This document shows, in pieces, positions 1 through 64,000 of a stretch of DNA of 64,000 nucleotides. The notes under the pieces are model-generated. The model was given only the letters and a program-made list of their open reading frames with translations, was not told the origin of the DNA and did not search any database. Position numbers and translations under genes: made by a program. Numbering within the stretch: position 1 is the stretch's first letter; each line of letters begins with the position of its first letter. The DNA is from Streptomyces sp. NBC_01591 (GTDB lineage: Bacteria > Actinomycetota > Actinomycetes > Streptomycetales > Streptomycetaceae), in contig NZ_CP109327.1 of NCBI RefSeq assembly GCF_035918155.1, forward strand, positions 6,696,001 through 6,760,000, in the 5' to 3' direction.

Positions 1-3000
1 TCGCTGTCGTCGAGCAGGGTCAGCGCGGTCCACACCGGCGGCCGGTGCCGACCGTCCGCAGCAGCCGTGACCACGCATCCTGTCGCGTCGACCGCGGAGA
101 GCAGCTGTACCGGTCCCTTGGGCCCCTGAGGGGCGCCGCCCCGCAGCGCGGTGAGGAGTTGTTCCCCGACCGCTTGAGGATGCAGTGCGGCGATGCGGGC
201 CCCGGCGCCCAGCAGCCCCGCGACGGCGGCCTCGGCGCGCTGCTGCCACAAGGAAGCGTCCGGGGCACGCAGATGAGCGATCAGAAGGTCCGCCGGATTT
301 ACCCAGAGGTTCGCGGACAGCTCGCCCGGCAGGCCGCCGTGCACGCCCGCGTAGTAGTCACGGGCACGCTTCTGGCCCTGCTCGCCGTACGGCACCCAGG
401 CCGGGTGCTCAGGCCCCGTGCTCGCGTAGCCCGTGTCACGGACCCGGGTCCGCCAGTCCTTCACGTCGTAGTAGGTGAGCTGGAAGACCCGCACTCCGTC
501 GGCGCGCAGCCGGGTGCGCTTGACGGCGTCGTCGGCCAGCCTCTCCTTGTGCTTCGGCCCGGCATGGAACTCGTATCCGTCGAGGTAGAGCGCGATCCGC
601 GGACCGGGTGCATCCGTGCGTTCGAAGAGGACGTCGGGACGAGTGCCGTCGAGGACCCGCTGCTGGGAGACCCGCCAGCTGACGGTGGCCCCGTCGACGC
701 CGGTCAGTCGCAGGTCCAGAGAGTACGTTCCGGCCGTGGTCGTGTAGGCGTCCGCGCTGGCCTTGGCCGAGGGCTGCTTCGCCCATTCGCCCAAGGTCTC
801 CAGGAACATGACCTCTAGATCGCTCTCGGCCTGCCGCTCCAGCGGGATCTGGTGGGTGGCCGCGACCGGCGAGGTGGCCCAGCTACCGCCGTCGGCTCCC
901 AGCAGCTCGTCGAACATCTGCCGGACCTCGTTGCGGCTGACCTTGTCGTAGTCGCCGGCTGGTACGCGACGCAGCAGGCAGCGGTGGCAGCCGTCGAGGC
1001 CCTTCTCGATGCATGGGCAGCCGTCGATCACCTCGCGAGCCCTCAGCAGCACTTCGCGGAAGCCGTCGGAGGTGGCGAGCCGGTGCAGGTAGCCGGTGCC
1101 GCCCGGCAGACGGTCGTAGACGACGAGGAAACGACGAGGCCATTCTGGGTCGTTGCCGTCGGGCATGGACGCGGCGGTGAAGGACGCGAGGCGTTCCTTG
1201 ACGCGGGCGACCGACGCGGGAAGCAGGATACGGACGGCCTCGGTGGTCAGCTCGTGGGCCAGGAGAAGGGGGACGTCCTCCCCCTTCCCCTGGCCTTCCG
1301 GGGTACTAGTACGGACCTTGCGGCGCGGGCACCACAGCTGGTGGTGAGCGCTGGCCCTGGTCGCCGCGGCAAGGGATTCGGTGAGTGCGTCCTGGTGGTG
1401 GTCCACGACCGGGCGCCCCTCGGAGGTGGCGCCGCCGCAGCTCGTGCAGACGTAGAACGGGTTGATCCGTATGTCGGCCCCGGCGAGGGGCACGGTGCTG
1501 CTGCCGTCCTGACGGTCGAGGCCCAGATTCAGCGTGCGCACCACCGCCTGGCGGGTGAAGTCGACGCCGAAGACGGCGGTGTCGTGGCGCCAGGAGCCCG
1601 CGGCCAGGTGCACCGGGTCGATGTCCACGGTCGTGAGGACGGCGTACCTCTTGCTGTCGCGCTCGTCCTTGTCGTCGCGGACCCGGGCGTCGTCCCGCTT
1701 GTCGCGCGACATGACCCGCTTCGGTTCGAGAACGCGCTGGACACAGCCGGCGTCCGCGATCTCCCGGCCGCCGCACCGGGGGCAGGGCGAGGCCTCGGCC
1801 TGGGCGTTCTCCGTACGGACGTAGCCGCACGCGGGGCACAGCCGCCACACCGACCAGGCACGACGCTCCGGACTGCCGATGTCCAGGGCCCGGACGACGT
1901 GCTTGTAGCCGTTGACGTAGAAGCTGTTTCCGGGCGCCAGTTCGGACAGCGCGGACCGGCGCGAGCGCTCGTAGTCCCGGACCTCGCTGTGGTAGCTCTT
2001 CTTGGCCCCCTCGGTCTCGGGCTGCTCGGTCCAGTAGAGGGTGGCCTCCAGCTGCGTGGTGGTGTCCGAGAGGGTGTAGTTGGGCAGGAGCCCGAGCTCG
2101 ACGAGAGCTCCGTGGGCACTGGTCTGGTTCAGGTCGCGCAGCAGGTTGCCCGTCGCGTAGCGCTCGGCGCGCAACTCGCGCCATTCGCGTTCCTGCTCGG
2201 GATCGCTGCGCACGAGCTGGTCCATCGCCGTGTCGATGGCGTGGATACGGCGCCGGAGTTCCTCACCGCGGCCGGTCCATTCCTCCTCGGCCTCCTGCAG
2301 CGCGCGCACGATGCCACCGCACGCGTACGCACGCAACTCCTCGGCGGCCTGCTCGGAGACCCCGGTGTCCGGCCGGCCCGGGAGGGAGGGAAAGAGGTCC
2401 AGGAACGATTCGACGAGCACGGCGCCATGGGCGAGGGCCGCGTCCGCGAGCTCCTGGCACCAGGCCGTACTGCCGAACAGCGCCGACACCAGGCGCGGCG
2501 TGGGCTGCAGCGGCTCACCGTCGCTCGTCGTGAGCCGGCCCCGCGCCGCGAGGTCCAGAAGGTGTGCCGTGTACTGGCGGCGCAGGATCTCCACCGCGGA
2601 GAGGTAGCAGCCGGGCGGCACGATGTCCCCGGCGATCATCTCTCGCGGCTCGTCGAGGTAGTACAGGTCGCGGGCCCGGCGGCCGCCGAAGGCCACCACC
2701 AGGGCGTTGCCCGTCTTTCGGCCCGCGCGGCCTGCTCGCTGCACGTAGTTGGCAGGGCCCTTCGGAAGCGATCCCAGCAGGACCGCGGACAGGTCTCCGA
2801 TGTCGATGCCGAGCTCCAGAGTCGGAGTGCACGACAGCACATTCGGGTCGGTGTAGTGGGTGCCGTCGCGGAAGGCCCGCTCCACGCGCTCCCGCTGGGG
2901 CCGGGTGAGCATGCCGGTGTGTTCGGCCGTGACCACCCGGAAGGTGCCACCTGTCCGGTACAGGTGCCGGTAGTAGTCATCGCGGTAGTCGCGCGGCCGG

Positions 3001-6000
3001 GGGCCGCCGAAGCTGGTGGAACCGGAGGACGGCACCGTGGCCTGACCCGGTTGTGGCGCGGTGATCTGCCCGCGGCACCGGTACCGAGGACAGGGATGGC
3101 CGTACCAGCGGGTCCGCCGGGAGGGATGGACCACCTGCTGCCAGCCGCATGCCTCACAGGTGACGAAGGCCTTGTTGACGATGTCGTCCTCGAGCAGCCG
3201 CACCTCGATGTGGCCGGGCTGCAGGCCGTAGACCTTCGTCGTCCGGTCCTGTGCCGTCCGCACCGCGAGGAGCCCCTCGTCGACGAGGACGGGCAGCAGC
3301 CTGCGGAGATACTCGGCCGCCCCGGGGGCGTCGAGGCCCAGGCACCGGCGCGCCCAGTCCTGGTACCAGCCGGCGCGGGCTGTCGTCGAGTCGAAGTCGG
3401 ACCTGCCCTTGTCACCGTCGAGCAGGAAGCGCGGCGCGGCCACACTGTCGGGGAACGCTGGCATGCCGTCGGGCCGGCCGCCCCAGATCTTGAACCGGGT
3501 CACCCCGGCGTCCTTCATCCACGGCTCCAGCCACCGGTGCCGGACCCCGCCGCGCAGCCGGACCCGCTCCAGCAACCCGCGGACGAAGGCCAGATAGCGC
3601 TCGGCCGTCGGCAGGCCGGTGCCGAGCAGCTGACCGGGCAGGGCCATGTGTACGTCGCGGGCGAGCATAGTGATCTGGTGCTGGTCCTCGATGACGACCT
3701 CGGCGGCCGCCGTCCGGGTCAGCTCCAGGGTGCGGCCCTGCCGGGAACGGAGCCCGAACTCCATGACGGTGGCGAAGGCGAGCCGCTCTCCGATGAGCTT
3801 CCAGGTCCGAAGGTCGCCCGTGCCCCGCCCGGAGAGCAGCCGGTCCACGCCCGGCTCGTCGTACAGATCGGGCGGGACGACAGCCGCGAGGGCCTGCGGA
3901 TCCTCGACGGAGTCGAGCACGTTCCCGATCAGGTCGTTGAGAGCCGACGGCTTGCCGGACTCGTCCAGGTTGCGCGCAAGGAGTGAGCGCAGCGAGAACG
4001 TGAACGACCGGTTCGCCACGTAACCCGCACGGTGGGCGGCGTCCTGGGTCGAGTCGTTGAACAGGAGGGTCTTGCGCTCCTCCGCTTCGAGCGCGACCTC
4101 CTGACCGGTGAACAGCTGGGTCACTGTCGCGGCTGCCAGGGCGGCCGGCCGAGTGCCGAGGAAACGCATCGCGTTGTCGGTGTCGCAGGCGGGGCAGCGC
4201 TGATCGGCGGCGGCTCGGTCGGCGGTCTTCTTCTCGGTGATCGCCAGGACGAAGCTGGCGTCCTGCAGGTTCCCGGTGTCCTGGGCGACCGGTAGCCGGT
4301 ATGTCCCCTGAGCACCGTCCAGGATCAGCGCCGGTGGCTGTCCGCCTCCCGTCGCGGGGCGGGACTGGCTGACCGCCGCCAGCGTGTCCTCCTGTTCCGC
4401 AGGCGTGGCGGCGATGAAATAGCGGACCCGCCGCTTCTCCCGTCCCACGCTGGCGCGCCAGATCTTGTCGTGGGCCATCACGAGCTGCTGGGGATCGGCC
4501 TCCGGGGAGACGGCCGCCCAGCCGGAGCGGCCGCAGTTGCGGCAGTACACGGCGGGCAGCCTTATGCTCGCCTGTCGCACGGCGGTGTCCGCGCCGATCG
4601 CCGACTGCGCGCGATGCGAGCGTGCCACGTACCCGATCTGACCGGCTTCGGGCTCCTCGTCGCCCTCAGGGGGCGACGCGGGCAGGGCGGAGCGCCGAGC
4701 GCGATCGTCCTCGTACCAGTGGAACTCGGGCTTGCCGGGGCCGACTCCGCGCACGATCCGGCCGACCGGCCGGACCCACAGGTGGGTCTCCACGTGAAGC
4801 AGGGGCCGCGGGCGGCGCTCGTCCGACTCCGGATCACGGGCGGCCGACAGCAGGGCGACGAACCGCGCGAGCGCGGCGAGGGCGAGGCGGGGATTCTCCC
4901 GGGCGGTCCGGCCCCACGTGTACCCGAACCGGCCGAGGCGGTCGCGGAGCTCCCATTCGCTCAGCGGGTCCCCGTCGAGAAGGGACAGCACCCCCTGAGT
5001 GAAGTCGTGCTGCTTGAGCAGCCGTCCGATCTCGAAGGCGGACAGGCCCTGCTGTCCCAGCATCCGTGCCGCCAGGGCGTTGAGATCGAGCTTGTCCGGA
5101 CGGGACACCACATCGGGGCCGCCCGAGCAGGCGATGACCTCCTCGGGCGAAGGCGGTTCGGGCAGACCGTAGTTCACCGGCCCGGTGAACTGCTCGGGCG
5201 TCATCCGTTCCTCGCCCACCAGTGCGTCCGGGGAGAACGGCATCCCGAAGACCTGCGCCGCCGCCTCCAGGATGGAGCCGGGGCCGGCCCCGGGGCCGGA
5301 CTCGCCGAGGGTCGCCGAGGTCGCCACCGGGCAGATCGAACCGAGGGGACGCCCGGGCTCGCTCTGGCCCGTGGTCATCGCCAGGCGGCGCAGCAGCATG
5401 GCGACGTCCGTGCCCTGCGCCCCGTCGTAGGTGTGGAACTCGTCCAGCACCACGTACTGGATCCTGGAGTCCTGCCACAGCGCGCGGTCCTCGGTCCGCT
5501 GGAGCAGCAGATCGAGCATCTTGTAGTTCGTGATGAGCAGGTCGGGCGGCGACTGCCGCATCTCCTCGCGCCGCGTCATCACCCGGCGGAAGTCGGTGTC
5601 CGGCCGGTCGCCGATGTAGAGCCCCGCCGTCACCTGCGCCAGGTCCGGCTGTGAGAGATAGTCGCCGATGCGGCTGGCCTGATCGGTGGCGAGCGCGTTC
5701 ATCGGATAGAGCAGCACGGCCTTGACCCCGTGCCGGCCGAGGGCTTTCTCGCGGCGGCAGTGGTCGAGGACGGGGACGAGGAACGACTCGGTCTTCCCGG
5801 AACCAGTCCCCGTCGTGACCAGCGTCGGCAGGGCGGGCCCGTGGAGCGTGCTCAGCCGCTCGTACGCCTTCGCCTGATGCCGGTACGGGGTGAATCCCGG
5901 GTTCCACTCCAGGTGCTTCTCCCAGCCGGCATCGGCCTTGTGGAAGGGAGTTCTGATCCGCAGATAGGGGCCGCGGAACATTCCGGTCTCGGGATGCTCG

Positions 6001-6110
6001 AGGAACCGCTCCAGCGCCCGACGGGTGTCCTCGTCGGTGAGCGCGTACGTCGTCGTGAGGTACTGGGTGAGACTGCCCCGCAGCTGCGCGGCGGCCAGCG
6101 TGGGCCTCAC
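1..6110 (-). CDS. Giant DEAD/DEAH helicase with DUF1998/MZB zinc module and Vsr-like C-terminal nuclease domain (3' end outside window)
   Basis: The frame is open from a GTG at 6110 (AAGGAG six bases upstream) to the left edge, at least 2036 codons, and continues beyond it. Residues about 101-107 are GTGSGKT (Walker A) and DEFH lies near 223, so the N-terminal third is an SF2 helicase core. CxC-x7-CxxC near residue 1700 is the four-cysteine MZB/DUF1998 signature of MrfA/YprA-type helicases. Around residues 1820-1885, LDGYEFHAG and a later G-V-x-V-F-Q-L-T-x-x-D resemble DUF559/Vsr-like (MTES_1575) endonucleases. DUF1998 helicases occur in DISARM (DrmB) and in DNA repair; fusion to a nuclease favours defence, which is inference. 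The gene is divergent from the helicase-PLD gene, separated by 227 bp that must hold both promoters. Confidence 0.85.
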   Translation of the reverse strand, partial: MRPTLAAAQLRGSLTQYLTTTYALTDEDTRRALERFLEHPETGMFRGPYLRIRTPFHKADAGWEKHLEWNPGFTPYRHQAKAYERLSTLHGPALPTLVTTGTGSGKTESFLVPVLDHCRREKALGRHGVKAVLLYPMNALATDQASRIGDYLSQPDLAQVTAGLYIGDRPDTDFRRVMTRREEMRQSPPDLLITNYKMLDLLLQRTEDRALWQDSRIQYVVLDEFHTYDGAQGTDVAMLLRRLAMTTGQSEPGRPLGSICPVATSATLGESGPGAGPGSILEAAAQVFGMPFSPDALVGEERMTPEQFTGPVNYGLPEPPSPEEVIACSGGPDVVSRPDKLDLNALAARMLGQQGLSAFEIGRLLKQHDFTQGVLSLLDGDPLSEWELRDRLGRFGYTWGRTARENPRLALAALARFVALLSAARDPESDERRPRPLLHVETHLWVRPVGRIVRGVGPGKPEFHWYEDDRARRSALPASPPEGDEEPEAGQIGYVARSHRAQSAIGADTAVRQASIRLPAVYCRNCGRSGWAAVSPEADPQQLVMAHDKIWRASVGREKRRVRYFIAATPAEQEDTLAAVSQSRPATGGGQPPALILDGAQGTYRLPVAQDTGNLQDASFVLAITEKKTADRAAADQRCPACDTDNAMRFLGTRPAALAAATVTQLFTGQEVALEAEERKTLLFNDSTQDAAHRAGYVANRSFTFSLRSLLARNLDESGKPSALNDLIGNVLDSVEDPQALAAVVPPDLYDEPGVDRLLSGRGTGDLRTWKLIGERLAFATVMEFGLRSRQGRTLELTRTAAAEVVIEDQHQITMLARDVHMALPGQLLGTGLPTAERYLAFVRGLLERVRLRGGVRHRWLEPWMKDAGVTRFKIWGGRPDGMPAFPDSVAAPRFLLDGDKGRSDFDSTTARAGWYQDWARRCLGLDAPGAAEYLRRLLPVLVDEGLLAVRTAQDRTTKVYGLQPGHIEVRLLEDDIVNKAFVTCEACGWQQVVHPSRRTRWYGHPCPRYRCRGQITAPQPGQATVPSSGSTSFGGPRPRDYRDDYYRHLYRTGGTFRVVTAEHTGMLTRPQRERVERAFRDGTHYTDPNVLSCTPTLELGIDIGDLSAVLLGSLPKGPANYVQRAGRAGRKTGNALVVAFGGRRARDLYYLDEPREMIAGDIVPPGCYLSAVEILRRQYTAHLLDLAARGRLTTSDGEPLQPTPRLVSALFGSTAWCQELADAALAHGAVLVESFLDLFPSLPGRPDTGVSEQAAEELRAYACGGIVRALQEAEEEWTGRGEELRRRIHAIDTAMDQLVRSDPEQEREWRELRAERYATGNLLRDLNQTSAHGALVELGLLPNYTLSDTTTQLEATLYWTEQPETEGAKKSYHSEVRDYERSRRSALSELAPGNSFYVNGYKHVVRALDIGSPERRAWSVWRLCPACGYVRTENAQAEASPCPRCGGREIADAGCVQRVLEPKRVMSRDKRDDARVRDDKDERDSKRYAVLTTVDIDPVHLAAGSWRHDTAVFGVDFTRQAVVRTLNLGLDRQDGSSTVPLAGADIRINPFYVCTSCGGATSEGRPVVDHHQDALTESLAAATRASAHHQLWCPRRKVRTSTPEGQGKGEDVPLLLAHELTTEAVRILLPASVARVKERLASFTAASMPDGNDPEWPRRFLVVYDRLPGGTGYLHRLATSDGFREVLLRAREVIDGCPCIEKGLDGCHRCLLRRVPAGDYDKVSRNEVRQMFDELLGADGGSWATSPVAATHQIPLERQAESDLEVMFLETLGEWAKQPSAKASADAYTTTAGTYSLDLRLTGVDGATVSWRVSQQRVLDGTRPDVLFERTDAPGPRIALYLDGYEFHAGPKHKERLADDAVKRTRLRADGVRVFQLTYYDVKDWRTRVRDTGYASTGPEHPAWVPYGEQGQKRARDYYAGVHGGLPGELSANLWVNPADLLIAHLRAPDASLWQQRAEAAVAGLLGAGARIAALHPQAVGEQLLTALRGGAPQGPKGPVQLLSAVDATGCVVTAAADGRHRPPVWTALTLLDDS

Positions 6111-6337
6111 GACGTTCTCCTTCGCTTCGTGCCAGTTCGGTGAGCTGCGTCAACGGTATATGTGGCCTCGGACAGGCGGTTCCGCAGTCCAGTTGACGAG
6201 GACCGGGGCATGGCCGAATAGGACCGATCCGAGTCTCGAAGCTTTCCATTCCCGCTGTGGAGGCCACGGCTTTCACGTAACAGGAGGTGCCGGGACCTCC
6301 GTAAGATCTACCATTCGCGAGCTGACAAGGGGGAGCT

Positions 6338-9300
6338 TTGGGCTGGCGCGAGGAGATCACCACGGCGGTCGACGAATGGATCGCCGTGGAAGGGGGAACA
6401 GGTCAGCGCCCGCGGTGGCGAAGGATCGGCCGCGCGGCCCGGGCCGGCGAGCCGGGCGGCTATGCCGTGGATCTGCGCGGCACCGAACTCAACCCCGACC
6501 AGCTCGAAAGCCTGCGTCTCGCCGGGCCCGAGGAATCGGGTGTGGAGGCCGGCTTCGCCGTCACCGAAACCATGCAGAGCGGTTCGTCGCTGACCGTCAA
6601 AGTCGCCGAATTCGCGGACCCGGTCGATCCCTTCCTCTGGGTTCTGCAACAGCCCCCCACCTTTCTGCTGGAAACCCTGAGAGACGGCATCGCCGGGTTG
6701 GGGGACACTCCGCTCGGTAGCCTGCTTGCTTCCGGCAGCCCCGCCGGAGAGCCTGCCCGGACCGAGGTACCGGCCGGCCTCTTTCCCGAGCAGGAGGAGG
6801 CGTACAGGGCCTGCCTGGGGACCGGCGTACGCCTCGTGTGGGGGCCACCCGGCACAGGGAAGACGATGGTGCTCACACTGGCCATCGGCGATCTGATCGC
6901 CGCGGGCAAGAGGGTCCTGCTCGTCTCCGCGACCAACATCGCCGTGGACAACGCCCTGAAGGGCGTCATGAGGGGACGCCGCCACAGCCCGGGCGACATC
7001 GTCCGCGTAGGCCCGCCCCAGCTCAAGGAGATCGCCGACGACCCGCAGGTGTCCCTTCCCCTCATGGTCCGGGCCCGGCTGGCCGACGTCGAGAGTCGGC
7101 GTGCCCGGGTGTCAGTGGAACTGCTGGGCATCCGAAGCCGCGCGGAGGACCTGTCGGAGCTGGAGGCGAGCCTCGTACGGTTCGATGCGGAGGTCTATGC
7201 GGAGGCCAGGGCTCTGGTGACCGAGCCGTTCGGCGATGCGGCGTCGCGCGATGTACGGGTGTCGGAACTGAAGAAGGCCGCCCGGGAGGTCGGCCAGAGC
7301 CTGGCGGCAGCCGAGCAGGACCTGAACAGGGCGCTGAAGGACCGGGACGACGCCGAGGACTCCCGCCACCTCTGGAAGCAGGTCGACGCCCTCCTCGACG
7401 AGGCCGACGGGGTGGAACACGCTGCCACGGCAGCCGAGTCCGCCGCTCTTCAGAGCCAGGAGCGGCTGCGCGAGACGCAGCGCGACCTGCGCGAGGTCGA
7501 GAACCGGACAGGGCTCGCCAAGCTGCGTTCACGAGCTGAGCGAACCGATGCCCAGGCCGCGTGCGGTGACGCGGGGGTCCAGTTCCGAGAGGCACACGAC
7601 CATGCCCTCAAGGCCCGCGACATCGCGGATCGCCGCCGGGCCCAGATCGCGGTCCAGGCCGAGGAGATGACTCGGGCGATCCCCTTCTCCGACACCGAGA
7701 TCGACCGACGTGACAAGGCGGCGCGCGGCGCCGCCACCCACCACCGGACCCTGACCCGGTCCCTGGGCGAACTTCGCACGGCTCTCGCCACGGCCGAGGA
7801 CGAAGCCGGACGCGCGCACCTCGCCGAGACGCTCATCGCCACCGCCGAGGAACAGGGCTGGCCGGCCCGGCACGGGAAGGCCGCGGCCCTGCGTCCCATC
7901 GTCGCCTCCGAAGCGGCTCGGAAGGGCCCGCTGGAGGAGCGGTACAAGCAGATTCAGGAGGAGTACGAGCGCCTCGCCCGCGACGCGCAGGGCGAGATCA
8001 TCAAGAACGCCCGTCTCGTCGCCACGACCCTGGCCCGCTTCCGTACCAACCGGCATGTCTTCTCCGGTCACTACGACGTGGTCCTCATCGACGAGGTCGG
8101 CGCCGCCTCTCTGCCCGAGGTCCTGCTCGCCGTCTCCCACGCCCAGCAGACGGCTGTGCTCCTCGGGGACTTCATGCAGCTGGGCCCGGTCGTTCCCCGA
8201 GCGCTGAAGGACAAGAAGCGCCCTGACATCCAGCGCTGGCTGGTTCCGGACGTGTTCCAGCACTGCGGTATCACCGACCCGGCGGCAGCGCGGACACACC
8301 CCGCCTGTACGACCCTGGTGACCCAGAACCGGTTCGGCCGTGCCGTGATGGGCCTCGTGAACGGCCTGGCCTACGGCGGTGTGCTTCAGGCCGGCCCCGT
8401 CGTACGGAGCCCCAGGAGCCCCGAGGATCCGGAGATCGTCCTTATCGACACCGACGGGCTCCACGAACTCGCCCATGTCCATCTCACGGGCCCGAGCAAG
8501 GGCTGGTGGCCCGCGGGCCCCCTCATCTCCCGGGCCCTGATCGATCTGCACGGCGGGGACGGCGAGACCACGGGCGTTGTGACCCCGTACGGAGACCAGG
8601 CCGAGGCCACGTTGGAGGCACTTCGCGACATCGAACGGGATGGTGGTCCGAGCGCCGAGGTCGGCACCGCGCACCGGTTCCAGGGCCGGGAGTTCCCCAT
8701 CGTCGTCTTCGACACCGTCGAGGGCGAACACAGCCGGGCCGCTGTGGATGGCGAAGGCATCGCGCGCACCGGAGGCGAGCGACTGGATGCGCAGCGGGAT
8801 CAGGCTGTTCAACGTGGCCATGACCCGCGTACAGACTCGTGTGTACGTCATCGCGAGCGGCACACGCATCCGGGAGGTGGCACGGAAGGCGCCGGACTCC
8901 CCGTTCGGACAGCTGGACGCCCTCATCGGCACGTCCGGAGTGCGGGTTCTCCCCGCCAAGTCTCTGATCACGCCGCCCGAACTGAACGTGCCACGCGGGG
9001 AGTTCGGCGACCGTCTGGCGGAGGTCCTCTCGCGGCACGTGGAGGTCAGTGATGTCGACGACGAGACGACGTTCTACGCGTCCTTCGTCGCAGCCATCAG
9101 AAGCGCGCGGACATCCCTGTGGCTGTGGACCCCCTGGGTGGCCAGGCGCGTCCGGATGATCCTCCCGGAGCTGCGCGCGGCGGTCGACCGGGGTGTACGG
9201 GTGACCGTTTTCGTCCGCGACCCCAGTGACCAGCTCCAGAAGAAGCCGGCGAACCTGTCTCTCGTCGAGGACCTGCGTGCGGTCGTCCACACGGTCGTCC

Positions 9301-9638
9301 CGATGCACGTCATGCATCAGAAGATCGTGGTCGTGGACGAAAAGACCGTGATGCTCGGCAGCCTCAACGCCCTGTCGCAGAGCTGGACCCGCGAGGTGAT
9401 GGTCACGATGCGCGGCGCCTACTTCGCCCGCAAGATCCTCACTCACGAGCATGCCGAGATCTTCGCCCGCCCGCCGAAGTGCCCCCGGTGCGGGCAGGAC
9501 GACATCGAGATCAGGCGCGGTGCGAAGGAGAACTGGTACTGGCGCTGCTACAACAGCCAGTGCCCGACGGGCGGCGGCAACAAGGCATGGAAGAAGGACA
9601 TCGACCTCTGGCGCCGCCCGGGCAGCGTAAAGCGGTAG
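6338..9638 (+). pseudogene. SF1 (COG1112-type) helicase fused to phospholipase D nuclease, Mokosh type II (MkoC)-like, split by a frameshift
   Basis: It starts at TTG 6338 behind AAGGGGGAG. Walker A GPPGTGKT is near residue 170. A long charged coiled-coil insert (about 240-560) follows, then LIDEVGAASLPE (Walker B), a GDFMQLGP motif and AHRFQGREF. This frame continues as nonsense to a stop at 9052. The last helicase motif, RLFNVAMTR, is in the +1 frame, as is everything after it: a PLD domain with HQKIVVVDEKTVMLGSLN (HxK-x4-D-x6-GSxN) and a C-terminal zinc ribbon (CPRC...C-x4-C), ending at 9638. The frame changes between about 8730 and 8748. An ATG at 8748 could start the second part separately. 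A COG1112 helicase plus PLD in one chain is the Mokosh type II layout. It may be a true mutation, an assembly error or a recoded site. Confidence 0.8.
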
Positions 9639-9639
9639 C

Positions 9640-10572
9640 TCACCGCGAGCTGCGCGGGACGCCCTCCTCCAGGCGCTTCCGGCCGATGTAGCCGATGCGC
9701 ACACGGCCCTCCTCGGTGACCACCCGCAGGTGGATGCGGCCGGGCCTCGGCCGGAACCGGGTGTGGAGGCTGAACAGCCGCTTCTCCCCGTCCGTGTCGG
9801 TGAAGTTGCACAGCCCGAGTCTGATCCGGGTGTCGCTCTCGGGGACTACCTTGATGGGCCAGACAGGTTCCGAATCGCCGGGCTTCCAGGCCTCGGCCGC
9901 CGCATTGAGCGAGAGAAGCGCAGCCCGGACCGAGGGCACGGAGACACCCGGGAGGTTCCTCAGGTCGTCCTCCACGCCAGGGGCGAACTGGAGCGAGGCG
10001 AAGAGACTTTCGCGTTCCTCCCACAGCTGCGCGCCGGAGGTGACGGCGTTCGCCGCGCTCTCGCGTATCCAGTCGGCGTGTTCCGCCACGTGCTCGGGTG
10101 TCGAGGCGTGCCGGACCTCCGCGCTGTCCTCCTGGACCTCGTCCTCGTCGACGAGGACGTACTCGACACTCAGCCAGGAGGCCTCCCAGGGCCGGGCGGT
10201 GGGAAGGCTGACGGCCAGCGTGTCCATGAGATGGGCGGCGGCGAGCCCGAGAACCCGGTCGCCGTCGTGACGGTACTCGACCTCCTGATCCTCGGGAGGG
10301 GCCGGCAGCACCGTGGAGTGCGGGGACTTGCGGTTGAGCAGCCGCATGAACCGCCAGTGGTCGCGGTTCTGGCTCTCGTTCCGCCACTGGGCGAGGTAGT
10401 AGCCGGGAGCGATCTCCAGGTCCTCCAGCCGGACCTCACTGACGAGACTCGCCCCGTTGTCCACCCGCCTGACCGCCTGGCAGACCTTCACGAAATCGCG
10501 CATGGCCTGCCCGGCCTCGTCCTGCGAGCAGTCGGAGACGCAGGATTTCTCGTTGAAGAACATGAGCACCAT
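9640..10572 (-). CDS. Unknown 310-aa protein, third gene of DUF262/DUF3696 operon
   Basis: The ATG at 10572 follows an AAGGGGGG ribosome site, giving 310 residues. It lies 43 bp behind the DUF3696 ATPase gene, in the same direction, so it is probably co-transcribed. No catalytic motif or membrane segment is recognised. The N-terminus reads MVLMFFNEKSC and contains two early cysteines; the C-terminal third is basic and beta-rich in appearance (RIHLRVVTEEGRVRIGYIG). Its constant partners here are a DUF262 protein and an OLD/RecF-like ATPase, so a role as effector or specificity subunit is possible, but this is context only. It converges with the helicase-PLD gene, whose stop is 1 bp away. Confidence 0.75.
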   Translation of the reverse strand: MVLMFFNEKSCVSDCSQDEAGQAMRDFVKVCQAVRRVDNGASLVSEVRLEDLEIAPGYYLAQWRNESQNRDHWRFMRLLNRKSPHSTVLPAPPEDQEVEYRHDGDRVLGLAAAHLMDTLAVSLPTARPWEASWLSVEYVLVDEDEVQEDSAEVRHASTPEHVAEHADWIRESAANAVTSGAQLWEERESLFASLQFAPGVEDDLRNLPGVSVPSVRAALLSLNAAAEAWKPGDSEPVWPIKVVPESDTRIRLGLCNFTDTDGEKRLFSLHTRFRPRPGRIHLRVVTEEGRVRIGYIGRKRLEEGVPRSSR

Positions 10573-10615
10573 GAAGCGCCCCCCTTTGTGGCTTCCGGAA
10601 CTGACAGGCGGGCGG

Positions 10616-11764
10616 TCAGCCCAACAGCTGGTCGAGCGTGTTCTCCGACTCGTCGAAGAAGCCCTCCGGCCATTCGGAGAGCGATCCGTCCTCGGCAACC
10701 GTCGGAGTGACGATCTCCACGCCGGCCCCGTTGCCCCGGAAGAAGTGCACCGCCGTATCCCCGGCCGCGAGCCGCCCCTGCTTGACCGCGAGCCGGGTCC
10801 CGTCGAGTACGTGGTCGCTGTGGGTCTCGACGACGAGCTGCGCGCCGGCGGACGCCGCGGCGGCGATGAGGGAGGCCATACGGGACTGGCCGCGCGGGTG
10901 GAGATGGGCCTCGGGGTTCTCCAGCAGGATGAGGCTGCCGGGCCCGGCGGTGAGACACGCCACGACGATGGGGAGGGCGTACGTGAGACCGAAGCCGACG
11001 TTCGTCGGGCGTCGACGCCGGGTGGAGTCCAGGCCGGCGGTGCCGCCGAACCCGAAGCTGAGACGTACCGAGTCGATCCCGGGAATCTCCGAGGCTTCGA
11101 GGTTGACCCCGGGGCACAGCTCCTGCATCCACGCGACGACCTGGTCGAGCAGGGTGTGGCCGTCGGCCTCCGGGTGTCGGAGCGGGTGGCCGTCCGGTAC
11201 GACGTCCTGCGCGTGGTGCCGCAGGAAGTTGACGGCGTGCTCGCCGCGTGCCCCGAGGAAGCCGCGGCCGATCGCCTGATGGTGAGACCGGGGATAGGTG
11301 GTGGCCGGCGTGATCCGGTCGGCCTTGAGGTACTGGAAGCGCCGGGAGAACAGGGGCACGTCACCCCAGTCCGCCGGGCGGGTGGAGCTTTCGAGCGGCA
11401 GTACGTCCTGCTCCGGCGCATACCGGACGGACCAGGAGTACGACTCCTTGTCGGCAGATTCGAACACGATGGAGATCAGCGGGTCCGTGCCCGGCCGCTC
11501 GGTGGTGAAGTCCTCGTGCAGGAGGTCCTGGCCCGTGCCCAACTCCACGAGGTCACCGTCGAGGAGGAAACCCCCGTGGCTGTCGGTGTCCCCGTCGGTG
11601 GACATGAGGATGCCCGAGTCGTACGACTGACGGAGCAGCGCCAGGGACTGCAGGACCGTGCTCTTGCCCGAGGAATTGAGGCCGGTGAGGAGCGTGACCG
11701 GGGCCAGCCGGATGTCGGCGGACCGGAACGCCTTGAAGTTGGTCAGCGACAACTGTTCGATCAC
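10616..11764 (-). CDS. AAA ATPase with C-terminal DUF3696 domain (RecF/OLD-like)
   Basis: The 382-residue protein begins with the RecF/SMC-type N-terminus (LTNFKAFRSADIRL) and Walker A GLNSSGKST at residues 28-36. LILLENPEAHLHPRGQ is the Walker B/signature region of AAA_15/AAA_21 ATPases, followed by the VETHSDH motif. The C-terminus carries WPEGFFDE, the hallmark of DUF3696. Its start codon overlaps the stop of the DUF262 gene by 4 bp (ATGA), showing translational coupling. Such ATPases are commonly NTP-driven sensors paired with nucleases in anti-phage modules. That functional step is inferred from family and neighbourhood. Confidence 0.9.
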   Translation of the reverse strand: MIEQLSLTNFKAFRSADIRLAPVTLLTGLNSSGKSTVLQSLALLRQSYDSGILMSTDGDTDSHGGFLLDGDLVELGTGQDLLHEDFTTERPGTDPLISIVFESADKESYSWSVRYAPEQDVLPLESSTRPADWGDVPLFSRRFQYLKADRITPATTYPRSHHQAIGRGFLGARGEHAVNFLRHHAQDVVPDGHPLRHPEADGHTLLDQVVAWMQELCPGVNLEASEIPGIDSVRLSFGFGGTAGLDSTRRRRPTNVGFGLTYALPIVVACLTAGPGSLILLENPEAHLHPRGQSRMASLIAAAASAGAQLVVETHSDHVLDGTRLAVKQGRLAAGDTAVHFFRGNGAGVEIVTPTVAEDGSLSEWPEGFFDESENTLDQLLG

Positions 11765-13074
11765 TGGTTGCTGCCCCCGTTGGTCTGCAGGACGGTGCGG
11801 AAGAGTTCGCGGACCTTGGCGAAGCGGTCGACCACCTTGACCCGGTCGCCGGTGCCCACGGACACGGCCCGCTCGAAGTTCCGGTCGGTCATGAGCTGCT
11901 GGAAGCCCTCGACCACCTGTTCGCGGGACGCTACCAGCGCAGATCGTTCACGGTCCGAGAGAACGGCCAGATTCACGGAAACTGTCTCGAAGATGGCCTT
12001 GTTGACCGGTGAGCGCCGAGTCTGACCAGGGAACTGTTTACGGAAGGCATGACCTTCGAAGATCTCCTCAGCCGTGATCATGGCCCGCCGGAAGTCGTGG
12101 GCGTGAGCCTCCCGCTCGTCCTCGGTGAGGCGGTTGACCTGGCGCATGGTGAGAGCGAGGAACTGGTCGAAGTCCTGGCTCCTGAACAGGTTGGGGTCGG
12201 TGAGCCGGAAGGCGAGGTAGCGCAGCACCATCTCGCGGTCCGCCATCCGCTCGCTGTAGACGCCGTAGCTGGTGGCCGAGGCGAACTCCGGCGATTCGGC
12301 GAGCGAGGACAGGAGCTGCCGTGCCGGGCCGGGGACGAGCGCGTGCCGGATCTCCTGGCGGGTCAGCGGGAGGCCACCGGTGTTGATGCGCGCGAAGATG
12401 TTGAACTTGACCTCTTCCGGAGTCCCCGGACGGATGAGGTGGACGACGACCTGGCTTTCGTTCAGGCGGATCTGCATGCGCCCCGACAGATCGTCGTACC
12501 CCTTGCCCTCGAAGTCGTCCTTGAGGTACTCCAGTCCGCGCAACTTGAGCGGCCCGGAGTCTATCCCCGCCTCCGCCAGTGCTTCGGGGGCGATGAACCG
12601 TGCGATGGCGGTGAGGCGCTGGATGCCGTCGACGATGGCCCAGGAACTGTCCTGGGCCCATGAGCTGTCGGTGAGTTCGGAGGCGTAGAAGGAGGGGATG
12701 GGGATGCGCAGGAGCAGGGACTCGATCAGCCGGCTCTGCTGCTCGTCCGACCAGATGCCCGCTTTGCGCTGGAAGTCCGGGGCGAGATCGATCATCCCGT
12801 TGACCAGCCGGGAGATCAGCAGGTTGATCGTCGGGTTGAGGGTCTGGATCTCGATTTTAGACGGGTCGTACGGTGCCGTGATCCGGTCGTCCGCGCTGTC
12901 CGGCTCCTCGTCGGGCTGCTCCAGCTCGACATCGGTGCTCCGCCCACCCGCCCCGATCTCCACCAGGAAGCCCCCGCTGTCCTCGGCGGACGCATCGTCC
13001 AGATAGCGGCCGTACAGGGACAGCTGGTCCTTCGGCTGGGGTGCGCGGTTGCTGCCGCTGTCCTCCGGTGACAT
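11761..13074 (-). CDS. DUF262 domain protein (GmrSD N-terminal-like)
   Basis: The 437-residue protein contains DUF262, a ParB/Srx-related fold found in the GmrS part of type IV GmrSD restriction enzymes and in many stand-alone defence proteins. DGIQRLT near residue 150 is the family's DGQQRLT nucleotide-handling motif with Ile for the first Gln. FARINTGGLPLTRQEIRHAL is the second conserved block. The first 80 residues are acidic and probably disordered. There is no GmrD-like HNH domain (DUF1524) in the C-terminal part, so any nuclease activity would have to come from the DUF262 domain or a partner. It is the first gene of the operon with the DUF3696 ATPase, divergent from the membrane-protein gene. 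Confidence 0.88.
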   Translation of the reverse strand: MSPEDSGSNRAPQPKDQLSLYGRYLDDASAEDSGGFLVEIGAGGRSTDVELEQPDEEPDSADDRITAPYDPSKIEIQTLNPTINLLISRLVNGMIDLAPDFQRKAGIWSDEQQSRLIESLLLRIPIPSFYASELTDSSWAQDSSWAIVDGIQRLTAIARFIAPEALAEAGIDSGPLKLRGLEYLKDDFEGKGYDDLSGRMQIRLNESQVVVHLIRPGTPEEVKFNIFARINTGGLPLTRQEIRHALVPGPARQLLSSLAESPEFASATSYGVYSERMADREMVLRYLAFRLTDPNLFRSQDFDQFLALTMRQVNRLTEDEREAHAHDFRRAMITAEEIFEGHAFRKQFPGQTRRSPVNKAIFETVSVNLAVLSDRERSALVASREQVVEGFQQLMTDRNFERAVSVGTGDRVKVVDRFAKVRELFRTVLQTNGGSNQ

Positions 13075-13172
13075 GTCTTCGTGTCCGTTCCCTCGTAGGA
13101 GTGGCTTCCTTCCACCGTGACCGTCACATCGTAGGTCGCTGTACCTTCGGAGCCCGGTGAGAGGCGGAGCTG
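13075..13172. promoter_or_regulatory. Divergent promoter interval
   Basis: These 98 bp separate the divergent DUF262 operon and the membrane-protein gene and must hold both 5' control regions. No confident -10/-35 pair was picked by eye. Confidence 0.4.
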
Positions 13173-14768
13173 GTGCTGGGGAAACGCTATGACCAGCGTG
13201 TGCTGGTGCTCGTCGAGGTACGGGGGGAGCAACGCGACTGGGACGAGGCGGAGCGGGTGTTCGACCAGCGGGGCTGGCCGGTCGTCACTGGGTTCACGCG
13301 TGGTGAGGGCGCGTCGCGGGGGGTGCTGCGCGAGGCACCCTCGGCACGGCTGTACTCCGTCGAGGTGCGGTTCTTCGGAGCCCGCAACCGGCGCACCGAG
13401 CGGGCGGCCGCCTGGCGGGTGGAGCAGCTGGCACGGTCGGCCGGTCTGGAGATGTACGCCCGGCGCTGCGAGCTGGTGGACCGGGATCGGGAGCAGCTGA
13501 CCGGATGGCGGGCGCACACGGTTGATCACAGACCGCCTCGCGCACCCGCCCCGAGGCCACGGACGTGGATGGCGAGATTGAGCCGAGCGGCCGCAGTGTC
13601 ACGTGCGCGCATTTCGGAGAGGTGCGGCTACCGCGACACCGGAATGGTGGTCACGGGTACGGCATCGGAAGCCCGTCGGCTCTCCCGTATGAACCTGCCC
13701 GGAGGTTCCGCTCCCGGGACTGCCGTCGATGTACGGCCGTTCTACGGTCGGGAGCGACGCCACATCGTGCCGCGTCGCGAGGAGGACGGCCTGCGTCGTG
13801 CCTACCTGGTCGTGGCCTGGCTGCTCGCCATGACCTTCTGTGCGGCGGTCGCTCGGCAGCAGAGCGGTGTGTGGGTATGGGGGTGGACCGGAGCCGCGGC
13901 ACTGTGCTTCGTCGGAGGCGCCAGGTCGGCCTACGGCATGTTCGCAGCCGGCGGCCGCGTGGCGAGCCTCCTGATGTTCGGTGCGGTGGCCGGCTACTTC
14001 CTTGTCGTCTCCAACGGCGCGGACCTGGGGGACGACAGGGGCTGGACCCCGATGCAGATGCTGTCGATCTTCGCAGTCACGGCGACGATCGGAGGGATCT
14101 GGCTGCTGGTCCGCCAGTGGACGTGGGGTGAATGGCTCGCCTGGGCGGCGCCGCTCGTCTTCACGGCTGCTGTGTCATTTGTGGTGGCCTCCGGATCGGT
14201 GCTGCACGCGCTGTACGCGGACAGTTTCGGCGTGACACCCGATGACCTCGACGTCCCCGGGATCTGGCAGGCCGCGTCGGCGCTGAAGCTGTTGAGCCTG
14301 CTCAGTTATGCCCTGTTCGTCCCGGCCCTCTGGGGCATCGCGAAGCACGTGCACGCACCGTTCGTCAGCCCCGTCGAGCGGCTGGGGGTTCCGTTGTACG
14401 TGTGTACCCAGTTGACCGTGGTGGTGGTGTGTGGGCTGGGGGCGCTGGACTCGGCTCGGGAGGCGGTGGAGGACTTCCGTACGGCCGCGGTCCGGAAGAC
14501 GGCGCCGCCTTCGTACTTCGGGGTGGAGCCGGAGTGGATGTGCGTCGAGCCGACGGTTCCCGCAGCGAAACTCGGCAGCCGGGGTGGTGTTCTGAAGCCC
14601 GAGCATCCGTACCTGTCGTTCGGGGAGGCCGGAGGAACGGTGTCGCTCTGGGACGAGCCGGCGGGCACGGCACTGCAGATGCCCGCCGAGCAGGTACGCC
14701 TCGTTCCTGCGGCCGACGGCCAGGTCCAGTGCACCTTTTCGTACGGGACTCTGCCGAAGGGCGGCTGA
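13173..14768 (+). CDS. Polytopic membrane protein of unknown function
   Basis: From GTG 13173 (GGCGGAG just upstream) the gene encodes 531 residues. The first about 195 residues are soluble, basic and rich in Arg. About seven hydrophobic segments follow between residues 203 and 435, for example AYLVVAWLLAMTFCAAVA, LLMFGAVAGYFLVV and LGVPLYVCTQLTVVVVCG. The last 90 residues form a soluble tail. No known family is recognised. It sits between two candidate defence genes, so a membrane effector is conceivable, but nothing in the sequence shows this. The N-terminal start is not certain because frame usage in the first 100 codons is less clear than in the membrane part. Confidence 0.65.
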   Translation: MLGKRYDQRVLVLVEVRGEQRDWDEAERVFDQRGWPVVTGFTRGEGASRGVLREAPSARLYSVEVRFFGARNRRTERAAAWRVEQLARSAGLEMYARRCELVDRDREQLTGWRAHTVDHRPPRAPAPRPRTWMARLSRAAAVSRARISERCGYRDTGMVVTGTASEARRLSRMNLPGGSAPGTAVDVRPFYGRERRHIVPRREEDGLRRAYLVVAWLLAMTFCAAVARQQSGVWVWGWTGAAALCFVGGARSAYGMFAAGGRVASLLMFGAVAGYFLVVSNGADLGDDRGWTPMQMLSIFAVTATIGGIWLLVRQWTWGEWLAWAAPLVFTAAVSFVVASGSVLHALYADSFGVTPDDLDVPGIWQAASALKLLSLLSYALFVPALWGIAKHVHAPFVSPVERLGVPLYVCTQLTVVVVCGLGALDSAREAVEDFRTAAVRKTAPPSYFGVEPEWMCVEPTVPAAKLGSRGGVLKPEHPYLSFGEAGGTVSLWDEPAGTALQMPAEQVRLVPAADGQVQCTFSYGTLPKGG

Positions 14769-16254
14769 CCTCTGTCAGTCCGGGGGGGCCCTCGTCGGGT
14801 TCGAAGAACGACATCTGGTCCCCGAGCCGCGCCGGCTTCGACTTGCCGGCCTTCGAGGGAGTGGCGGGGGCACGCTTCTTGGCCTGGCGTTTACCGGCCT
14901 TACGGGAGTGGGCGCGCCGTTGCCGCTCCCGTACCGTCTCCCCGGGGTGGCGGCCGTCCCCGAGTTCTGCCGCGATGGTGACGGAGTACCCCTCCAGGGC
15001 GCGCTCCGACCCCAGGGCGAGCAGTTCCTCCCGGGACGTGCCCACGGTCCCGGCCAGGCCGTGCTTGACGAGCTCGACGAACTGGCTGTTGATCAAGTGC
15101 CGGTCGGCGTAGGAGTAGCCGAGGCGTCTGCCGCCGTTCGGTCCCCGGGTGCAGTCGTCCTGGAGGAGCAGGCGTACGTAGGACAACGGGAGGTACATGC
15201 CCGCTGCCGGACCGCCGGGGTCGGCCTGGGCGTCCTCCGGCCAGTAGGCGAGCTTAAGGAAACAAGGATCGCTGCCCAACCGCCAGTCGTGAGGAGCGTG
15301 GGGCGGCCTGCTGGCCTGCGCCACGGCCTCCAGCCGGTCGAGCTGGTCGCGCAGGCGGTCGTCCACGTACACCCAGCGCTCGACGGAGGGGAGGCGTTTG
15401 TACTGGACCATCACAAAACTTCCGGTGGCCTCGTGGTAGTAGATCAGGTCGCTGCCCAGCCGTCCCTCAACGGGAGTGGCGTTGACGTTGGCGACTTCGA
15501 TGTACCGCCCTTCGTGTTCGAAGACGTGGATGTCGCAGCGGAAGTCCGGGCCGTCCCAGGGCCGGAGGAGCCTCGGGCCGGGCATGGAATGGGCGGCATC
15601 GTGCTCGATCAGACTCTGTTCGGTGGGTTCGGGAATCAGCCCGGCGAGGTAGGTGTCGTGGGGACTCGGGGGCCGGAGCCATGCGCTGAGAGGGGCGAGA
15701 GGAAACTCGCCGATGGTGAGCGCAAGACGCGCGGAGTCGTATTGCTCCTGCCAGGAGCGGTCCTCGACGCGGGAACTGTCGAAGGGGGCCTGATCCGCGA
15801 CGCTGGTCAGACGGTCGAGAAGCTCGGCGAACCGCGGTCCGAGACCGCGCAGCGCGGCGACGAGGCGCTGACCGAGCTCGTCGGGGAGTACGGCGACTTC
15901 GCTGGAGAGCATGGGGGTGAGGTCTGCGGCGTCCTCCCGGGACAGCGATGCTGTCACTGTGGCCAGCTCCACCGGCGCGGGACTGCGCCACAGCGGTTCC
16001 ACCCTGATCAGGGCGTCCCGGGTGGCGACCTTTCTGCCCTTGGGGTGTTTCACCACGCCGAGCCAGCGCAGCTGGTAGGCGGGGCCGGCGGTGCCTGACG
16101 CGGGACGGATGCGCGCGAACACGAGCGTGACCTGGGGAGACAGGTCTCGTGGCCGCATGGACGAACCCATGGTCTTGCCCATGAACTGGTCTAGTTGCAA
16201 CTGCCAGTCGATGTCGTCGAGTTCTTCTGCGGAGAGGGAGATTGCGTAGACCAC
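14365..16254 (-). CDS. Unknown protein with PD-(D/E)XK-like motif; C-terminal extension probably an artefact of a G7/C7 run
   Basis: The ORF starts at GTG 16254 and is 629 codons long as written. Near residue 270, GSDLIYYHEATGSFVMVQYK fits the D-x(n)-(E/Q)xK core of restriction-endonuclease-like folds; this is a motif reading, not a family match. Residues about 430-480 are a Lys/Arg-rich linker. The last 138 codons lie antisense inside the convergent membrane-protein gene and are low-complexity Pro/Arg/Ser sequence. One base fewer in the seven-base run at 14782-14788 would end the protein at 14775, just past the neighbour's stop, with about 492 residues. That is probably the real C-terminus. 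Confidence 0.7.
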   Translation of the reverse strand: MVYAISLSAEELDDIDWQLQLDQFMGKTMGSSMRPRDLSPQVTLVFARIRPASGTAGPAYQLRWLGVVKHPKGRKVATRDALIRVEPLWRSPAPVELATVTASLSREDAADLTPMLSSEVAVLPDELGQRLVAALRGLGPRFAELLDRLTSVADQAPFDSSRVEDRSWQEQYDSARLALTIGEFPLAPLSAWLRPPSPHDTYLAGLIPEPTEQSLIEHDAAHSMPGPRLLRPWDGPDFRCDIHVFEHEGRYIEVANVNATPVEGRLGSDLIYYHEATGSFVMVQYKRLPSVERWVYVDDRLRDQLDRLEAVAQASRPPHAPHDWRLGSDPCFLKLAYWPEDAQADPGGPAAGMYLPLSYVRLLLQDDCTRGPNGGRRLGYSYADRHLINSQFVELVKHGLAGTVGTSREELLALGSERALEGYSVTIAAELGDGRHPGETVRERQRRAHSRKAGKRQAKKRAPATPSKAGKSKPARLGDQMSFFEPDEGPPGLTEVSRPSAESRTKRCTGPGRRPQERGVPARRASAVPCPPARPRATPFLRPPRTTGTDARASEHHPGCRVSLREPSARRTSTPAPPRSTKAAPSSGPRPYGSPPPPPEPSPAPPAHTPPPRSTGYTRTTEPPAARRG

Positions 16255-16272
16255 GGACGGCAGCGTATGGGA

Positions 16273-16737
16273 TCACCGGTCTGGGGGAGTGCTGATCTCC
16301 GCCCAGACGGTCTTGCCGGGGGCGGCTACGCGGGGTGTGGTGCCCCAGTGGGTGGCGAGGGCCGCGACGAGGAGCAGACCACGGCCGGCCTCGGCGTCCG
16401 GCGTAGGGGAGGCGAGGACGGGAATCCGCTCGGTGCGGGTGTCGGTGACCTCGATACGGATGGTCGTGGCGTCTGCGTCGACGGTGAGGCGGACATGGAA
16501 GTCCCGGCCGGGGACGTGGCCGTGGCGCACGGCGTTCGCGGTGAGCTCGGCGGCGAGGAGGGTGACGGTGTCGTTGGCGGTCGTGTTGTAGGGATGGCCC
16601 CACTCGTGGAGACGGTGCGAGACGAGGCGCCGGGCGAGCCGTGCGCCGCGTGGGGTGGAAGTGAAACGCATGTCGAACTCCTGGGCGGGGGCATTGGGTT
16701 CGTGCGTGGGCTGGGTGGGGTGAGTTGTGGACTTCAT
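16273..16737 (-). CDS. ATP-binding protein, anti-sigma-factor-like HATPase_c_2
   Basis: This 154-residue protein has the single GHKL ATPase domain of RsbW/SpoIIAB-like regulators. ELTANAVRHG is the N box, IEVTDT the G1-like box and GRGLLLV the G2 box. There is no kinase dimerisation domain. Streptomycetes carry dozens of these next to an XRE regulator of the DUF5753 type and a DUF397 protein, exactly as here (divergent, 147 bp apart). The role of such trios is thought to be developmental or metabolic control. The longer upstream frame was rejected because it runs antisense through the XRE gene. Confidence 0.88.
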   Translation of the reverse strand: MKSTTHPTQPTHEPNAPAQEFDMRFTSTPRGARLARRLVSHRLHEWGHPYNTTANDTVTLLAAELTANAVRHGHVPGRDFHVRLTVDADATTIRIEVTDTRTERIPVLASPTPDAEAGRGLLLVAALATHWGTTPRVAAPGKTVWAEISTPPDR

Positions 16738-16884
16738 GCCGCCAACGGTGGCGTTGCGTGAGTAACGTTGACCAGGAGTGACGCGCGGACGGGTGCGGGT
16801 TGTATGCGTCGGTGCGGAGGGTGTCGGCGGTGCGGGGCGTGACCGGCGGGACGGCCGGGGCGTTGGGCGTGGGAGGTGCGGATC

Positions 16885-17724
16885 ATGGACGATCGGGAAG
16901 CGGAAGCCGGGTACGAGGCCGAGCAGGGGGCGACGGGCATCCTTCAGGTGTTCGGGCGGCAGCTGAAGCGGTTTCGGGAGTGGGCGGAGCTGGACCGGGC
17001 GGAGTTCGGGGCGAGGACGGGGTATTCGGCGTCGACCATCGCGGCGTTCGAACAGGGCAAGCGGATCCCGCCCGGGAAGTTCATCGATCAGGCGGATGAG
17101 TTGCTGGGTGCGCGCGGCATCTTGAAGGAGATGAAGGAGGAGGTGGCGCGTGCTCAGTACCCGGCGTTCTTCCGGGGTGCGGCGAAGCTGGAGAAGGAGG
17201 CCGTGGAGCTGCACGTGTATGCGGCGCAGGCGGTGCCGGGGCTGTTGCAGACGGAGGAGTACGCGCGGGCGGTGTTCGCGATGCGGCGGCCCTTGTTGGA
17301 TGAGGCGACCGTTGAGGAACGGGTCGCGGCCCGGCTGGCCAGGCACGAGATTCTCTCCCGCACGCCGATGCCCACCATCAGCTTCGTAATCGAGGAGTCC
17401 GTGCTGCGTCGCCCGTTGGGTGGGAGGGACGTGATGCGGGGGCAGTTGGAGCACCTGCTGCTGGTGGGACATCGCCGCAACGTTGAGATCCAGGTGATGC
17501 CGACAGAGCGTGAGGACCACGCTGGGTTGGCGGGCCCGTTCACCTTGATCGAGACGAGGGAAGGGCGGAGGATCGCCTACGTGGAGGTGCTCAAGGACAG
17601 CCGCCTTCATACGGATCGGAACTCGGTGCGGGAGATCGAGGAGCAGTACGGGCTCCTCAGGGCGCAGGCCCTCACTCCGCGCGAATCGCTGGCCGTCGTC
17701 GAGAAGTTGCTGGGAGAGACATGA
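16885..17724 (+). CDS. XRE-family regulator with DUF5753 (Scr1-type antitoxin-like)
   Basis: The ATG at 16885 is preceded by GGGAGG at good spacing, which makes it better than the in-frame GTG at 16876. The 279-residue protein has an N-terminal helix-turn-helix (about residues 20-75, with TGYSASTIAAFEQGKR as the recognition part) and the DUF5753 ligand-like domain in the remaining two thirds, including VPGLLQTEEYARAV. Its stop overlaps the start of the DUF397 gene by 4 bp. Such pairs regulate each other in Streptomyces, with the DUF397 partner modulating the repressor. Confidence 0.93.
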   Translation: MDDREAEAGYEAEQGATGILQVFGRQLKRFREWAELDRAEFGARTGYSASTIAAFEQGKRIPPGKFIDQADELLGARGILKEMKEEVARAQYPAFFRGAAKLEKEAVELHVYAAQAVPGLLQTEEYARAVFAMRRPLLDEATVEERVAARLARHEILSRTPMPTISFVIEESVLRRPLGGRDVMRGQLEHLLLVGHRRNVEIQVMPTEREDHAGLAGPFTLIETREGRRIAYVEVLKDSRLHTDRNSVREIEEQYGLLRAQALTPRESLAVVEKLLGET

Positions 17725-17924
17725 ACGTCGAAGAGTCTGTGCGGGCCGTGCCGGAATCGGCCTGGTTCAAGAGCAGCTACAGCAGCGGCGAGGGAGGCGA
17801 GTGCGTGGAGGTGGCGAACGTCGTTGGTTCGACCCACGTACGCGACTCGAAGAACAGGGCCGGGGCTGTGCTGAGCTTCGACGAGGAGCAGTGGGCGGCG
17901 TTCGTCGCCTTCACGTCGCACTGA
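17721..17924 (+). CDS. DUF397 protein
   Basis: This small 67-residue protein is typical of DUF397: WFKSSYSSGEGGECVEVA near the N-terminus and VRDSKNRAGAVLSF in the middle. It is translationally coupled to the XRE/DUF5753 gene (ATGA overlap). Family knowledge places it as a small partner or modulator of the upstream regulator. Confidence 0.93.
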   Translation: MNVEESVRAVPESAWFKSSYSSGEGGECVEVANVVGSTHVRDSKNRAGAVLSFDEEQWAAFVAFTSH

Positions 17925-17938
17925 CCTGTACGACCAAG

Positions 17939-17970
17939 CGGGCCGTGCCAACCTCGGTTGGCACGGCCCG
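17939..17970. terminator. Bidirectional hairpin terminator
   Basis: A perfect 15-bp inverted repeat (CGGGCCGTGCCAACC and its complement, 2-nt centre) lies between two convergent stops, DUF397 at 17924 and the methyltransferase at 17979. It can serve both genes. Confidence 0.8.
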
Positions 17971-17978
17971 TTCGTGTT

Positions 17979-20900
17979 CTACGCGTCGGCCTTCACAGGT
18001 GGTGTCCACCGGCCGGCAGCGATCTCCGCGTCGAGCCGAGCGGAGAAGTGCGCGTGCGCGGCCCGCATCTCGGTCTCGCGGTCGGCCTTGTAGAAGGGGG
18101 CGGTGTACCCCTCGGGCGGTGGGGTGGTGGCGGGGCTTGCCAGATGGTCGAGGAGGGCGCGATAGTCCTCCTTCGTCTGGGCGTGGCCGTAGGTATTGAA
18201 GTCCCCCGCGATCTTACGGCCGTTGGCGTCGAAGTAGGTCGCCGACTCGTAGTTGTACAGCTGCGGGTAGCGGGACTTGAAGATCGCGACGAGTTGGTCC
18301 GCAGCGATACCGAGCCAGACGGCGACCAGGGCGTCGAGCTCTACGAGCGCGGCGCGGCGCTCGTACTCCGTACGGAGCGGGGTGGCGTACTCCCACGTCG
18401 GCTTGAGGTCGGCGGCGAGGGGGCTCAGCCGGGGCCAGTGGGGATTGGCCCAGTCTTCGTAGCCCGCCCAGCGGAGGTCGAACAGTTCCGCCCAGAGGGG
18501 GGCGTAGTGGATGGTGAGGGCGTTCATGCGGAGAGTGCGGAGGAGGAGCGCGGCGGCTAGGGGGTGCTTCGGGTCGGGGGCCGGCATCTTGGTGGCCTCG
18601 ACGACCTGGAGGTCCGAGCGGCCGGTGATACGGAGCAGGTAGTCGAGCGGCAGTGTCGCCCAGAAGCCCGCGTTGAGGGCGGTCAGACGCCCGTCCGCCA
18701 AGGCTGCCGAGTGCACGGCGTGGACATGGGCGGGGCCGGGCGGGATGAGGGCGGCCTGGAGGCTGCGGCTGGTGTTGAAGGGGATCATCCTCCGCCAGGC
18801 CAGTCGGAAGTGCGAGGTGGACGGTGCTCCACGCCAGGAGTCCTGGGCCGTGAGATACGTGGTCTCGTCCGTGGCTCGCACATAATTGGTCACCGGAACG
18901 TAGTCCTCGGACAGCTCCGTCGTAGCGAGCAGATCCCAGTCCCTGTTGCTCCGACAGGGGATTCTTGGCTCCTTGGAGCAGGGAAGCGCTGCCGCGAAGT
19001 GTGGCCCCTGGAGGATGACGTCCGAGAGAGACGGGACAGCCTGGTTGCCCCAGCGGATCAGCCCGTCCTTCCTTGCGGTGGCTTCGTGGTATCCACTCGT
19101 GATCAGCGGCTGGTAGTCGGCCAATGTGCCGTGATGCCCGGCCAGCGCCTCAATGGCCCCTTGCTCGCTGCGCAGGACGGGGTACAGCAGGGGAGTCTGC
19201 GCCGCTGGACCGGTTGAGCCCGTCAGAGCCTGCCAACTGGCCAGCAGATCCGTGTCCACATGCACTACGCGTTCGCGATGCGGTCGGATGTCCCACGAGC
19301 CGTTGTGCTTGATGCCGGGCGCCTCGCCGTGCCCGTCATGGGCCAGTGATGCGGGCAGGGCCTCCGCGTCGCGCAGTTCGCTGAGGTGAAGGAAGTCGGG
19401 CTCGCGAGACCGCCCATAGATGTGCATCGCGAATTCCTGTGCGCGGTCGAGGTCTTCGAAGGCCCAGTTGGCCGAGTTGACGAAGTGGGCGTGCACCCGC
19501 AGATGCCGGTACGCGGCCCCCCGGATCAGGCCCTCTCGCACGCCGCCGAAGTGTGTGTCCGGGTGGATCAGCCCCGCGCTGCCGCGTTGCGTCGCGTGCC
19601 GCCACACCTGCGCCATGAATGCCCGGTAGAGATCGCCTTGGGTTCCTACGAGCATGGGATACACGGCTGGGCTGCCCAGAGCAGCAACGAACCCGGAATG
19701 AACCGCCAACTCATCAAGGAATGAGGCCCGGCTGCCCTTGTCAGCGCTCAGCACCTCGTCCCTGCGCAGCCGCCACTCAGCCGCTCCTGGCTTCTCCGCG
19801 AGTACGAACCAAGGCTCTGACTCCGCCAGAACCAGATCTTCCTGCCAGCGTGGACGTACCCATGGAGGGTTCCCCACCTGCAGGTCATACCCACCCCGCT
19901 TAAAGACCTGCGCGTACTCCAACTCCCAATGAAAGAACCCCTGCTGGGTGGCAATGTCCTTCGACCGGGCCGCCCAAGGGAACCGGGACTCCAGCCAATA
20001 AGACCGATCCATCCCCATCAAGTCCGGCAGCGCATCCTCATACGGCGTCAGCTCCGTAAGCGACTCGAACTCCGCGATCAGCGACTCCGCCGGCACATCC
20101 TGCGTCCCCAGCAGCGACTCCGCGAAATCCAACCAGTCGTCCAGGTTCGCCAGCGGGATCACCTCGCGGCGCCGATCAGCGATGGATTCCTTGCGGCGGC
20201 CCATCCGGCGCTTGGCCACGGCCTCCTGGGTCAAGGACAGCTGCTTGGCTTCCGTACCGAAACCGGGGAGGGCCTCCTCCTCCCAGGACATCAGGACACT
20301 GGCGCTCTCGTCCTCGTCCTCCGCCCCCGAGACGGCCACCTCGTACGCGGCCGACTGCTCGGCCAGCTCCGCCGCCTGCCGGTAACGAGGATTCGTGCCA
20401 TTCAGCAGCGACGCCTCCTGGACCGGCCAGAACCACAGTGCGCACCACGCGTCCATCAGCGTCTTCAGCCGCCAGTACGGGGTGTCGACCGCCTCAAGGT
20501 CCGCCAGGACCTCTTCTCTCTGGACCGCCTCCACCGGCTGCCGCAGCCACTCCGGCTCCGTGCCCCAGACGTCGATCTTGCGGCTGATGTCCCGCTCGGA
20601 GATCTCCAGGCGGCGGACCACCAGCTGCCACAGGTACTCCGCCCGACGCGCAAGCCCTTGAAGCCGGGCCGTCTGCTTCGCGCTCGGCGACTTCGTGATC
20701 GCCTTGCGCCAGGCGCCGAGCGCCTTCGCCTCCTCCGGGGCCAGGGCCTTTGCCTCCTTCTCGGCGGCGACCGCGCCCCACTCCTTCGCCGGGAGCAGGA
20801 AGTGGTGGACCGAACCGGACGGCAGGCCCGACCCCGCATCCTTGAGGGGGAAGCGTTCCGGCGTGGCGCCCAGCCAGCCGCCCTTCTTCAGGCGTTCCGG

Positions 20901-23051
20901 ACCGTAGATCTCGCGACGGCCGCCGATCAGGGAGTTGCCTCGCCGCAGGTGGAGGCCGAACCACGGCGCCTCCATGCCCGGGTGCATCGTGTTCAGCCAC
21001 AGCGAGACCTCGGCCAGTTCGACCGCCGTCGAGTTGAGGTCCACGCCGTACGAGTTGTGCAGCGCGATGTACGCCTTGGCCTTCTGGAGCTCCACCGGGT
21101 GCTGCTCGGTGTCGATCGCCTGGCCGGTCTCCTCCTGGCGGCGGCGCAGGTACTCCGCCGCGACCTGGTTGATGGCCTCGTTCAGGAACGCGCCCGAGCC
21201 GAGGGCCGGCTCGCAGATCTTCCAGTCCAGGAGTTCCCGGGCCTCCGTGACCGTGTCGTCCTGGTCCAGGCGGTGCTGCAACGCCAGCTGGACCGTGACC
21301 TTCGTCAGCGATTCCGGCGTGTAGTACGAGGCCGAGGTCTGGCGGTCGCGGCCCGAGAGACGGTAGACGAACGAGCCCGGTCGGTACCGGACCCGGACAT
21401 CGGCGCCCGTCTCCTCGTCCCGGCGGCACACGAAAACGGAATCCGCGTACTCGTCGGCCTTCGAGGACGGGATCAGCCAGGAACCGTCCTTCGGGTCGCC
21501 GTTCTTCGCGACCTCGTACAGTTCTTCGCCGGCGATGAAGCCCGCGTACGACATCAGCCCTTCGTACACGGCGCCCAGCTGGTTGATGCCGAGCTGCGCG
21601 TACGAGATGAAGCCGCCTCGTTCGCCCTTCCTGCCCCGGGTGAGCATCAGCTTCCGCAGGACCTTGTACAGGGTGGCGTTGCGGAGCCGGGTGTCCAGGT
21701 AGCGCGGGCGCTCGTCCGAGTCGTCGTCGTGGCGGGGGTCCTTGACCGACTCCGCGCCGATCAGGCGGATCGACTCCGGTTCGAAGAGCTTCGAGTGGAG
21801 GGGTTCGAAGCGGAGGCCGACGTCTTCGGAATCCTTGGCGCTCACCCCGTGCGTGCGGCGCGGCCGGTAGCCCTCCTGGACCTTGCTGAAGAGCAGGTCC
21901 AGGGACTCGTACAGGTACACGCCCTCGCGGGCCTTCTCGCCCACCAGGTCCCGCTCCGCGACGAGCTCGCCGAGGCGGCCGAGGCCGTACCCCTGGTGGT
22001 ATTCCGGGTAGTCCGACGGCAGGATGCCCAGCTCCGGGCGGGCCTCCGCGTACAGGAGGAACAGGATGCGGTACAGGTAGCGGAACGACTCGCGGGCCAG
22101 CTGCCGAGAGAGTTCCGGGAGTTCCTTGACGTCCTCCAGGCGGACGCCGTCATGGCTGGTGATCCGTTCCAGGACCTCGTTCGCGATGAGTTCCACCGAC
22201 TCGCGCAGGCCGTCCCGGAGTTCCGACGAGACGCCCACCGCGTGCTTCGTCGACTTGTCGATGAGCCCGGCGAGCGGGTTCTCGCCGCCCTCCTCCGGAG
22301 TGCGCAGCGAGTCCGCGCCGAACAACGCGGCCAGGGTGTCGAGTTCCTGGCCGTCCTTGGTGTTGTTGCGGTCCAGGGCCGTGTCCAGGGAGGCCGCCAG
22401 GTAGCGGCCCTCACCCCACGCCGCCCGGTCCGCGAGGACGATCACGCCGCCGGCGAGCAGCAGCACGTAACGCGGCGCGTCCTCGCTTGCGAAGAGGAAC
22501 GAGGCCAGCTTCGAGCCCGTACGGAGGGAGTTGGACGCGTCCAGCTGTACGGGGGTGAGGAGGCGGCCGGGGCCGTCCGGGTCCAGGGCCGCGTCGGGTT
22601 CGGCAGCCCAGCCGCAGTCGACGGCCACCAGGCCCGGTTCGGCGTGCGCGACGGGGATCTCGTACGTGTGGTCCGCCCGGGACACCGTCAGGGTCTGGGG
22701 CTTGGCGTCGTAGCCGAAGGCGCGGAGAACGGAGGCATTGAGGGAAGTCGCGCGCTCGCGCCACTCGGGTGCGTCGTACGTCGTCGCGTCGTCGGGCGTG
22801 ACCGCCGCCTCCGCGAAGAAGGCGCGGGTACGGAAGTACGGGCGGCGCAGGGCGCGCAGACCCAGGCGGGGCGTGACCGGGAGGGCGTCCGGGTCAGGTT
22901 CCTGCTCGGAGTCAGAGAACGAGGACTTGGCCTCCTCCTCGCGGGTCTTCCAGGCCGCGAGGAGCCCGGACTTGAGGTCCTTCGGGAAGACCTCGGCCAG
23001 GTAGTGCGCGGAGAAGTAGTCACCGCGGTTGACCAGGGAGTCGTACGTCAT
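17979..23051 (-). CDS. Eco57I/PglX-like class I N6-adenine DNA methyltransferase (DISARM DrmMI-like), 1690 aa
   Basis: The start ATG follows AGGAG seven bases upstream and lies 10 bp behind the SNF2 helicase gene, so the two are one operon. Motif I is EPALGSGAFL (about residue 620), preceded by SASYYTPESL; YGVDLNSTAVELAEVSLWL follows; motif IV NPPWVRP is near residue 1060. The roughly 440 residues between motif I and NPPW, and about 600 residues after it, must include the target-recognition region. NPPY/W-type motifs mean N6-adenine methylation. The 600-residue N-terminal part has no clear PD-(D/E)XK triad by eye. A BREX PglX or a type IIG-like enzyme are alternatives. The helicase partner favours the DrmD-DrmMI comparison. 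Confidence 0.85.
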   Translation of the reverse strand: MTYDSLVNRGDYFSAHYLAEVFPKDLKSGLLAAWKTREEEAKSSFSDSEQEPDPDALPVTPRLGLRALRRPYFRTRAFFAEAAVTPDDATTYDAPEWRERATSLNASVLRAFGYDAKPQTLTVSRADHTYEIPVAHAEPGLVAVDCGWAAEPDAALDPDGPGRLLTPVQLDASNSLRTGSKLASFLFASEDAPRYVLLLAGGVIVLADRAAWGEGRYLAASLDTALDRNNTKDGQELDTLAALFGADSLRTPEEGGENPLAGLIDKSTKHAVGVSSELRDGLRESVELIANEVLERITSHDGVRLEDVKELPELSRQLARESFRYLYRILFLLYAEARPELGILPSDYPEYHQGYGLGRLGELVAERDLVGEKAREGVYLYESLDLLFSKVQEGYRPRRTHGVSAKDSEDVGLRFEPLHSKLFEPESIRLIGAESVKDPRHDDDSDERPRYLDTRLRNATLYKVLRKLMLTRGRKGERGGFISYAQLGINQLGAVYEGLMSYAGFIAGEELYEVAKNGDPKDGSWLIPSSKADEYADSVFVCRRDEETGADVRVRYRPGSFVYRLSGRDRQTSASYYTPESLTKVTVQLALQHRLDQDDTVTEARELLDWKICEPALGSGAFLNEAINQVAAEYLRRRQEETGQAIDTEQHPVELQKAKAYIALHNSYGVDLNSTAVELAEVSLWLNTMHPGMEAPWFGLHLRRGNSLIGGRREIYGPERLKKGGWLGATPERFPLKDAGSGLPSGSVHHFLLPAKEWGAVAAEKEAKALAPEEAKALGAWRKAITKSPSAKQTARLQGLARRAEYLWQLVVRRLEISERDISRKIDVWGTEPEWLRQPVEAVQREEVLADLEAVDTPYWRLKTLMDAWCALWFWPVQEASLLNGTNPRYRQAAELAEQSAAYEVAVSGAEDEDESASVLMSWEEEALPGFGTEAKQLSLTQEAVAKRRMGRRKESIADRRREVIPLANLDDWLDFAESLLGTQDVPAESLIAEFESLTELTPYEDALPDLMGMDRSYWLESRFPWAARSKDIATQQGFFHWELEYAQVFKRGGYDLQVGNPPWVRPRWQEDLVLAESEPWFVLAEKPGAAEWRLRRDEVLSADKGSRASFLDELAVHSGFVAALGSPAVYPMLVGTQGDLYRAFMAQVWRHATQRGSAGLIHPDTHFGGVREGLIRGAAYRHLRVHAHFVNSANWAFEDLDRAQEFAMHIYGRSREPDFLHLSELRDAEALPASLAHDGHGEAPGIKHNGSWDIRPHRERVVHVDTDLLASWQALTGSTGPAAQTPLLYPVLRSEQGAIEALAGHHGTLADYQPLITSGYHEATARKDGLIRWGNQAVPSLSDVILQGPHFAAALPCSKEPRIPCRSNRDWDLLATTELSEDYVPVTNYVRATDETTYLTAQDSWRGAPSTSHFRLAWRRMIPFNTSRSLQAALIPPGPAHVHAVHSAALADGRLTALNAGFWATLPLDYLLRITGRSDLQVVEATKMPAPDPKHPLAAALLLRTLRMNALTIHYAPLWAELFDLRWAGYEDWANPHWPRLSPLAADLKPTWEYATPLRTEYERRAALVELDALVAVWLGIAADQLVAIFKSRYPQLYNYESATYFDANGRKIAGDFNTYGHAQTKEDYRALLDHLASPATTPPPEGYTAPFYKADRETEMRAAHAHFSARLDAEIAAGRWTPPVKADA

Positions 23052-23061
23052 GGGGATTCTC

Positions 23062-25953
23062 CTAGGCGTGCGCGGCGGAGCCGTGGGCTGAGTCGAGGAC
23101 GGCCAGGACGCGCAGCATCGGGCGGCCCGTCGTCAGCAGGGAGTCGGCGAGGCGGGAGAGGGCGTCCTTGGTCTCCTCGCCCGCGAGGGTGGGTTGTTCC
23201 CACTGGCCCAGGCGCTGCCGGTACTCCTCGATCGGGGCGAGGAGCGCCTTGTCCCACTCCGAGCTGTGGCGCGAGAGGAAGGCCTCGGCGGCGTCCAGGG
23301 CCGCCGGGATGCCGGCCCGCAGGCCGTCCACGTCGTGGGGCCGCAACGGATTGGCCATCGTCGGGCCGATGCCCGCCTCGCGCAGTGTCCCCACCATGTC
23401 GTCCGTGACGTCCTCGCCCGTGACGGCCATCCACTTCACGACCGTCGGGCGGCCAAGGGCGTTGGAGTAGATGCCCTGAACGAGGTACACGGGGGCCTCG
23501 ACATCGGCTGTGATGACCGGGGCCTCCTGGCGGCCCAGCTTCACGAGGACCTTGTCGGTCAGCCACTCCACCACCGGGTGGAGGTCGGTGAGCAGGGAGA
23601 TCTCCGGCCAGCTGGAGGTGCCCGACTCGCGGGCCCGTACGAGGGCGCGGTCGGCCAGCTTGCGGTTGAGGGTGACCAGCAGGCGCTCGCTCAGGCGCTG
23701 CTCGCGGCGGTAGTCGGGCGGAAGCGCCTTCAGCCGGTGCACCAGGTCGACCGGGGGCTTGAAGGAGATCAGGCCGCTCTCGGGGTCGCGGTCCATCCCG
23801 AGGGACTGCTGGGCGTCCGGGAAGACCTCTCGTACCGCCTCGTCGACGAACTCGCGGGTGGTCGTGAAGAGACGGGGCACGTGGGCCTTCGGCGGTGCCG
23901 AGGAATCGTCCGGCGCAGACGCGGACGTGGAGGCCTCCGAGGTGGGCTCGGCGGACACGTCGTCGACCTGGGCGAAGAAGCCGGCCAGGAAGTCGTCCGC
24001 CCCGCCCGCCTCATCGGCGGTGTGCTGGAGCGACTCGTCGACCGTGCGGCCCTTGAGGAGGTCCTGGATCAGCGACTTCTCCTCGGCCTCCGCGCGGTAC
24101 AGGCCGGAGACCGCCTCCGCCGTGCCGAGCGAGCGGTGTGCCTCGTCCTCCCGCTCAAGGAGACGCTCGGCGACCGTGCGGTCGTCCTTCGCGCCGTCCA
24201 CCTCGCTGGTCAGGATCAGGGCGCGGAACTGCGGCTTGTGGACCTGCCCGTAACGGTCGATACGGCCGTTGCGCTGCTCGATGCGGATCAGCGACCACGG
24301 AACGTCGTAGTGGATGAGCTGATGGCACTGCCGGTGGAGGTTGACACCCTCGGAGGCCACATCACCGGTGAAGAGGATGCGTACGGGTGCGTCGGCGAGA
24401 CCGAAGTCCTCGACGCACTGCATCTGCTGCTCGTCGGAGAGGCCGCCGTGCATCACACGGGCCGCTTCCTCCAGGGCCTTGCCTTTGAAACCGAGCGCGG
24501 CCGGCACGGCGGACCGCAGCCACTCCAGGGTCTGGACGCGCTCGGAGAAGACCACGACGCGTGTCTCGCTGCGCGGCCCGACCCCGATCGCCTTCAACTG
24601 CTCGACGAGAGCAGCGAACTTGGACGAATCCTGCGCGGTCAGACCGGCCGTCAGCTCCCGCAGACGCTGGAGAGCGGCCAGTTCGGTGGCCGTCGCGTCC
24701 GGGTCGTTCTTCTTCTCCAGCGTCTTGATACGGGTCTCGACCGTCGAGCTCAGGGCGGCGTGCGAGGAGAGGAAGGACTTGAGCAGCGTGTACGGGAAGA
24801 GTGGGACCTCGCTCACCGAGCGGCCCTCGGCGGGCAGCCAGACCTGGGCCAGCTCCTCGAAGATCTTCTCCTCGGCCGGGGTCGCCGGGCAGTGCACCGA
24901 CTCGGAAGGGCCCCGGTCGGCCCACTGGCCGGACATCTTCTCCCGTACCTCGGCGCTGACCTTGGTGCGGCGGATGAACAGGTGCTTGATGTCCTCGGCC
25001 GAGTACCGCTCCGGGTCACGGATCGCCGCCGGGTCGAGCAGTGCGATCAGCTCGGCGAACGAGCGGGCGTTGCCGTTGTGCGGGGTGGCGCTGGCGAGGA
25101 TGAGGGCGTCCGTCTGCGGGGCGAGGAGCTGCGCGAGCTGGTTGCGCAGCGAACCGCGGTTGATCAGGTTGTGCGACTCGTCGATGACGACGGCGTCCCA
25201 CCGGATGTGCTCCAGGTGATGCTTGTACTGATCGGTGTTCTTGAGGGTGTCGATCGAGACGATCACGCGCTTGAAGAACGTGAAGGGGTTTCGGCCCGCC
25301 GGGATCTCCCGCTGGATCCGCTCGATGCCCGCGGAGTCTAGGCGGATCAGCGGGATGGCGAACCGTGTCCACAGCTCGTGCTGGAACTGCTCCAGAACGT
25401 GCTGCGGGGTCACGACGAGGATCCGCTCACCGCGGCCGCGGCGGATCAGCTCCGCGAGGGTGAGCCCGATCTCCAGGGTCTTGCCGAGGCCGACGACGTC
25501 CGCGATCAGCATGCGCGGGCGCAGGTTCCGGCCCGAGAGCGCGAGCTGTGCGGGCCGCTGCTGGTAGGGGAGCGAGTCGAGCAGGAAGCTGTCGGCGAGG
25601 GCCAGACCGCGCTCGGACTGGGGCAGCGGGGTCTTGCGGAGAATCGCTTCGAGGAAGAGCCGGCTGCGGCGGAAGTTTGGCGAGTCGTCGCTGATCAGAG
25701 TGGTCTTGGCGGGGTCCATCAGCTCGATGCCGGGCGCGCCGTCGCGGGTGCGCTCCAGGCCGGTGAAGAAGACGGCTTCCTGATCGCGGACGAACTCGGA
25801 GATCCCGACGGCTTCGATGCGGTCGCCGTCATGATCGGTCCGGGTGACGTTCTTGACCAGCCATTCCTCATCGCGTACGACGATCTGGGCGCCGGGCGGG
25901 AGACTCGTACCGGTGCCTGGGATGGGCTGCCGACTGGACTGCTGGGCGGTCAC
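23062..25953 (-). CDS. SNF2-family helicase (DISARM DrmD-like)
   Basis: The start is the GTG at 25953, with AGGAGG eight bases upstream; this is better than the longer frame to 26031. The 963-residue protein begins with PGAQIVVRDEEWLVKNV, a small beta domain seen in DrmD-type proteins. The helicase core follows: ADVVGLGKTLEIGL (Walker A variant of SNF2 enzymes), VVIDESHNL (DExH), ASATPHNG (motif III), and RILFTGDVASEGVNL plus QRNGRIDRYGQ (motifs V and VI). The methyltransferase gene follows directly. In class 1 DISARM, DrmD and DrmMI accompany DrmABC; those three genes are not adjacent here, so the DISARM label applies to the pair only. Confidence 0.88.
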   Translation of the reverse strand: MTAQQSSRQPIPGTGTSLPPGAQIVVRDEEWLVKNVTRTDHDGDRIEAVGISEFVRDQEAVFFTGLERTRDGAPGIELMDPAKTTLISDDSPNFRRSRLFLEAILRKTPLPQSERGLALADSFLLDSLPYQQRPAQLALSGRNLRPRMLIADVVGLGKTLEIGLTLAELIRRGRGERILVVTPQHVLEQFQHELWTRFAIPLIRLDSAGIERIQREIPAGRNPFTFFKRVIVSIDTLKNTDQYKHHLEHIRWDAVVIDESHNLINRGSLRNQLAQLLAPQTDALILASATPHNGNARSFAELIALLDPAAIRDPERYSAEDIKHLFIRRTKVSAEVREKMSGQWADRGPSESVHCPATPAEEKIFEELAQVWLPAEGRSVSEVPLFPYTLLKSFLSSHAALSSTVETRIKTLEKKNDPDATATELAALQRLRELTAGLTAQDSSKFAALVEQLKAIGVGPRSETRVVVFSERVQTLEWLRSAVPAALGFKGKALEEAARVMHGGLSDEQQMQCVEDFGLADAPVRILFTGDVASEGVNLHRQCHQLIHYDVPWSLIRIEQRNGRIDRYGQVHKPQFRALILTSEVDGAKDDRTVAERLLEREDEAHRSLGTAEAVSGLYRAEAEEKSLIQDLLKGRTVDESLQHTADEAGGADDFLAGFFAQVDDVSAEPTSEASTSASAPDDSSAPPKAHVPRLFTTTREFVDEAVREVFPDAQQSLGMDRDPESGLISFKPPVDLVHRLKALPPDYRREQRLSERLLVTLNRKLADRALVRARESGTSSWPEISLLTDLHPVVEWLTDKVLVKLGRQEAPVITADVEAPVYLVQGIYSNALGRPTVVKWMAVTGEDVTDDMVGTLREAGIGPTMANPLRPHDVDGLRAGIPAALDAAEAFLSRHSSEWDKALLAPIEEYRQRLGQWEQPTLAGEETKDALSRLADSLLTTGRPMLRVLAVLDSAHGSAAHA

Positions 25954-26074
25954 CCGCGATACCTCCTGATAGCTGCTGAACTGTGTAGATCTTCGTGCGG
26001 GCCACGGCCCGGGACAAGGGGCGATGGGCACCTCTGTCCGGCCCGCCCTGGCGCCTCGCTGCCTGTCGGCCCGC

Positions 26075-27277
26075 TCAGAACGGCGCTGTCGACGCGTACG
26101 TCTCCCGCAACTGTGCCGCGATCCGGAGCGAGGCGGCGGAACGGCGCGGGCCGGCAGGCGGCGCGGGCGCGGGCTGCGGCGCGGCCTCGGATGTGGGCTC
26201 CGCGTCCGGGGTGGTCACCGCCACCGTCGGGGTGTAGCCCGGCGGGCGGGCGGGCGTGACGGACTGCTGCGGCAGTGGAACGGTCGGCGCCACGGCCACC
26301 GCGTTCGGGGCCAGGAGAGTCGACACCTCGGCGAAGGCCTCGGCATCCGTGGGCGGCAGGGCGGGAGCCGGTACGGGGGAGGGCTCCGGCGGTTCGTACG
26401 CGACCGTGGTGAGGGAGGTCAGCTGCCGTCGGGCCTGGGCCACGGTCGCCCCGTGCGCCTTGATGACCGCCACGCACTGGGTGACCACCTCGTCCATCGT
26501 CGGACGGTCGTGCTGCGCGTACCGGAGCATGGACGACAGGAGACCGACCAGTTCCTCGGGGGCCCCCGACAGGTCGGGGGCCTTGTCGGGGTTGACGATG
26601 TGACTGAACAGCACCTGCACGTGATCGGCCTGATACGGATAGTGGCCCGTGGTCATGAAGAGCAGCACTGCCCCGAGCGCGTACACGTCCACCGGGGCCG
26701 TCAGCGGCTTCTCCCCGTTCGCCTGCTCCGGAGACATGCAGGCAGGAGTGCCCATCACCATGTTCGGTGCGGTGAGGGAGGCGCTGGACTCGGCGAAGAC
26801 GGCGAGGCCGAAGTCGATGATCTTGGGGCCGTTGGGGCCGAGCAGGATGTTCGCCGGCTTGAGGTCCCTGTGCAGCAGCCCTTGGCTGTGGACTCCGGCC
26901 AGCGCCTCGGCAAGGGTCGCTCCGAGCGAAGCGGCCGCCAGAGGCGACAGGACACCCCGGGTGTCGAGGAGCCGACGCAGGTCGGGACCCTCCACGTACT
27001 CGGTCGCGAGCCACGGTTGCTCCGACTCCGTGTCGGCCTTCACGAACGCGGCGACGCGCGGTCCCCAGATCGTCTTGAGGACCTCGATCTCCTGGGCGAA
27101 CCGCTGCCGGGTCTCCGAATCGACGACCGTAGGTTTGATCACCTTCACCGCGACGGCCTCACCAGCAGCGGACTCGCCGAGGTAGACCTGGCCCATGCCG
27201 CCATGGCCGATCCGTCCCAGCAGCGTGAACCCGCCCAGCTCGGCCGGATCGTCCGGGCTCAGCGGCGTTGTGTTCAC
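26075..27277 (-). CDS. Ser/Thr protein kinase, cytosolic
   Basis: The preferred start is GTG 27277, with GGTGGGGA upstream, giving 400 residues. All kinase landmarks are present: glycine loop GRIGHGGMGQVYLG, VAVKVIK (catalytic Lys), LHRDLKPANILL, IIDFGLA (DFG), and GTPACMSPEQ (activation segment/APE region). The C-terminal about 110 residues are Pro/Ala-rich with no transmembrane helix or PASTA repeats, unlike PknB. It lies 121 bp upstream of the SNF2 helicase in the same direction. Kinases accompany several defence systems (PglW in BREX, MkoB in Mokosh I, Stk2), but a link here rests only on position. Confidence 0.9.
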   Translation of the reverse strand: MNTTPLSPDDPAELGGFTLLGRIGHGGMGQVYLGESAAGEAVAVKVIKPTVVDSETRQRFAQEIEVLKTIWGPRVAAFVKADTESEQPWLATEYVEGPDLRRLLDTRGVLSPLAAASLGATLAEALAGVHSQGLLHRDLKPANILLGPNGPKIIDFGLAVFAESSASLTAPNMVMGTPACMSPEQANGEKPLTAPVDVYALGAVLLFMTTGHYPYQADHVQVLFSHIVNPDKAPDLSGAPEELVGLLSSMLRYAQHDRPTMDEVVTQCVAVIKAHGATVAQARRQLTSLTTVAYEPPEPSPVPAPALPPTDAEAFAEVSTLLAPNAVAVAPTVPLPQQSVTPARPPGYTPTVAVTTPDAEPTSEAAPQPAPAPPAGPRRSAASLRIAAQLRETYASTAPF

Positions 27278-27466
27278 TCTGGTCCCCACCTTGAAGATCT
27301 GCCGAAGGTCGCGCGATGGTCGCGTGCGTACGGGCCAAGGGTATCGGCGGTGTCCGACGTCAGGTCCGGTTCGGGGCAGGCCGCCCATGCCCCGGCCGGA
27401 TACAGCCCGCGGATGATCGAGAACGATTCCCGCGAGCTTCGCCCAGGCCGGCGAGATCGAGGACTC

Positions 27467-27608
27467 GGGCATCCGGTTCCGCTCTGCGCCGCTCGGGCGC
27501 CAGCCCGGGCGGCATCGCCGTCGCCGTCGAAGCCCTCACCGGTTCCGTCACCCCGCTCGCCCAGGCCCGGCGCGAGGAGGAAGCCGCGTGGGAGCGGGCG
27601 CACGCCCC
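27467..27608 (+). pseudogene. TIGR02679-family (Wadjet II JetD-like) remnant, left part
   Basis: The + frame encodes RRSGASPGGIAVAVEALTGS followed by an Arg/Glu-rich helix ending ERAHAP. This matches the N-terminal region remembered for TIGR02679/DUF2399 proteins. The frame is cut at about 27608 by the IS110 element and resumes in the same frame at 29311 with PLDELTASVPPLADW. No start codon context remains on the left; the sequence upstream degenerates into the kinase promoter region. Confidence 0.55.
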
Positions 27609-27623
27609 GTTACCTTTTCTGTG

Positions 27624-27880
27624 GCCCCGAAATGGGGCGCCTGGCCCCCGGGTCCGGTATGGCTGTGTGCCCCCTGTCGAAGTCGATGACCTGGGGGGTG
27701 TTGCCGCCGGGCTTCGGGGCACCGCTTGACCGCTGATGAGGGGCCTGACGACTGCCTGGTCCGGTGCAACGCCGGACCTCTTCACGGGCGGGATGTCTGC
27801 GTAACGTGGTTGCCGGCGTGTGGTGCCGCAGGGACGGCCGGGACGGATGCGAAAGGCACGACCGAAGAGGGGCATCGCGC
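27624..27880 (+). ncRNA. Candidate bridge RNA region of the IS110 element
   Basis: The 5' non-coding end of an IS110-group element is known to encode a structured bridge RNA with target- and donor-binding loops. Here the region contains hairpins GCCCC/GGGGC (27624-27638) and GGTCCGG/CCGGACC with a 7-nt loop (27758-27778). Exact ends and loops cannot be set by eye. Confidence 0.35.
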
Positions 27881-29116
27881 ATGGCCGACACCGTCATCGA
27901 TATCTCCGGCATAGGTCTGTTCCTCGGCCTGGACCTGGGCAAGGAGTTCCACCACGCCCGCGGCCTGACCGGGCAGGGCAAGACCGTCCACGACAAGAAG
28001 CTGCCCAACACCGAGGCCCGCCTGCGGGAGTTGTTCGACAAGCTCAGGGCCAAGTTCGGCACCGTCCTGGTGATCGTGGACCAGGTCGCCAACATCGGCG
28101 CGCTGCCACTGACCGTGGCCCGCGCGACCGGCTGCCGGGTCGCTTACCTGCCGGGACTCTCGATGCGCCGGGCCGCCGACCTCTACCCGGGCGAAGCCAA
28201 GACCGACGCCCGCGACGCCTTCGTCATCGCCGACACCGCCCGGACCATGCCGCACACCCTGCGCGCGGTGGACCGCGACGACGAGAAGCTGGCCGAGCTG
28301 ACCATGCTCACCGGCTACGACAACGACCTGGCCGGCGAGGTCAACCGCACCTCCAACCGGCTGCGCGGCCTGCTCTCCCAGATCCATCCCACCCTGGAGC
28401 GGGTGGTCGGCCCCCGGCTGGGCTACCCCTACATCCTGGCCCTCCTTGAACGGCACGGCTCCCCGGCCAGGCTGAAGAAACTGGGCCACGCCCGCTGCGA
28501 GGCCCTGCTCAAGGCGCACGGCTCGCGCAAGGCCCACCACCTCACCGCGGAGATCTTCGACGCGCTTGCCGAGCAGACCGTCATCGTGCCCGGCACCGAG
28601 GCCAGCGCGCTGATCGTGCCCGGACTTGCCGCCCAGCTCGCCGCCGCCCACACCCAGCGCCGCCAGGCCGAGCAGGAGATCGCCGCCCTGCTGGAGGCCC
28701 TCCCTCTTTTCCACCTCCTGACCTCCATGCCCGGCATGGGCGTCAGGACCACCGCCGCCGTGATCGTCGCCATCGGCGACGGCACCACCTTCCCCACCGC
28801 AGGACACCTCGCCTCCTACGCCGGACTCGCCCCCGCCACCAAGTCCTCGGGCACCTCCATCCGTGGCGAGCACGCACCCCACCGCGGCAACCGACTCCTC
28901 AAACGCGCCCTCTTCCAGGCCGCGTTCGCCGCGATCGGCTGCAAATCCGACCGCTCCTCCCGCACCTACTACGACCGTCAACGCGCACGCGGCAAGACCC
29001 ACACCCAAGCGATCCTCCGCCTGGCCCGCCAACGTGTGAACGTCATCCACGCAATGATCCGCACCGGGGCCCTCTACGAACCACGAACCCCCGGCGACAT
29101 CGGCCTCGCGGCCTGA
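27881..29116 (+). CDS. IS110-family DEDD transposase
   Basis: The ATG at 27881 follows GAAGAGGGG and gives 411 residues. The N-terminal RuvC-like DEDD domain starts with LFLGLDLGKEFH (first Asp), with further acidic residues in VIVDQVANIG and the AKTDARDAFVIAD block. The C-terminal transposase_20 domain carries SMPGMGVRTTAAVIVAIGD and the conserved Ser region FPTAGHLASYAGLAP. Both halves have normal length and no internal stop, so the enzyme is probably active. It catalyses RNA-guided recombination through a circular intermediate in related elements. Confidence 0.95.
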   Translation: MADTVIDISGIGLFLGLDLGKEFHHARGLTGQGKTVHDKKLPNTEARLRELFDKLRAKFGTVLVIVDQVANIGALPLTVARATGCRVAYLPGLSMRRAADLYPGEAKTDARDAFVIADTARTMPHTLRAVDRDDEKLAELTMLTGYDNDLAGEVNRTSNRLRGLLSQIHPTLERVVGPRLGYPYILALLERHGSPARLKKLGHARCEALLKAHGSRKAHHLTAEIFDALAEQTVIVPGTEASALIVPGLAAQLAAAHTQRRQAEQEIAALLEALPLFHLLTSMPGMGVRTTAAVIVAIGDGTTFPTAGHLASYAGLAPATKSSGTSIRGEHAPHRGNRLLKRALFQAAFAAIGCKSDRSSRTYYDRQRARGKTHTQAILRLARQRVNVIHAMIRTGALYEPRTPGDIGLAA

Positions 29117-29158
29117 CAGCACCACCGCCCCTCCCTTCCTGACCCCATCACGCGCGCA

Positions 29159-29185
29159 CCGGCACGGCCACCCCCGCCGTGCCGG
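29159..29185. repeat. Hairpin in IS110 right end
   Basis: A perfect 10-bp inverted repeat (CCGGCACGGC and its complement) with a 7-nt loop lies downstream of the transposase stop. Confidence 0.6.
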
Positions 29186-29218
29186 CCACCGGGCTGCCCA
29201 TCAGGCACCCGATCCGCC

Positions 29219-29247
29219 GGGAACGTCCCGCTTCGCGGGACGTTCCC
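29219..29247. terminator. Strong hairpin in IS110 right end
   Basis: A perfect 13-bp stem (GGGAACGTCCCGC and its complement) closes a TTC loop and is followed by AAAAA. It can end transposase transcription or shield the gene from read-through. Confidence 0.65.
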
Positions 29248-29308
29248 AAAAACCAGCACCAACTCCCACGAACCGACCCTGACAGGGTTGACGAAACAGA
29301 TAGGGGCA

Positions 29309-29521
29309 CCCCCCTTGACGAGCTCACCGCGTCGGTTCCTCCGCTGGCGGACTGGGCCGCCAGGGTACGGGCCGATGGGCTCGCGCGACGCCTGGGCCGT
29401 GCCCCGACACCATGCGCAGCCTGCTGGCCGGGGCGTGCGCCGCTCTGCGTGCGCTTCCCGCCGTTCCGGCCGTCTCGCTGTCTGCCTTCGCCGCCCAGGT
29501 CCTCGGCTCGGCCCACGGTAA
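29309..29521 (+). pseudogene. TIGR02679-family (Wadjet II JetD-like) remnant, right part
   Basis: The frame resumes with PLDELTASVPPLADWAARVR and DGLARRLGRA. It then shifts by -1 near 29400 and continues as SLLAGACAALRALPAV and SAFAAQVLGSAHG. This order (W-x-L-R-x-x-GLLRRL, then a Leu/Ala-rich helix, then VLAAEVLGDAH) matches the N-terminal half of TIGR02679 proteins. It ends exactly where RHS coding sequence begins at 29522. The DUF2399 toprim domain is absent, so the gene is dead. Confidence 0.55.
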
Positions 29522-29938
29522 ACGGCCCGTTATATATCCTCGGATCCTCTCGGCCTCATTCCGGCGCTCAATCCCGTCGTGTACGTTCGAAACCCCCATC
29601 TGTGGATTGATCCGCTCGGGCTCAAGGCTTGTATCGGGCAAGCCGACCCCGCAAGTCAGGCGGGCGACCTCAGTATGCTTGCCGACAAGATAGCTGCGCA
29701 CGGTGACATCAACAGGCGAGGTATTCCGGGAGTCCAGGATCTGGATGTCCCGGAGTATCTCGAAGACATGATGACTGCAAAACCTGGCATTAAAATGCGT
29801 GACACCCCATCAGGGACCCCTCGTTGGGCATGGTGGGATGATTGGACCGGCGCGATGCTAATCCGTGAGGGATCCAACGGCACCTTCATGCAGCCAAGTG
29901 ACGGCCACAGCTACTACATGCGCCAACTCCAGGAGTAA
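29522..29938 (+). pseudogene. RHS-repeat polymorphic toxin, C-terminal fragment with toxin domain
   Basis: The fragment opens in mid-core with TARYISSDPLGL; typical RHS proteins have YYDPETARYxSxDPLGL here. It continues NPVVYVRNPHLWIDPLGL, the end of the RHS shell, after which the variable toxin starts. The roughly 105-residue toxin contains RWAWWDDWTGAMLIREGSNG and ends SYYMRQLQE; I cannot assign its activity. A TAA lies directly upstream of the fragment in frame (29519-29521), so the shell and secretion parts are missing. GC is lower than in the neighbours, in keeping with transferred toxin cassettes. Confidence 0.8.
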
Positions 29939-29939
29939 C

Positions 29940-30416
29940 GTGAATGAAAGGTCGACGGAGACGCCGAATACGGACGAGGCATGGTCCAGACTGACTCCGC
30001 CGGTGATCAATAGCGTCTCTCGGTACGACGCCTGCCGATTGGAAATCGAGCGCTCTCGGGTTGCGCCCAGCATTCGTGCGAAAATTACAGATCCGGTGTA
30101 TTCCGTGAAGAACCTGTTCTCTTCCTGGGAACATCTTGTGCGCAGGATGGAGTCCGACTGGCAGCTACCGGGGCAGTACCCGATCAGCGCTTACATCAAT
30201 GATCTGGATGCGCGTGATCAGTTGCAGATTTCCATGGGCACACTGACCGACGAGGCCCAGGCGGAGCTGTCCGCTCTGCTGGCAGCATTGGATGCGCGCT
30301 TCGTGCACGAGTCGGTGCCGGACGAGGCGGGGGAGCTCCGCCCGTGGCTGAAGCCGTCCTCGGGTGAAGAGCCGCATGGATTCTGGCTGCGCAAGCCTCG
30401 TAATCACCCCTGGTAG
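29940..30416 (+). CDS. Candidate immunity protein for the adjacent RHS toxin
   Basis: GTG 29940 is preceded by AGGAG, and that ribosome site lies inside the toxin's last codons. The stop-to-start distance is one base, so the two genes are coupled. The 158-residue protein is acidic-to-neutral, soluble and without recognisable family; it contains PISAYINDLDARDQLQISMG and ends GFWLRKPRNHPW. A small gene immediately after an RHS toxin tip is normally the cognate immunity gene; function is inferred from this position alone. Confidence 0.7.
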   Translation: MNERSTETPNTDEAWSRLTPPVINSVSRYDACRLEIERSRVAPSIRAKITDPVYSVKNLFSSWEHLVRRMESDWQLPGQYPISAYINDLDARDQLQISMGTLTDEAQAELSALLAALDARFVHESVPDEAGELRPWLKPSSGEEPHGFWLRKPRNHPW

Positions 30417-31630
30417 ACCGAAAGCCCGCCTCCTGGCGGGGGGATCGCTCTGTGGCGCAAGGGACTCGCCACGCTCCGTGGTACGTCTCCGCGGAGCCGT
30501 CGGTCGGCGGGGACGCTGCCGCGCGTTTGATGCCGAAGGCCAGGCGGTAGGCGTCGGGCAGGTCGATCGCAGTGTCGGTGCGCCGCGTCATCAGCCCAGC
30601 TCGATGAGCTCCCGGAGCAGAGACGCCGGGTTGTCGACCCCCTGGGGGCGCTCCCCTCGTGCTTCAGCTCTTTCGAGGCGAGTCGTGCAACAGCGGTGTC
30701 GGAAGGCATGCCCACGCGTGCCGGTGGGCCCGGGCACCGCGTTCCGGCTCACGCACAACTGGGTACCGCTGAAATGCTCCAGGCCGGCGACCGTCGAGGT
30801 TGGTCGGCTCGGCGAACGGGTCCGTAAGCCGGAGCCGGCCGCCGTGAGTGTGGCCGGAGGCTGCAGGTCGACGCCGTGGCAGACGGCGTCGCGGACGACG
30901 ACGGGTGGTGGGTGAGGAGGGCATCTTCGTGGGGGTGTTTTCCACCGGACGCAGCCCCATGTCCCGTACCTGCGGCGAGCCACTGTGTCACGAGGCCACA
31001 TCTGTACGCACCGACGGTTACCCGTGCCGACTGCTCGACGACCCCGCAGTGCGGGCACGCTTCGACGGTGGCCGGCACCCGGGGGCGAGCACCGACCGGT
31101 GATTCCGCACAATCCCACGTCCTTGCTTCTGGCAGTGTGCGGGGCTGCCGTCGACACGCGTTGAGCAGGGCCGACCGGTCTCGGCCGTGACGCTCGTTTG
31201 ACGCTCCGGGCATGTGCAGGCCGCTCCTCGGGAGCGGTCACGCCGCGTCTGACCTGCAGGTTCTCTGAATGTCGATCCCCGTGACGTATTTCCGATGACG
31301 CATCATGTGGAGTGCGTTGCCATCCTCGAACCGGTCGCGACGGGCTGCTGACCTGCGGTTCTGTGCGTGCGTATTGTGTGCGGTGTGTGCGTTACGGGCG
31401 ATCTCGTGACACTCGTTCGACGCTTTTTCTGATGGAGCGTCAGGCGCGTTGGGGCGGTGCTGCTGGTGCGCGACGTGGTTTCCGCTACGTCGGGTGCTCG
31501 GGTCGACAGCCCGGCGGAATCACGGGCGGCAACGGCGATGACTGTGATGCATTGCGTCGTCGAGGGCCGTGGCCATCGGTAACAGGGGAAGGCGCTGACC
31601 GCGCACTTCTTCTTCCACGGCCACTTGTAC
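30417..31630. other. Gene debris without an intact gene
   Basis: No intact gene is supported. On the minus strand a short frame ending ASLLRELIELG overlaps, by TGATG at about 30588-30593, a second frame beginning MTRRTDTAIDLPDAYRLAFG; this looks like the joint of two formerly coupled genes. Around 31030-31060 a minus-strand CPHCG zinc-ribbon-like patch is visible. Frames switch often, consistent with decayed genes. Confidence 0.4.
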
Positions 31631-31970
31631 TCAGGCCAGTTGACGGATGTGCCCGTCCTCGGTCCAGTCCTCACCGGCGGCGTTGGGCCCCAGCGGCTGC
31701 CTCCCAGTGGAGCGCCGCCCAGATGGGTGCTGCTCCATCCGTACGCCTCGGCCCGGGTGACGGCCAGGCTGAACACGTCCTCGTCGGCAAGGTCGTGCTC
31801 GGCTAGGACCCGGTCGATCCATGGATGCCGGTGGAAGACGCCGTGCAGACCCATGAGAAGGGTCGGATCGGCTGCCAGGTATGTGTCGTCACTGCGCTCT
31901 ATCCGCCCCCCACACGCCAGAGTGACCGCCTTGGTGACTGCCTTCTCCGGAGAGTCCGCGGCGGATCAGG
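31631..31970 (-). pseudogene. Remnant of an unknown hypothetical gene
   Basis: A credible coding stretch reads GLHGVFHRHPWIDRVLAEHD and DVFSLAVTRAEAYGWSSTHL. Continuing needs a frame change near 31680 to read GEDWTEDGHIRQLA before a stop at 31631. Upstream, the frame is closed by a TGA near 31970. It is probably a broken chromosomal gene of unknown role. Confidence 0.4.
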
Positions 31971-32194
31971 TCGATGTCGTCGACGCTAGGCGCCACCGGG
32001 GCTTCCCGTGGTTCCCGCACATCTTTCGAGCGTTGGCCCGGCGCGAGCGGGCGCCCTTGCCGTCGGCCCCGGCCTCCCCGTGGCGGGGCGCAGTGGCGGT
32101 GCCGGGGGATTGTGGTGATCCTGGCAGGGGAACGTGGCTGTCTTCGCACGGGCCATGTGCGTCGGTGGCCGCGCCGAACAGGAAGGCTACGGCC

Positions 32195-32626
32195 ATGACA
32201 GCGATGCCGAACAAGACGCCGCCAGGGCACAGGGAGCCCGGCAGTGCGAAGATCGATGGTGCGTCCCAGGTCGCCGGGGCCCTGCTGATGCTCAGCGGGC
32301 CGCTCAGCATTCTTGTGGGGGCATCCGGTATTGCGGAGGACAACCTGTTCGCCGCCTCGACCAGGTACGCGTACCGGTTCGATCTCACTGCCTGGGGCGT
32401 GATTCACCTCGTGGTCGGTGTGGCGCTCGTCGTGGCCGGTCTGGCAATCCTGGCGAACAAGAGCTGGGGGCGCGGTGCCGGTGTGGCGGTGGCAGGGATC
32501 AGCCTGATCACCCAGTTCATGTTCGTTCCGTACTACCCGGCGTGGGCCATCCCCGTCATGGCACTCGACCTCGTGATCCTTTTTGCGCTGACGAGGTTCC
32601 ACGTCGGAACCAGCGGCGGTCGGTGA
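32195..32626 (+). CDS. Small membrane protein, DUF7144-like
   Basis: The ATG at 32195 follows AGGAAGG. The 143-residue protein has a short polar N-terminus and four hydrophobic segments: GALLMLSGPLSILVG, WGVIHLVVGVALVVAG, GAGVAVAGISLITQFMF and WAIPVMALDLVILFAL. This layout matches the DUF7144 family of actinobacterial membrane proteins. The role is unknown. It lies at the edge of the degraded region and ends 24 bp before the convergent protease-STAND gene. Confidence 0.8.
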   Translation: MTAMPNKTPPGHREPGSAKIDGASQVAGALLMLSGPLSILVGASGIAEDNLFAASTRYAYRFDLTAWGVIHLVVGVALVVAGLAILANKSWGRGAGVAVAGISLITQFMFVPYYPAWAIPVMALDLVILFALTRFHVGTSGGR

Positions 32627-32650
32627 ACCGGCCGTGCCACCGGTGATGGG

Positions 32651-35600
32651 TCAACGGTTGGCGTTGCCGCCCGGTGCGCGCCGGGCGAAGGCGTACCAGA
32701 ACGCGGCCTCCTCCTCTTCGCCCTCCGCGTGCGCGACGTCGCCCAGGAGGGTGAGTACGGCCGGAGGGAGCGGGTGTGGTGTGGGGGTGGGGCTCGGGGT
32801 GGCGGTGGGCTCGGGGGTGGGAGGGGGCATCGGGTCGGGGGTGAGTGGGAGCGTTGCGTGGGGTGGATTTGGGGTGTCGTTGGGGGGTGGGGTCGGCAGG
32901 GTGGTGTGCGGTCCCTCCGGCCCCTCGGGCCTTTCCGGCCCCTCCGCGTCGTCCGCAGGCAGCAGTGGCGCGTAGATCTCGCGGGCCCGGGTCTGCTGTC
33001 CTGCGCTCAGCAGTAGTTCCGCGTAGACCTCGCGGGCGTCGGCCTCGGTGTCGGGGTCTCCGTGTTCGATGGCCTGCTCCAGCCAGGGGTACGCCTCCTC
33101 CGGTCGGCCGTCCGCTGCCAGTACCCGGCCGAGCAGCAGCAGTGCCTGCGGGCGGTGTTCGGTGTCCTCCGAGCGTGCCAGTGGCAGCAGGGTCTGCTCC
33201 GCCTCGGGCAGCAGGCCCAGGCGGAAGAGGGTGCTGCCGAGGTAGCGCCGGGCCAGGGGGGCGACGGACGGGTCGTCCGCGGCGAGGGCGTCGGTCAGTA
33301 GACGGCGGGCCGATTCGAGGTCGTTGACGGAGCGCCGGACCACGCCGAGCAGGGCGCCGGCCCAGGGGGTCGTGCGCGGGCCCGCCAACTCCAGTACCGC
33401 CTGGAGCAGTTCTCCGGACGCCTGCACCTCCCCGGTGTCCAGCAGGTACTCCGCCGCACGCAGATACGCGAACGCGAGGGCCTCCTCGTCGTCCGCGTCC
33501 TCCTCCCGGACCAGCAGCTCGGCCGCCGCGTCGGCGTCCCGGTGCAGCAACCGCACCGCGAGGTAGGCGCGGGCCACCTCGGTGACCTGGGACGGCTCGC
33601 CCCCGACGACGGTGCGCAGCAGCCCTTCGGCCCGCTCGGCCTCGCCGTCCTCGATCAGGCACTTGGCCAGCTGGAAGCGTCCGAACTGGGAGGCGGCGCC
33701 GGCATCCGCGGCGGCCGCGGTCCGCAACTCACCGATGCCCTCGTCCCGTTGGCCGTCGGCGATGAGTACCGTGCCCAGTACGGCGCGCGCCCAGACCTCG
33801 GCCGTGGCGTCGTCCGAGTCGGCCACCACCCGCAGCAGGCTCTCCGCCCGCGCGTAGTCCCCGGCGTCGGCGAGCATGCCGGCCAGGTCCATGCCGGCGA
33901 TCAGCGACCACTGCGGGTGTCCGGAGTCGATGGCGATGCGGTACGCGCGCTCCGCCTCCTCGACGCGACCGTTCAGGGCGAGGAGGTCACCGAGGAGGTC
34001 GGCCGCGCGTGGGCCCTGATGCGGGTGCGCGGACCCGATGACGGCATTGAGGAGTTCGGTCGCCGCCGCCGCGTCGCCGCTCCTGTTGGCGAGCGTGACA
34101 GCGAAGTCGACCCGGGCCACCTGGGACCAGTTCGGGTGTCCGGAGTCGATGGCGACGCGGTACGCGCGCTCGGCCTCCTCGACGCGGTCGTCCAGGGCGA
34201 GGACGTTACCGAGGACGTTGGCCGCGTACGGGCCCAGGTTGGGGTGTGCCGAGTCGACGACGGCGGTGAGGAGTTCCATGGGCCGGTCCAGGTCGTCGCC
34301 CAGGGTCGCGAGCACGATGGCGAACTCGATCCGGGCCATCGCCGACCAGTCCGGATGGCCGGTGGCGATCGCGCGCTCGAACCACTCCTCGGTGGCGGGG
34401 AGATCGCCCTGATGGGCGTACCACTCGCCGAGCCCGCAGGTCGCCCGCGGTCCGTGGTTGGGGTGGCCGGAGGCGGCCGCCTCACGCAGCAGGGTCATCC
34501 CCTGCTCGATACGGCCCTGCGGGTGCAGCACGACGGCCAGCAGGATCTTGGCGTACGAGGCCAGCAGGGGATTGCCGGAGGCGATCAGCTCCCGCAGGAT
34601 CTGCTCGGCCTCCTCGGCCCGCCCGCGCACCATCAGCAACTCGCCCAGGCCCACCTGGGCCAGCGGCACCGCGTGGGACTGCCCGCCGGCCAGCACCGAG
34701 CGCAGCACCTCCTCGGCGCGGTCCAGCTTGCCCTGGCCGGCCAGCACACCGCCGAGGTTCGCCTGGGCCACCGCGGTGACCTGGCCGGCCATCGACTCGC
34801 CCATCGCCCGGGAGAGGATCCACGGCTGCTCGGAGGGCTCCGCCGTACCGCCGCGCGAAATACCCGTCCCCACCCGCGACTTGCCCCGGTCGGGTCCCTG
34901 CACCTGCCGGGTACGTACGCCTGCCGCGTCGCCGCCGGCCCCGGAGAGCGCGTTGACCAACTGCGCCTGCGCCTTGTGCGCCACCTCGTCGTCCCCGGCG
35001 GCGACGACCGACTCCAGCAGCTGCTCAGCCCGCTCGCTCCTGCCTTCCGTGAAGAGCAGGGCCGCCAGACTGACCTGGGCCAGCTGGGAGAGCTGCGGAT
35101 CGCGGGCCGCCACGGCGCTCTCCAGCAACTCCCGCGGGCGGACCCGGTCACCGGTCATCATGAGGATCTCGGCCAGCATGACCTGCGCCAGCGGGACCAC
35201 ACTGTCCACGGTGGTCGCGGCCGCGCGCTCCAACCGGTCCGCCGCCGCGGCGAAGTCCGCCCGGTACAGATACATCTCACCGAGCACCAGCGTTGCCCAC
35301 GCCGCACTGTCCCGGTCGGCCGCGCCGTCCGCGACCCGCAGCAGCATCCGCTCGGCCGTCTCCGACTCGCCCCGGACCAGCGCGGTGTACGCGGTCGGCA
35401 GGAGTTCGGCAGCCGTTCGGCGGCCCGCGAGGTACTCCCAGGCGAACCGCGGCACCGCGGCCGACGGATCGTCGTCGCGGGTGTCCAGGTACTCCGAGAG
35501 GTACGGAGTGCCGGCGTACCCCGCGGGGCCTTCGGGCGCTCCCGTCCGGTGGAGCAGCGCGATGGTGCCCGCCACCGGTTCGCGGGCCCAGGCCAGACCG

Positions 35601-37132
35601 GTGCGGTACGCGGCCTCGTCGGCATCCAGGTCCGGACGGTGCGCTGCCATGTACGAGGCGAAGAGCGCTCGCAGTGCGGCCTCGGGAAGTGGCTCGGCCA
35701 CCCCCATGCGCAGCCAGTCGGAGGCCGCCCTGGCCAGCGCCCAGCCGGCCGGGCAGCTGTCGATCCCGTCCGTGAAGCGCAGTTCCAGGCTGGGCGCGGC
35801 GACCATGAGTTCGCCGATGCCCCGGGCCGTGAAGTCTTCCCGGGGGTATGTCTCCCGGGCGGTCGCGGCGTCCTCGGCGGCGAGCAGCGACGGCAGTTCG
35901 ACGGTGCTCGCCTTGTTCAGAACGGTGCGTGCGATCCGGCCGATGTCGTTCTCCATGCCGGTCAGCGCGGCCCGTTGCTTGGCCGGGATCGTCGCCACGA
36001 CGGTGACGCCGGGCTCCCGCCGGGCCAGCCGGTCCAGGATCTGCAGGTCGAGTCCGCCGGGCTGGAGGTAGCGGTGCAGATCGTCCAGCCAGAGCACCAC
36101 CGGGTCGGACCCGGTGGGCAGGCGGAGCCGGCTGAGGTCGTCCAGGATCCGGCGGCCCGAGCTGTCCGGGCGCGGCACCACCAGCCGCGCGCCCGGCATC
36201 GTACGGAGCAGCGCTTCGTACAGGGTGCGGGACTTTCCCGCCTTCGAGCGCCCCGCCAGCAGCACGAACCGCCGGTTCGCGAGGAGTTCGTCGAGCCGGT
36301 CGTCCTGTGCGCGGCGGGGCACGTACGGAGCACTGCCCCGCGGATCGCCGTCCCCGGAACCGCTGTACTTGGAGCGGGCCACCCCGATGTCGTGCGGGTT
36401 CACCTGGCCGACCCGGGGGATCTCGCCGTTCCCGGTCAGCGGGACCCACAGCAGGCTCTCCAGCCTGTCCCTCAGCTCGGTGGTCGTCGCGCCCTTGACG
36501 TGCCGCCCGAGCTCCGGCCAGTAGCGGACGAGCGTCTCGACCTTGATCGCGTACGCCGTGCGCCGGTCCACCGAGGTCACCGTGTCGCGGGCGACCAGCA
36601 TGCCGATGACGCCCCGGCTGTTGACGTCCCACACGGGGGAGCCGGAGAAGCCCTTCTCCAGCCCCCAGCCGGAGTGCGGGGCCGCCTCCACCTGGAGCCA
36701 CTCGCTGCCCGCGTGGCCGATGATCTCGCCCCGCACCGGCACGCCCTGGCGTCTGTGCTCCTCGGGGTAGCCGTACGCACGGAAACGGTGGTCCCAGGTG
36801 CCGGGGTCGGTGGTCCGCAACGGGGCGGGCAGGGCCTCCGGGGGCGCGGGCGCACCGAGTTCGAGCACCGCGACATCGCCCGTCCCGTCCCCGGAGTCGG
36901 GATGCCAGCCGCCCGGCACCACCGCGGCGGGCAGCGGATCGTGCGCGGACGCGTACTGGAACCGTACGAAGACCGGCTGCTCGGGCACGCCCGGCGCCCT
37001 GCCGGGACGTACGACATGGGCACAGGTCAGCACGTGCCGCGGAGTGACCAGCAGGCCGGCGCCCACCGGGTCACCGCGCTCGGTCCTGCGGATGCTCACC
37101 AACCAGGGCGGACGCTCCCAGTCGGGGGACAC
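32651..37132 (-). CDS. Trypsin-like protease / STAND ATPase / TPR fusion
   Basis: Three parts are visible in 1493 residues. Residues 1-200 are a trypsin-fold protease with His39 (LTCAHV), Asp86 (GDVAVLEL) and Ser163 (GFSGSP), so the triad is complete. There is no signal peptide, so it should act in the cytosol. Residues about 285-560 are a STAND-type NTPase with Walker A GRSKAGKS (294-301) and Walker B VVLWLDD (350/351). From about 570 to 1460 there are many TPR/Sel1-like repeats, some nearly identical at DNA level. A Pro-rich linker precedes the C-terminus. STAND proteins with TPR sensors and protease effectors are predicted to trigger cleavage after sensing a cue. The gene starts 5 bp behind Trypco1. 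Confidence 0.9.
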   Translation of the reverse strand: MSPDWERPPWLVSIRRTERGDPVGAGLLVTPRHVLTCAHVVRPGRAPGVPEQPVFVRFQYASAHDPLPAAVVPGGWHPDSGDGTGDVAVLELGAPAPPEALPAPLRTTDPGTWDHRFRAYGYPEEHRRQGVPVRGEIIGHAGSEWLQVEAAPHSGWGLEKGFSGSPVWDVNSRGVIGMLVARDTVTSVDRRTAYAIKVETLVRYWPELGRHVKGATTTELRDRLESLLWVPLTGNGEIPRVGQVNPHDIGVARSKYSGSGDGDPRGSAPYVPRRAQDDRLDELLANRRFVLLAGRSKAGKSRTLYEALLRTMPGARLVVPRPDSSGRRILDDLSRLRLPTGSDPVVLWLDDLHRYLQPGGLDLQILDRLARREPGVTVVATIPAKQRAALTGMENDIGRIARTVLNKASTVELPSLLAAEDAATARETYPREDFTARGIGELMVAAPSLELRFTDGIDSCPAGWALARAASDWLRMGVAEPLPEAALRALFASYMAAHRPDLDADEAAYRTGLAWAREPVAGTIALLHRTGAPEGPAGYAGTPYLSEYLDTRDDDPSAAVPRFAWEYLAGRRTAAELLPTAYTALVRGESETAERMLLRVADGAADRDSAAWATLVLGEMYLYRADFAAAADRLERAAATTVDSVVPLAQVMLAEILMMTGDRVRPRELLESAVAARDPQLSQLAQVSLAALLFTEGRSERAEQLLESVVAAGDDEVAHKAQAQLVNALSGAGGDAAGVRTRQVQGPDRGKSRVGTGISRGGTAEPSEQPWILSRAMGESMAGQVTAVAQANLGGVLAGQGKLDRAEEVLRSVLAGGQSHAVPLAQVGLGELLMVRGRAEEAEQILRELIASGNPLLASYAKILLAVVLHPQGRIEQGMTLLREAAASGHPNHGPRATCGLGEWYAHQGDLPATEEWFERAIATGHPDWSAMARIEFAIVLATLGDDLDRPMELLTAVVDSAHPNLGPYAANVLGNVLALDDRVEEAERAYRVAIDSGHPNWSQVARVDFAVTLANRSGDAAAATELLNAVIGSAHPHQGPRAADLLGDLLALNGRVEEAERAYRIAIDSGHPQWSLIAGMDLAGMLADAGDYARAESLLRVVADSDDATAEVWARAVLGTVLIADGQRDEGIGELRTAAAADAGAASQFGRFQLAKCLIEDGEAERAEGLLRTVVGGEPSQVTEVARAYLAVRLLHRDADAAAELLVREEDADDEEALAFAYLRAAEYLLDTGEVQASGELLQAVLELAGPRTTPWAGALLGVVRRSVNDLESARRLLTDALAADDPSVAPLARRYLGSTLFRLGLLPEAEQTLLPLARSEDTEHRPQALLLLGRVLAADGRPEEAYPWLEQAIEHGDPDTEADAREVYAELLLSAGQQTRAREIYAPLLPADDAEGPERPEGPEGPHTTLPTPPPNDTPNPPHATLPLTPDPMPPPTPEPTATPSPTPTPHPLPPAVLTLLGDVAHAEGEEEEAAFWYAFARRAPGGNANR
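33830..34275 (-). repeat. Tandem duplication of a 222-bp TPR pair inside the STAND gene
   Basis: Two adjacent units of about 222 bp (74 codons) encode near-identical blocks, each starting ELL(T/N)AV and containing RVEEAERAYR(V/I)AIDSGHP. At DNA level, long stretches such as GTGTCCGGAGTCGATGGCGA recur, which points to recent duplication. Confidence 0.75.
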
Positions 37133-37137
37133 CGGGC

Positions 37138-37467
37138 TCAGACCGTGGGGTCCGGAGCGGACCGGGTCCAGTGGACCCTGACCATGAAGTGGCCCTCGAC
37201 CGCGGTCTTGGCGATCACCACACCGGACTCGGCGTTGAACTTCATCCCGAACTCGATCTCGTACTCGTCCGGTCCCAGCGCCTGGACCGAGTCGATCACC
37301 GACCGGATCGCGGGGCGGGCCTGCGCGAGGGCGTCCTCCAGTCGCCGGCCGGCCCGGACGACCTCGCCCGAATCCCGGGAGATCCGTTCGAGCCCCGGCG
37401 CGTCATCGGCCACCTCGACCTGCAGCGAGGCTCCGTCCGGCCCGTCGAAGGACACTACCTCGGTCAT
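37138..37467 (-). CDS. Trypsin-co-occurring domain 1 (Trypco1, CU044_2847-like) protein
   Basis: This 109-residue protein starts at ATG 37467 behind AAGGGGA. It contains a short beta-rich N-terminus (VVSFDGPDGASLQVEV), a helix with the pattern ARPAIRSVIDSVQALGPDE, and EYEIEFGMKFNAESGVVIAK. The last block is characteristic of the family found beside trypsin-like proteases in bacterial conflict loci. The protease-STAND gene follows after 5 bp. It is likely the substrate or regulator of the protease. This is family-level prediction, not shown. Confidence 0.85.
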   Translation of the reverse strand: MTEVVSFDGPDGASLQVEVADDAPGLERISRDSGEVVRAGRRLEDALAQARPAIRSVIDSVQALGPDEYEIEFGMKFNAESGVVIAKTAVEGHFMVRVHWTRSAPDPTV

Positions 37468-37635
37468 CAAGTCCCCTTGCGGTAGCGGTTGTTGGATACG
37501 ATCACGCCTTCCGGTGGATCGATCATAATGGCCGGAACAGCAGATCGGCGCAGGATTCGGGGATGCGATGATGCACCCTCGGTGCGGCCCACGACGGCTT
37601 CGCCGAGTCGGCGCACCCGGGGGACGGAGACCGTC
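37468..37635. promoter_or_regulatory. Divergent promoter interval of Trypco1 and coiled-coil gene
   Basis: These 168 bp separate two divergent genes. An AT-richer stretch near 37520-37535 (GATCGATCATAATGG) could hold a -10 element. No operator palindrome was recognised. Confidence 0.35.
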
Positions 37636-38607
37636 GTGAACGATGCCGGACGTGAGATCGCCGCCGCCCTGGACGACGCCGGGACGGGCGGCACGGAAGC
37701 CGCGGTCGCACTGCGGGTGCTCGGCCGGGCCTTCCGGTGGGCCGCGTCGGCGCTGGCCGAGGTGGAGGACGGTGCCGGTGGCGCCCATGCGCTCGCCGCT
37801 CTGTACGACCTGGACGAGGCGCTGGAGGAGAGCCGTGCACTCGCCGACGCACTGCCCGCACTGCTGGTTGCCGCCATGCCCGGGGACCAGGTCGGCGGCG
37901 GCACCGAGGCGCTGATGCGGCAGCTCGCCGAGGTCGCCGACCGGGTCGAGAGCGAACGCGCCGCCCTGGAGAAGCTCGTCGCCACCGAGGAGGCGCTGCG
38001 CAGCCGGCTCGCCCGGCACGGGGCGCTGCGCCGGCAGGTCGATGAACTGCGCCGCCTGGAACGGCTGGTGCTCGCCCTGGACGCCCTCCAGGAGCAGCAA
38101 CAGGTGATCGCGGACCGGCTGGCCGACCTGCGGGGCCGGGACGCCGGGGTCGACGAGGCGCTGCGCACCAGCAGCGACGCCCTTGTGCGACTCTCCGAGG
38201 ACAGGCTCGCCGCCCTCGCCCCCCAGACCCGGCAGATCCTCGAACGGGCCGCCGCCGCGCAGCGCGCACTGGCCGCGGAGGAGCGCGAGCACGACGAGGG
38301 AGCGGCCGAACTCGCCCTGTTCGAGGAGCGGTTGGAGCAGATCAGGGACGCGTGCGGCGCGCGGGTCGCCTCCTTGCAGAAGTACGCGGCCGTAGACCGG
38401 GACCTGGCCCGTGCGCTCGGCGCGTTGCCGGAGGCGCCCGCCGGTACCGCCACCGCACGGCAGCGGCTCTCGCTGGCCGAGGTGGAGGCCGCCATGGCCG
38501 ACATCGAGAGCCGGCTCCGCGCGGCCGACGAGGCGCTCCGGCAGGTGCTGACGGAACGCGAAGCCCAGGAGCGGGACGGGAGGTTCACTGTCCCGTGGGC
38601 GGGGTGA
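37636..38607 (+). CDS. Coiled-coil protein of unknown function
   Basis: The preferred start is GTG 37636, with GGAG eight bases upstream; the longer frame to 37489 runs through the divergent promoter. The 323-residue protein is almost entirely helical and charged, with heptad-like stretches from about residue 90 to the end (for example LEKLVATEEALRSRLARHG and RRLERLVLALDALQEQQQ). There is no enzyme motif, signal or membrane segment. It is the only gene on this strand within the conflict cluster, convergent with the tandem AAA gene (45 bp gap) and divergent from Trypco1. A scaffold or sensor role is a guess. Confidence 0.75.
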   Translation: MNDAGREIAAALDDAGTGGTEAAVALRVLGRAFRWAASALAEVEDGAGGAHALAALYDLDEALEESRALADALPALLVAAMPGDQVGGGTEALMRQLAEVADRVESERAALEKLVATEEALRSRLARHGALRRQVDELRRLERLVLALDALQEQQQVIADRLADLRGRDAGVDEALRTSSDALVRLSEDRLAALAPQTRQILERAAAAQRALAAEEREHDEGAAELALFEERLEQIRDACGARVASLQKYAAVDRDLARALGALPEAPAGTATARQRLSLAEVEAAMADIESRLRAADEALRQVLTEREAQERDGRFTVPWAG

Positions 38608-38652
38608 GGTGGGCGATCGCCGATCCCGCGGCGTGATGCGCCGCCCCGGCCA

Positions 38653-41271
38653 TCACCAGGCGGGCGGGTCGGGGACGTCCTCGGGCAGGAACTCCGAAGG
38701 GGCCGCTCGCCCGGGAGCCTCGGGGTCGTAGCGGGCGGCCATCCGCGCTTCCATGAGCTCCAGCAGTTTGCGCACCGTGCGGGCATTGCCGAACGCGGCC
38801 GGGTCGGCCCGACGGGTCGCTTCGAGCCAGGCGGCAGCGCGCTCCGGTACGCCCCGGGCCAGCGTGCAGCGCTCGCTCGCGGCCATGCGGCGGAGGATCT
38901 CGATCAGGTCGCCGATGCCGTAGTGGGGGAAGGGCACACGTGTCGTGAAGCGGGACGGCAGGCCGGAGTTGGCGGCCAGGAAGGCGTCGATCTCACGGGG
39001 GTAGCCCGCCGCGATCACCACGAGGCGGCCCCGCCGGTTCTCCATCTCCTGGACCAGCGTGTCGATCGCCTCCTTCCCGAAACCCCCGTGCTGGATGTCG
39101 CTCACGAGGCTGTAGGCCTCGTCGATGAACAGCACCCCGTCCAGCGCGTCCTGCACGGCCTGCCGCACCTGCCGTGCGGTGTGCCCCAGGTAGGCGCCGA
39201 CCAGGGAGGCGCGGCCGACCTCCACCACATGCCCCTTGCGCAGCAGGCCCAGGTCGCGGAACATCGCCCCGGCCAGCCGGGCCACGGTGGTCTTGCCGGT
39301 CCCCGGCGGCCCGGTGAACAGCAGATGCGGCGGGGCGAACCCGCCCTGGCCCCGGGCCTGTCGCAGCCGCAGCCGGTTGGCCAGGTCCGTCAGCACCTCG
39401 CGCACCGGTCCGAGCCCTACGTACGCGTCGAGTTCGGCCAGCAGTTGCGCGGGATCCGGCGCGGGCCGTTGCAGGAAGGCGCGGTAGTTCTCGGGTACGT
39501 CCCCGGGGGCGACCGGTTCGTCCACCCGGCCGCGCACGCGGCGGGCCCACTGCTTGAAGACGCTGTCGGCGAGGGTGCGCATGTCGCGGGCGTTACCGAA
39601 GGAGTCGCTCCGCGCGTGGTGCATCCCCGTGATGATCTCCCGCAGCCGGTCCTCGGTGTCGGCCGAGGGCCGGGCGCCGCGTTCCGCCAGCCGGCGCAGC
39701 GCGATGGTGTGCAGGGTCTGTGGCGGGTAGTCGGGGAAGCGCAGGATGTTGTCCTCGGGGAACCGGCTCGCCAGACCGGGGTTGGCGGCCAGGAACTCCG
39801 CCATCTTGTCCGGGTATCCGGCGACGATCACGACCAGCCGGGCGCGGTCGTTCTCCATGCGCGCGAGCAGCGTCAGAATGGCCTCGTCGCCGAAGCCGCC
39901 GCTCTGATCACTCAGTCCGTACGCCTCGTCGATGAACAGCACCCCGTCCAGCGCCCTGTCGATCGTCGCGTCGCTCAGCCCCGCCGTCTGACCGATGAAA
40001 CCGGCCACCAGGTCCCGCATCTTCGCCTCGACGACATGACCCCGGTCCAGCAGCCCCAGATCGCGGTAGAGCTCCCCGACCAGGCGGGCGACCGTGGTCT
40101 TCCCGGTGCCCGGGTTTCCGGTGAACACCAGGTGCAAGGAGGGCGGTTCGGCCGCCTCGGCGCGGCCGTCGGCGCGCAGCACCTCCATCGTCTCGACCTC
40201 GGCCCGCAACTGCTCGAAGTGCTCCCGGACCACGTCCAGGCCGGGCATGGCCGCCAGCCGTTCCCACGGACCGCGGGGGTCGGCCGGGGTGACGCCCGCG
40301 CCCGCGTCGCGTACCGCCGCCGCGCTCAACGCGGTGCCCGGTGGTTCGGCCAGCTCCGCCAGCCACGCCGCCCAGTTGCGCGCCTTGCGGGGATGGGTCG
40401 CCATGGCCCGGACGATCGTGTCCAGCTCCCGCCAGTCCTCGATCCGGAGCCCCGACCGGAGCCGCACGGCATGGATCAGCCGCTCCGTCTCGGCCGCCTG
40501 CGGATAGTCGATCCTGGCGGTGCCGGGCCGTCCCGGCTGCCTGGCCTGCTCGCGTACGAACGTCTCCAGCAGCGGGTAGTCGTGGCACGTCTCCACGAAC
40601 TGCGCCACGTCCTCCAGACTGGGCTTCGAGAAGACCAGCACCCACAGATTGCCGTTGTCGTGCTGCGCGGCCCAGTTGGCCATGGCACCTGCCAGGGGCC
40701 GCGACGCCCGGTTGTAGCGCAGGTAGTTCTCGGCGTGCGGGACGACGACGGCCGTACGGCCGTCGCGCTGCCGGAGACAGTCGACCAGCGTCATGACGGC
40801 GAACGGGTCGGACAGTGCCGAGGCCGGTCGCGGCGGGCCCGTGCGGTCCTGGCGCGGTCCGGGGGCCCCGTCGGGGGTGCCGCCAGGGGGACTGCCGGGG
40901 GTGCGTGCACCGGTCACCAGGAGGTTGCCCATCGGCCCCCGCATGCCCGGGGTACGCATCGTGCGCGGCCCGGATGCCGGGACCTGCCGCGCGGCGGGGG
41001 ACCTGCGGGACAGGTCGCGCGAGGCCGAGTCCCGGAAGTACAGCGGATGGTCCGTCGAGCTGAACACGATTCGCTCGTAGCCGGCGGCCCGCAGTCGCCG
41101 CCACAGCACCTGTTCCAGTGTGCACACCTGGTAGGCGCTGTCGACGAAGACATCGTTCACGCCCGGCCCGTAGAAGATGGTGAACGGCTCACCGCTGCGC
41201 AGGTCGGCTCCGCCGAACCGTTCCACTACAGGCCCGGAGAAAGCGGAGGAAGCGGGCGGTCCTTCGGTCAT
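38653..41271 (-). CDS. Tandem CbxX/CfxQ-type AAA ATPase
   Basis: In 872 residues the N-terminal about 330 form an unrecognised domain. It starts with PVVERFGGADLRSGEPF and has an AVVVPHAENYLRYNRAS stretch. Two AAA modules follow: GNPGTGKT (about 385) with VLFIDEAYGL, and GPPGTGKT (about 655) with VLFIDEAYSLV. Both have arginine-finger-type SRFP/SRF segments and the FGNAR-(D/T)-(M/V)-R sensor region typical of the SpoVK/CbbX family. The start overlaps the stop of the coiled-coil gene by 4 bp, placing it last in the operon. CbbX-like ATPases remodel partner proteins; the partner here is unknown. Confidence 0.9.
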   Translation of the reverse strand: MTEGPPASSAFSGPVVERFGGADLRSGEPFTIFYGPGVNDVFVDSAYQVCTLEQVLWRRLRAAGYERIVFSSTDHPLYFRDSASRDLSRRSPAARQVPASGPRTMRTPGMRGPMGNLLVTGARTPGSPPGGTPDGAPGPRQDRTGPPRPASALSDPFAVMTLVDCLRQRDGRTAVVVPHAENYLRYNRASRPLAGAMANWAAQHDNGNLWVLVFSKPSLEDVAQFVETCHDYPLLETFVREQARQPGRPGTARIDYPQAAETERLIHAVRLRSGLRIEDWRELDTIVRAMATHPRKARNWAAWLAELAEPPGTALSAAAVRDAGAGVTPADPRGPWERLAAMPGLDVVREHFEQLRAEVETMEVLRADGRAEAAEPPSLHLVFTGNPGTGKTTVARLVGELYRDLGLLDRGHVVEAKMRDLVAGFIGQTAGLSDATIDRALDGVLFIDEAYGLSDQSGGFGDEAILTLLARMENDRARLVVIVAGYPDKMAEFLAANPGLASRFPEDNILRFPDYPPQTLHTIALRRLAERGARPSADTEDRLREIITGMHHARSDSFGNARDMRTLADSVFKQWARRVRGRVDEPVAPGDVPENYRAFLQRPAPDPAQLLAELDAYVGLGPVREVLTDLANRLRLRQARGQGGFAPPHLLFTGPPGTGKTTVARLAGAMFRDLGLLRKGHVVEVGRASLVGAYLGHTARQVRQAVQDALDGVLFIDEAYSLVSDIQHGGFGKEAIDTLVQEMENRRGRLVVIAAGYPREIDAFLAANSGLPSRFTTRVPFPHYGIGDLIEILRRMAASERCTLARGVPERAAAWLEATRRADPAAFGNARTVRKLLELMEARMAARYDPEAPGRAAPSEFLPEDVPDPPAW

Positions 41272-42644
41272 GCGCTGCCCTCCGCGGGACGCTCCGAGCG
41301 CTCGCGGTGCCTCGCGATGTCGGGCAGCCTCGGGTCGGGTGCCCCCGGTTCGGACACCGGCGCGGCCGGCACCGGGTGGCCGTCGTCCTGGATGGCCCGG
41401 ATGACCATCTCGGCCCGGTCCTGGAGCTCGGCCTCGGCGGTGGTGTCGTGGTCGTACGACAAGACCCGCACCACGTGCTGCCCGGAGTCCCGGTCGGTCT
41501 GCGAGATGTCGAGCACGATCTCGTTGCCGTTCGCATGGCGGAGCTTGGCGTAGTAGGAGCCGCGCGGGTCAGCGTCCTCGTACTCGCCGTCGACGAATTC
41601 GTAGTAGGCCATCCCGGAGAGGGCCTGAGTCACCGCGTCCGCCAGGTTCACCCGGATCTGCGAGGACAGATGCCGCAGACACGCCTGCCCCACGGTGTCG
41701 CCGAGCGCGTTCTCCAGCCGGGGCGCTTCCTGTTCCCGCAGCCGCCGCAGTTCGTCCGTGCCGGTCCGGTCGTCACGGGCGAGCGCCAGCCCCTGTGCGG
41801 TCTCCTGCCGCAGCCGCTCCACCGCGCCGTCCGCCCAGTAGTCGACGTCCACCGTGTACCCGCCCAGCGGCAGCCCGTCGGGGCCCACGACCGGCTGACT
41901 CCGGCTGCCCTCGATCGCGTTGTCCACCGTGACCAGGGCGTCGATCGCCGCGATCTGCGCCGTGCAGCGCTCCAGTTCCCGCTGCTCGGTCTCCGCCCGC
42001 AGCTCGCTGAGCGAGTGGTACGTCTCCTGCGCCATCGCGAGCGCCGCGTCGAACCTGCCCTGCGCCGCGTTCTGCTCCGCCGTCGCCAGCCGGCCCGTCA
42101 GCCGGTCGAGCTCACCGGGCGCGTACCGCTCGTGCAGCCCCGCACGGGCCACCGCCCCGGCCATCGCCTGTGCGTCGGACAACCAGGCCCGTACCAGCTG
42201 ACCGGCCCGCGTGCGGTCCTCCTTCCACCAGTCGATCTCCGCGGACAGCCGGGCCGTCTCGGCCCGTCGCTCGGCACGTTCCGCCGCGATCGCCTGCCGT
42301 ACCCGCTCCTGCTGTTCGGCCAGCCGCTGCCGGGTCTCCTGCCGGAGCTGTCCGGCGGACGCGGCCAGCTCCCCGCGCAGTTCCGTGGCCTGCCGGCTGA
42401 GCCGGCGCGCGGTGTCGGCCTCCAGCTGCCGGGTCTGCTCGCTCAGCTCCTGGACCATCGACTCGTGCCGCTGCTGCCGCTGCTCGACCTCGGTGAACAC
42501 CCGGTCGAGGTCGGCCGCGGTCTGCTCCCGCACCGCGTCGATCAGCCGGGGGACATTGCGCTGCACCTCCTTGAGCTGCTGAGCCTTGCGCTGGATGCGG
42601 TACCACTCCGACTCGTCGACCTGGATGCGCTTCCTACCGCTCAT
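41268..42644 (-). CDS. Long coiled-coil protein of the GTPase cluster
   Basis: The ATG at 42644 lies behind AGGAA and gives 458 residues. Residues about 20-190 are a long Gln/Arg/Glu-rich coiled coil (for example TRQRLAEQQERVRQAIAAER). The C-terminal 170 residues look globular and beta-rich, with EIVLDISQTDRDSG and VRVLSYDH. Its start overlaps the radical SAM gene by 11 bp and its stop overlaps the AAA gene by 4 bp. No enzyme motif is seen. It may bridge the ATPase to other components. The longer frame to 42929 was rejected because it runs into the radical SAM gene. Confidence 0.85.
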   Translation of the reverse strand: MSGRKRIQVDESEWYRIQRKAQQLKEVQRNVPRLIDAVREQTAADLDRVFTEVEQRQQRHESMVQELSEQTRQLEADTARRLSRQATELRGELAASAGQLRQETRQRLAEQQERVRQAIAAERAERRAETARLSAEIDWWKEDRTRAGQLVRAWLSDAQAMAGAVARAGLHERYAPGELDRLTGRLATAEQNAAQGRFDAALAMAQETYHSLSELRAETEQRELERCTAQIAAIDALVTVDNAIEGSRSQPVVGPDGLPLGGYTVDVDYWADGAVERLRQETAQGLALARDDRTGTDELRRLREQEAPRLENALGDTVGQACLRHLSSQIRVNLADAVTQALSGMAYYEFVDGEYEDADPRGSYYAKLRHANGNEIVLDISQTDRDSGQHVVRVLSYDHDTTAEAELQDRAEMVIRAIQDDGHPVPAAPVSEPGAPDPRLPDIARHRERSERPAEGSA

Positions 42645-43329
42645 GGGGTTCCTGTTCTCTGACGGCCTCTCGCGCGGCCTCGGATACGTGGGGAGGTGCC
42701 GGGGCGGCCATACGGGCGCGGACGGCGTCGACCGCGCTGTCGAAGGCGCCGACCAGGCCCTGCGGGGGCACCCCGACGAGCAGCGCCTCCGGGCCGCTGA
42801 CAGCGATCTCGGCGGTCCGCGGCCGGTGCGCGAAGTCGTAACCGCCGCCCGCGTGCCGTGCGGTGAGATGGTGGACCCGCTGGTTGGAGCTGCCGCGCAG
42901 CCCGCGTCCGTCGTCCAGCGCGGCCACATACGGGCCGTCGATCAATACGTCGACCTCGGCGAGGAGTTCGGGCACGCCGGGTCCGGGCGGCCGGGTCCGC
43001 AGCCGTTCCAGCCGGTGGCCGGTGAAGCAGATCACGGAGACATCCCGGATCTCCTTCGCCGCCCTCGCCACCTCGGCCAGCCCGGCCGCCTGCGCCATCG
43101 GCTCACCACCGGAGAAGGTCAGCCCGCCGACGCGTGGATCGGCCAGCAACTCCTCGGCCAGTTCCCGCGGTTCGGCGCTCCGGGCCGGCCGGAAGGGAAT
43201 CCAGTCCGGCGCCATGCACCCGGCGCAGGACAACGGGCAGCCCTGGACCCACAGCACGGACCGCACCCCCGGCCCCAGCACCTCGGTGCCGACCCGGGTC
43301 GCCGCCACGTTCAGCGCGGTGCCGGTCAC
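42634..43329 (-). CDS. Radical SAM / 4Fe-4S single-cluster protein (NrdG-like fold)
   Basis: The GTG at 43329 overlaps the stop of the vWA gene (GTGA). The 231-residue protein has WVQGCPLSCAGCMAPD, giving the CxxxCxxC motif that binds the SAM [4Fe-4S] cluster, then TFSGGEPM (the SAM-binding GGE) and VICFTGHRLE. Size and order resemble NrdG/PFL-activase-type small radical SAM enzymes with one cluster only. It has no nearby ribonucleotide reductase or glycyl-radical enzyme, so its substrate is probably within this cluster. That is inference. Confidence 0.9.
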   Translation of the reverse strand: MTGTALNVAATRVGTEVLGPGVRSVLWVQGCPLSCAGCMAPDWIPFRPARSAEPRELAEELLADPRVGGLTFSGGEPMAQAAGLAEVARAAKEIRDVSVICFTGHRLERLRTRPPGPGVPELLAEVDVLIDGPYVAALDDGRGLRGSSNQRVHHLTARHAGGGYDFAHRPRTAEIAVSGPEALLVGVPPQGLVGAFDSAVDAVRARMAAPAPPHVSEAAREAVREQEPHER

Positions 43330-44891
43330 CGGGGCCACCCGTCGACCGGAGCGGGGCCCGGATCGGCGACATAGGTGAACGACACCCCGCTGACGACGAC
43401 TCTGCCTCCCGGGGCACAGGTGGCGTCGCTCTGCCGGGCGGTGGAACCGTCCGGCGTGTACCGGATACGGAGATCGATCCGCGGCCCCTGCTCCGTGGCC
43501 CGACGCCTGCCGAGCACCTGGCCGTGGCCGCCCACCGTCGGCGGCCCGAGCGCCATCCGGCGTCCCGCCAGCACGATGCGGTCCGGCAGTTGCTCGCCGA
43601 ACGCGGGTGCCAGCAGCAGCACACCGCGCAGCGGCGGCCGGTTGGTCCGCCGCCACCACAGCCAGACCGTGAGCGCCACCAGCAGAAGGGCGGCCACCAG
43701 CGCGGGCAGGAAGACCGCCGACCCCGCGGTCGCCCGCAGCGGCACGGCCGTCTGCCCGACGTGTATCGCGCGGGGTATGTCCAGCTCGACGTCGGGGGCG
43801 AGCGGGCGCTCCCACGACGAGCCGACCCGGCCGGTCAGCCGCAGTGCGGCATCGGCGTGTTCGGTACGCCGGTACGGCAGCGGGTTCCCCGCCGGCCGGC
43901 CGGTCAGCCGCACCTCGAACGTGCGGGACGCACCCGGCTCCAGGGTCACCCGGCCGGGCAGTCCGGCGACCTCGACGGACGGGCCGGTGATGGATGCCCG
44001 CAGGCCGGTGACGGTCAACGGCAGATGACGGGTCGTGGACCGGAGAGTGAGCCTCGCGGTCGCCGAGCCGCCGGTGAGGTCGATCCCGCCGGTGTCCTGC
44101 CAGTCGGCGTTCATGCCCCGGTCGGCGTCCCCGGCGAGCAACCGGGCGGCCTTGCGGGCGCGTGCCCGGTCGCCCGCGCGCGCCAGGTACCCGCCGAGGT
44201 CCTGGATGCTCTGCGGCCGGAGCACCGAGGTGTCCTGCACCACGTTCCCGAGCAGATCGGCGCCCGTCGCGCCGCTGCTCAACGGCATTGCGTACCCGGC
44301 GAGTTCGGTGCGCCGGGCGAGCGCCTGCGCCCGCTTGTGCAGCGCCGTCCAGGGCGCTCCCGAGGCGGTGGGGTAGCGGGAGCCGCGGGGCGGGTGGTGC
44401 TCGCCGTCGGTGAGCAGCACGATCGAGGCCACCGGGGAGGCGTCGTCGCGTGCGAGTTCGGTCAGCGCGGCGTTCAGCGCGGCGCCGATGTCGGTGTCAC
44501 CCGCGGGGTTGGGCCTGGACGGCAGCGCCGACACGATCGCCTCGGTGTTGCCGGCCGCGCCGATGTACCGCGGTTCGGGCCGGGAGTCGAACGTGAACAG
44601 CGCGACATGGTCCTTGGGCGTGAGGCCGTCCAGGAACCGGCGCAGTGTCGAACGGACGGTGCCGTACCGGCCGCCCTGCGCCATCGACCCGGAAGTGTCC
44701 ACGAGGATCACATGGTCGGCCGGCGCCTGGTCCAGCGCGAGCGCCCGGTAGATCTCGGCGCGGGTCGGGTCCTGATCACCGGGTGCCGCGTGCGCGGCCG
44801 TCACCGGCGTGGCCGCCAGTAGCGCCGCGGTGAGCACGGCGGCGCAGTTCCGCCCGAACCGGAGCGCCCACGACGGGCTTCTGTGCTTCAC
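43326..44891 (-). CDS. Secreted/membrane-anchored vWA domain protein
   Basis: The first about 35 residues are a classical signal peptide (basic start, CAAVLTAALLAATPVTAAHA, cleavage after AHA). The vWA domain follows at about 55-240, with VDTSGSMAQ (MIDAS DxSxS) and LLTDGEHH (second MIDAS Asp), so metal binding should be intact. Residues about 265-360 form beta domains. One transmembrane helix (VFLPALVAALLLVALTVWLW) is near 375, and a cytosolic FHA-like or beta tail follows with RRMALGPPTVGGHGQVLGRR. The protein thus links outside and inside. It overlaps the Hsp70-like gene by 4 bp. Confidence 0.88.
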   Translation of the reverse strand: MKHRSPSWALRFGRNCAAVLTAALLAATPVTAAHAAPGDQDPTRAEIYRALALDQAPADHVILVDTSGSMAQGGRYGTVRSTLRRFLDGLTPKDHVALFTFDSRPEPRYIGAAGNTEAIVSALPSRPNPAGDTDIGAALNAALTELARDDASPVASIVLLTDGEHHPPRGSRYPTASGAPWTALHKRAQALARRTELAGYAMPLSSGATGADLLGNVVQDTSVLRPQSIQDLGGYLARAGDRARARKAARLLAGDADRGMNADWQDTGGIDLTGGSATARLTLRSTTRHLPLTVTGLRASITGPSVEVAGLPGRVTLEPGASRTFEVRLTGRPAGNPLPYRRTEHADAALRLTGRVGSSWERPLAPDVELDIPRAIHVGQTAVPLRATAGSAVFLPALVAALLLVALTVWLWWRRTNRPPLRGVLLLAPAFGEQLPDRIVLAGRRMALGPPTVGGHGQVLGRRRATEQGPRIDLRIRYTPDGSTARQSDATCAPGGRVVVSGVSFTYVADPGPAPVDGWPR

Positions 44892-46279
44892 AGACGCACT
44901 CCCTTGGGATCGGTCCTGAGGTCGGTCGGCAGGTTGCCGAGCGGGAATTCCGCGGGCGCCCCGGCGTCCACCGGGTGCAGCACCAGCCGGGCCGTTCCGT
45001 CCACGGCGAGTCGGACACCCACATGGAAACGGTGGTTCCCGTCGCCGCCGGGCAGCGCCAGGGTGCGCACGGGCAGACTCACGGCCCCCTCGGGATCACG
45101 CACCCGCACCTCCACGGGCCGACCGGCCGCGGCTTCCGCCGGTCCGGTCCGCACCAGCAGCCGCTCTCCGCCCGCCTCCGCGAAGACCGTCGCTCCGCCC
45201 GGCTCCAGGAGTCCGGCCCCGCTGATCAGCAGCTCCTGGTCCTCCGGCCGTCCCGCCACCGTCCGATGGGCGCCCACGCACACGGCGTACGGGTAGCGGT
45301 CCGCCGGGTCGACCCGGCCCGCCGCGACCAGAGCGGCGCCGTACACCGCGGCGAGCGCCGGATCGCTGTCGGCGGGCAGCGGCACGAGGGGCCACCCGCG
45401 CCCTTCGAGATGACGCAGGAAAGGCGCGAACCGGGCGGTGCCGCCCACGGCGACCAGGCGGCCGACGGTGCCGCCGCCGTGGGCGGTCGTCTGCGTGGAC
45501 GCGCCGTCGTCCGGCGCTGCCCCTGCGCCGTCCAGCGCCTCGGCCGTCGCCAGGTCCAGGCCGGCCGTGAGCCGCCGCAGGGCCAGGCGGACCGTGCCCG
45601 CGGTGATGTCGCGCCCCGCCACACGGTGAACGGCGGTTGCGTCGTAACGGTCGGGTTGGCGCTCGGCGCGGTCGAGGGCGAGGTCCAGACGGAGCGCGGC
45701 GCCGTCCTCGGCCCGGACCGCGGCCAGGACCCGGCGGCCCGCCTCGTCGCAGGGCAGGCCCGCCTCCGCCAGGAGGGCCGCTTCGAAGCCGGCCCCGTAG
45801 CCGTCGGCGGGCGCATGCCGGGCGGTCCCGGAGACCGCGACCGCGCCGGCCGTCACCACGCACCCCGACACCTCGGCCGCCGCCGCCCCGAGGTCGCACA
45901 CCACGTACCGGCCGGCCGTCACCGTCCCCGCCTCCCGCAACAGGGCCAGCACGGCGTGCGGGGTGCTCAGGACGCTCAGGTGTGGCGTCCGGCCGGTTCC
46001 GTGCAGCCCGGTCAGCGCGTCGGCCTCGTGGCCCGACCGGTCCGGCCCGTCCCGCCGCGGAGCGACGATCACCAGCCGCTCGGGAACGCCGTGGTGTCGG
46101 ACGTACGCGGAGTAGGCCGCACGCAGGGCACCGTCACGGCGGCCGTCCTCCTCGGCCGGTACGGGCAGGCCCTCGCCGGGGACCGCACCCGGCAGCTCGA
46201 CGAGCTCCGGAGCCCCGTGCGCGCCGACGTGGGCGACCCGGGCGTACCGGGAGCCGATGTCGATGGCGACGCCCCTCAC
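44888..46279 (-). CDS. Hsp70/actin-fold ATPase without classical substrate-binding domain
   Basis: The 463-residue protein starts with GVAIDIGSRYARVAHVG (phosphate-1 loop), followed by VVCDLGAAAAEVSG (phosphate-2) and RLVAVGGTARFAPF (adenosine loop). The actin-like fold fills about 350 residues. The last about 100 are beta-rich and basic, not the DnaK peptide-binding domain. DnaJ and GrpE genes are absent. It overlaps both neighbours by 4 bp in the operon. Hsp70-like members recur in predicted GTPase-centred conflict clusters. Its client could be the GTPase or GAP1, which is inference. Confidence 0.85.
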   Translation of the reverse strand: MRGVAIDIGSRYARVAHVGAHGAPELVELPGAVPGEGLPVPAEEDGRRDGALRAAYSAYVRHHGVPERLVIVAPRRDGPDRSGHEADALTGLHGTGRTPHLSVLSTPHAVLALLREAGTVTAGRYVVCDLGAAAAEVSGCVVTAGAVAVSGTARHAPADGYGAGFEAALLAEAGLPCDEAGRRVLAAVRAEDGAALRLDLALDRAERQPDRYDATAVHRVAGRDITAGTVRLALRRLTAGLDLATAEALDGAGAAPDDGASTQTTAHGGGTVGRLVAVGGTARFAPFLRHLEGRGWPLVPLPADSDPALAAVYGAALVAAGRVDPADRYPYAVCVGAHRTVAGRPEDQELLISGAGLLEPGGATVFAEAGGERLLVRTGPAEAAAGRPVEVRVRDPEGAVSLPVRTLALPGGDGNHRFHVGVRLAVDGTARLVLHPVDAGAPAEFPLGNLPTDLRTDPKGVRL

Positions 46280-48921
46280 GTACGCCCCCGGTTCTTGAAC
46301 TTCTTGAGGAGGCCGCGGGGTTGACTGCCCTCCTGGTACTGCTGGGCGACGGTGCGGTTGTCGGGGCGCTCGGCGTATCCGGGGGCCTGGGGCGTCGGCG
46401 GAGGCGCTGTGGGCCCGGCGCCGGGTGCGGCCCCGGCGGGAGGGGCGGGCGACGGTCGGCGCACCGGTGGCTGGGGCGGCCGGTCGTAGCTGTGACCGGT
46501 CGCGCGCAGCGCTCCGAGGATCCGGCGGTGACGGCTCTCCTCATCGGCGCTGAAACGGACCAGCTGGTCGCGGACTTCCCGGTGCCGCGTGCTGCTGCCC
46601 AGCGCCTCGTACACCGCGAATCCGAGACCGTGCAGGCGCCGGTCCAGTTCCGTCGTGAGATTGAAGGCGAACCATGGCCCGAAGTCGCCCATGAGCGAGG
46701 CGATCTCGTCCAGCAGGCGGCCGGGGAACCGGCGGTCGGGGCAGGCGTCGGCGATGATGCGGCCGATCTCGCTCAGCTCGGCGCGGCCTTCGGCGGCCAC
46801 CCGCAGTCGCCGTACCGGGCGCAGCCACCCCAGGTCGCTGCGGTAGGCCAAGCCGTCGACCAGGTCCTGGGGGAGGTCGAGGCCGATCCAGCGGGAGTAG
46901 TCCGCCGAGTTGAGCCGCAGGGCCAGCCCGTCCCGGACGGTGGCCTCGGTGCTGGGCCGCTGCCGGATCCACCGGGAGAGCACCGCCCAGGAGTTGCCGG
47001 GGTCCGGCTCGTCGCCGAGCAGCGCCTCGACCACCCGGTCCTTCAACTCGGGGTCGCCCTCGGTCCGCCGCACGATCGTGGTGGCGTAGGCGTCGAGGCC
47101 GGCGCGGTCGGTGGTGAGCCGCCGCAGCCGCGGCATCGACAGGGCGAGCCGGGAATCGGCACCGTTCAGCCCGGCCAGCACCCGCAACAGGTCGGCGTCG
47201 GCGGCCGCGTCCGGCGGCAGGTCCGGCGCTCCGGGCGGTACCAAGGCGTCCAGCAGGGGCAGCACTTCGCGCTGTCTGCCACTGCCGACGACCTGCCGCA
47301 GGACGTCCCACAGCAGACCGACCACGGCCGGCCGGCCGTGTTGCCGCGCGGTCTCCAGAGCGATCCGCCACGCGTCCTCGTGCCCCGCGGCGAACTCGGC
47401 GGCGTCGGCCGGAAAGACCTCGGCCGGACCGAAGTGCCCGGTCAGCACCCCGGCGAAGCGCAGCCAGCCCGGCCTGCTTTCGACGCGGACCGACTCGGTG
47501 AGCGCCACCAGGCGGGACAGCGGCCGCAGGTCGCGGACCCGGTCCTGCAACAGCACGCGCAACCAGGCCAGCCCGGCTTCCCGGGAGTCGACCAGAGTGC
47601 GGTCGACCGCTTCGGAGATGTGCCCGAACTCGTTCTCCACCATGTACGCGAGCGACCCGACCCAGGCGGGGTCGTAGCCCTCGGTGGCGGCCAGGACGGT
47701 GAACAGCCGCTCGAACGAGCCGGGGTGCGGCACCTCCAGCCCGCGCAGCAGGTCCAGGTACCCCCTGGCCAGCGTGAGGGTCTCCTTCGACGCCGCACGG
47801 GCGACGACATCGGCGGCCAGCAGTTCCGGGACCAGCGGCGTCCAGTGCCGGGTCAGGACGGCCCGTGCGGCCCCGCCGTCCGGGCGCCGTGCGCACCCGG
47901 CCAGGAAGGTGACGACGACCCCGAGCCGTTGCTCGTCCAGCGATCCGACCGCCTGCAGATCCAGCAGCCGTTGTACGTCGTCGACCCTGCCGCGGCCCCG
48001 CCGGATGTCGTTCAGCACGGAGTCCAGCAGATCCAGCTCCTGCAGGACGCGTACCGCCACGGCGGATTCGTGCAACGGGACGGCGGCGGTGGCCGCCAGC
48101 AGGTGGGCCACCACTTCGGTGGTCGACTCCCGTTTCGCCCGCACCCGCAGCAGCTCGGCGAGATAGGTGCGGGCCGCTTCGCCCTGCGGGGCCGGCGGGC
48201 GGCCGGTGCGCAGCGGTACTTCCTGCTGTCCGGTCCGCGCGGAGGCGGCGAACACCAGCCGCAGACCGTGCTCGGCCTTGCCGGTCCAGGTGGCGCCGCT
48301 CAGCCAGGCACGGCATCCGTACGGCAGCAGCGAGCAGACGGCGTCCAGCATCCGTACCCGCTCGGCGACGTCCGGGACGGTGCCCCCGGGCGGCGGAGTG
48401 ATCACCAGCTGCCGGCCGTCCAGCAGCAGGGCGGCCATCCCGGCGGCCCACTCGAAGCCCAGCCGGTCCACCGTGCCCGCCAGGTCGGCGGCCGGAGTGC
48501 GTACCGCCGTCACGGCGGCGGCCTCGGGATCGGAAACGGACCCGTCCCGGGAGACGGCCCGGTCCAGCGCGGTCCAGGTCACCCCTGCACGGCTGGCCGC
48601 GTCCCATTCGAGAAGGAGCAGCCGCCAGGTGTAACTCGGCGCTCCGGTACCGTCCTTGGACCCGTCCCAGCTGGTGTCCACCACCGCGCAGACCGAACCG
48701 GTCTCCCGGTCCGCGCCGCTGAGAAACACCCTCCAGGGCAGGCCGCTCGCCGGATCGCGTGCGTCCGGGGTCCCGGTGGTGGCACTCCACAGATAGCGCT
48801 GGGCGCGGCCGGCCGGCAGGCTGCCGGCCAGCACCTCGTACCCCATGCTGCGGCCCGGATGCTTGCCGAGGACCGCCCACTCGGCGGCCGGCCCTTTCGC
48901 ACCGGAGCTGTCGCTCACCAT
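46276..48921 (-). CDS. GTPase-associated protein 1 (GAP1)-like protein
   Basis: The ATG at 48921 or the next codon GTG at 48918 starts the gene, overlapping the GTPase stop; length is 880-881 residues. The N-terminal domain starts AEWAVLGKHPGRSMGYEVLA and contains SYTWRLLLLEWD. A long helical middle follows, and the last 80 residues are a Pro-rich basic tail. This layout fits the GAP1 family named for its constant position beside TRAFAC-type GTPases in actinobacteria. The name means associated, not GTPase-activating; no arginine finger is implied. Confidence 0.8.
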   Translation of the reverse strand: MVSDSSGAKGPAAEWAVLGKHPGRSMGYEVLAGSLPAGRAQRYLWSATTGTPDARDPASGLPWRVFLSGADRETGSVCAVVDTSWDGSKDGTGAPSYTWRLLLLEWDAASRAGVTWTALDRAVSRDGSVSDPEAAAVTAVRTPAADLAGTVDRLGFEWAAGMAALLLDGRQLVITPPPGGTVPDVAERVRMLDAVCSLLPYGCRAWLSGATWTGKAEHGLRLVFAASARTGQQEVPLRTGRPPAPQGEAARTYLAELLRVRAKRESTTEVVAHLLAATAAVPLHESAVAVRVLQELDLLDSVLNDIRRGRGRVDDVQRLLDLQAVGSLDEQRLGVVVTFLAGCARRPDGGAARAVLTRHWTPLVPELLAADVVARAASKETLTLARGYLDLLRGLEVPHPGSFERLFTVLAATEGYDPAWVGSLAYMVENEFGHISEAVDRTLVDSREAGLAWLRVLLQDRVRDLRPLSRLVALTESVRVESRPGWLRFAGVLTGHFGPAEVFPADAAEFAAGHEDAWRIALETARQHGRPAVVGLLWDVLRQVVGSGRQREVLPLLDALVPPGAPDLPPDAAADADLLRVLAGLNGADSRLALSMPRLRRLTTDRAGLDAYATTIVRRTEGDPELKDRVVEALLGDEPDPGNSWAVLSRWIRQRPSTEATVRDGLALRLNSADYSRWIGLDLPQDLVDGLAYRSDLGWLRPVRRLRVAAEGRAELSEIGRIIADACPDRRFPGRLLDEIASLMGDFGPWFAFNLTTELDRRLHGLGFAVYEALGSSTRHREVRDQLVRFSADEESRHRRILGALRATGHSYDRPPQPPVRRPSPAPPAGAAPGAGPTAPPPTPQAPGYAERPDNRTVAQQYQEGSQPRGLLKKFKNRGRT

Positions 48922-50129
48922 GGCCGCCGCCTGCGCCCGGCCGCGCGGATCCGGCTCTCCAGCTCGGTCAGTGGTTCGAGGACGTTGATGGGTACGGGGG
49001 AGGTGCAGATCCGGGGGACGCGGTCGACGGTCTCCACATTGAGGTAATTGCGGTAGTCGAAGATGTGCTGGGGGTTGAGCCGGAAGCCGATCGCCGACGA
49101 GACGTAGTACGAGATGCGCTGCGGGTGGAAGAAGTTCAGCAGCCCGTCCCGTACGAGCCGGGCGTTGGAGCCCCGGAATTCGTCGCACAGCCATTGGAAG
49201 TAGTGGGCGGCCTGCTCCGCGGGCACTCGGGGCAGCCGGGAACCCACGGAGTCCTGGGTCACCCAGCCGGCCTCCACCGCCGGGCGGAACACCTTGGGGT
49301 CGTCGAACTTGGTGACGCAGACGGAGACATGGTGCGGCAGCCGGTTCCGGTGGAGCCGGCCCGCGTCCCGGACACGGGTGTTGAGCTCATTGAGCATCGA
49401 GTAGAGGAAGTCGAAGCTGTTGGTCGCCTGTTCGGCATCGAGCAGTGGGTCGAAGAGGTAGATCAGGCCCTGGGAACGGGTCAGTTGGTCGAGTACCCGT
49501 GGGCGCAGCGCGTGTTCGGTGTCCTTCCCGTAGACCTCGCCCGCCACGTCCTGGACCTCCAGTACGAAGCCCACCTCACGGCGCTTTCGGAACGAACCGT
49601 TCGGTGCTTCCTCGCCCTGGAAGGACCAGGACAGGGACCGCACGCCCACGGTGGCCTCCGGGAACACCCGGTCGCTCGCCAGCTGGGTCACGCCGGAGGT
49701 GAGGAATTCATTGGACTCCGGATTCATCCCGCTGATCACCCAGTTGGGGCGGCCCTGTCGCTGCTGCTGCATCGCGGCGATGGGCATCGCGGCCAGATAG
49801 GACGTCTTGCCGGAGCGCGGGGCGCCCCACAGCGCGATGCGGATCCGGTCCGTGGCGGTGGCCGCCGTGCCGTTCGGAGGCGCCGGGATCGCGGCCGGTT
49901 CGAGGGATCCGTCCCATCCGGAATATGAGGAGTGGGAGGACCGCGACGCATGGTGGTCGGGGAAGTACTCGGTCCCCGTCTCCTCCGGGCGGGCGACGGA
50001 CGGCGGGGTGGTGTCGGGCCAGTGAAGTGTCGTGGCCTCCGAGGGGTCGGAGGGCGGCGGGGTCGCCGGTGTGGAGGGACCGCCCGAGTCCTGCGGGTTC
50101 TCGTTGGGGTCGTAGTACGGATCGGACAT
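48915..50129 (-). CDS. TRAFAC-type GTPase
   Basis: The ATG at 50129 follows GAGGAGA. The first about 100 residues are acidic, Pro/Ser-rich and disordered. The GTPase domain then shows GAPRSGKTSYLAAM (G1/P loop), VQDVAGEVYG (G3, DxxG) and VCVTKFDD (G4, T/NKxD). It is 404 residues and cytosolic. The gene lies second in the operon, 29 bp after the zinc-ribbon protein and overlapping GAP1. GTPases of this kind are the proposed switches of the conflict systems described in the summary. What they sense is unknown. The longer frame to 51686 is a shadow and was rejected. Confidence 0.9.
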   Translation of the reverse strand: MSDPYYDPNENPQDSGGPSTPATPPPSDPSEATTLHWPDTTPPSVARPEETGTEYFPDHHASRSSHSSYSGWDGSLEPAAIPAPPNGTAATATDRIRIALWGAPRSGKTSYLAAMPIAAMQQQRQGRPNWVISGMNPESNEFLTSGVTQLASDRVFPEATVGVRSLSWSFQGEEAPNGSFRKRREVGFVLEVQDVAGEVYGKDTEHALRPRVLDQLTRSQGLIYLFDPLLDAEQATNSFDFLYSMLNELNTRVRDAGRLHRNRLPHHVSVCVTKFDDPKVFRPAVEAGWVTQDSVGSRLPRVPAEQAAHYFQWLCDEFRGSNARLVRDGLLNFFHPQRISYYVSSAIGFRLNPQHIFDYRNYLNVETVDRVPRICTSPVPINVLEPLTELESRIRAAGRRRRPW

Positions 50130-50158
50130 GGTGTTTCTCCTCGTACCGGAACGGCGGA

Positions 50159-52081
50159 TCACAGCAGGGGAGTGGCTAGGGCCAGGCGGCAGGGCGGACC
50201 GTCCCACCGCCACGCGGGGGCGAGGGCATCGGCCACACCGGCCGCGGTGTCGTCGCCCCGGAGAAAGGAACGGCCGGAGGAGAGGGTGCCCCACGCGGCG
50301 GCGGTGTAACGCTGTACGGGACTCGCGGAGCCGTCGACGTGCGGGTGGGCCCGGTCCAGCCGGGTCATGACCCGAATCCCGCGGGCCCGCAGGCTGTTCA
50401 GCTCGACCCGCCAGTCGGCACCGAGCGGACAGGACGGCACCATGTCGTGCTGCTCGGGCGGTCCGGGCGGGCGGCGGCCGACGATCAGCACGGCGCGCTC
50501 GGCGTCGGGGCGCAGGGTGCCGTTCGTCGGCGCCGTGGCGAGCCGGACCTTTCTGAGCGCGTCCTCCAGGGACGAGGCGGTGTCCTGTTCGCGCCGGGCG
50601 GGACGCCATCCGGCCAGGGCGGCGTGGGCCGCCATCGCGGGTCCGGGCGGGACCGTCAGCAGGAGCACGGAGCGGGGGGTGTAGCTGTTCTCGTGGATGA
50701 CGTGGTCGTAGTGGCCCACGACGCCGACGCGGAGGCTGTTGCCGGAGCCCGGGCGGCGGGCCAGGGCCGCGATGACCTCCTGGGTGAAGGCCAGCCGCTC
50801 GGCGGTCTCCGCCGGTTCGGCACCGCTCATCTCGACGGTGAAGAAGACTTCCAGGGCAGGGGGCCGGATGATGCCGCGGGGGAGGCGACCGACGAGCGCG
50901 GAGATGTCCGGTGTGCGGCCGTCCGCGGTGCCGTTCGTCGCCCGGCCGCTCGGGGACCCGCCCGCCGGCCCGGCCAGGGTCACTTCCCCCGGTCCGTGCA
51001 GGACGAACGCCAGCCGCGCCGGAGCGAAGGCGGTGAGCGCCGTCCGCCGCGCGGACAGCACCACCGGTTCCGAGCCGTCCGTGCCCGCGTCGGCCAGCAC
51101 GGGCAGTACCACCGGCACGCGGTCGGCGGGCCCGCCGTACACGGTGATCTCCGCGGTCGCGGTCTCCCCGTGCCGGAGTCGGTACCCGGCGGGAAAGAGC
51201 ACATGGGTGTGCGTGCGTACCGCACCGGTCCCGGGGTCGACCCGGGCGAGCAACAGCGTGTGGTCGGCCGGCAGTGGCGCCGTACGCAGCGACTCGCGCA
51301 CCGCGTCCGCCGTGTCGGTCCTGGGCGTACCGTCCGGCTCGGCGGGGTTCGCCGGCACCGGGCCGATCTCGGCCCGCAGCGGGTACGTGGCGCGAAGCAG
51401 GGCCACGGCCCGGTCCAGCAGGGTCCAGCCGGACCGGCGGTTCACCAGCACGATCGAGTGGGCGCACGAGGGCGGTACGAATTCCCGGAGCCACCGCGTC
51501 ACCGCCGTGTCGAAATCCCGGCGGTCGGGCACCGGAAGCGTGCCGATTCCGCCCGCGAGCTGGAATCGAAGAAATTCCGGGCGGCGGTCGAGCGACGGAG
51601 CGGCCGATCCCCACTTCGTGGTTCCGGCGTCGGACTGCCGAGGTATTCCGCTCGCATCCGCGACGACCTTGATCACAGTTATGCAATCGGGAGTGAATTC
51701 GACGAACAACAATGCATCGATACGGCCGTTGACCAGGTCGGTGAGGGCTTGCCGCACCGGTGCGGAGTCATGCGCCGGGAGGTTTCCCGGGGAAGGGGGC
51801 CACTGCGCCGGAGTCCGTTCGCCGGGCTTCGCCGGTCCGCCTCGCAGCACCGACGCCGACCGCGCCCCGTGACCGGAGTCCGCGAAGGCCAGCTCCGTCG
51901 CCCGTATGTCCCAGGCGTGCTCGGCGGCCAGCAGCGCGGCGCGGGCGGCCTCCCGCTCCTTCTCGGACATTTCCCCCAGGACCGGATCCCCGTACATCCG
52001 CCATCCGCAGACTCCGCAGAGAACTCCGCCCTCGTCAGGTGTTCCGCAGACCGGACATCCTCGTTCGATCCTTCCGGTCAA
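50159..52081 (-). CDS. Zinc-ribbon protein with degenerate vWA-like C-terminal domain
   Basis: The only usable start in frame is TTG 52081, with a weak AAGGA three bases before it. The N-terminal CPVCGTPDEGGVLCGVCGW (CxxC-x8-CxxC) is a zinc ribbon. The C-terminal third (from about 400) reads EVFFTVEMSGAEPAE, LRVGVVGHYDH and ERAVLIVGRRPP. This is the strand pattern of a vWA domain, but the MIDAS aspartate is replaced by Glu and the second acidic site is not evident. The 640-residue protein is the first gene of the GTPase operon. It may be the platform or adaptor for the other components; that is inference. Confidence 0.75.
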   Translation of the reverse strand: MTGRIERGCPVCGTPDEGGVLCGVCGWRMYGDPVLGEMSEKEREAARAALLAAEHAWDIRATELAFADSGHGARSASVLRGGPAKPGERTPAQWPPSPGNLPAHDSAPVRQALTDLVNGRIDALLFVEFTPDCITVIKVVADASGIPRQSDAGTTKWGSAAPSLDRRPEFLRFQLAGGIGTLPVPDRRDFDTAVTRWLREFVPPSCAHSIVLVNRRSGWTLLDRAVALLRATYPLRAEIGPVPANPAEPDGTPRTDTADAVRESLRTAPLPADHTLLLARVDPGTGAVRTHTHVLFPAGYRLRHGETATAEITVYGGPADRVPVVLPVLADAGTDGSEPVVLSARRTALTAFAPARLAFVLHGPGEVTLAGPAGGSPSGRATNGTADGRTPDISALVGRLPRGIIRPPALEVFFTVEMSGAEPAETAERLAFTQEVIAALARRPGSGNSLRVGVVGHYDHVIHENSYTPRSVLLLTVPPGPAMAAHAALAGWRPARREQDTASSLEDALRKVRLATAPTNGTLRPDAERAVLIVGRRPPGPPEQHDMVPSCPLGADWRVELNSLRARGIRVMTRLDRAHPHVDGSASPVQRYTAAAWGTLSSGRSFLRGDDTAAGVADALAPAWRWDGPPCRLALATPLL

Positions 52082-52561
52082 TGATCCTTACCCCCTGATC
52101 GCACAGTCGGCCGACCCTGTGAGGACCTGGTCGCGCGCTGATCGCCGTTCGGAACAGCAACTCGAATCATTCGGTTCCGGAGGGTTCATGCTGGCATAGG
52201 GCGAGCGGAATCAGTGAGCGTTTGGATGCGAAGAGTCAGTCGAACCGGCTTTGGGTTCGGAACGGCTTGAAATGAGTGCGCAATATGCCCTCAAATTGGT
52301 TCATTGGTCGAAAGGTTCGCCATTCATTTCATTTCGCTGAATCGAGTCCGAGGGCGAATGTGTGAAGAGCGGGTGCGGGCGCTCGGCAGGGGCCTGTGGC
52401 CTGCCCTTGGGCGGGACTCCTGGCGGATGGACGCCTGTGGGAAACTCGATCTTGCGCCGCGCCGCGCCGACCGGCCGCCGACCCACTGTCTGCCGGGTTC
52501 CGGTCAACCAGGTGCGAGGGTGCGTTCCGCACGCCTGTCACCTCGAAGGGAAGCTCTCCGG
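52082..52561. promoter_or_regulatory. 480-bp divergent intergenic region with promoters
   Basis: It separates the leftward GTPase operon from the rightward Gfo/Idh gene and is clearly richer in A/T between 52160 and 52345 than its surroundings. GTTCGGAAC occurs twice (about 52145 and 52256), a possible binding-site pair. No gene is supported here. Confidence 0.4.
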
Positions 52562-53407
52562 ATGCGCATCGGCATCGTCGGCACCGACAACAGCCATGTG
52601 GACCAGATCGTCCGCCACCTCAACGTCGAGGAGGCCGGCGGCGACGCACGCGTGGTGGCTCTCAGCGGTGGGCGCGGCCGTCGCAACGACACGCTGGCGG
52701 CCACCGGAGGGATCGCGGAGATCGTCGACGCCCCCACCGGGCTGCTGGGACTGGTCGACGCCGTCATCGTCGCGGACCGGGACGGCGCGCACCACCGGGA
52801 CCAGGCGATCCCGTTCCTGGCCGAGGGTCTTCCGGTGTTCGTCGACAAGCCCCTCGCCCGCACCGCTGCGGACGCCCGGGCCATGATCGACACCGCACGT
52901 GCCCATGACGCGCCGCTCACCTCGTCCTCGGCCCTCCGCTGGATTCCCGACACCGACGCACTGGTGGCCCGGTCGGCGCCGGGAGGAACGCCGCACATGG
53001 TCGTCGTGTCCGGGCCCGCCGATCCCGCCGGCGACCACGGCGGGATCTTCTTCTACGGCATTCACGCGGTGGACATCGCCCTCCGGCTGGCCCCCGGTGG
53101 GATCTCCGGCGTCCGGACGGACATCACCGACACCACGGTCACCGCGTCGTTCACCGCGGGCGACACCCGCGTCGTCGTGAACCTCGTCAAACCGGGCAGC
53201 ACGGATCAGATCCCCTTCCACGGAATGACGTTCACCCGGGAGAGTATGGTCCAGCAGACCCTCACCCCGGGTGCGGACTACTGCGTACCCGGCCTCGAAG
53301 CGTTCCTGGCGATGGCGCGCACGGGCAGGCCGCCGATCGGCTACGGGGACCTGCTGCGCCCCATCGAGGTTCTGGAGTCCGTCGCCACCGCACTGAACCG
53401 CCGGTAA
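52562..53407 (+). CDS. Gfo/Idh/MocA-family oxidoreductase (short)
   Basis: The ATG at 52562 (GAAGGGAAG upstream) gives 281 residues. RIGIVGTDNSHVDQIV is the Rossmann start, with GxxxSH in place of the usual GxGxxG. GLPVFVDKPLART carries the family EKP-like motif as DKP, and GGIFFYGIHAVDIALRLAP carries the H-x3-D pair. It is shorter than the usual 330-390 residues, mostly in the C-terminal sheet. Nine bp separate it from the phosphopantetheinyl transferase gene, suggesting a two-gene operon. Substrate is unknown. Confidence 0.85.
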   Translation: MRIGIVGTDNSHVDQIVRHLNVEEAGGDARVVALSGGRGRRNDTLAATGGIAEIVDAPTGLLGLVDAVIVADRDGAHHRDQAIPFLAEGLPVFVDKPLARTAADARAMIDTARAHDAPLTSSSALRWIPDTDALVARSAPGGTPHMVVVSGPADPAGDHGGIFFYGIHAVDIALRLAPGGISGVRTDITDTTVTASFTAGDTRVVVNLVKPGSTDQIPFHGMTFTRESMVQQTLTPGADYCVPGLEAFLAMARTGRPPIGYGDLLRPIEVLESVATALNRR

Positions 53408-53416
53408 GGGGAGATC

Positions 53417-54136
53417 ATGATCGAGAAAATTCTGCCGTCCCGGGTAGCGGTGGCAGAGGCGTTCTCCGACCTGCCCGATGCCGCGCTCCTGCCCGGTGAG
53501 GAGGAGCTGACCCGCGGCTTCGTGGAGAAACGGCTCAGGGAGTTCGCCACGGCGCGGCACTGCGCCCGCCGCGCCCTCGGATCGCTGGGCATCGCTCCCG
53601 TCCCCATCCTCAAAGGCGAACGAGGTGCCCCGCTCTGGCCGGAGGACACGGTCGGAAGCCTGACCCACTGCACCGGCTACCGCGCCGCCGTCGTAGCCCG
53701 CCGGACGGAGGTGCTCACCGTCGGCATCGACGCCGAAGGACACGCGCCGCTCCCCGGCGACGTGCACAACAACATCGCGCTGGTGACGGAGCAGCGGCGT
53801 GAGCGCGAACTGCGCCTGGCGCACCCGGGGATTCACTGGGACCGGCTGCTGTTCAGTGCGAAGGAGGCCGTGTACAAGGCCTGGTTCCCGCTCACCCACC
53901 GGTGGCTGGGCTTCGAGGAGGCCGACATCGAGCTCCGCCTGGACGGCAGCTTCACCGCCGAACTGCTGCTCTCCGACCCGGAGCCGGGGACCGGGACGGG
54001 GGAGTCGGCGGTGCCCACGGGTTTCCACGGCCGCTGGCTGGCCGAGGGTGGTCTGGTGCTGACCGCGATCGTCGTCGAGAACACCCCCGGCACTGTTCGG
54101 GGAACCGACGGGACGCTGCACGGAACGGGGTCGTAG
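53417..54136 (+). CDS. 4'-phosphopantetheinyl transferase, Sfp/EntD type
   Basis: The 239-residue protein has the family motifs GSLTHCTGYRAAVVA, VGIDAEGHAP (Mg/CoA-binding GxDxE) and LLFSAKEAVYKAWFP (F-S-x-K-E-x-x-Y-K). It activates carrier-protein domains of PKS, NRPS and fatty acid synthases by attaching phosphopantetheine. There is no biosynthetic cluster in the window, so it may serve distant clusters, as is common in Streptomyces. Confidence 0.95.
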   Translation: MIEKILPSRVAVAEAFSDLPDAALLPGEEELTRGFVEKRLREFATARHCARRALGSLGIAPVPILKGERGAPLWPEDTVGSLTHCTGYRAAVVARRTEVLTVGIDAEGHAPLPGDVHNNIALVTEQRRERELRLAHPGIHWDRLLFSAKEAVYKAWFPLTHRWLGFEEADIELRLDGSFTAELLLSDPEPGTGTGESAVPTGFHGRWLAEGGLVLTAIVVENTPGTVRGTDGTLHGTGS

Positions 54137-54200
54137 GCCACGAGGAAGAGGTGGCGCGGGTCTCGTCCGGCGGGCGGGTGTTCCCGTAGCCTCTGTCCGC

Positions 54201-55343
54201 ATGAGCGAAGATCACCCGGGCGAAGAGCGCAGGCGCGCACGTGAGTCGGGCATCCCCCTGACCGGTGAGCCGGGCCCGTGGAACGCGATCACGGACGTGC
54301 CCGGCGTCGAGGTCGGGTATGTCACCCTCGTCGACGGCGACGACGTACGCACCGGAGTGACCGCGCTGCTGCCGCGCGGCCGGGACGGTGTGGGCACCCC
54401 CTGCGCGGCCGGCTGGCACTCGTTCAACGGCAACGGTGAGATGACCGGGACCGCGTGGATCGAGGAGACCGGTTCGCTCGCCGTTCCGGTGGTCATCACC
54501 AACACCTACGCGGTCGGCCCGGTGCACCGCGGCGTGGTCGAGTGGGTGCGCGCCAACTGCCGGGGCATGGCGCCGGAGTGGCTGCTGCCGGTCGTCACGG
54601 AGACCTGGGACGGGCACCTCAACGACATCCACGGTCCGGCCGTCGAGTCCCGCCACGCGGGGGCCGCGATCGAGGCGGCGGCCTCCGGCCCGGTCGAGGA
54701 AGGGTGCGTCGGCGGCGGAACGGGGATGCGCTGTTACGGCTTCAAGGGCGGCTCGGGCACCGCGTCGCGCGTGGTGGAGTACGGCGAGGACCGGTACACC
54801 GTCGGGGTCTTCGTCCAGGCCAACTTCGGTGCGCGTCGCGAACTGGTGGTGGCCGGTGTGCCGGTGGGGCGTGAGCTGTCCGACCCGGTCGGGGCGCCGG
54901 CCCCCGCAGCGGTGCCCGACGGCGAGCGCCCGGTGCCGCCCGGGGCGGGCTCGGTGATCGTGGTGGTGGCGACCGATGCCCCGCTGCTGCCGGGGCAGTG
55001 CAAGGCGCTGGCCCGTCGGGCGACGCTCGGCCTGGCCCGTACCGGCACCACCGGCAGCCACTTCTCCGGAGACCTGTTCCTGGCCTTCTCCACGGCCAAC
55101 CCGTCCGCGCTGACCAGTACGTTCCCGGAGGACGACGGCAGCGCGCCGTACGAGTCGATGCGCTTCGTCCCCTGGGGCCGGATGGACCCCTTCTACGGCG
55201 CGGTTGTCGAGTCGGTGGAGGAGGCGGTGCTCAATGTGCTCACCGGCGCGCACTCGATGACCGGCCGGGCCGGGCACCACGTCCCGGCGCTCCCGCTGGA
55301 CCGGGTGACCGAGCTCCTGGCGGCCCGGGGGGCGGTGTCGTAA
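54201..55343 (+). CDS. P1-family (DmpA/S58) aminopeptidase
   Basis: The 380-residue protein matches the DmpA L-aminopeptidase/D-esterase family. ITDVPGVEVGYVTLVDGDDV is the N-terminal signature, VGGGTGMRCYGFKGGSGTAS follows, and GAGSVIVVVATDAPLLPGQC contains the Gly-Ser site where family members self-cleave to free the N-terminal nucleophile serine. FSTANPSAL closes the active site. Neither signal peptide nor membrane segment is present, so it is cytosolic. Confidence 0.93.
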   Translation: MSEDHPGEERRRARESGIPLTGEPGPWNAITDVPGVEVGYVTLVDGDDVRTGVTALLPRGRDGVGTPCAAGWHSFNGNGEMTGTAWIEETGSLAVPVVITNTYAVGPVHRGVVEWVRANCRGMAPEWLLPVVTETWDGHLNDIHGPAVESRHAGAAIEAAASGPVEEGCVGGGTGMRCYGFKGGSGTASRVVEYGEDRYTVGVFVQANFGARRELVVAGVPVGRELSDPVGAPAPAAVPDGERPVPPGAGSVIVVVATDAPLLPGQCKALARRATLGLARTGTTGSHFSGDLFLAFSTANPSALTSTFPEDDGSAPYESMRFVPWGRMDPFYGAVVESVEEAVLNVLTGAHSMTGRAGHHVPALPLDRVTELLAARGAVS

Positions 55344-55423
55344 CCCGTCGGCCGGGGGCGCGTACGGCCGCTCCGCGGCGGGCTCGCTGGCCCGGCACAG
55401 GTTCGTCGGCCATACTGCCCGCC

Positions 55424-55963
55424 GTGGAGCAGCGCATAGATCCGAACACTCAGCCCGGATACGCCGCAGGGACAGACCCGGCGTTCATCCCCGGTCTCAC
55501 GGCCCCCGTCACGGCCAAGAAGCCGGATACGAGCCTGGAGCAGGAAGACCTGGAGCAGACAGAACAGGAACAGGCGGAGCCGGAACAGCCGGAGCCGGAA
55601 GGGGCCCGGGCGCGAGCGGCCGACGCCGTGGCTTCCGACGACGACGCGGCAGAGACCCCGGCGGACGAGAAGGAGGCAGCGGACGGGCCCGCGTTCGAGG
55701 CGAGCGACCGTCGCGGGTCGATCACCGCGGACCGTGAGGGCGTCCGGTTCCGGCTGGACGACCAGGAGGCCGAGTTCCGGTGGGACGAGATCGGCGCGGT
55801 CGAGGTGAAGATCCCCCGGTTCGGCCGCCGGTTCACCGTCACGGTCCATGTGTCGACCCGCCGGTGGTTCAACGCCGAGGTCGAGGCGCCGGCCAGGAGC
55901 AGCCTCAAGGGGTGGGCGGAGGAACTCGACGCGGTTCTGGACGCCTACTTCGAGGAGTCCTGA
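55424..55963 (+). CDS. Unknown protein with acidic N-terminus
   Basis: From GTG 55424 the gene encodes 179 residues. Residues 30-90 are very acidic with EQE/PE repeats and probably disordered. The last 85 residues form a compact beta domain (ITADREGVRFRLDDQEAEFR, WDEIGAVEVKIP) ending in a helix with an acidic tail. This resembles small PH-like domains found in streptomycete hypothetical proteins. No function is assigned. The start is uncertain because no good ribosome site is visible. Confidence 0.7.
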   Translation: MEQRIDPNTQPGYAAGTDPAFIPGLTAPVTAKKPDTSLEQEDLEQTEQEQAEPEQPEPEGARARAADAVASDDDAAETPADEKEAADGPAFEASDRRGSITADREGVRFRLDDQEAEFRWDEIGAVEVKIPRFGRRFTVTVHVSTRRWFNAEVEAPARSSLKGWAEELDAVLDAYFEES

Positions 55964-56032
55964 TCGAGGAGTCCTGACCACGGCGGTGCGGTTCTGTGGG
56001 CCGGGCCGGCGGACGGGACGACCGCCGGCCCC

Positions 56033-56986
56033 TCACGGACCTCCGGCCGGATCGCGCGTGCGGCCGCGGAGCGCGTCGAGGATGTGGGGCCAGGCGGCTG
56101 CCCCGAGCGCCGCGTCCGCCGCGGTCGAACCTCCGTACAGGAACTGCGCGGAGGCGGGCGCCGGGCCCTCGCCCGGCAGCCGCGGGCGGTGGCCCGCGTC
56201 GGGGCTGCTGATGACCCGTACGGGCAGGCCGGCCGCCCTGCGGCGGGCGGCCAGCTCCTCGGCGTAGGGCAGCGAGGGCCACATCGCGTCGTCGCCGCCC
56301 GCGACGAGGACGAGTTCGGCGCCGGACCTCTCCACCGGGATCCTCGCCGCATCGACACGGTCGGCGAACGTCCGCCGGTTCTGCTCGTACCAGCCGAGGA
56401 TGGCGACGGGAGCGCCCTCGGGCCGTGCGGGCGCGGGTGACCATGAGTCGTCATGGGGGACGAACGGCAGCGGCTCACCGCGCCAGGTCCAGGAGGACCG
56501 GTACGGCCGGCTATGTCCGTCCTGGCCGGGTCCGACATTTGCCCAGGTCAGCGAGGTGGGCGAGAGTGCCACCACGGCGTCGACACCGGGCAGGAGCACG
56601 GACAGGTGCAGGGCGGCCTCCGCGCCCTTGGACGTACCGAGGATGCCGATCCGCCGTGCGCCGCCCGCGCGGAGCACCTCGATCGCGGACTCGAACGTCT
56701 CCAGCGGGACCTCGCAGACGCCCGGTGGCTGTCCGGAGCTGCCGAACCAGCGGATCGACAGGGCGGCCATGCCCTCCCGGGCCAGGAGCCTGCACCGCTC
56801 CTCCTCGACGCGCCCGCTGGACCCGGAGAGCACCAGCACTCCGACCTCGGCGTCCACCGGGCCGCGCGCGGGCCTTGCGAGAAACCCCTCGCGAACGCCC
56901 CGGTGAGGCGCTTCATGAGGGGTTCCGTGAGCAGCCTCGCGAGCGCCTTCGCCGGGATCGCTGAATCTGCGCTCGACGATGTGCAT
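56033..56986 (-). CDS. Alpha/beta hydrolase, acyl-CoA thioester hydrolase/BAAT C-terminal-like
   Basis: The 317-residue protein has the hydrolase elbow GILGTSKGAEAAL (nucleophile Ser in G-T-S-K-G). VLVLSGSSGR acts as the oxyanion strand, VLVAGGDDAMWPS as the acid loop and ISSPDAGH as the histidine. The pattern fits the BAAT C-terminal family. It lies 7 bp after the SIS gene on the same strand, so both share a transcript. The substrate cannot be read from sequence. Confidence 0.85.
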   Translation of the reverse strand: MHIVERRFSDPGEGAREAAHGTPHEAPHRGVREGFLARPARGPVDAEVGVLVLSGSSGRVEEERCRLLAREGMAALSIRWFGSSGQPPGVCEVPLETFESAIEVLRAGGARRIGILGTSKGAEAALHLSVLLPGVDAVVALSPTSLTWANVGPGQDGHSRPYRSSWTWRGEPLPFVPHDDSWSPAPARPEGAPVAILGWYEQNRRTFADRVDAARIPVERSGAELVLVAGGDDAMWPSLPYAEELAARRRAAGLPVRVISSPDAGHRPRLPGEGPAPASAQFLYGGSTAADAALGAAAWPHILDALRGRTRDPAGGP

Positions 56987-56993
56987 CGGCCGG

Positions 56994-57878
56994 TCAGGCG
57001 TCCGTGAGCACGACCGAGCGGGTCAGGTGGCGGGGGCTGTCCGGGTCCAGACCGCGGGCGGCGGCACGGGCGACCGCCAGACGCTGCACGCGCACCAGCT
57101 CGGCCAGCGGGTCCAGGCCGCTCTCCACCCAGCGGGCGCCGGTCGCCAGCACCTGGTCCGCGAGCCCCTCGGGGGCGGTGCCGAACATCCAGGTCGCGGT
57201 GCCGGTGGTGGCGATGCTGATGGGACCGTGGCGGTACTCCATCGCCGGGTACGACTCGGTCCAGGACAGCGACGCCTCCTTCATCTTGAGCGCCGCCTCG
57301 TTGGCGAGCCCCGCCGTCCAGCCGCGACCGAGGAAGCTGAACTGGGTGCAGTCCACCAGGCCTTCGGGCAGCGGCTCGGCCAGTGCCGTCTCCGCGTCGC
57401 GCACCACGTCCTCGGTGTGCAGACCGAGGTGGGCGCGGAGCAGGGTGAGCGCGGTGGTGGCGAACCGGGTCTGCACGACGGACTGTTCGTCGGCGAAGTC
57501 GAGCACGACGATGTCGTCGGCGGCCGTCATGACCGGGGTGTTCGGGTCGGCGGAGATGGCCACTGTGCGGGTGGTACCACGGAGCCGGTCGAGCAGTTCC
57601 AGCACCTCGGTCGTGGTTCCCGAGCGGGTGAGGGCGACGACCCGGTCGTAGCCGCGGCCGAACGGGAACTCCGAGGCGGCGAAGGCGTCGGACTCGCCCT
57701 GACCGGACTCCTCGCGGAGCGCGGCGTACGCCTGAGCCATGTAGAACGAGGTGCCGCAGCCGACGACCGCGATGCGCTCGCCGGTGGCGGGCAGAGCGGC
57801 CGACTGCGTCTGGGCCAGCTCGGCGGCGCGACGCCAGCATTCCGGCTGACTGGCGGTCTCGATCTCGACAAATGACAC
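56994..57878 (-). CDS. SIS-domain sugar isomerase/deglycase-like protein
   Basis: GTG 57878 follows GGAG at seven bases. The 294-residue protein has two SIS domains: IAVVGCGTSFYMAQAYAAL and VVALTRSGTTTEVLELLDR in the first; FSFLGRGWTAGLANEAALKM, EASLSWTESYPAMEYRHGP in the second. The last block is typical of the isomerase half of GlmS and of AgaS-type amino-sugar enzymes. There is no glutaminase domain. It is divergent from a DeoR regulator, which probably controls it. Confidence 0.92.
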   Translation of the reverse strand: MSFVEIETASQPECWRRAAELAQTQSAALPATGERIAVVGCGTSFYMAQAYAALREESGQGESDAFAASEFPFGRGYDRVVALTRSGTTTEVLELLDRLRGTTRTVAISADPNTPVMTAADDIVVLDFADEQSVVQTRFATTALTLLRAHLGLHTEDVVRDAETALAEPLPEGLVDCTQFSFLGRGWTAGLANEAALKMKEASLSWTESYPAMEYRHGPISIATTGTATWMFGTAPEGLADQVLATGARWVESGLDPLAELVRVQRLAVARAAARGLDPDSPRHLTRSVVLTDA

Positions 57879-57902
57879 TTTTGCACTCCGTACTCGTAGT
57901 GT

Positions 57903-57952
57903 GATGCTTGTTTAAGCACGCTATACGCGATCTGTGAGCATTATCAAGCATC
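57903..57952. promoter_or_regulatory. Putative DeoR operator repeats
   Basis: The AT-rich gap between the divergent SIS and DeoR genes contains GATGCTTG (57903-57910) and its inverted copy CAAGCATC (57945-57952), plus the smaller palindrome TGCTTGTTTAAGCA (57905-57918). Position and symmetry suit an autoregulated DeoR-family operator. Confidence 0.55.
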
Positions 57953-58063
57953 CTGCGTGCAGGAGGCTTGACTGGGCGGAGCCTTGTGCGACGCTTGCGC
58001 GTGTCCGGTGACCGTACCCAAGGGGATGGGTGCCCGAAGCCCGGGTTCGTAAGGAGAGTTGCC

Positions 58064-58864
58064 TTGTCCAGGGATGCCCGGTGGAACGCGCTGCTGGAAC
58101 TTGTCGGTAAGAACGGCCGGGTGGACGTCGAGGAAGCCGCCACGGCGCTGGATGTCTCGGCCGCGACCATCCGCCGTGACCTGGATCAGCTCGCCGAGCA
58201 GCAGTTGCTCACCCGTACCCGTGGCGGCGCGGTGGCGCACGGAGTCAGCTACGAACTGGCCCTGCGCTACAAGACCGGTCGCCATGCCCCGGAGAAGCAG
58301 GCCATCGGCCGCGCGGTCTCCGAGCTGGTGGCGGTGGGCGAGGTGGTGGGGCTGACCGGCGGCACGACGCTGACCGAGGTGGCCCGTTCGCTGGCGGTGC
58401 GCTCCGATGTCGTCGGTGATGGCACGGCCGGGCCGGGCGGCCAGCCGACCCTGACCGTGGTCACCAACGCCCTCAACATCGCCAACGAGCTGGTGATCCG
58501 GCCGCAGATCAAGATCGTGGTGACCGGCGGGGTGGCCAGGCCGCAGTCGTACGAGCTGACGGGCCCGCTGGCCAGCGGGGTGCTGGGCGAGATCACGCTG
58601 GATGTCGCCGTGCTGGGCGTCAACGCGATCGACACCGAGCGCGGTGCGTACGTCCACCACGAGGGTGAGGCCAGCATCAACCGGCTGCTCGCCCAGCAGG
58701 CGCAACGGGTGGTCGTGGCCGCCGACTCCTCGAAGATCGGCAAGCGGGCCTTCGCCCGGGTCTGCGATCTGGGGCAGGTCGACTTCCTGGTCACCGACAA
58801 GGGGATCACTCCCGAGGCGACCGCCCGCTTCACGGAGGCCGGCGTCACCGTCATCGCTGTATGA
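58064..58864 (+). CDS. DeoR/GlpR-family transcriptional repressor
   Basis: The TTG at 58064 follows AAGGAG at seven bases, giving 266 residues. The N-terminal winged helix reads RVDVEEAATALDVSAATIRR. The C-terminal sugar-phosphate-binding domain has TGGTTLTEVARSL, ELTGPLASGVL and VVVAADSSKIGKRAFARV. Members bind a sugar phosphate and release operators near sugar-catabolism genes. The divergent SIS gene and the downstream oxidoreductase are likely targets. Confidence 0.93.
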   Translation: MSRDARWNALLELVGKNGRVDVEEAATALDVSAATIRRDLDQLAEQQLLTRTRGGAVAHGVSYELALRYKTGRHAPEKQAIGRAVSELVAVGEVVGLTGGTTLTEVARSLAVRSDVVGDGTAGPGGQPTLTVVTNALNIANELVIRPQIKIVVTGGVARPQSYELTGPLASGVLGEITLDVAVLGVNAIDTERGAYVHHEGEASINRLLAQQAQRVVVAADSSKIGKRAFARVCDLGQVDFLVTDKGITPEATARFTEAGVTVIAV

Positions 58865-59006
58865 GGTGACACCGGCCCGTCCGGCGGCGGACGGTAATCG
58901 CCGGTCGCGCGTCGGGGCCCTTCCGTACTCGTTCTGCGCCTCTGGCATGCCCGATTGCGGCTTCGATGGAGTCGAATCGAACCTGGCCAAGGCTTCGAAT
59001 GTTCTT

Positions 59007-59038
59007 AGTTGTTCATTACTTGCGAGAAATGAACAACT
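59007..59038. promoter_or_regulatory. 11-bp inverted repeat, operator-like
   Basis: AGTTGTTCATT and its exact complement AATGAACAACT are separated by 10 nt (one helical turn), 113 bp upstream of the Gfo/Idh/MocA start at 59151. Such AT-rich symmetry in this genome suggests a regulator site. It differs from the putative DeoR repeats at 57903-57952. Confidence 0.55.
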
Positions 59039-59150
59039 CTTGCCATCGGGGTGCATGTCGTGAACTATGTGGCTGTCGCCGCGAGGGAGCAACGGCTGCC
59101 GCAGTCGGAAGTCTCCGCCCGCACCACCCGTACAGACAGAAGGGACCCCC

Positions 59151-60323
59151 GTGTCAGACCTGCGACTCGGCGTCATCGGGCTCGGCCTGCGCCGTTCCAT
59201 CGCGACGTCCGCCCACCACCCCGGACAGGGCTCGGCGATCACCGCCGTCTGCGACCTGGACCCCGAGGTGCGCCGACGCGAGGCCGAGAGCTTCGGCACC
59301 GATGTCGCGGTCGAGGACTACAAGCTGCTCCTCGGCCGGGACGACCTCGACGCGGTCATCGTCGCGACTCCGGACGACACCCACGAGACCATCGCCATCG
59401 ACGCGCTGCGGGCCGGCAAGGCCGTCTTCGTCGAGAAGCCGCTCGGGATCACCGTCGAGAGCTGCGACAACATCCTGCGTGCCGCGTACGAGACCGGGAC
59501 CCGGCTGTACGTCGGGCACAACATGCGCCACATGGGCGTCGTGCGGCTGATGCGCGACATCGTCGCCCGCGGCGACATCGGCGAGCCCAAGGCCGTGTGG
59601 GTGCGGCACTTCGTCGGCTACGGCGGTGACTACTACTTCAAGGACTGGCACGCCGACCGGACCCGCACCACCGGCCTGCTGCTCCAGAAGGCCGCGCACG
59701 ACATCGATGTCCTGCACTGGCTGGCCGGCGGCTACACCCGCCGTGTCAACGCGCTCGGCGACCTCCTCGTCTACGGCGACCTGCCGCGCCGCGAGGCGGA
59801 CACCCCGCGCCCGGCGAACTGGCTGCGCGAGTTCGACTGGCCGCCGACGGCCCGCAAGGACCTGCACCACATCGTGGACGTCGAGGACGTCTCGGTGATG
59901 AACATGCAACTCGACAACGGCGTCGTGGCCGCCTACCAGCAGTGCCACTTCACCCCCGACTACTGGCGGAACTACACCGTCATCGGCACCGAGGGCCGGC
60001 TGGAGAACTTCGGTGACAGCCCCGGTGACGAGGTCAAGGTCTGGAACACCGGTCCCAGTGGATACCGCGCCGAGGCCGACATCACCTACCGGGTGCCGGA
60101 AGCCAAGGGCTCGCACGGCGGCGGGGACAGCCGGATCATGGAGGAGTTCTGCCGGTTCGTCCGCGACGGCGGCGTCACCGACACCTCGCCGGTCGCCGCC
60201 CGGATGAGCGTCGCCGCCGGTGTGCTCGCGACCCGGTCCCTGCGCGAGGGCGGTGCGCCGTTCGAGGTGCCGGCCCTCGACCCGGAGCTGATCGCCTACT
60301 TCGAGGGCGGTCAGGTCCGCTAG
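59151..60323 (+). CDS. Gfo/Idh/MocA-family oxidoreductase
   Basis: GTG 59151 lies six bases after AGAAGGG; 390 residues. LRLGVIGLGLRRSIA is the NAD-binding loop, and AVFVEKPLGI carries the EKP catalytic motif. KAAHDIDVLHWLAGG carries the conserved H-D pair, with Lys three positions before the His. C-terminal sheet features (MEEFCRFVRDGG) are complete. It likely oxidises or reduces a sugar or cyclitol. Its neighbours (SIS enzyme, DeoR regulator) suggest sugar or amino-sugar metabolism. An operator-like palindrome lies upstream. Confidence 0.92.
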   Translation: MSDLRLGVIGLGLRRSIATSAHHPGQGSAITAVCDLDPEVRRREAESFGTDVAVEDYKLLLGRDDLDAVIVATPDDTHETIAIDALRAGKAVFVEKPLGITVESCDNILRAAYETGTRLYVGHNMRHMGVVRLMRDIVARGDIGEPKAVWVRHFVGYGGDYYFKDWHADRTRTTGLLLQKAAHDIDVLHWLAGGYTRRVNALGDLLVYGDLPRREADTPRPANWLREFDWPPTARKDLHHIVDVEDVSVMNMQLDNGVVAAYQQCHFTPDYWRNYTVIGTEGRLENFGDSPGDEVKVWNTGPSGYRAEADITYRVPEAKGSHGGGDSRIMEEFCRFVRDGGVTDTSPVAARMSVAAGVLATRSLREGGAPFEVPALDPELIAYFEGGQVR

Positions 60324-60353
60324 CGCGACGGGTGCGACTGGTTCGCCGCCCGG

Positions 60354-60399
60354 GAGACCTTCGGGGACAGTGCCTTGCGGCACCGTTCCCGAAGGTCTC
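60354..60399 (+). terminator. Hairpin terminator after Gfo/Idh gene
   Basis: A 21-bp imperfect stem (GAGACCTTCGGG... paired with ...CCCGAAGGTCTC, two mismatches of G/T type) closes over TTGC, 30 bp after the stop. Nothing else is supported in the rest of the 60324-60670 gap besides the upstream region of the next gene. Confidence 0.75.
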
Positions 60400-60670
60400 T
60401 CCGTACGACTGTTTTCGGCCATGCTCGGTGGGTAATCGGCTCATTCCGGTTTGGCGGCCGCTCGGCAGGTGTTCGCCGCGACGTGTGACGCCGTCGGGTG
60501 AATTGGGTGGAATCATCCGGAAGGTGACAGGTGGGGGCAGGGTATGCCGGTATCGCAGGGTCACCGTGGCCCCGTCATCGGGGAGCCCGAGGGTAGATTT
60601 TGCGCCAATGGAATGCCATGGTGGCCGAGTTCGAACGCGTGGCCGGATCTCGGTCGGCATAATCGCGTCC

Positions 60671-61672
60671 ATGTCGATCACGGGTGGAGACGTCGTTGAC
60701 CTGGGGCGGGGCCTGTACGCATGGCTCCCGCCGAAACGGGGCTGGGGGCTGGCGAACTGCGGTCTGCTCGTCTCGCCTCGCGGTGCGCTCTGGATCGACA
60801 CCCCGTACGACGCCGTGCTGGCCGGCCAGTTCCTGGCCGAGTCCGAGAAGCGGCTGCCCGACGGCGTCCACATCGATCGGGTGATCGTCACCCATGCGAA
60901 CGGGGACCACTTCTGGGGCGCGGGCGTACTCCCGGACGCGGAGATCATCGCGACCCGCGAGGCCCGCGAGCACATCCACTACGAGCCCACGCCGAAGCAG
61001 CAGCATGCCCTCGTCACCGCCGGCGATCCGGCCACCCCGCTCGGCGGCTATCTCGCGCGTCACTTCGGCCCCTTCGACTGGTCGCAGACCGATCCGGTGG
61101 TGCCGACCACCTACTTCACGGGCGAGCTCGAACTGACCCTGGGGGAGTACCCGGTCCAGATCTCCGCGCTGCCGTCCGCGCACACCACCGGCGACCTGAT
61201 GGTCCATCTGCCCGCGCAGGGTGCCGTGTTCACCGGGGACGTCATCTTCTCCTCCACCCCGGGGCAGTCGGGCGACCACCCGGTGCACTGGGCGGGTCCG
61301 CTGAGCAATGTGATCTCGGCCTGCGAACGCGTGCTGGCCACCGGCGCCGAGACCGTCGTACCGGGACACGGTCCGATTCTCGACCGGGCCGGGGTGCGCG
61401 ATCACATCGTGTATCTGGAGTACGTGCGCGAGCGCGCCCACGCCTTCCACGCGGCCGGGATCCCCGCCGTCGAGGCCGCCCGCCGGGTGATCGGCGAGGG
61501 ACGCCACCCGGAACTTGGCCTTCCCGAGCGGCTGGTGGTGACCATCGGCAGCGAGTACCGGCAGCTCGACGGCTCCGAACTGCCCGGAGTGCTCCAGGTG
61601 ATGACCGAGGTCGCCGTGGTCGCTCAAGAATTGGAGCAGCCGCATGCGCCGGCAGGACCCGTGGCGCAGTAG
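60671..61672 (+). CDS. Metallo-beta-lactamase-fold hydrolase
   Basis: From ATG 60671 the protein has 333 residues. VIVTHANGDHFWGAG is the metal motif with Asn where HxHxDH has its second His. Further ligands are in LPSAHTTGDLM (His), VFTGDVIF (Asp) and VVPGHGPI (His). The Asn substitution occurs in some family branches and may change metal occupancy. There is no signal peptide. The substrate is unknown. No strong ribosome site precedes the chosen ATG, so a slightly longer N-terminus is possible. Confidence 0.88.
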   Translation: MSITGGDVVDLGRGLYAWLPPKRGWGLANCGLLVSPRGALWIDTPYDAVLAGQFLAESEKRLPDGVHIDRVIVTHANGDHFWGAGVLPDAEIIATREAREHIHYEPTPKQQHALVTAGDPATPLGGYLARHFGPFDWSQTDPVVPTTYFTGELELTLGEYPVQISALPSAHTTGDLMVHLPAQGAVFTGDVIFSSTPGQSGDHPVHWAGPLSNVISACERVLATGAETVVPGHGPILDRAGVRDHIVYLEYVRERAHAFHAAGIPAVEAARRVIGEGRHPELGLPERLVVTIGSEYRQLDGSELPGVLQVMTEVAVVAQELEQPHAPAGPVAQ

Positions 61673-61756
61673 GCGGAGCTCTCGCCGACGCTTCGGCCGG
61701 AAGACCGATCCGTTTCGCCCGGAAGACCGACCCGACAACAGAAACGCGGTGACGGC

Positions 61757-63127
61757 ATGGGATGGATAGTGGCGGTGATCGCCGTCGCCGCTGCCGTGGC
61801 GGCAATGGTCCACGCGGAGAACATGGCGCGCGCCCAACGTATCGCCGTGGCCCGCGCCGAGCTGGCCGAACGCCAGTCGAAGGCCGCCGAGGCCCGTACC
61901 GCGGCCCTCACTGAAGAGATCCGCCAGCTGGCCCGCGAGCGGATACCCGCCGCCGCGCTCGCCCTCTCCCACCCCACCGCCAAGGTCCCCGGACTGCGCG
62001 GGGCGGCCGAGGTCGACGGCGATTCCGCGCGGCTGCTCACCGAGGCGGTGCAGGCCGCCCGCAAGGCCGTCGTCGAGGAGCGCGGGCGGGTCGACGCGGC
62101 CGCCCGCGCGGCGATGCGCGGCACCTCCGCCAAGATCCAGTCCCTGCTCAACCAGTCCCAGCAGCTGTTGCACGAGCTCCAGCACGAGTACGACGACCCG
62201 CGCATCCTGCAACTGGACTTCCGCAACGAACTGGCGCTGCGGCGTACCCAGGCCACCGCGGTGCTCTGCGATGCCTGGCCCGGCCTCGCCCGCCAGAACT
62301 CGCCGCTCGTCGAGATCGTGCTCGGCGCCCAGTCCCGGGTCGCCGGCTACGAACGCGTCAAGGTCGCCAACCATCTGCGCGACGAACGGCTCGCGCTCGT
62401 CGCCCGCGCCGCCGAACCCCTCGCCATCGCAATGGCCGAACTGCTGGCCAACGCCACCGCCTACTCGCACCCCGACACCGACGTCCAGGTCACCCTCCAG
62501 CAGAGCGGCGGCCGCGGCGCGTTCCTGGTGGTCGACGACGCGGGCATCGGCATGGACGACGACGCGCTCGACCGGGCACGGGCCCTGCTGGCGGGCCCGC
62601 CCGAAGTCCTCCTGACCGAGCTGGGCGATCCGCCGCAGACCGGCTTCGCCGTCGTCGGCCGACTGGCGCTCCAGTACGGCTTCAACTGCCACATCGAGGC
62701 ATCGCCGTTCGGCGGCATGCGTACGATCCTGCGCGTTCCCGCCCATCTGCTGACCGTGATGGAGGACGACCACAGCCTCTCCGCCCTCGCCCCGAAGCCG
62801 GTGCAGGCGCACGCCACTCCCACGGTTCCCGCCCCGGCCGAGCCGGAGACCGCCCCCGTGCCGCAACCCGCCGGCGGGCAGGCACCCGCGCTGCCCAGCC
62901 GACGCCGACGCGCACCACGTCCGGCCCCGGCCCGCCCCGCGTCCGCCGACGCCGTCCCGGAGCGCGAACAGGTGCCCCGTACACCCGAGCAGGCCGGGGC
63001 TTCCTGGGCGGCACTCCAGCAGGGCACCCTCAACGGCAGGAGCGTCGCCGGGCCGCCATCGGCACCGGCACCGGACGACCACGACCACCCGGACGACCGG
63101 GACGACGAAGGAGACGACCAGACGTGA
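61757..63127 (+). CDS. cvnA: Conservon sensor ATPase (CvnA-like)
   Basis: The 456-residue protein starts with one hydrophobic helix (WIVAVIAVAAAVAAMVHAE), then a coiled coil, then a HATPase domain with AMAELLANATAYS (N box), VVDDAGIGMDDDAL (G1) and a G2-like region. Pro/Ala-rich tail residues follow. It is the first gene of a cvnABCD cluster and overlaps cvnB by 4 bp. CvnA proteins are membrane-associated histidine-kinase-like sensors of a GTPase switch. Confidence 0.93.
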   Translation: MGWIVAVIAVAAAVAAMVHAENMARAQRIAVARAELAERQSKAAEARTAALTEEIRQLARERIPAAALALSHPTAKVPGLRGAAEVDGDSARLLTEAVQAARKAVVEERGRVDAAARAAMRGTSAKIQSLLNQSQQLLHELQHEYDDPRILQLDFRNELALRRTQATAVLCDAWPGLARQNSPLVEIVLGAQSRVAGYERVKVANHLRDERLALVARAAEPLAIAMAELLANATAYSHPDTDVQVTLQQSGGRGAFLVVDDAGIGMDDDALDRARALLAGPPEVLLTELGDPPQTGFAVVGRLALQYGFNCHIEASPFGGMRTILRVPAHLLTVMEDDHSLSALAPKPVQAHATPTVPAPAEPETAPVPQPAGGQAPALPSRRRRAPRPAPARPASADAVPEREQVPRTPEQAGASWAALQQGTLNGRSVAGPPSAPAPDDHDHPDDRDDEGDDQT

Positions 63128-63549
63128 GCGCCCCCACTTCCACCACCGGTGACCTCGCATGGGTGCTGACCCCGCTGCTGGAACTGCCCGGAGTCCAGCA
63201 CGCCGTGGTCGCCACCGGCGACGGCCTCGTCGAGGGCGCGTCGCCCGGCCTGGACCGGGCGTCCGGCGAGCGGGTCGCCGCCATGACCGCCACGCTGCAC
63301 GCCGCGGCACGCGCGTTCACCACGGCCTTCACCGATGTCGAGGCACCGCGCCTGGCCCAGACGGTCGTCGAGTCCGACCAGGGCTTCGCCATCGTCGTAC
63401 CGGCCGGGAACAACACCACACTCGCCCTGTTCGCGGAACCCGGGGCCAAGCTCGGCGACATCGCGTACCAGATGCAGGTGCAGGTCACCGCCCTGACCCG
63501 GGCGATGAACGCACCCGCCCGCCTGCCGGACACCGCCGCCCGGCCATGA
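63124..63549 (+). CDS. cvnB: Roadblock/LC7 protein (CvnB-like)
   Basis: The 141-residue protein carries the Roadblock/LC7 fold, with GVQHAVVATGDGLVEGASPG and a GFAIVVPAGNNTTLALFAEP strand pair. Relatives act on Ras-like GTPases, in keeping with the CvnD GTPase downstream. Its ATG overlaps the end of cvnA and its stop overlaps cvnC. Confidence 0.94.
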   Translation: MSAPTSTTGDLAWVLTPLLELPGVQHAVVATGDGLVEGASPGLDRASGERVAAMTATLHAAARAFTTAFTDVEAPRLAQTVVESDQGFAIVVPAGNNTTLALFAEPGAKLGDIAYQMQVQVTALTRAMNAPARLPDTAARP

Positions 63550-63899
63550 CCTCCGGCCCGGGGCGCCGTCTGATACCCGCCTACCTGGTCACCGGCGGCC
63601 GGACCCGGCCCGCCGGTCCCGCGCTCGACCGGCTCGACGTACTCGTACGCGCCGACACCGAGCTGCCCCCGGACACCGGCTCGGAACAGCGCAGGCTGTG
63701 CGAGCTGCTCGAACCGGGGGCGCTCACCGTCGTCGAATGCGCGGCCCACCTGGACCTGCCGGTCAGCGCCACCGTCTTCCTGGCCACGGACCTCGCGGCC
63801 GCCGGACATCTGCACACCCGACCGCCCATCCCCAGTGCCGGGGAGATCGACCGGTCGCTCGTCGAGAGGCTGCTCGTTGGACTCCGCTCCCTCCACTGA
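63546..63899 (+). CDS. cvnC: DUF742 protein (CvnC-like)
   Basis: This 117-residue protein has the DUF742 layout: RRLIPAYLVTGGRTRP at the start, then a winged-helix-like C-terminal part with LCELLEPGALTVVECAAHLD and LPVSATVFLATDLAAAGHL. It is the third gene of the conservon, coupled to cvnB by ATGA and overlapping cvnD by 23 bp. Confidence 0.94.
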   Translation: MTSGPGRRLIPAYLVTGGRTRPAGPALDRLDVLVRADTELPPDTGSEQRRLCELLEPGALTVVECAAHLDLPVSATVFLATDLAAAGHLHTRPPIPSAGEIDRSLVERLLVGLRSLH

Positions 63900-64000
63900 C
63901 CGCACCGGCATCGGCTATCTGCCGCCGACCGCCCGGACCCTGATGAAGCTCGTCGTCACGGGCCCGTTCGGCGTCGGCAAGACCACCCTGATCCGTACGC
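63877..64000 (+). CDS. cvnD: Conservon GTP-binding protein (CvnD-like), cut by right edge
   Basis: TTG 63877 (GAGAGG seven bases upstream) starts a frame reading YLPPTARTLMKLVVTGPFGV and then GKTTLIRT, the P loop of CvnD GTPases. Only 41 codons lie in the window. The N-terminal YLPPT is family-typical and supports this start over the internal ATG. Confidence 0.9.
   Translation, partial: MDSAPSTDRTGIGYLPPTARTLMKLVVTGPFGVGKTTLIRT

Follow-up and report, generated by a model that had tools for sequence, protein, structure and literature searches.

The window analysed here is a stretch of 64,000 nucleotides from Streptomyces sp. NBC_01591, and at positions 32651-52081 it holds what reads, from its sequence, as a cassette of eleven genes: g1 to g8, a coiled-coil gene (ccp), a Trypco1 adaptor and a trypsin-TPR protein (Table 1). 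An earlier sequence-only reading had placed eight genes here and taken them to act as one unit. All eight are present, their joints consist of six overlaps of 4-11 bp and one gap of 29 bp, and this close packing, together with a gene order shared by 13 of 16 Streptomycetaceae loci, bears out the proposal. The unit is larger than had been thought, as it runs past the AAA gene g8 to a protease slot.

Table 1 Genes of the cassette in the window.
Gene	Position	Strand	Product and features
g1	50159..52081	-	CxxC/CxxC zinc-ribbon-like N terminus (by eye); alpha/beta region about 106-240; predicted beta-sandwich about 270-370; C-terminal vWA fold 406-626
g2	48915..50129	-	TRAFAC-like, DO-GTPase-like GTPase; motifs GAPRSGKT, DVAGE, TKFD
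g3	46276..48918	-	GAP1-like partner of GTPase g2; version with alternative start 48921 used as search query
g4	44888..46279	-	Hsp70/actin-fold ATPase-like protein
g5	43326..44891	-	VWA_2 (E 4e-14), MIDAS intact (DTSGSM); signal peptide, exported vWA, one TM helix, cytosolic C-terminal domain (signal, TM and topology by eye)
g6	42634..43329	-	NrdG/PFL-activase-like radical SAM protein; CX3CX2C, SGGEP, RGSxNQ
g7	41268..42644	-	Rod protein starting MSGRK; helix (12-168) and C-terminal beta-alpha domain predicted
g8	38653..41271	-	CbbX/SpoVK/EccA-class double AAA+ ATPase; own N-terminal domain; Walker A and B intact in both AAA domains
ccp	37636..38607	+	Convergent coiled-coil gene at the 3' end of g8, with orthologues in relatives; longer ORF 37489-38607 used for the domain search
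Trypco1 adaptor	37138..37467	-	109 aa; PF19493 (E 5.1e-24, above cut-off)
Trypsin-TPR	32651..37132	-	1493 aa; trypsin-like protease, P-loop region (GRSKAGKSR) and TPR; Trypsin_2 (E 2.2e-11, above cut-off), TPR models

The GTPase and its putative partner bring the cassette close to the DO-GTPase/GAP1 class, a membership that we treat as provisional because the Pfam scores of both proteins lie below cut-off. The best match of g2 itself to DO-GTPase1 has an E-value of 0.036; among the 16 members of its family, DO-GTPase2 is reached at E <= 0.01 by six (best 2.1e-4) and DO-GTPase1 by four. By motif, g2 carries the conserved Walker B glutamate expected of the TRAFAC GTPase in DO-GTPase/GAP1 systems, and across 17 loci the P-loop is kept in all, DxxGE in 15 and [TA]KFD in 16. 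When compared by hhalign with a Pfam-positive DO-GTPase2 from another locus of the genus (L067, described below), g2 is matched with a probability of 81%. The GAP1-like protein g3 scores E 0.006 against GAP1-M, below cut-off, and 5 of 18 family members reach this model at E <= 0.01; none of the 18 has a Pfam match to GAP1-N2 or GAP1-C, the Pfam-positive GAP1 protein of L067 was not joined to g3 by hhalign (probability 0.9%), and in one locus of family f18 (L093) the gene at the GAP1 position was not reached by the profile. The kinship with predicted actinobacterial conflict systems that the sequence-only reading had named is supported, with the GAP1-N2 class reached only at sub-threshold Pfam scores.

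The actin-fold assignment of g4 is supported by a match between its family profile and structures of Hsp70 (E 5.4e-6) and by an hhalign probability of 93% against the Pfam HSP70 protein of L067. No cassette protein has a Pfam match to GrpE, though the Hsp70-like g4 is present. The vWA domain of g5 has been lost in two loci (L024 and L025), where the alignment, judged by eye, retains the transmembrane and cytosolic part. FNIII gave no Pfam match in g1 to g8; g1 has a predicted beta-sandwich.

The next three genes encode a radical SAM protein, a rod protein and a double AAA+ ATPase. The first, g6, matches Fer4_12 (E 1e-30), the NrdG model (E 2.7e-25, below cut-off) and, by profile, a PFL-activating enzyme (E 8e-7), and its cluster and GGE motifs are intact in 17 of 17 loci. 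This conservation would also fit a protein-modification or peptide-producing system, in which g6 would produce a modified molecule that the AAA, the Hsp70-like protein and the protease help to mature; radical SAM enzymes do accompany a putative peptide effector in the FtsH ternary systems covered by the available text of PMC7159879. We judge such a role improbable, as g6 resembles the NrdG/PFL activases, with no SPASM model among its 19 NCBIfam matches, and the overlapping genes leave little space for a precursor gene, ORFs of less than 60 aa having been covered unsystematically. An AlphaFold2 model of the rod protein g7 has an overall pLDDT of 83.6, but only 50-56 across residues 11-70; no PDB entry matches g7 at E <= 0.001, and an MSGxK start is found in nearly all aligned relatives.

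The structures of CbbX (E 1.9e-44) and EccA1 (E 8.7e-43) are matched by g8, whose top-scoring families, SpoVK, EccA and CbbX, all fall short of their own cut-offs, SpoVK narrowly. CbbX is the red-type Rubisco activase. While g8 belongs to the same AAA class as CbbX and EccA1, it differs from both in its tandem AAA domains and extra N-terminal domain, and no Rubisco or ESX gene was recognised among the 11 proteins. These family and structure matches rule out a MoxR-clade AAA, and an FtsH double AAA with an inactive first domain is ruled out by the Walker A and B motifs kept in both domains. An EccA-like AAA and an exported vWA protein would suit envelope or secretion work equally well, which counts against a role in conflict. 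Judged by these matches and motifs, the identities first given to the GTPase, the Hsp70-like protein, the AAA, the radical SAM enzyme and the exported vWA protein appear sound.

The order of g1 to g8 was compared in Streptomycetaceae loci that have an orthologous GTPase (E <= 1e-110) or g7 and that were read across the span. The eight occur in identical order in 13 of these 16 loci (the window, L016, L019, L021, L022, L023, L024, L025, L087, L088, L089, L090 and L113), the first gene being clipped by the end of the fetched DNA in L089 and L113 and the last in L016, L019, L021 and L022. L021 and L099/L100 come from one genome and were counted once, and the count leaves aside G662 (L091, L104, L017), G707 (L103, L118, L018) and G1151 (L117), in which a contig break interrupts the cassette. 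As for the three exceptions, L020 is probably misassembled, and L101 (G576) is a lone GTPase orthologue with a stop inside the match. The third, G1210 (L115/L116), lacks the GTPase, GAP1-like gene and g5 and keeps g6 to g8, ccp, a g4-like gene (E 6e-9), Trypco1 and trypsin-TPR. The missing genes are replaced by a g1-like protein (L115_4), which matches the first 158 profile positions (E 4.6e-16) and has a C-terminal part that looks by eye like WD40, and by proteins of 270 and 642 aa. By eye the latter two are GrpE-like and Hsp70-like; searches against the PDB gave no support for these labels, and the 642-aa protein was negative against Hsp70-like proteins by both BLAST and hhalign.

The protease slot was read past ccp in 12 Streptomycetaceae loci, fetched DNA ending within g8 in L016, L019 and L022. 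Trypco1 with trypsin-TPR fills it in nine (the window, L020, L100, L092, L094, L095, L087, L088 and L116), L020 entering this count but not that of ordered loci, and in seven of these relatives (L100, L092, L094, L095, L087, L088 and L020) ccp, Trypco1 and trypsin-TPR all adjoin g8. Two loci, L089 and L090, instead have a caspase-like CHAT protease (E 1.8e-39 and 3.6e-42; 62% mutual identity), and one, L114 (G1213), has neither. A further CHAT-like protein, of 430 aa, lies upstream of g1 in L016. The catalytic motifs are intact in both types, with the trypsin His, Asp and Ser motifs present in the window protein and those of CHAT (His and Cys) in both CHAT loci. In the window, Trypco1 sits beside the trypsin-like peptidase gene, the arrangement by which a Trypco1-trypsin pair is recognised. 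The longer ORF around Trypco1 (37138-38292) is too long, given that two relatives align to it only from residue 276; a third aligns from residue 69, and there too the gene caller had an over-long ORF. That unrelated proteases of two types occupy a single slot is the strongest indication that the cassette acts by proteolysis.

The sequence-only reading had named conservation in all Streptomyces cores as evidence that would speak against it. What we find is an accessory, patchily spread cassette: including the genome studied, g7 occurs in 11 of 392 genomes of the genus and in 7 of 199 relatives, while of 199 genus genomes 9 carry an orthologous GTPase (E <= 1e-110) and 18 carry any relative. Across the phylum g7 is found in 2 of 396 genomes, strongly in its own and weakly in one other (E 1e-4). 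No g2 relatives were found in a phage collection, and viral contigs gave nothing for the g7 of Calothrix discussed below. A patchy neighbourhood and a variable effector are features of GAP1-N2 systems, and both are present here, in this spread and in the exchange of trypsin for CHAT. The named relatives of g7 belong to Streptomyces, Kitasatospora and mostly filamentous cyanobacteria, which might suggest that the cassette regulates development or housekeeping in filamentous bacteria and plays no part in conflict. That g7 is absent from 381 of the 392 genus genomes and that the outputs are exchangeable make this a very doubtful candidate.

Relatives beyond the Streptomycetaceae share parts of the cassette in other arrangements. 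In family f18 the order is a DUF4407 protein, g6, g7, g8, g1, the GTPase, a GAP1-like gene, a g4-like gene and a ccp-like gene, the last two matched weakly (E 3e-8 to 6e-18); profile searches past ccp in three f18 loci found no relative of trypsin-TPR, Trypco1 or CHAT. A mobilizable plasmid of Calothrix sp. PCC 6303 has the order Hsp70 (PF00012, E 3.9e-12), TPR protein, radical SAM, g7 and AAA, with profile scores of E 4.9e-68, 2.6e-53 and 6.7e-205 for the last three, and a DO-GTPase2 gene (E 3e-15, above cut-off) lies about 5.6 kb beyond on the opposite strand. According to the available text of the paper that defined them, DO-GTPase systems are nearly absent from cyanobacteria (PMC7159879). 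At E <= 0.001, 174 proteins resemble the Calothrix g7, and the 120 matches listed include many named cyanobacteria. Within the genus, L067 carries a run on one strand of CHAT, RES, vWA, PP2C, kinase, radical SAM, a 496-aa protein, AAA_2, HSP70, DO-GTPase2 and GAP1-N2/M/C; Pfam matches above cut-off identify all of these but the 496-aa protein, for which there is no match. Its CHAT protein is 45% identical to that of L090 over 666 aa. By these matches L067 is a distant sister in which radical SAM and CHAT accompany an undoubted DO-GTPase/GAP1 system. Radical SAM relatives also lie near AAA_2 proteins in L070, L073, L074 and L075, accompanied by a protein kinase in L073 and L075.

The trio g6-g7-g8 was followed through 20 loci, which comprise those of the Streptomycetaceae, three f18 genomes (L064-L066) and Calothrix. 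Directly after g7 lies g8 in every one, and before it the nearest cassette gene is g6 in all 20 loci read on that side. The two adjoin in 18; the intervening gene is TnpB-like (by eye) in L113 and a small opposite ORF in the Calothrix plasmid (L098). L064 has two copies of g7, and a fourth f18 genome (L071) has a DUF4407-like gene, retains g6 and g8 only as fragments and lacks g7. From this comparison the trio appears to be the constant part of the cassette, and the GTPase/GAP1 pair is less constant, since G1210 lacks the pair while its trio and protease persist.

On one side of the cassette in the window lie a 1690-aa Eco57I-type methylase, an SNF2-type helicase, an IS110 transposase and, beyond the IS110 element, a Ser/Thr kinase (26075-27472); the other flank has a MocA-type oxidoreductase, a phosphopantetheinyl transferase and an S58 peptidase. 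The methylase-helicase-kinase-IS110 surroundings are consistent with a defence-type island, without being proof of one. In a search for empty sites, the flanking DNA matched 55 of 61 genomes, only in pieces, the longer of which are about 65-75% identical.

One alternative is that the locus is an envelope-stress or cell-wall homeostasis module, whose exported vWA protein senses the wall or membrane, whose GTPase and AAA remodel a membrane complex and whose protease performs regulated quality control. Several features fit such a module: g5 appears exported and anchored and, by eye, its transmembrane and cytosolic part outlasts the vWA domain in L024 and L025; DUF4407 proteins precede the radical SAM gene in f18; and DO-GTPases, which the available text of PMC11237479 touches in passing, are predicted there to act in membrane-related stress. 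We nonetheless think this rather unlikely, given that g7 is restricted to 11 of the 392 genus genomes, that unrelated proteases swap in one slot and that the cassette adjoins a methylase-helicase set.

We lean modestly towards a different reading, in which the locus is an eleven-gene, membrane-linked, probably abortive-infection-like conflict cassette with proteolysis as its output. With the parts, their order, the intact active-site motifs, the patchy spread, the protease exchange and the varied partners of the trio all taken from sequence, a working order of events can be sketched. A trigger may be detected by the two vWA proteins, the anchored g5 and the zinc-ribbon-bearing g1, and the DO-GTPase-like g2 with its GAP1-like partner g3 would set the threshold and gate the response. 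Next, g4 (Hsp70-like) and g8 (the CbbX-type double AAA) would put together or reshape a complex based on the rod g7, which g6 would modify; what points to g7 as the substrate of g6 is the constant adjacency of the two genes. A change of state could free the protease, either the trypsin-NTPase-TPR protein held by Trypco1 or CHAT, to cut cell proteins and so stop the infected compartment, and we infer cell death as the probable outcome.

Still more tentatively, the conflict cassette may have the trio, rather than the GTPase, as its defining engine, into which sensors and outputs plug. Here the AAA would read a licensing modification, possibly radical-dependent, that g6 makes on the rod, yielding a modification-armed conflict system. 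Sensing could fall to DO-GTPase/GAP1 together with vWA or, going by labels given by eye, to an Hsp70-like pair alongside a WD40-type g1; the outputs would be trypsin-TPR, CHAT and perhaps STAND-TPR, and the hosts Actinomycetota and Cyanobacteriota.

The locus offers a compact, modular case in a tractable Streptomyces: its proteases are interchangeable, and its unexplained radical SAM-rod-AAA core is shared with cyanobacteria. Direct tests become possible of protection by the cassette, of the protease as output and of the target of g6. It looks like an unstudied route, with a swappable protease, by which multicellular soil bacteria answer attack.

Multicellular bacteria have been predicted to carry NTPase-gated, protease-armed conflict systems, the DO-GTPase/GAP1 class among them (Kaur et al. 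2020, PMC7159879; available text). Our literature search found no phenotype for any cassette member, no experimental test of the GTPase branch of the DO-GTPase/GAP1-N2 systems and no publication whose title or abstract start concerns this cassette. On the DO-GTPase and GAP1-N2 families it found Kaur et al. 2020, PMC11237479 and an article on an alignment method. PADLOC-DB 2.0.0, run on the proteins of g1 to g8, returned generic matches only: AAA (IetA, TRIP13 and others), radical SAM (pVip) and coiled-coil.

Three predicted arrangements invite comparison. The MoxR-vWA ternary FtsH subtype of Kaur et al. 2020 resembles the cassette in combining AAA with vWA, in having two AAA domains per protein and in its radical SAM and signalling peptidases; the cassette differs in an AAA of the CbbX/SpoVK/EccA class and an additional GTPase/GAP1 pair. 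Radical SAM has a single mention in the available text of that paper, for the FtsH ternary systems, and the name CHAT is absent from the available main text. The Trypco1-trypsin pair of VMAP systems, also described in that text, is likewise encoded by directly adjacent genes; here, however, no VMAP or MoxR gene is recognised and the pair ends a GTPase/radical SAM/AAA cassette.

Closest are the GAP1-N2 systems, for which the same text gives three linked themes, tubulin, HSP70-GrpE and kinase-PP2C. They share with the cassette a GTPase followed by a GAP1-like gene, vWA, an Hsp70-like protein, a membrane link, patchy spread and a variable output. The cassette departs from them in its Pfam scores below cut-off and in having no recognised tubulin, GrpE, protein kinase or PP2C, the kinase-PP2C theme having no counterpart among its 11 genes, and it adds a radical SAM enzyme, the g7 rod, a CbbX-type double AAA, ccp, and Trypco1-trypsin or CHAT. 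Its sequence is best read as that of a conflict system similar in kind to those predicted in Kaur et al. 2020; its core and its output go beyond those described in the available text of that paper.

Radical SAM and AAA proteins form a recurrent pairing, seen in two relatives' loci, L073 and L075, where an AAA_2 protein adjoins a radical SAM protein like g6, the NrdG/PFL-activase-like enzyme of the cassette, and where no match to the DO-GTPase-like g2 is found. A protein kinase gene is also near the pair in these loci. The cassette of L113 is interrupted by a TnpB-like gene, 74% identical to L075_15, and the cassette bearing this insertion is also without the protease. The Calothrix plasmid pCAL6303.02 (L098 1-25084), which contributes two genes to the table, also carries dynamin-family and vWA genes.

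Features in the window and in the loci of relatives
Feature	Location	Strand or remark
AAA_15/AAA_21 protein with DUF3696	window 10616-11764	
Eco57I/MmeI-type methylase (1690 aa), SNF2/DEAD helicase (989 aa), Ser/Thr kinase (465 aa)	window 17979-27472	-
IS110-family transposase	window 27764-29116	between methylase-helicase-kinase set and cassette
HATPase_c protein, then Roadblock/LC7 protein	window 61757-63549	
VMAP-M18/caspase protein and AAA gene	L026 17401-19416	adjoining two GTPase/GAP1-like sets
Sister operon: GAP1-N2/M/C, DO-GTPase2, HSP70, AAA_2, 496-aa protein, radical SAM, kinase, PP2C, vWA, RES, CHAT	L067 96-19852	all on one strand
Second gene with DO-GTPase2 match	L098 20765-21763	E 0.0013, sub-threshold
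Third gene	L098 21934-22923	P-loop identified by eye
TnpB-like gene	L113 8077-9273	between g6 and g7 (rod protein); label by eye

The methylase-helicase-kinase set next to the cassette may serve in defence, in the manner of DISARM or of a type IIG system; among the matches listed, two Streptomyces plasmids carry full-length relatives of its methylase (48%). Elsewhere in the window, the DUF3696 protein is OLD/AbiEii-like, and the HATPase_c to Roadblock/LC7 gene order is that of Streptomyces conservons.

Sets comprising a g1-like gene (vWA/zinc-ribbon-like), a GTPase and a GAP1-like gene also occur with other partners. Protein kinase-PQQ genes accompany them in L028 and L029, resembling the kinase theme described by Kaur 2020 (PMC7159879), and the same core occurs with vWA in L107-L110. 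In L026, VMAP-type and GTPase-type systems are side by side. This arrangement contrasts with the mutual exclusion of tubulin-type GTPase and VMAP systems reported for actinobacteria in Kaur 2020 (PMC7159879).
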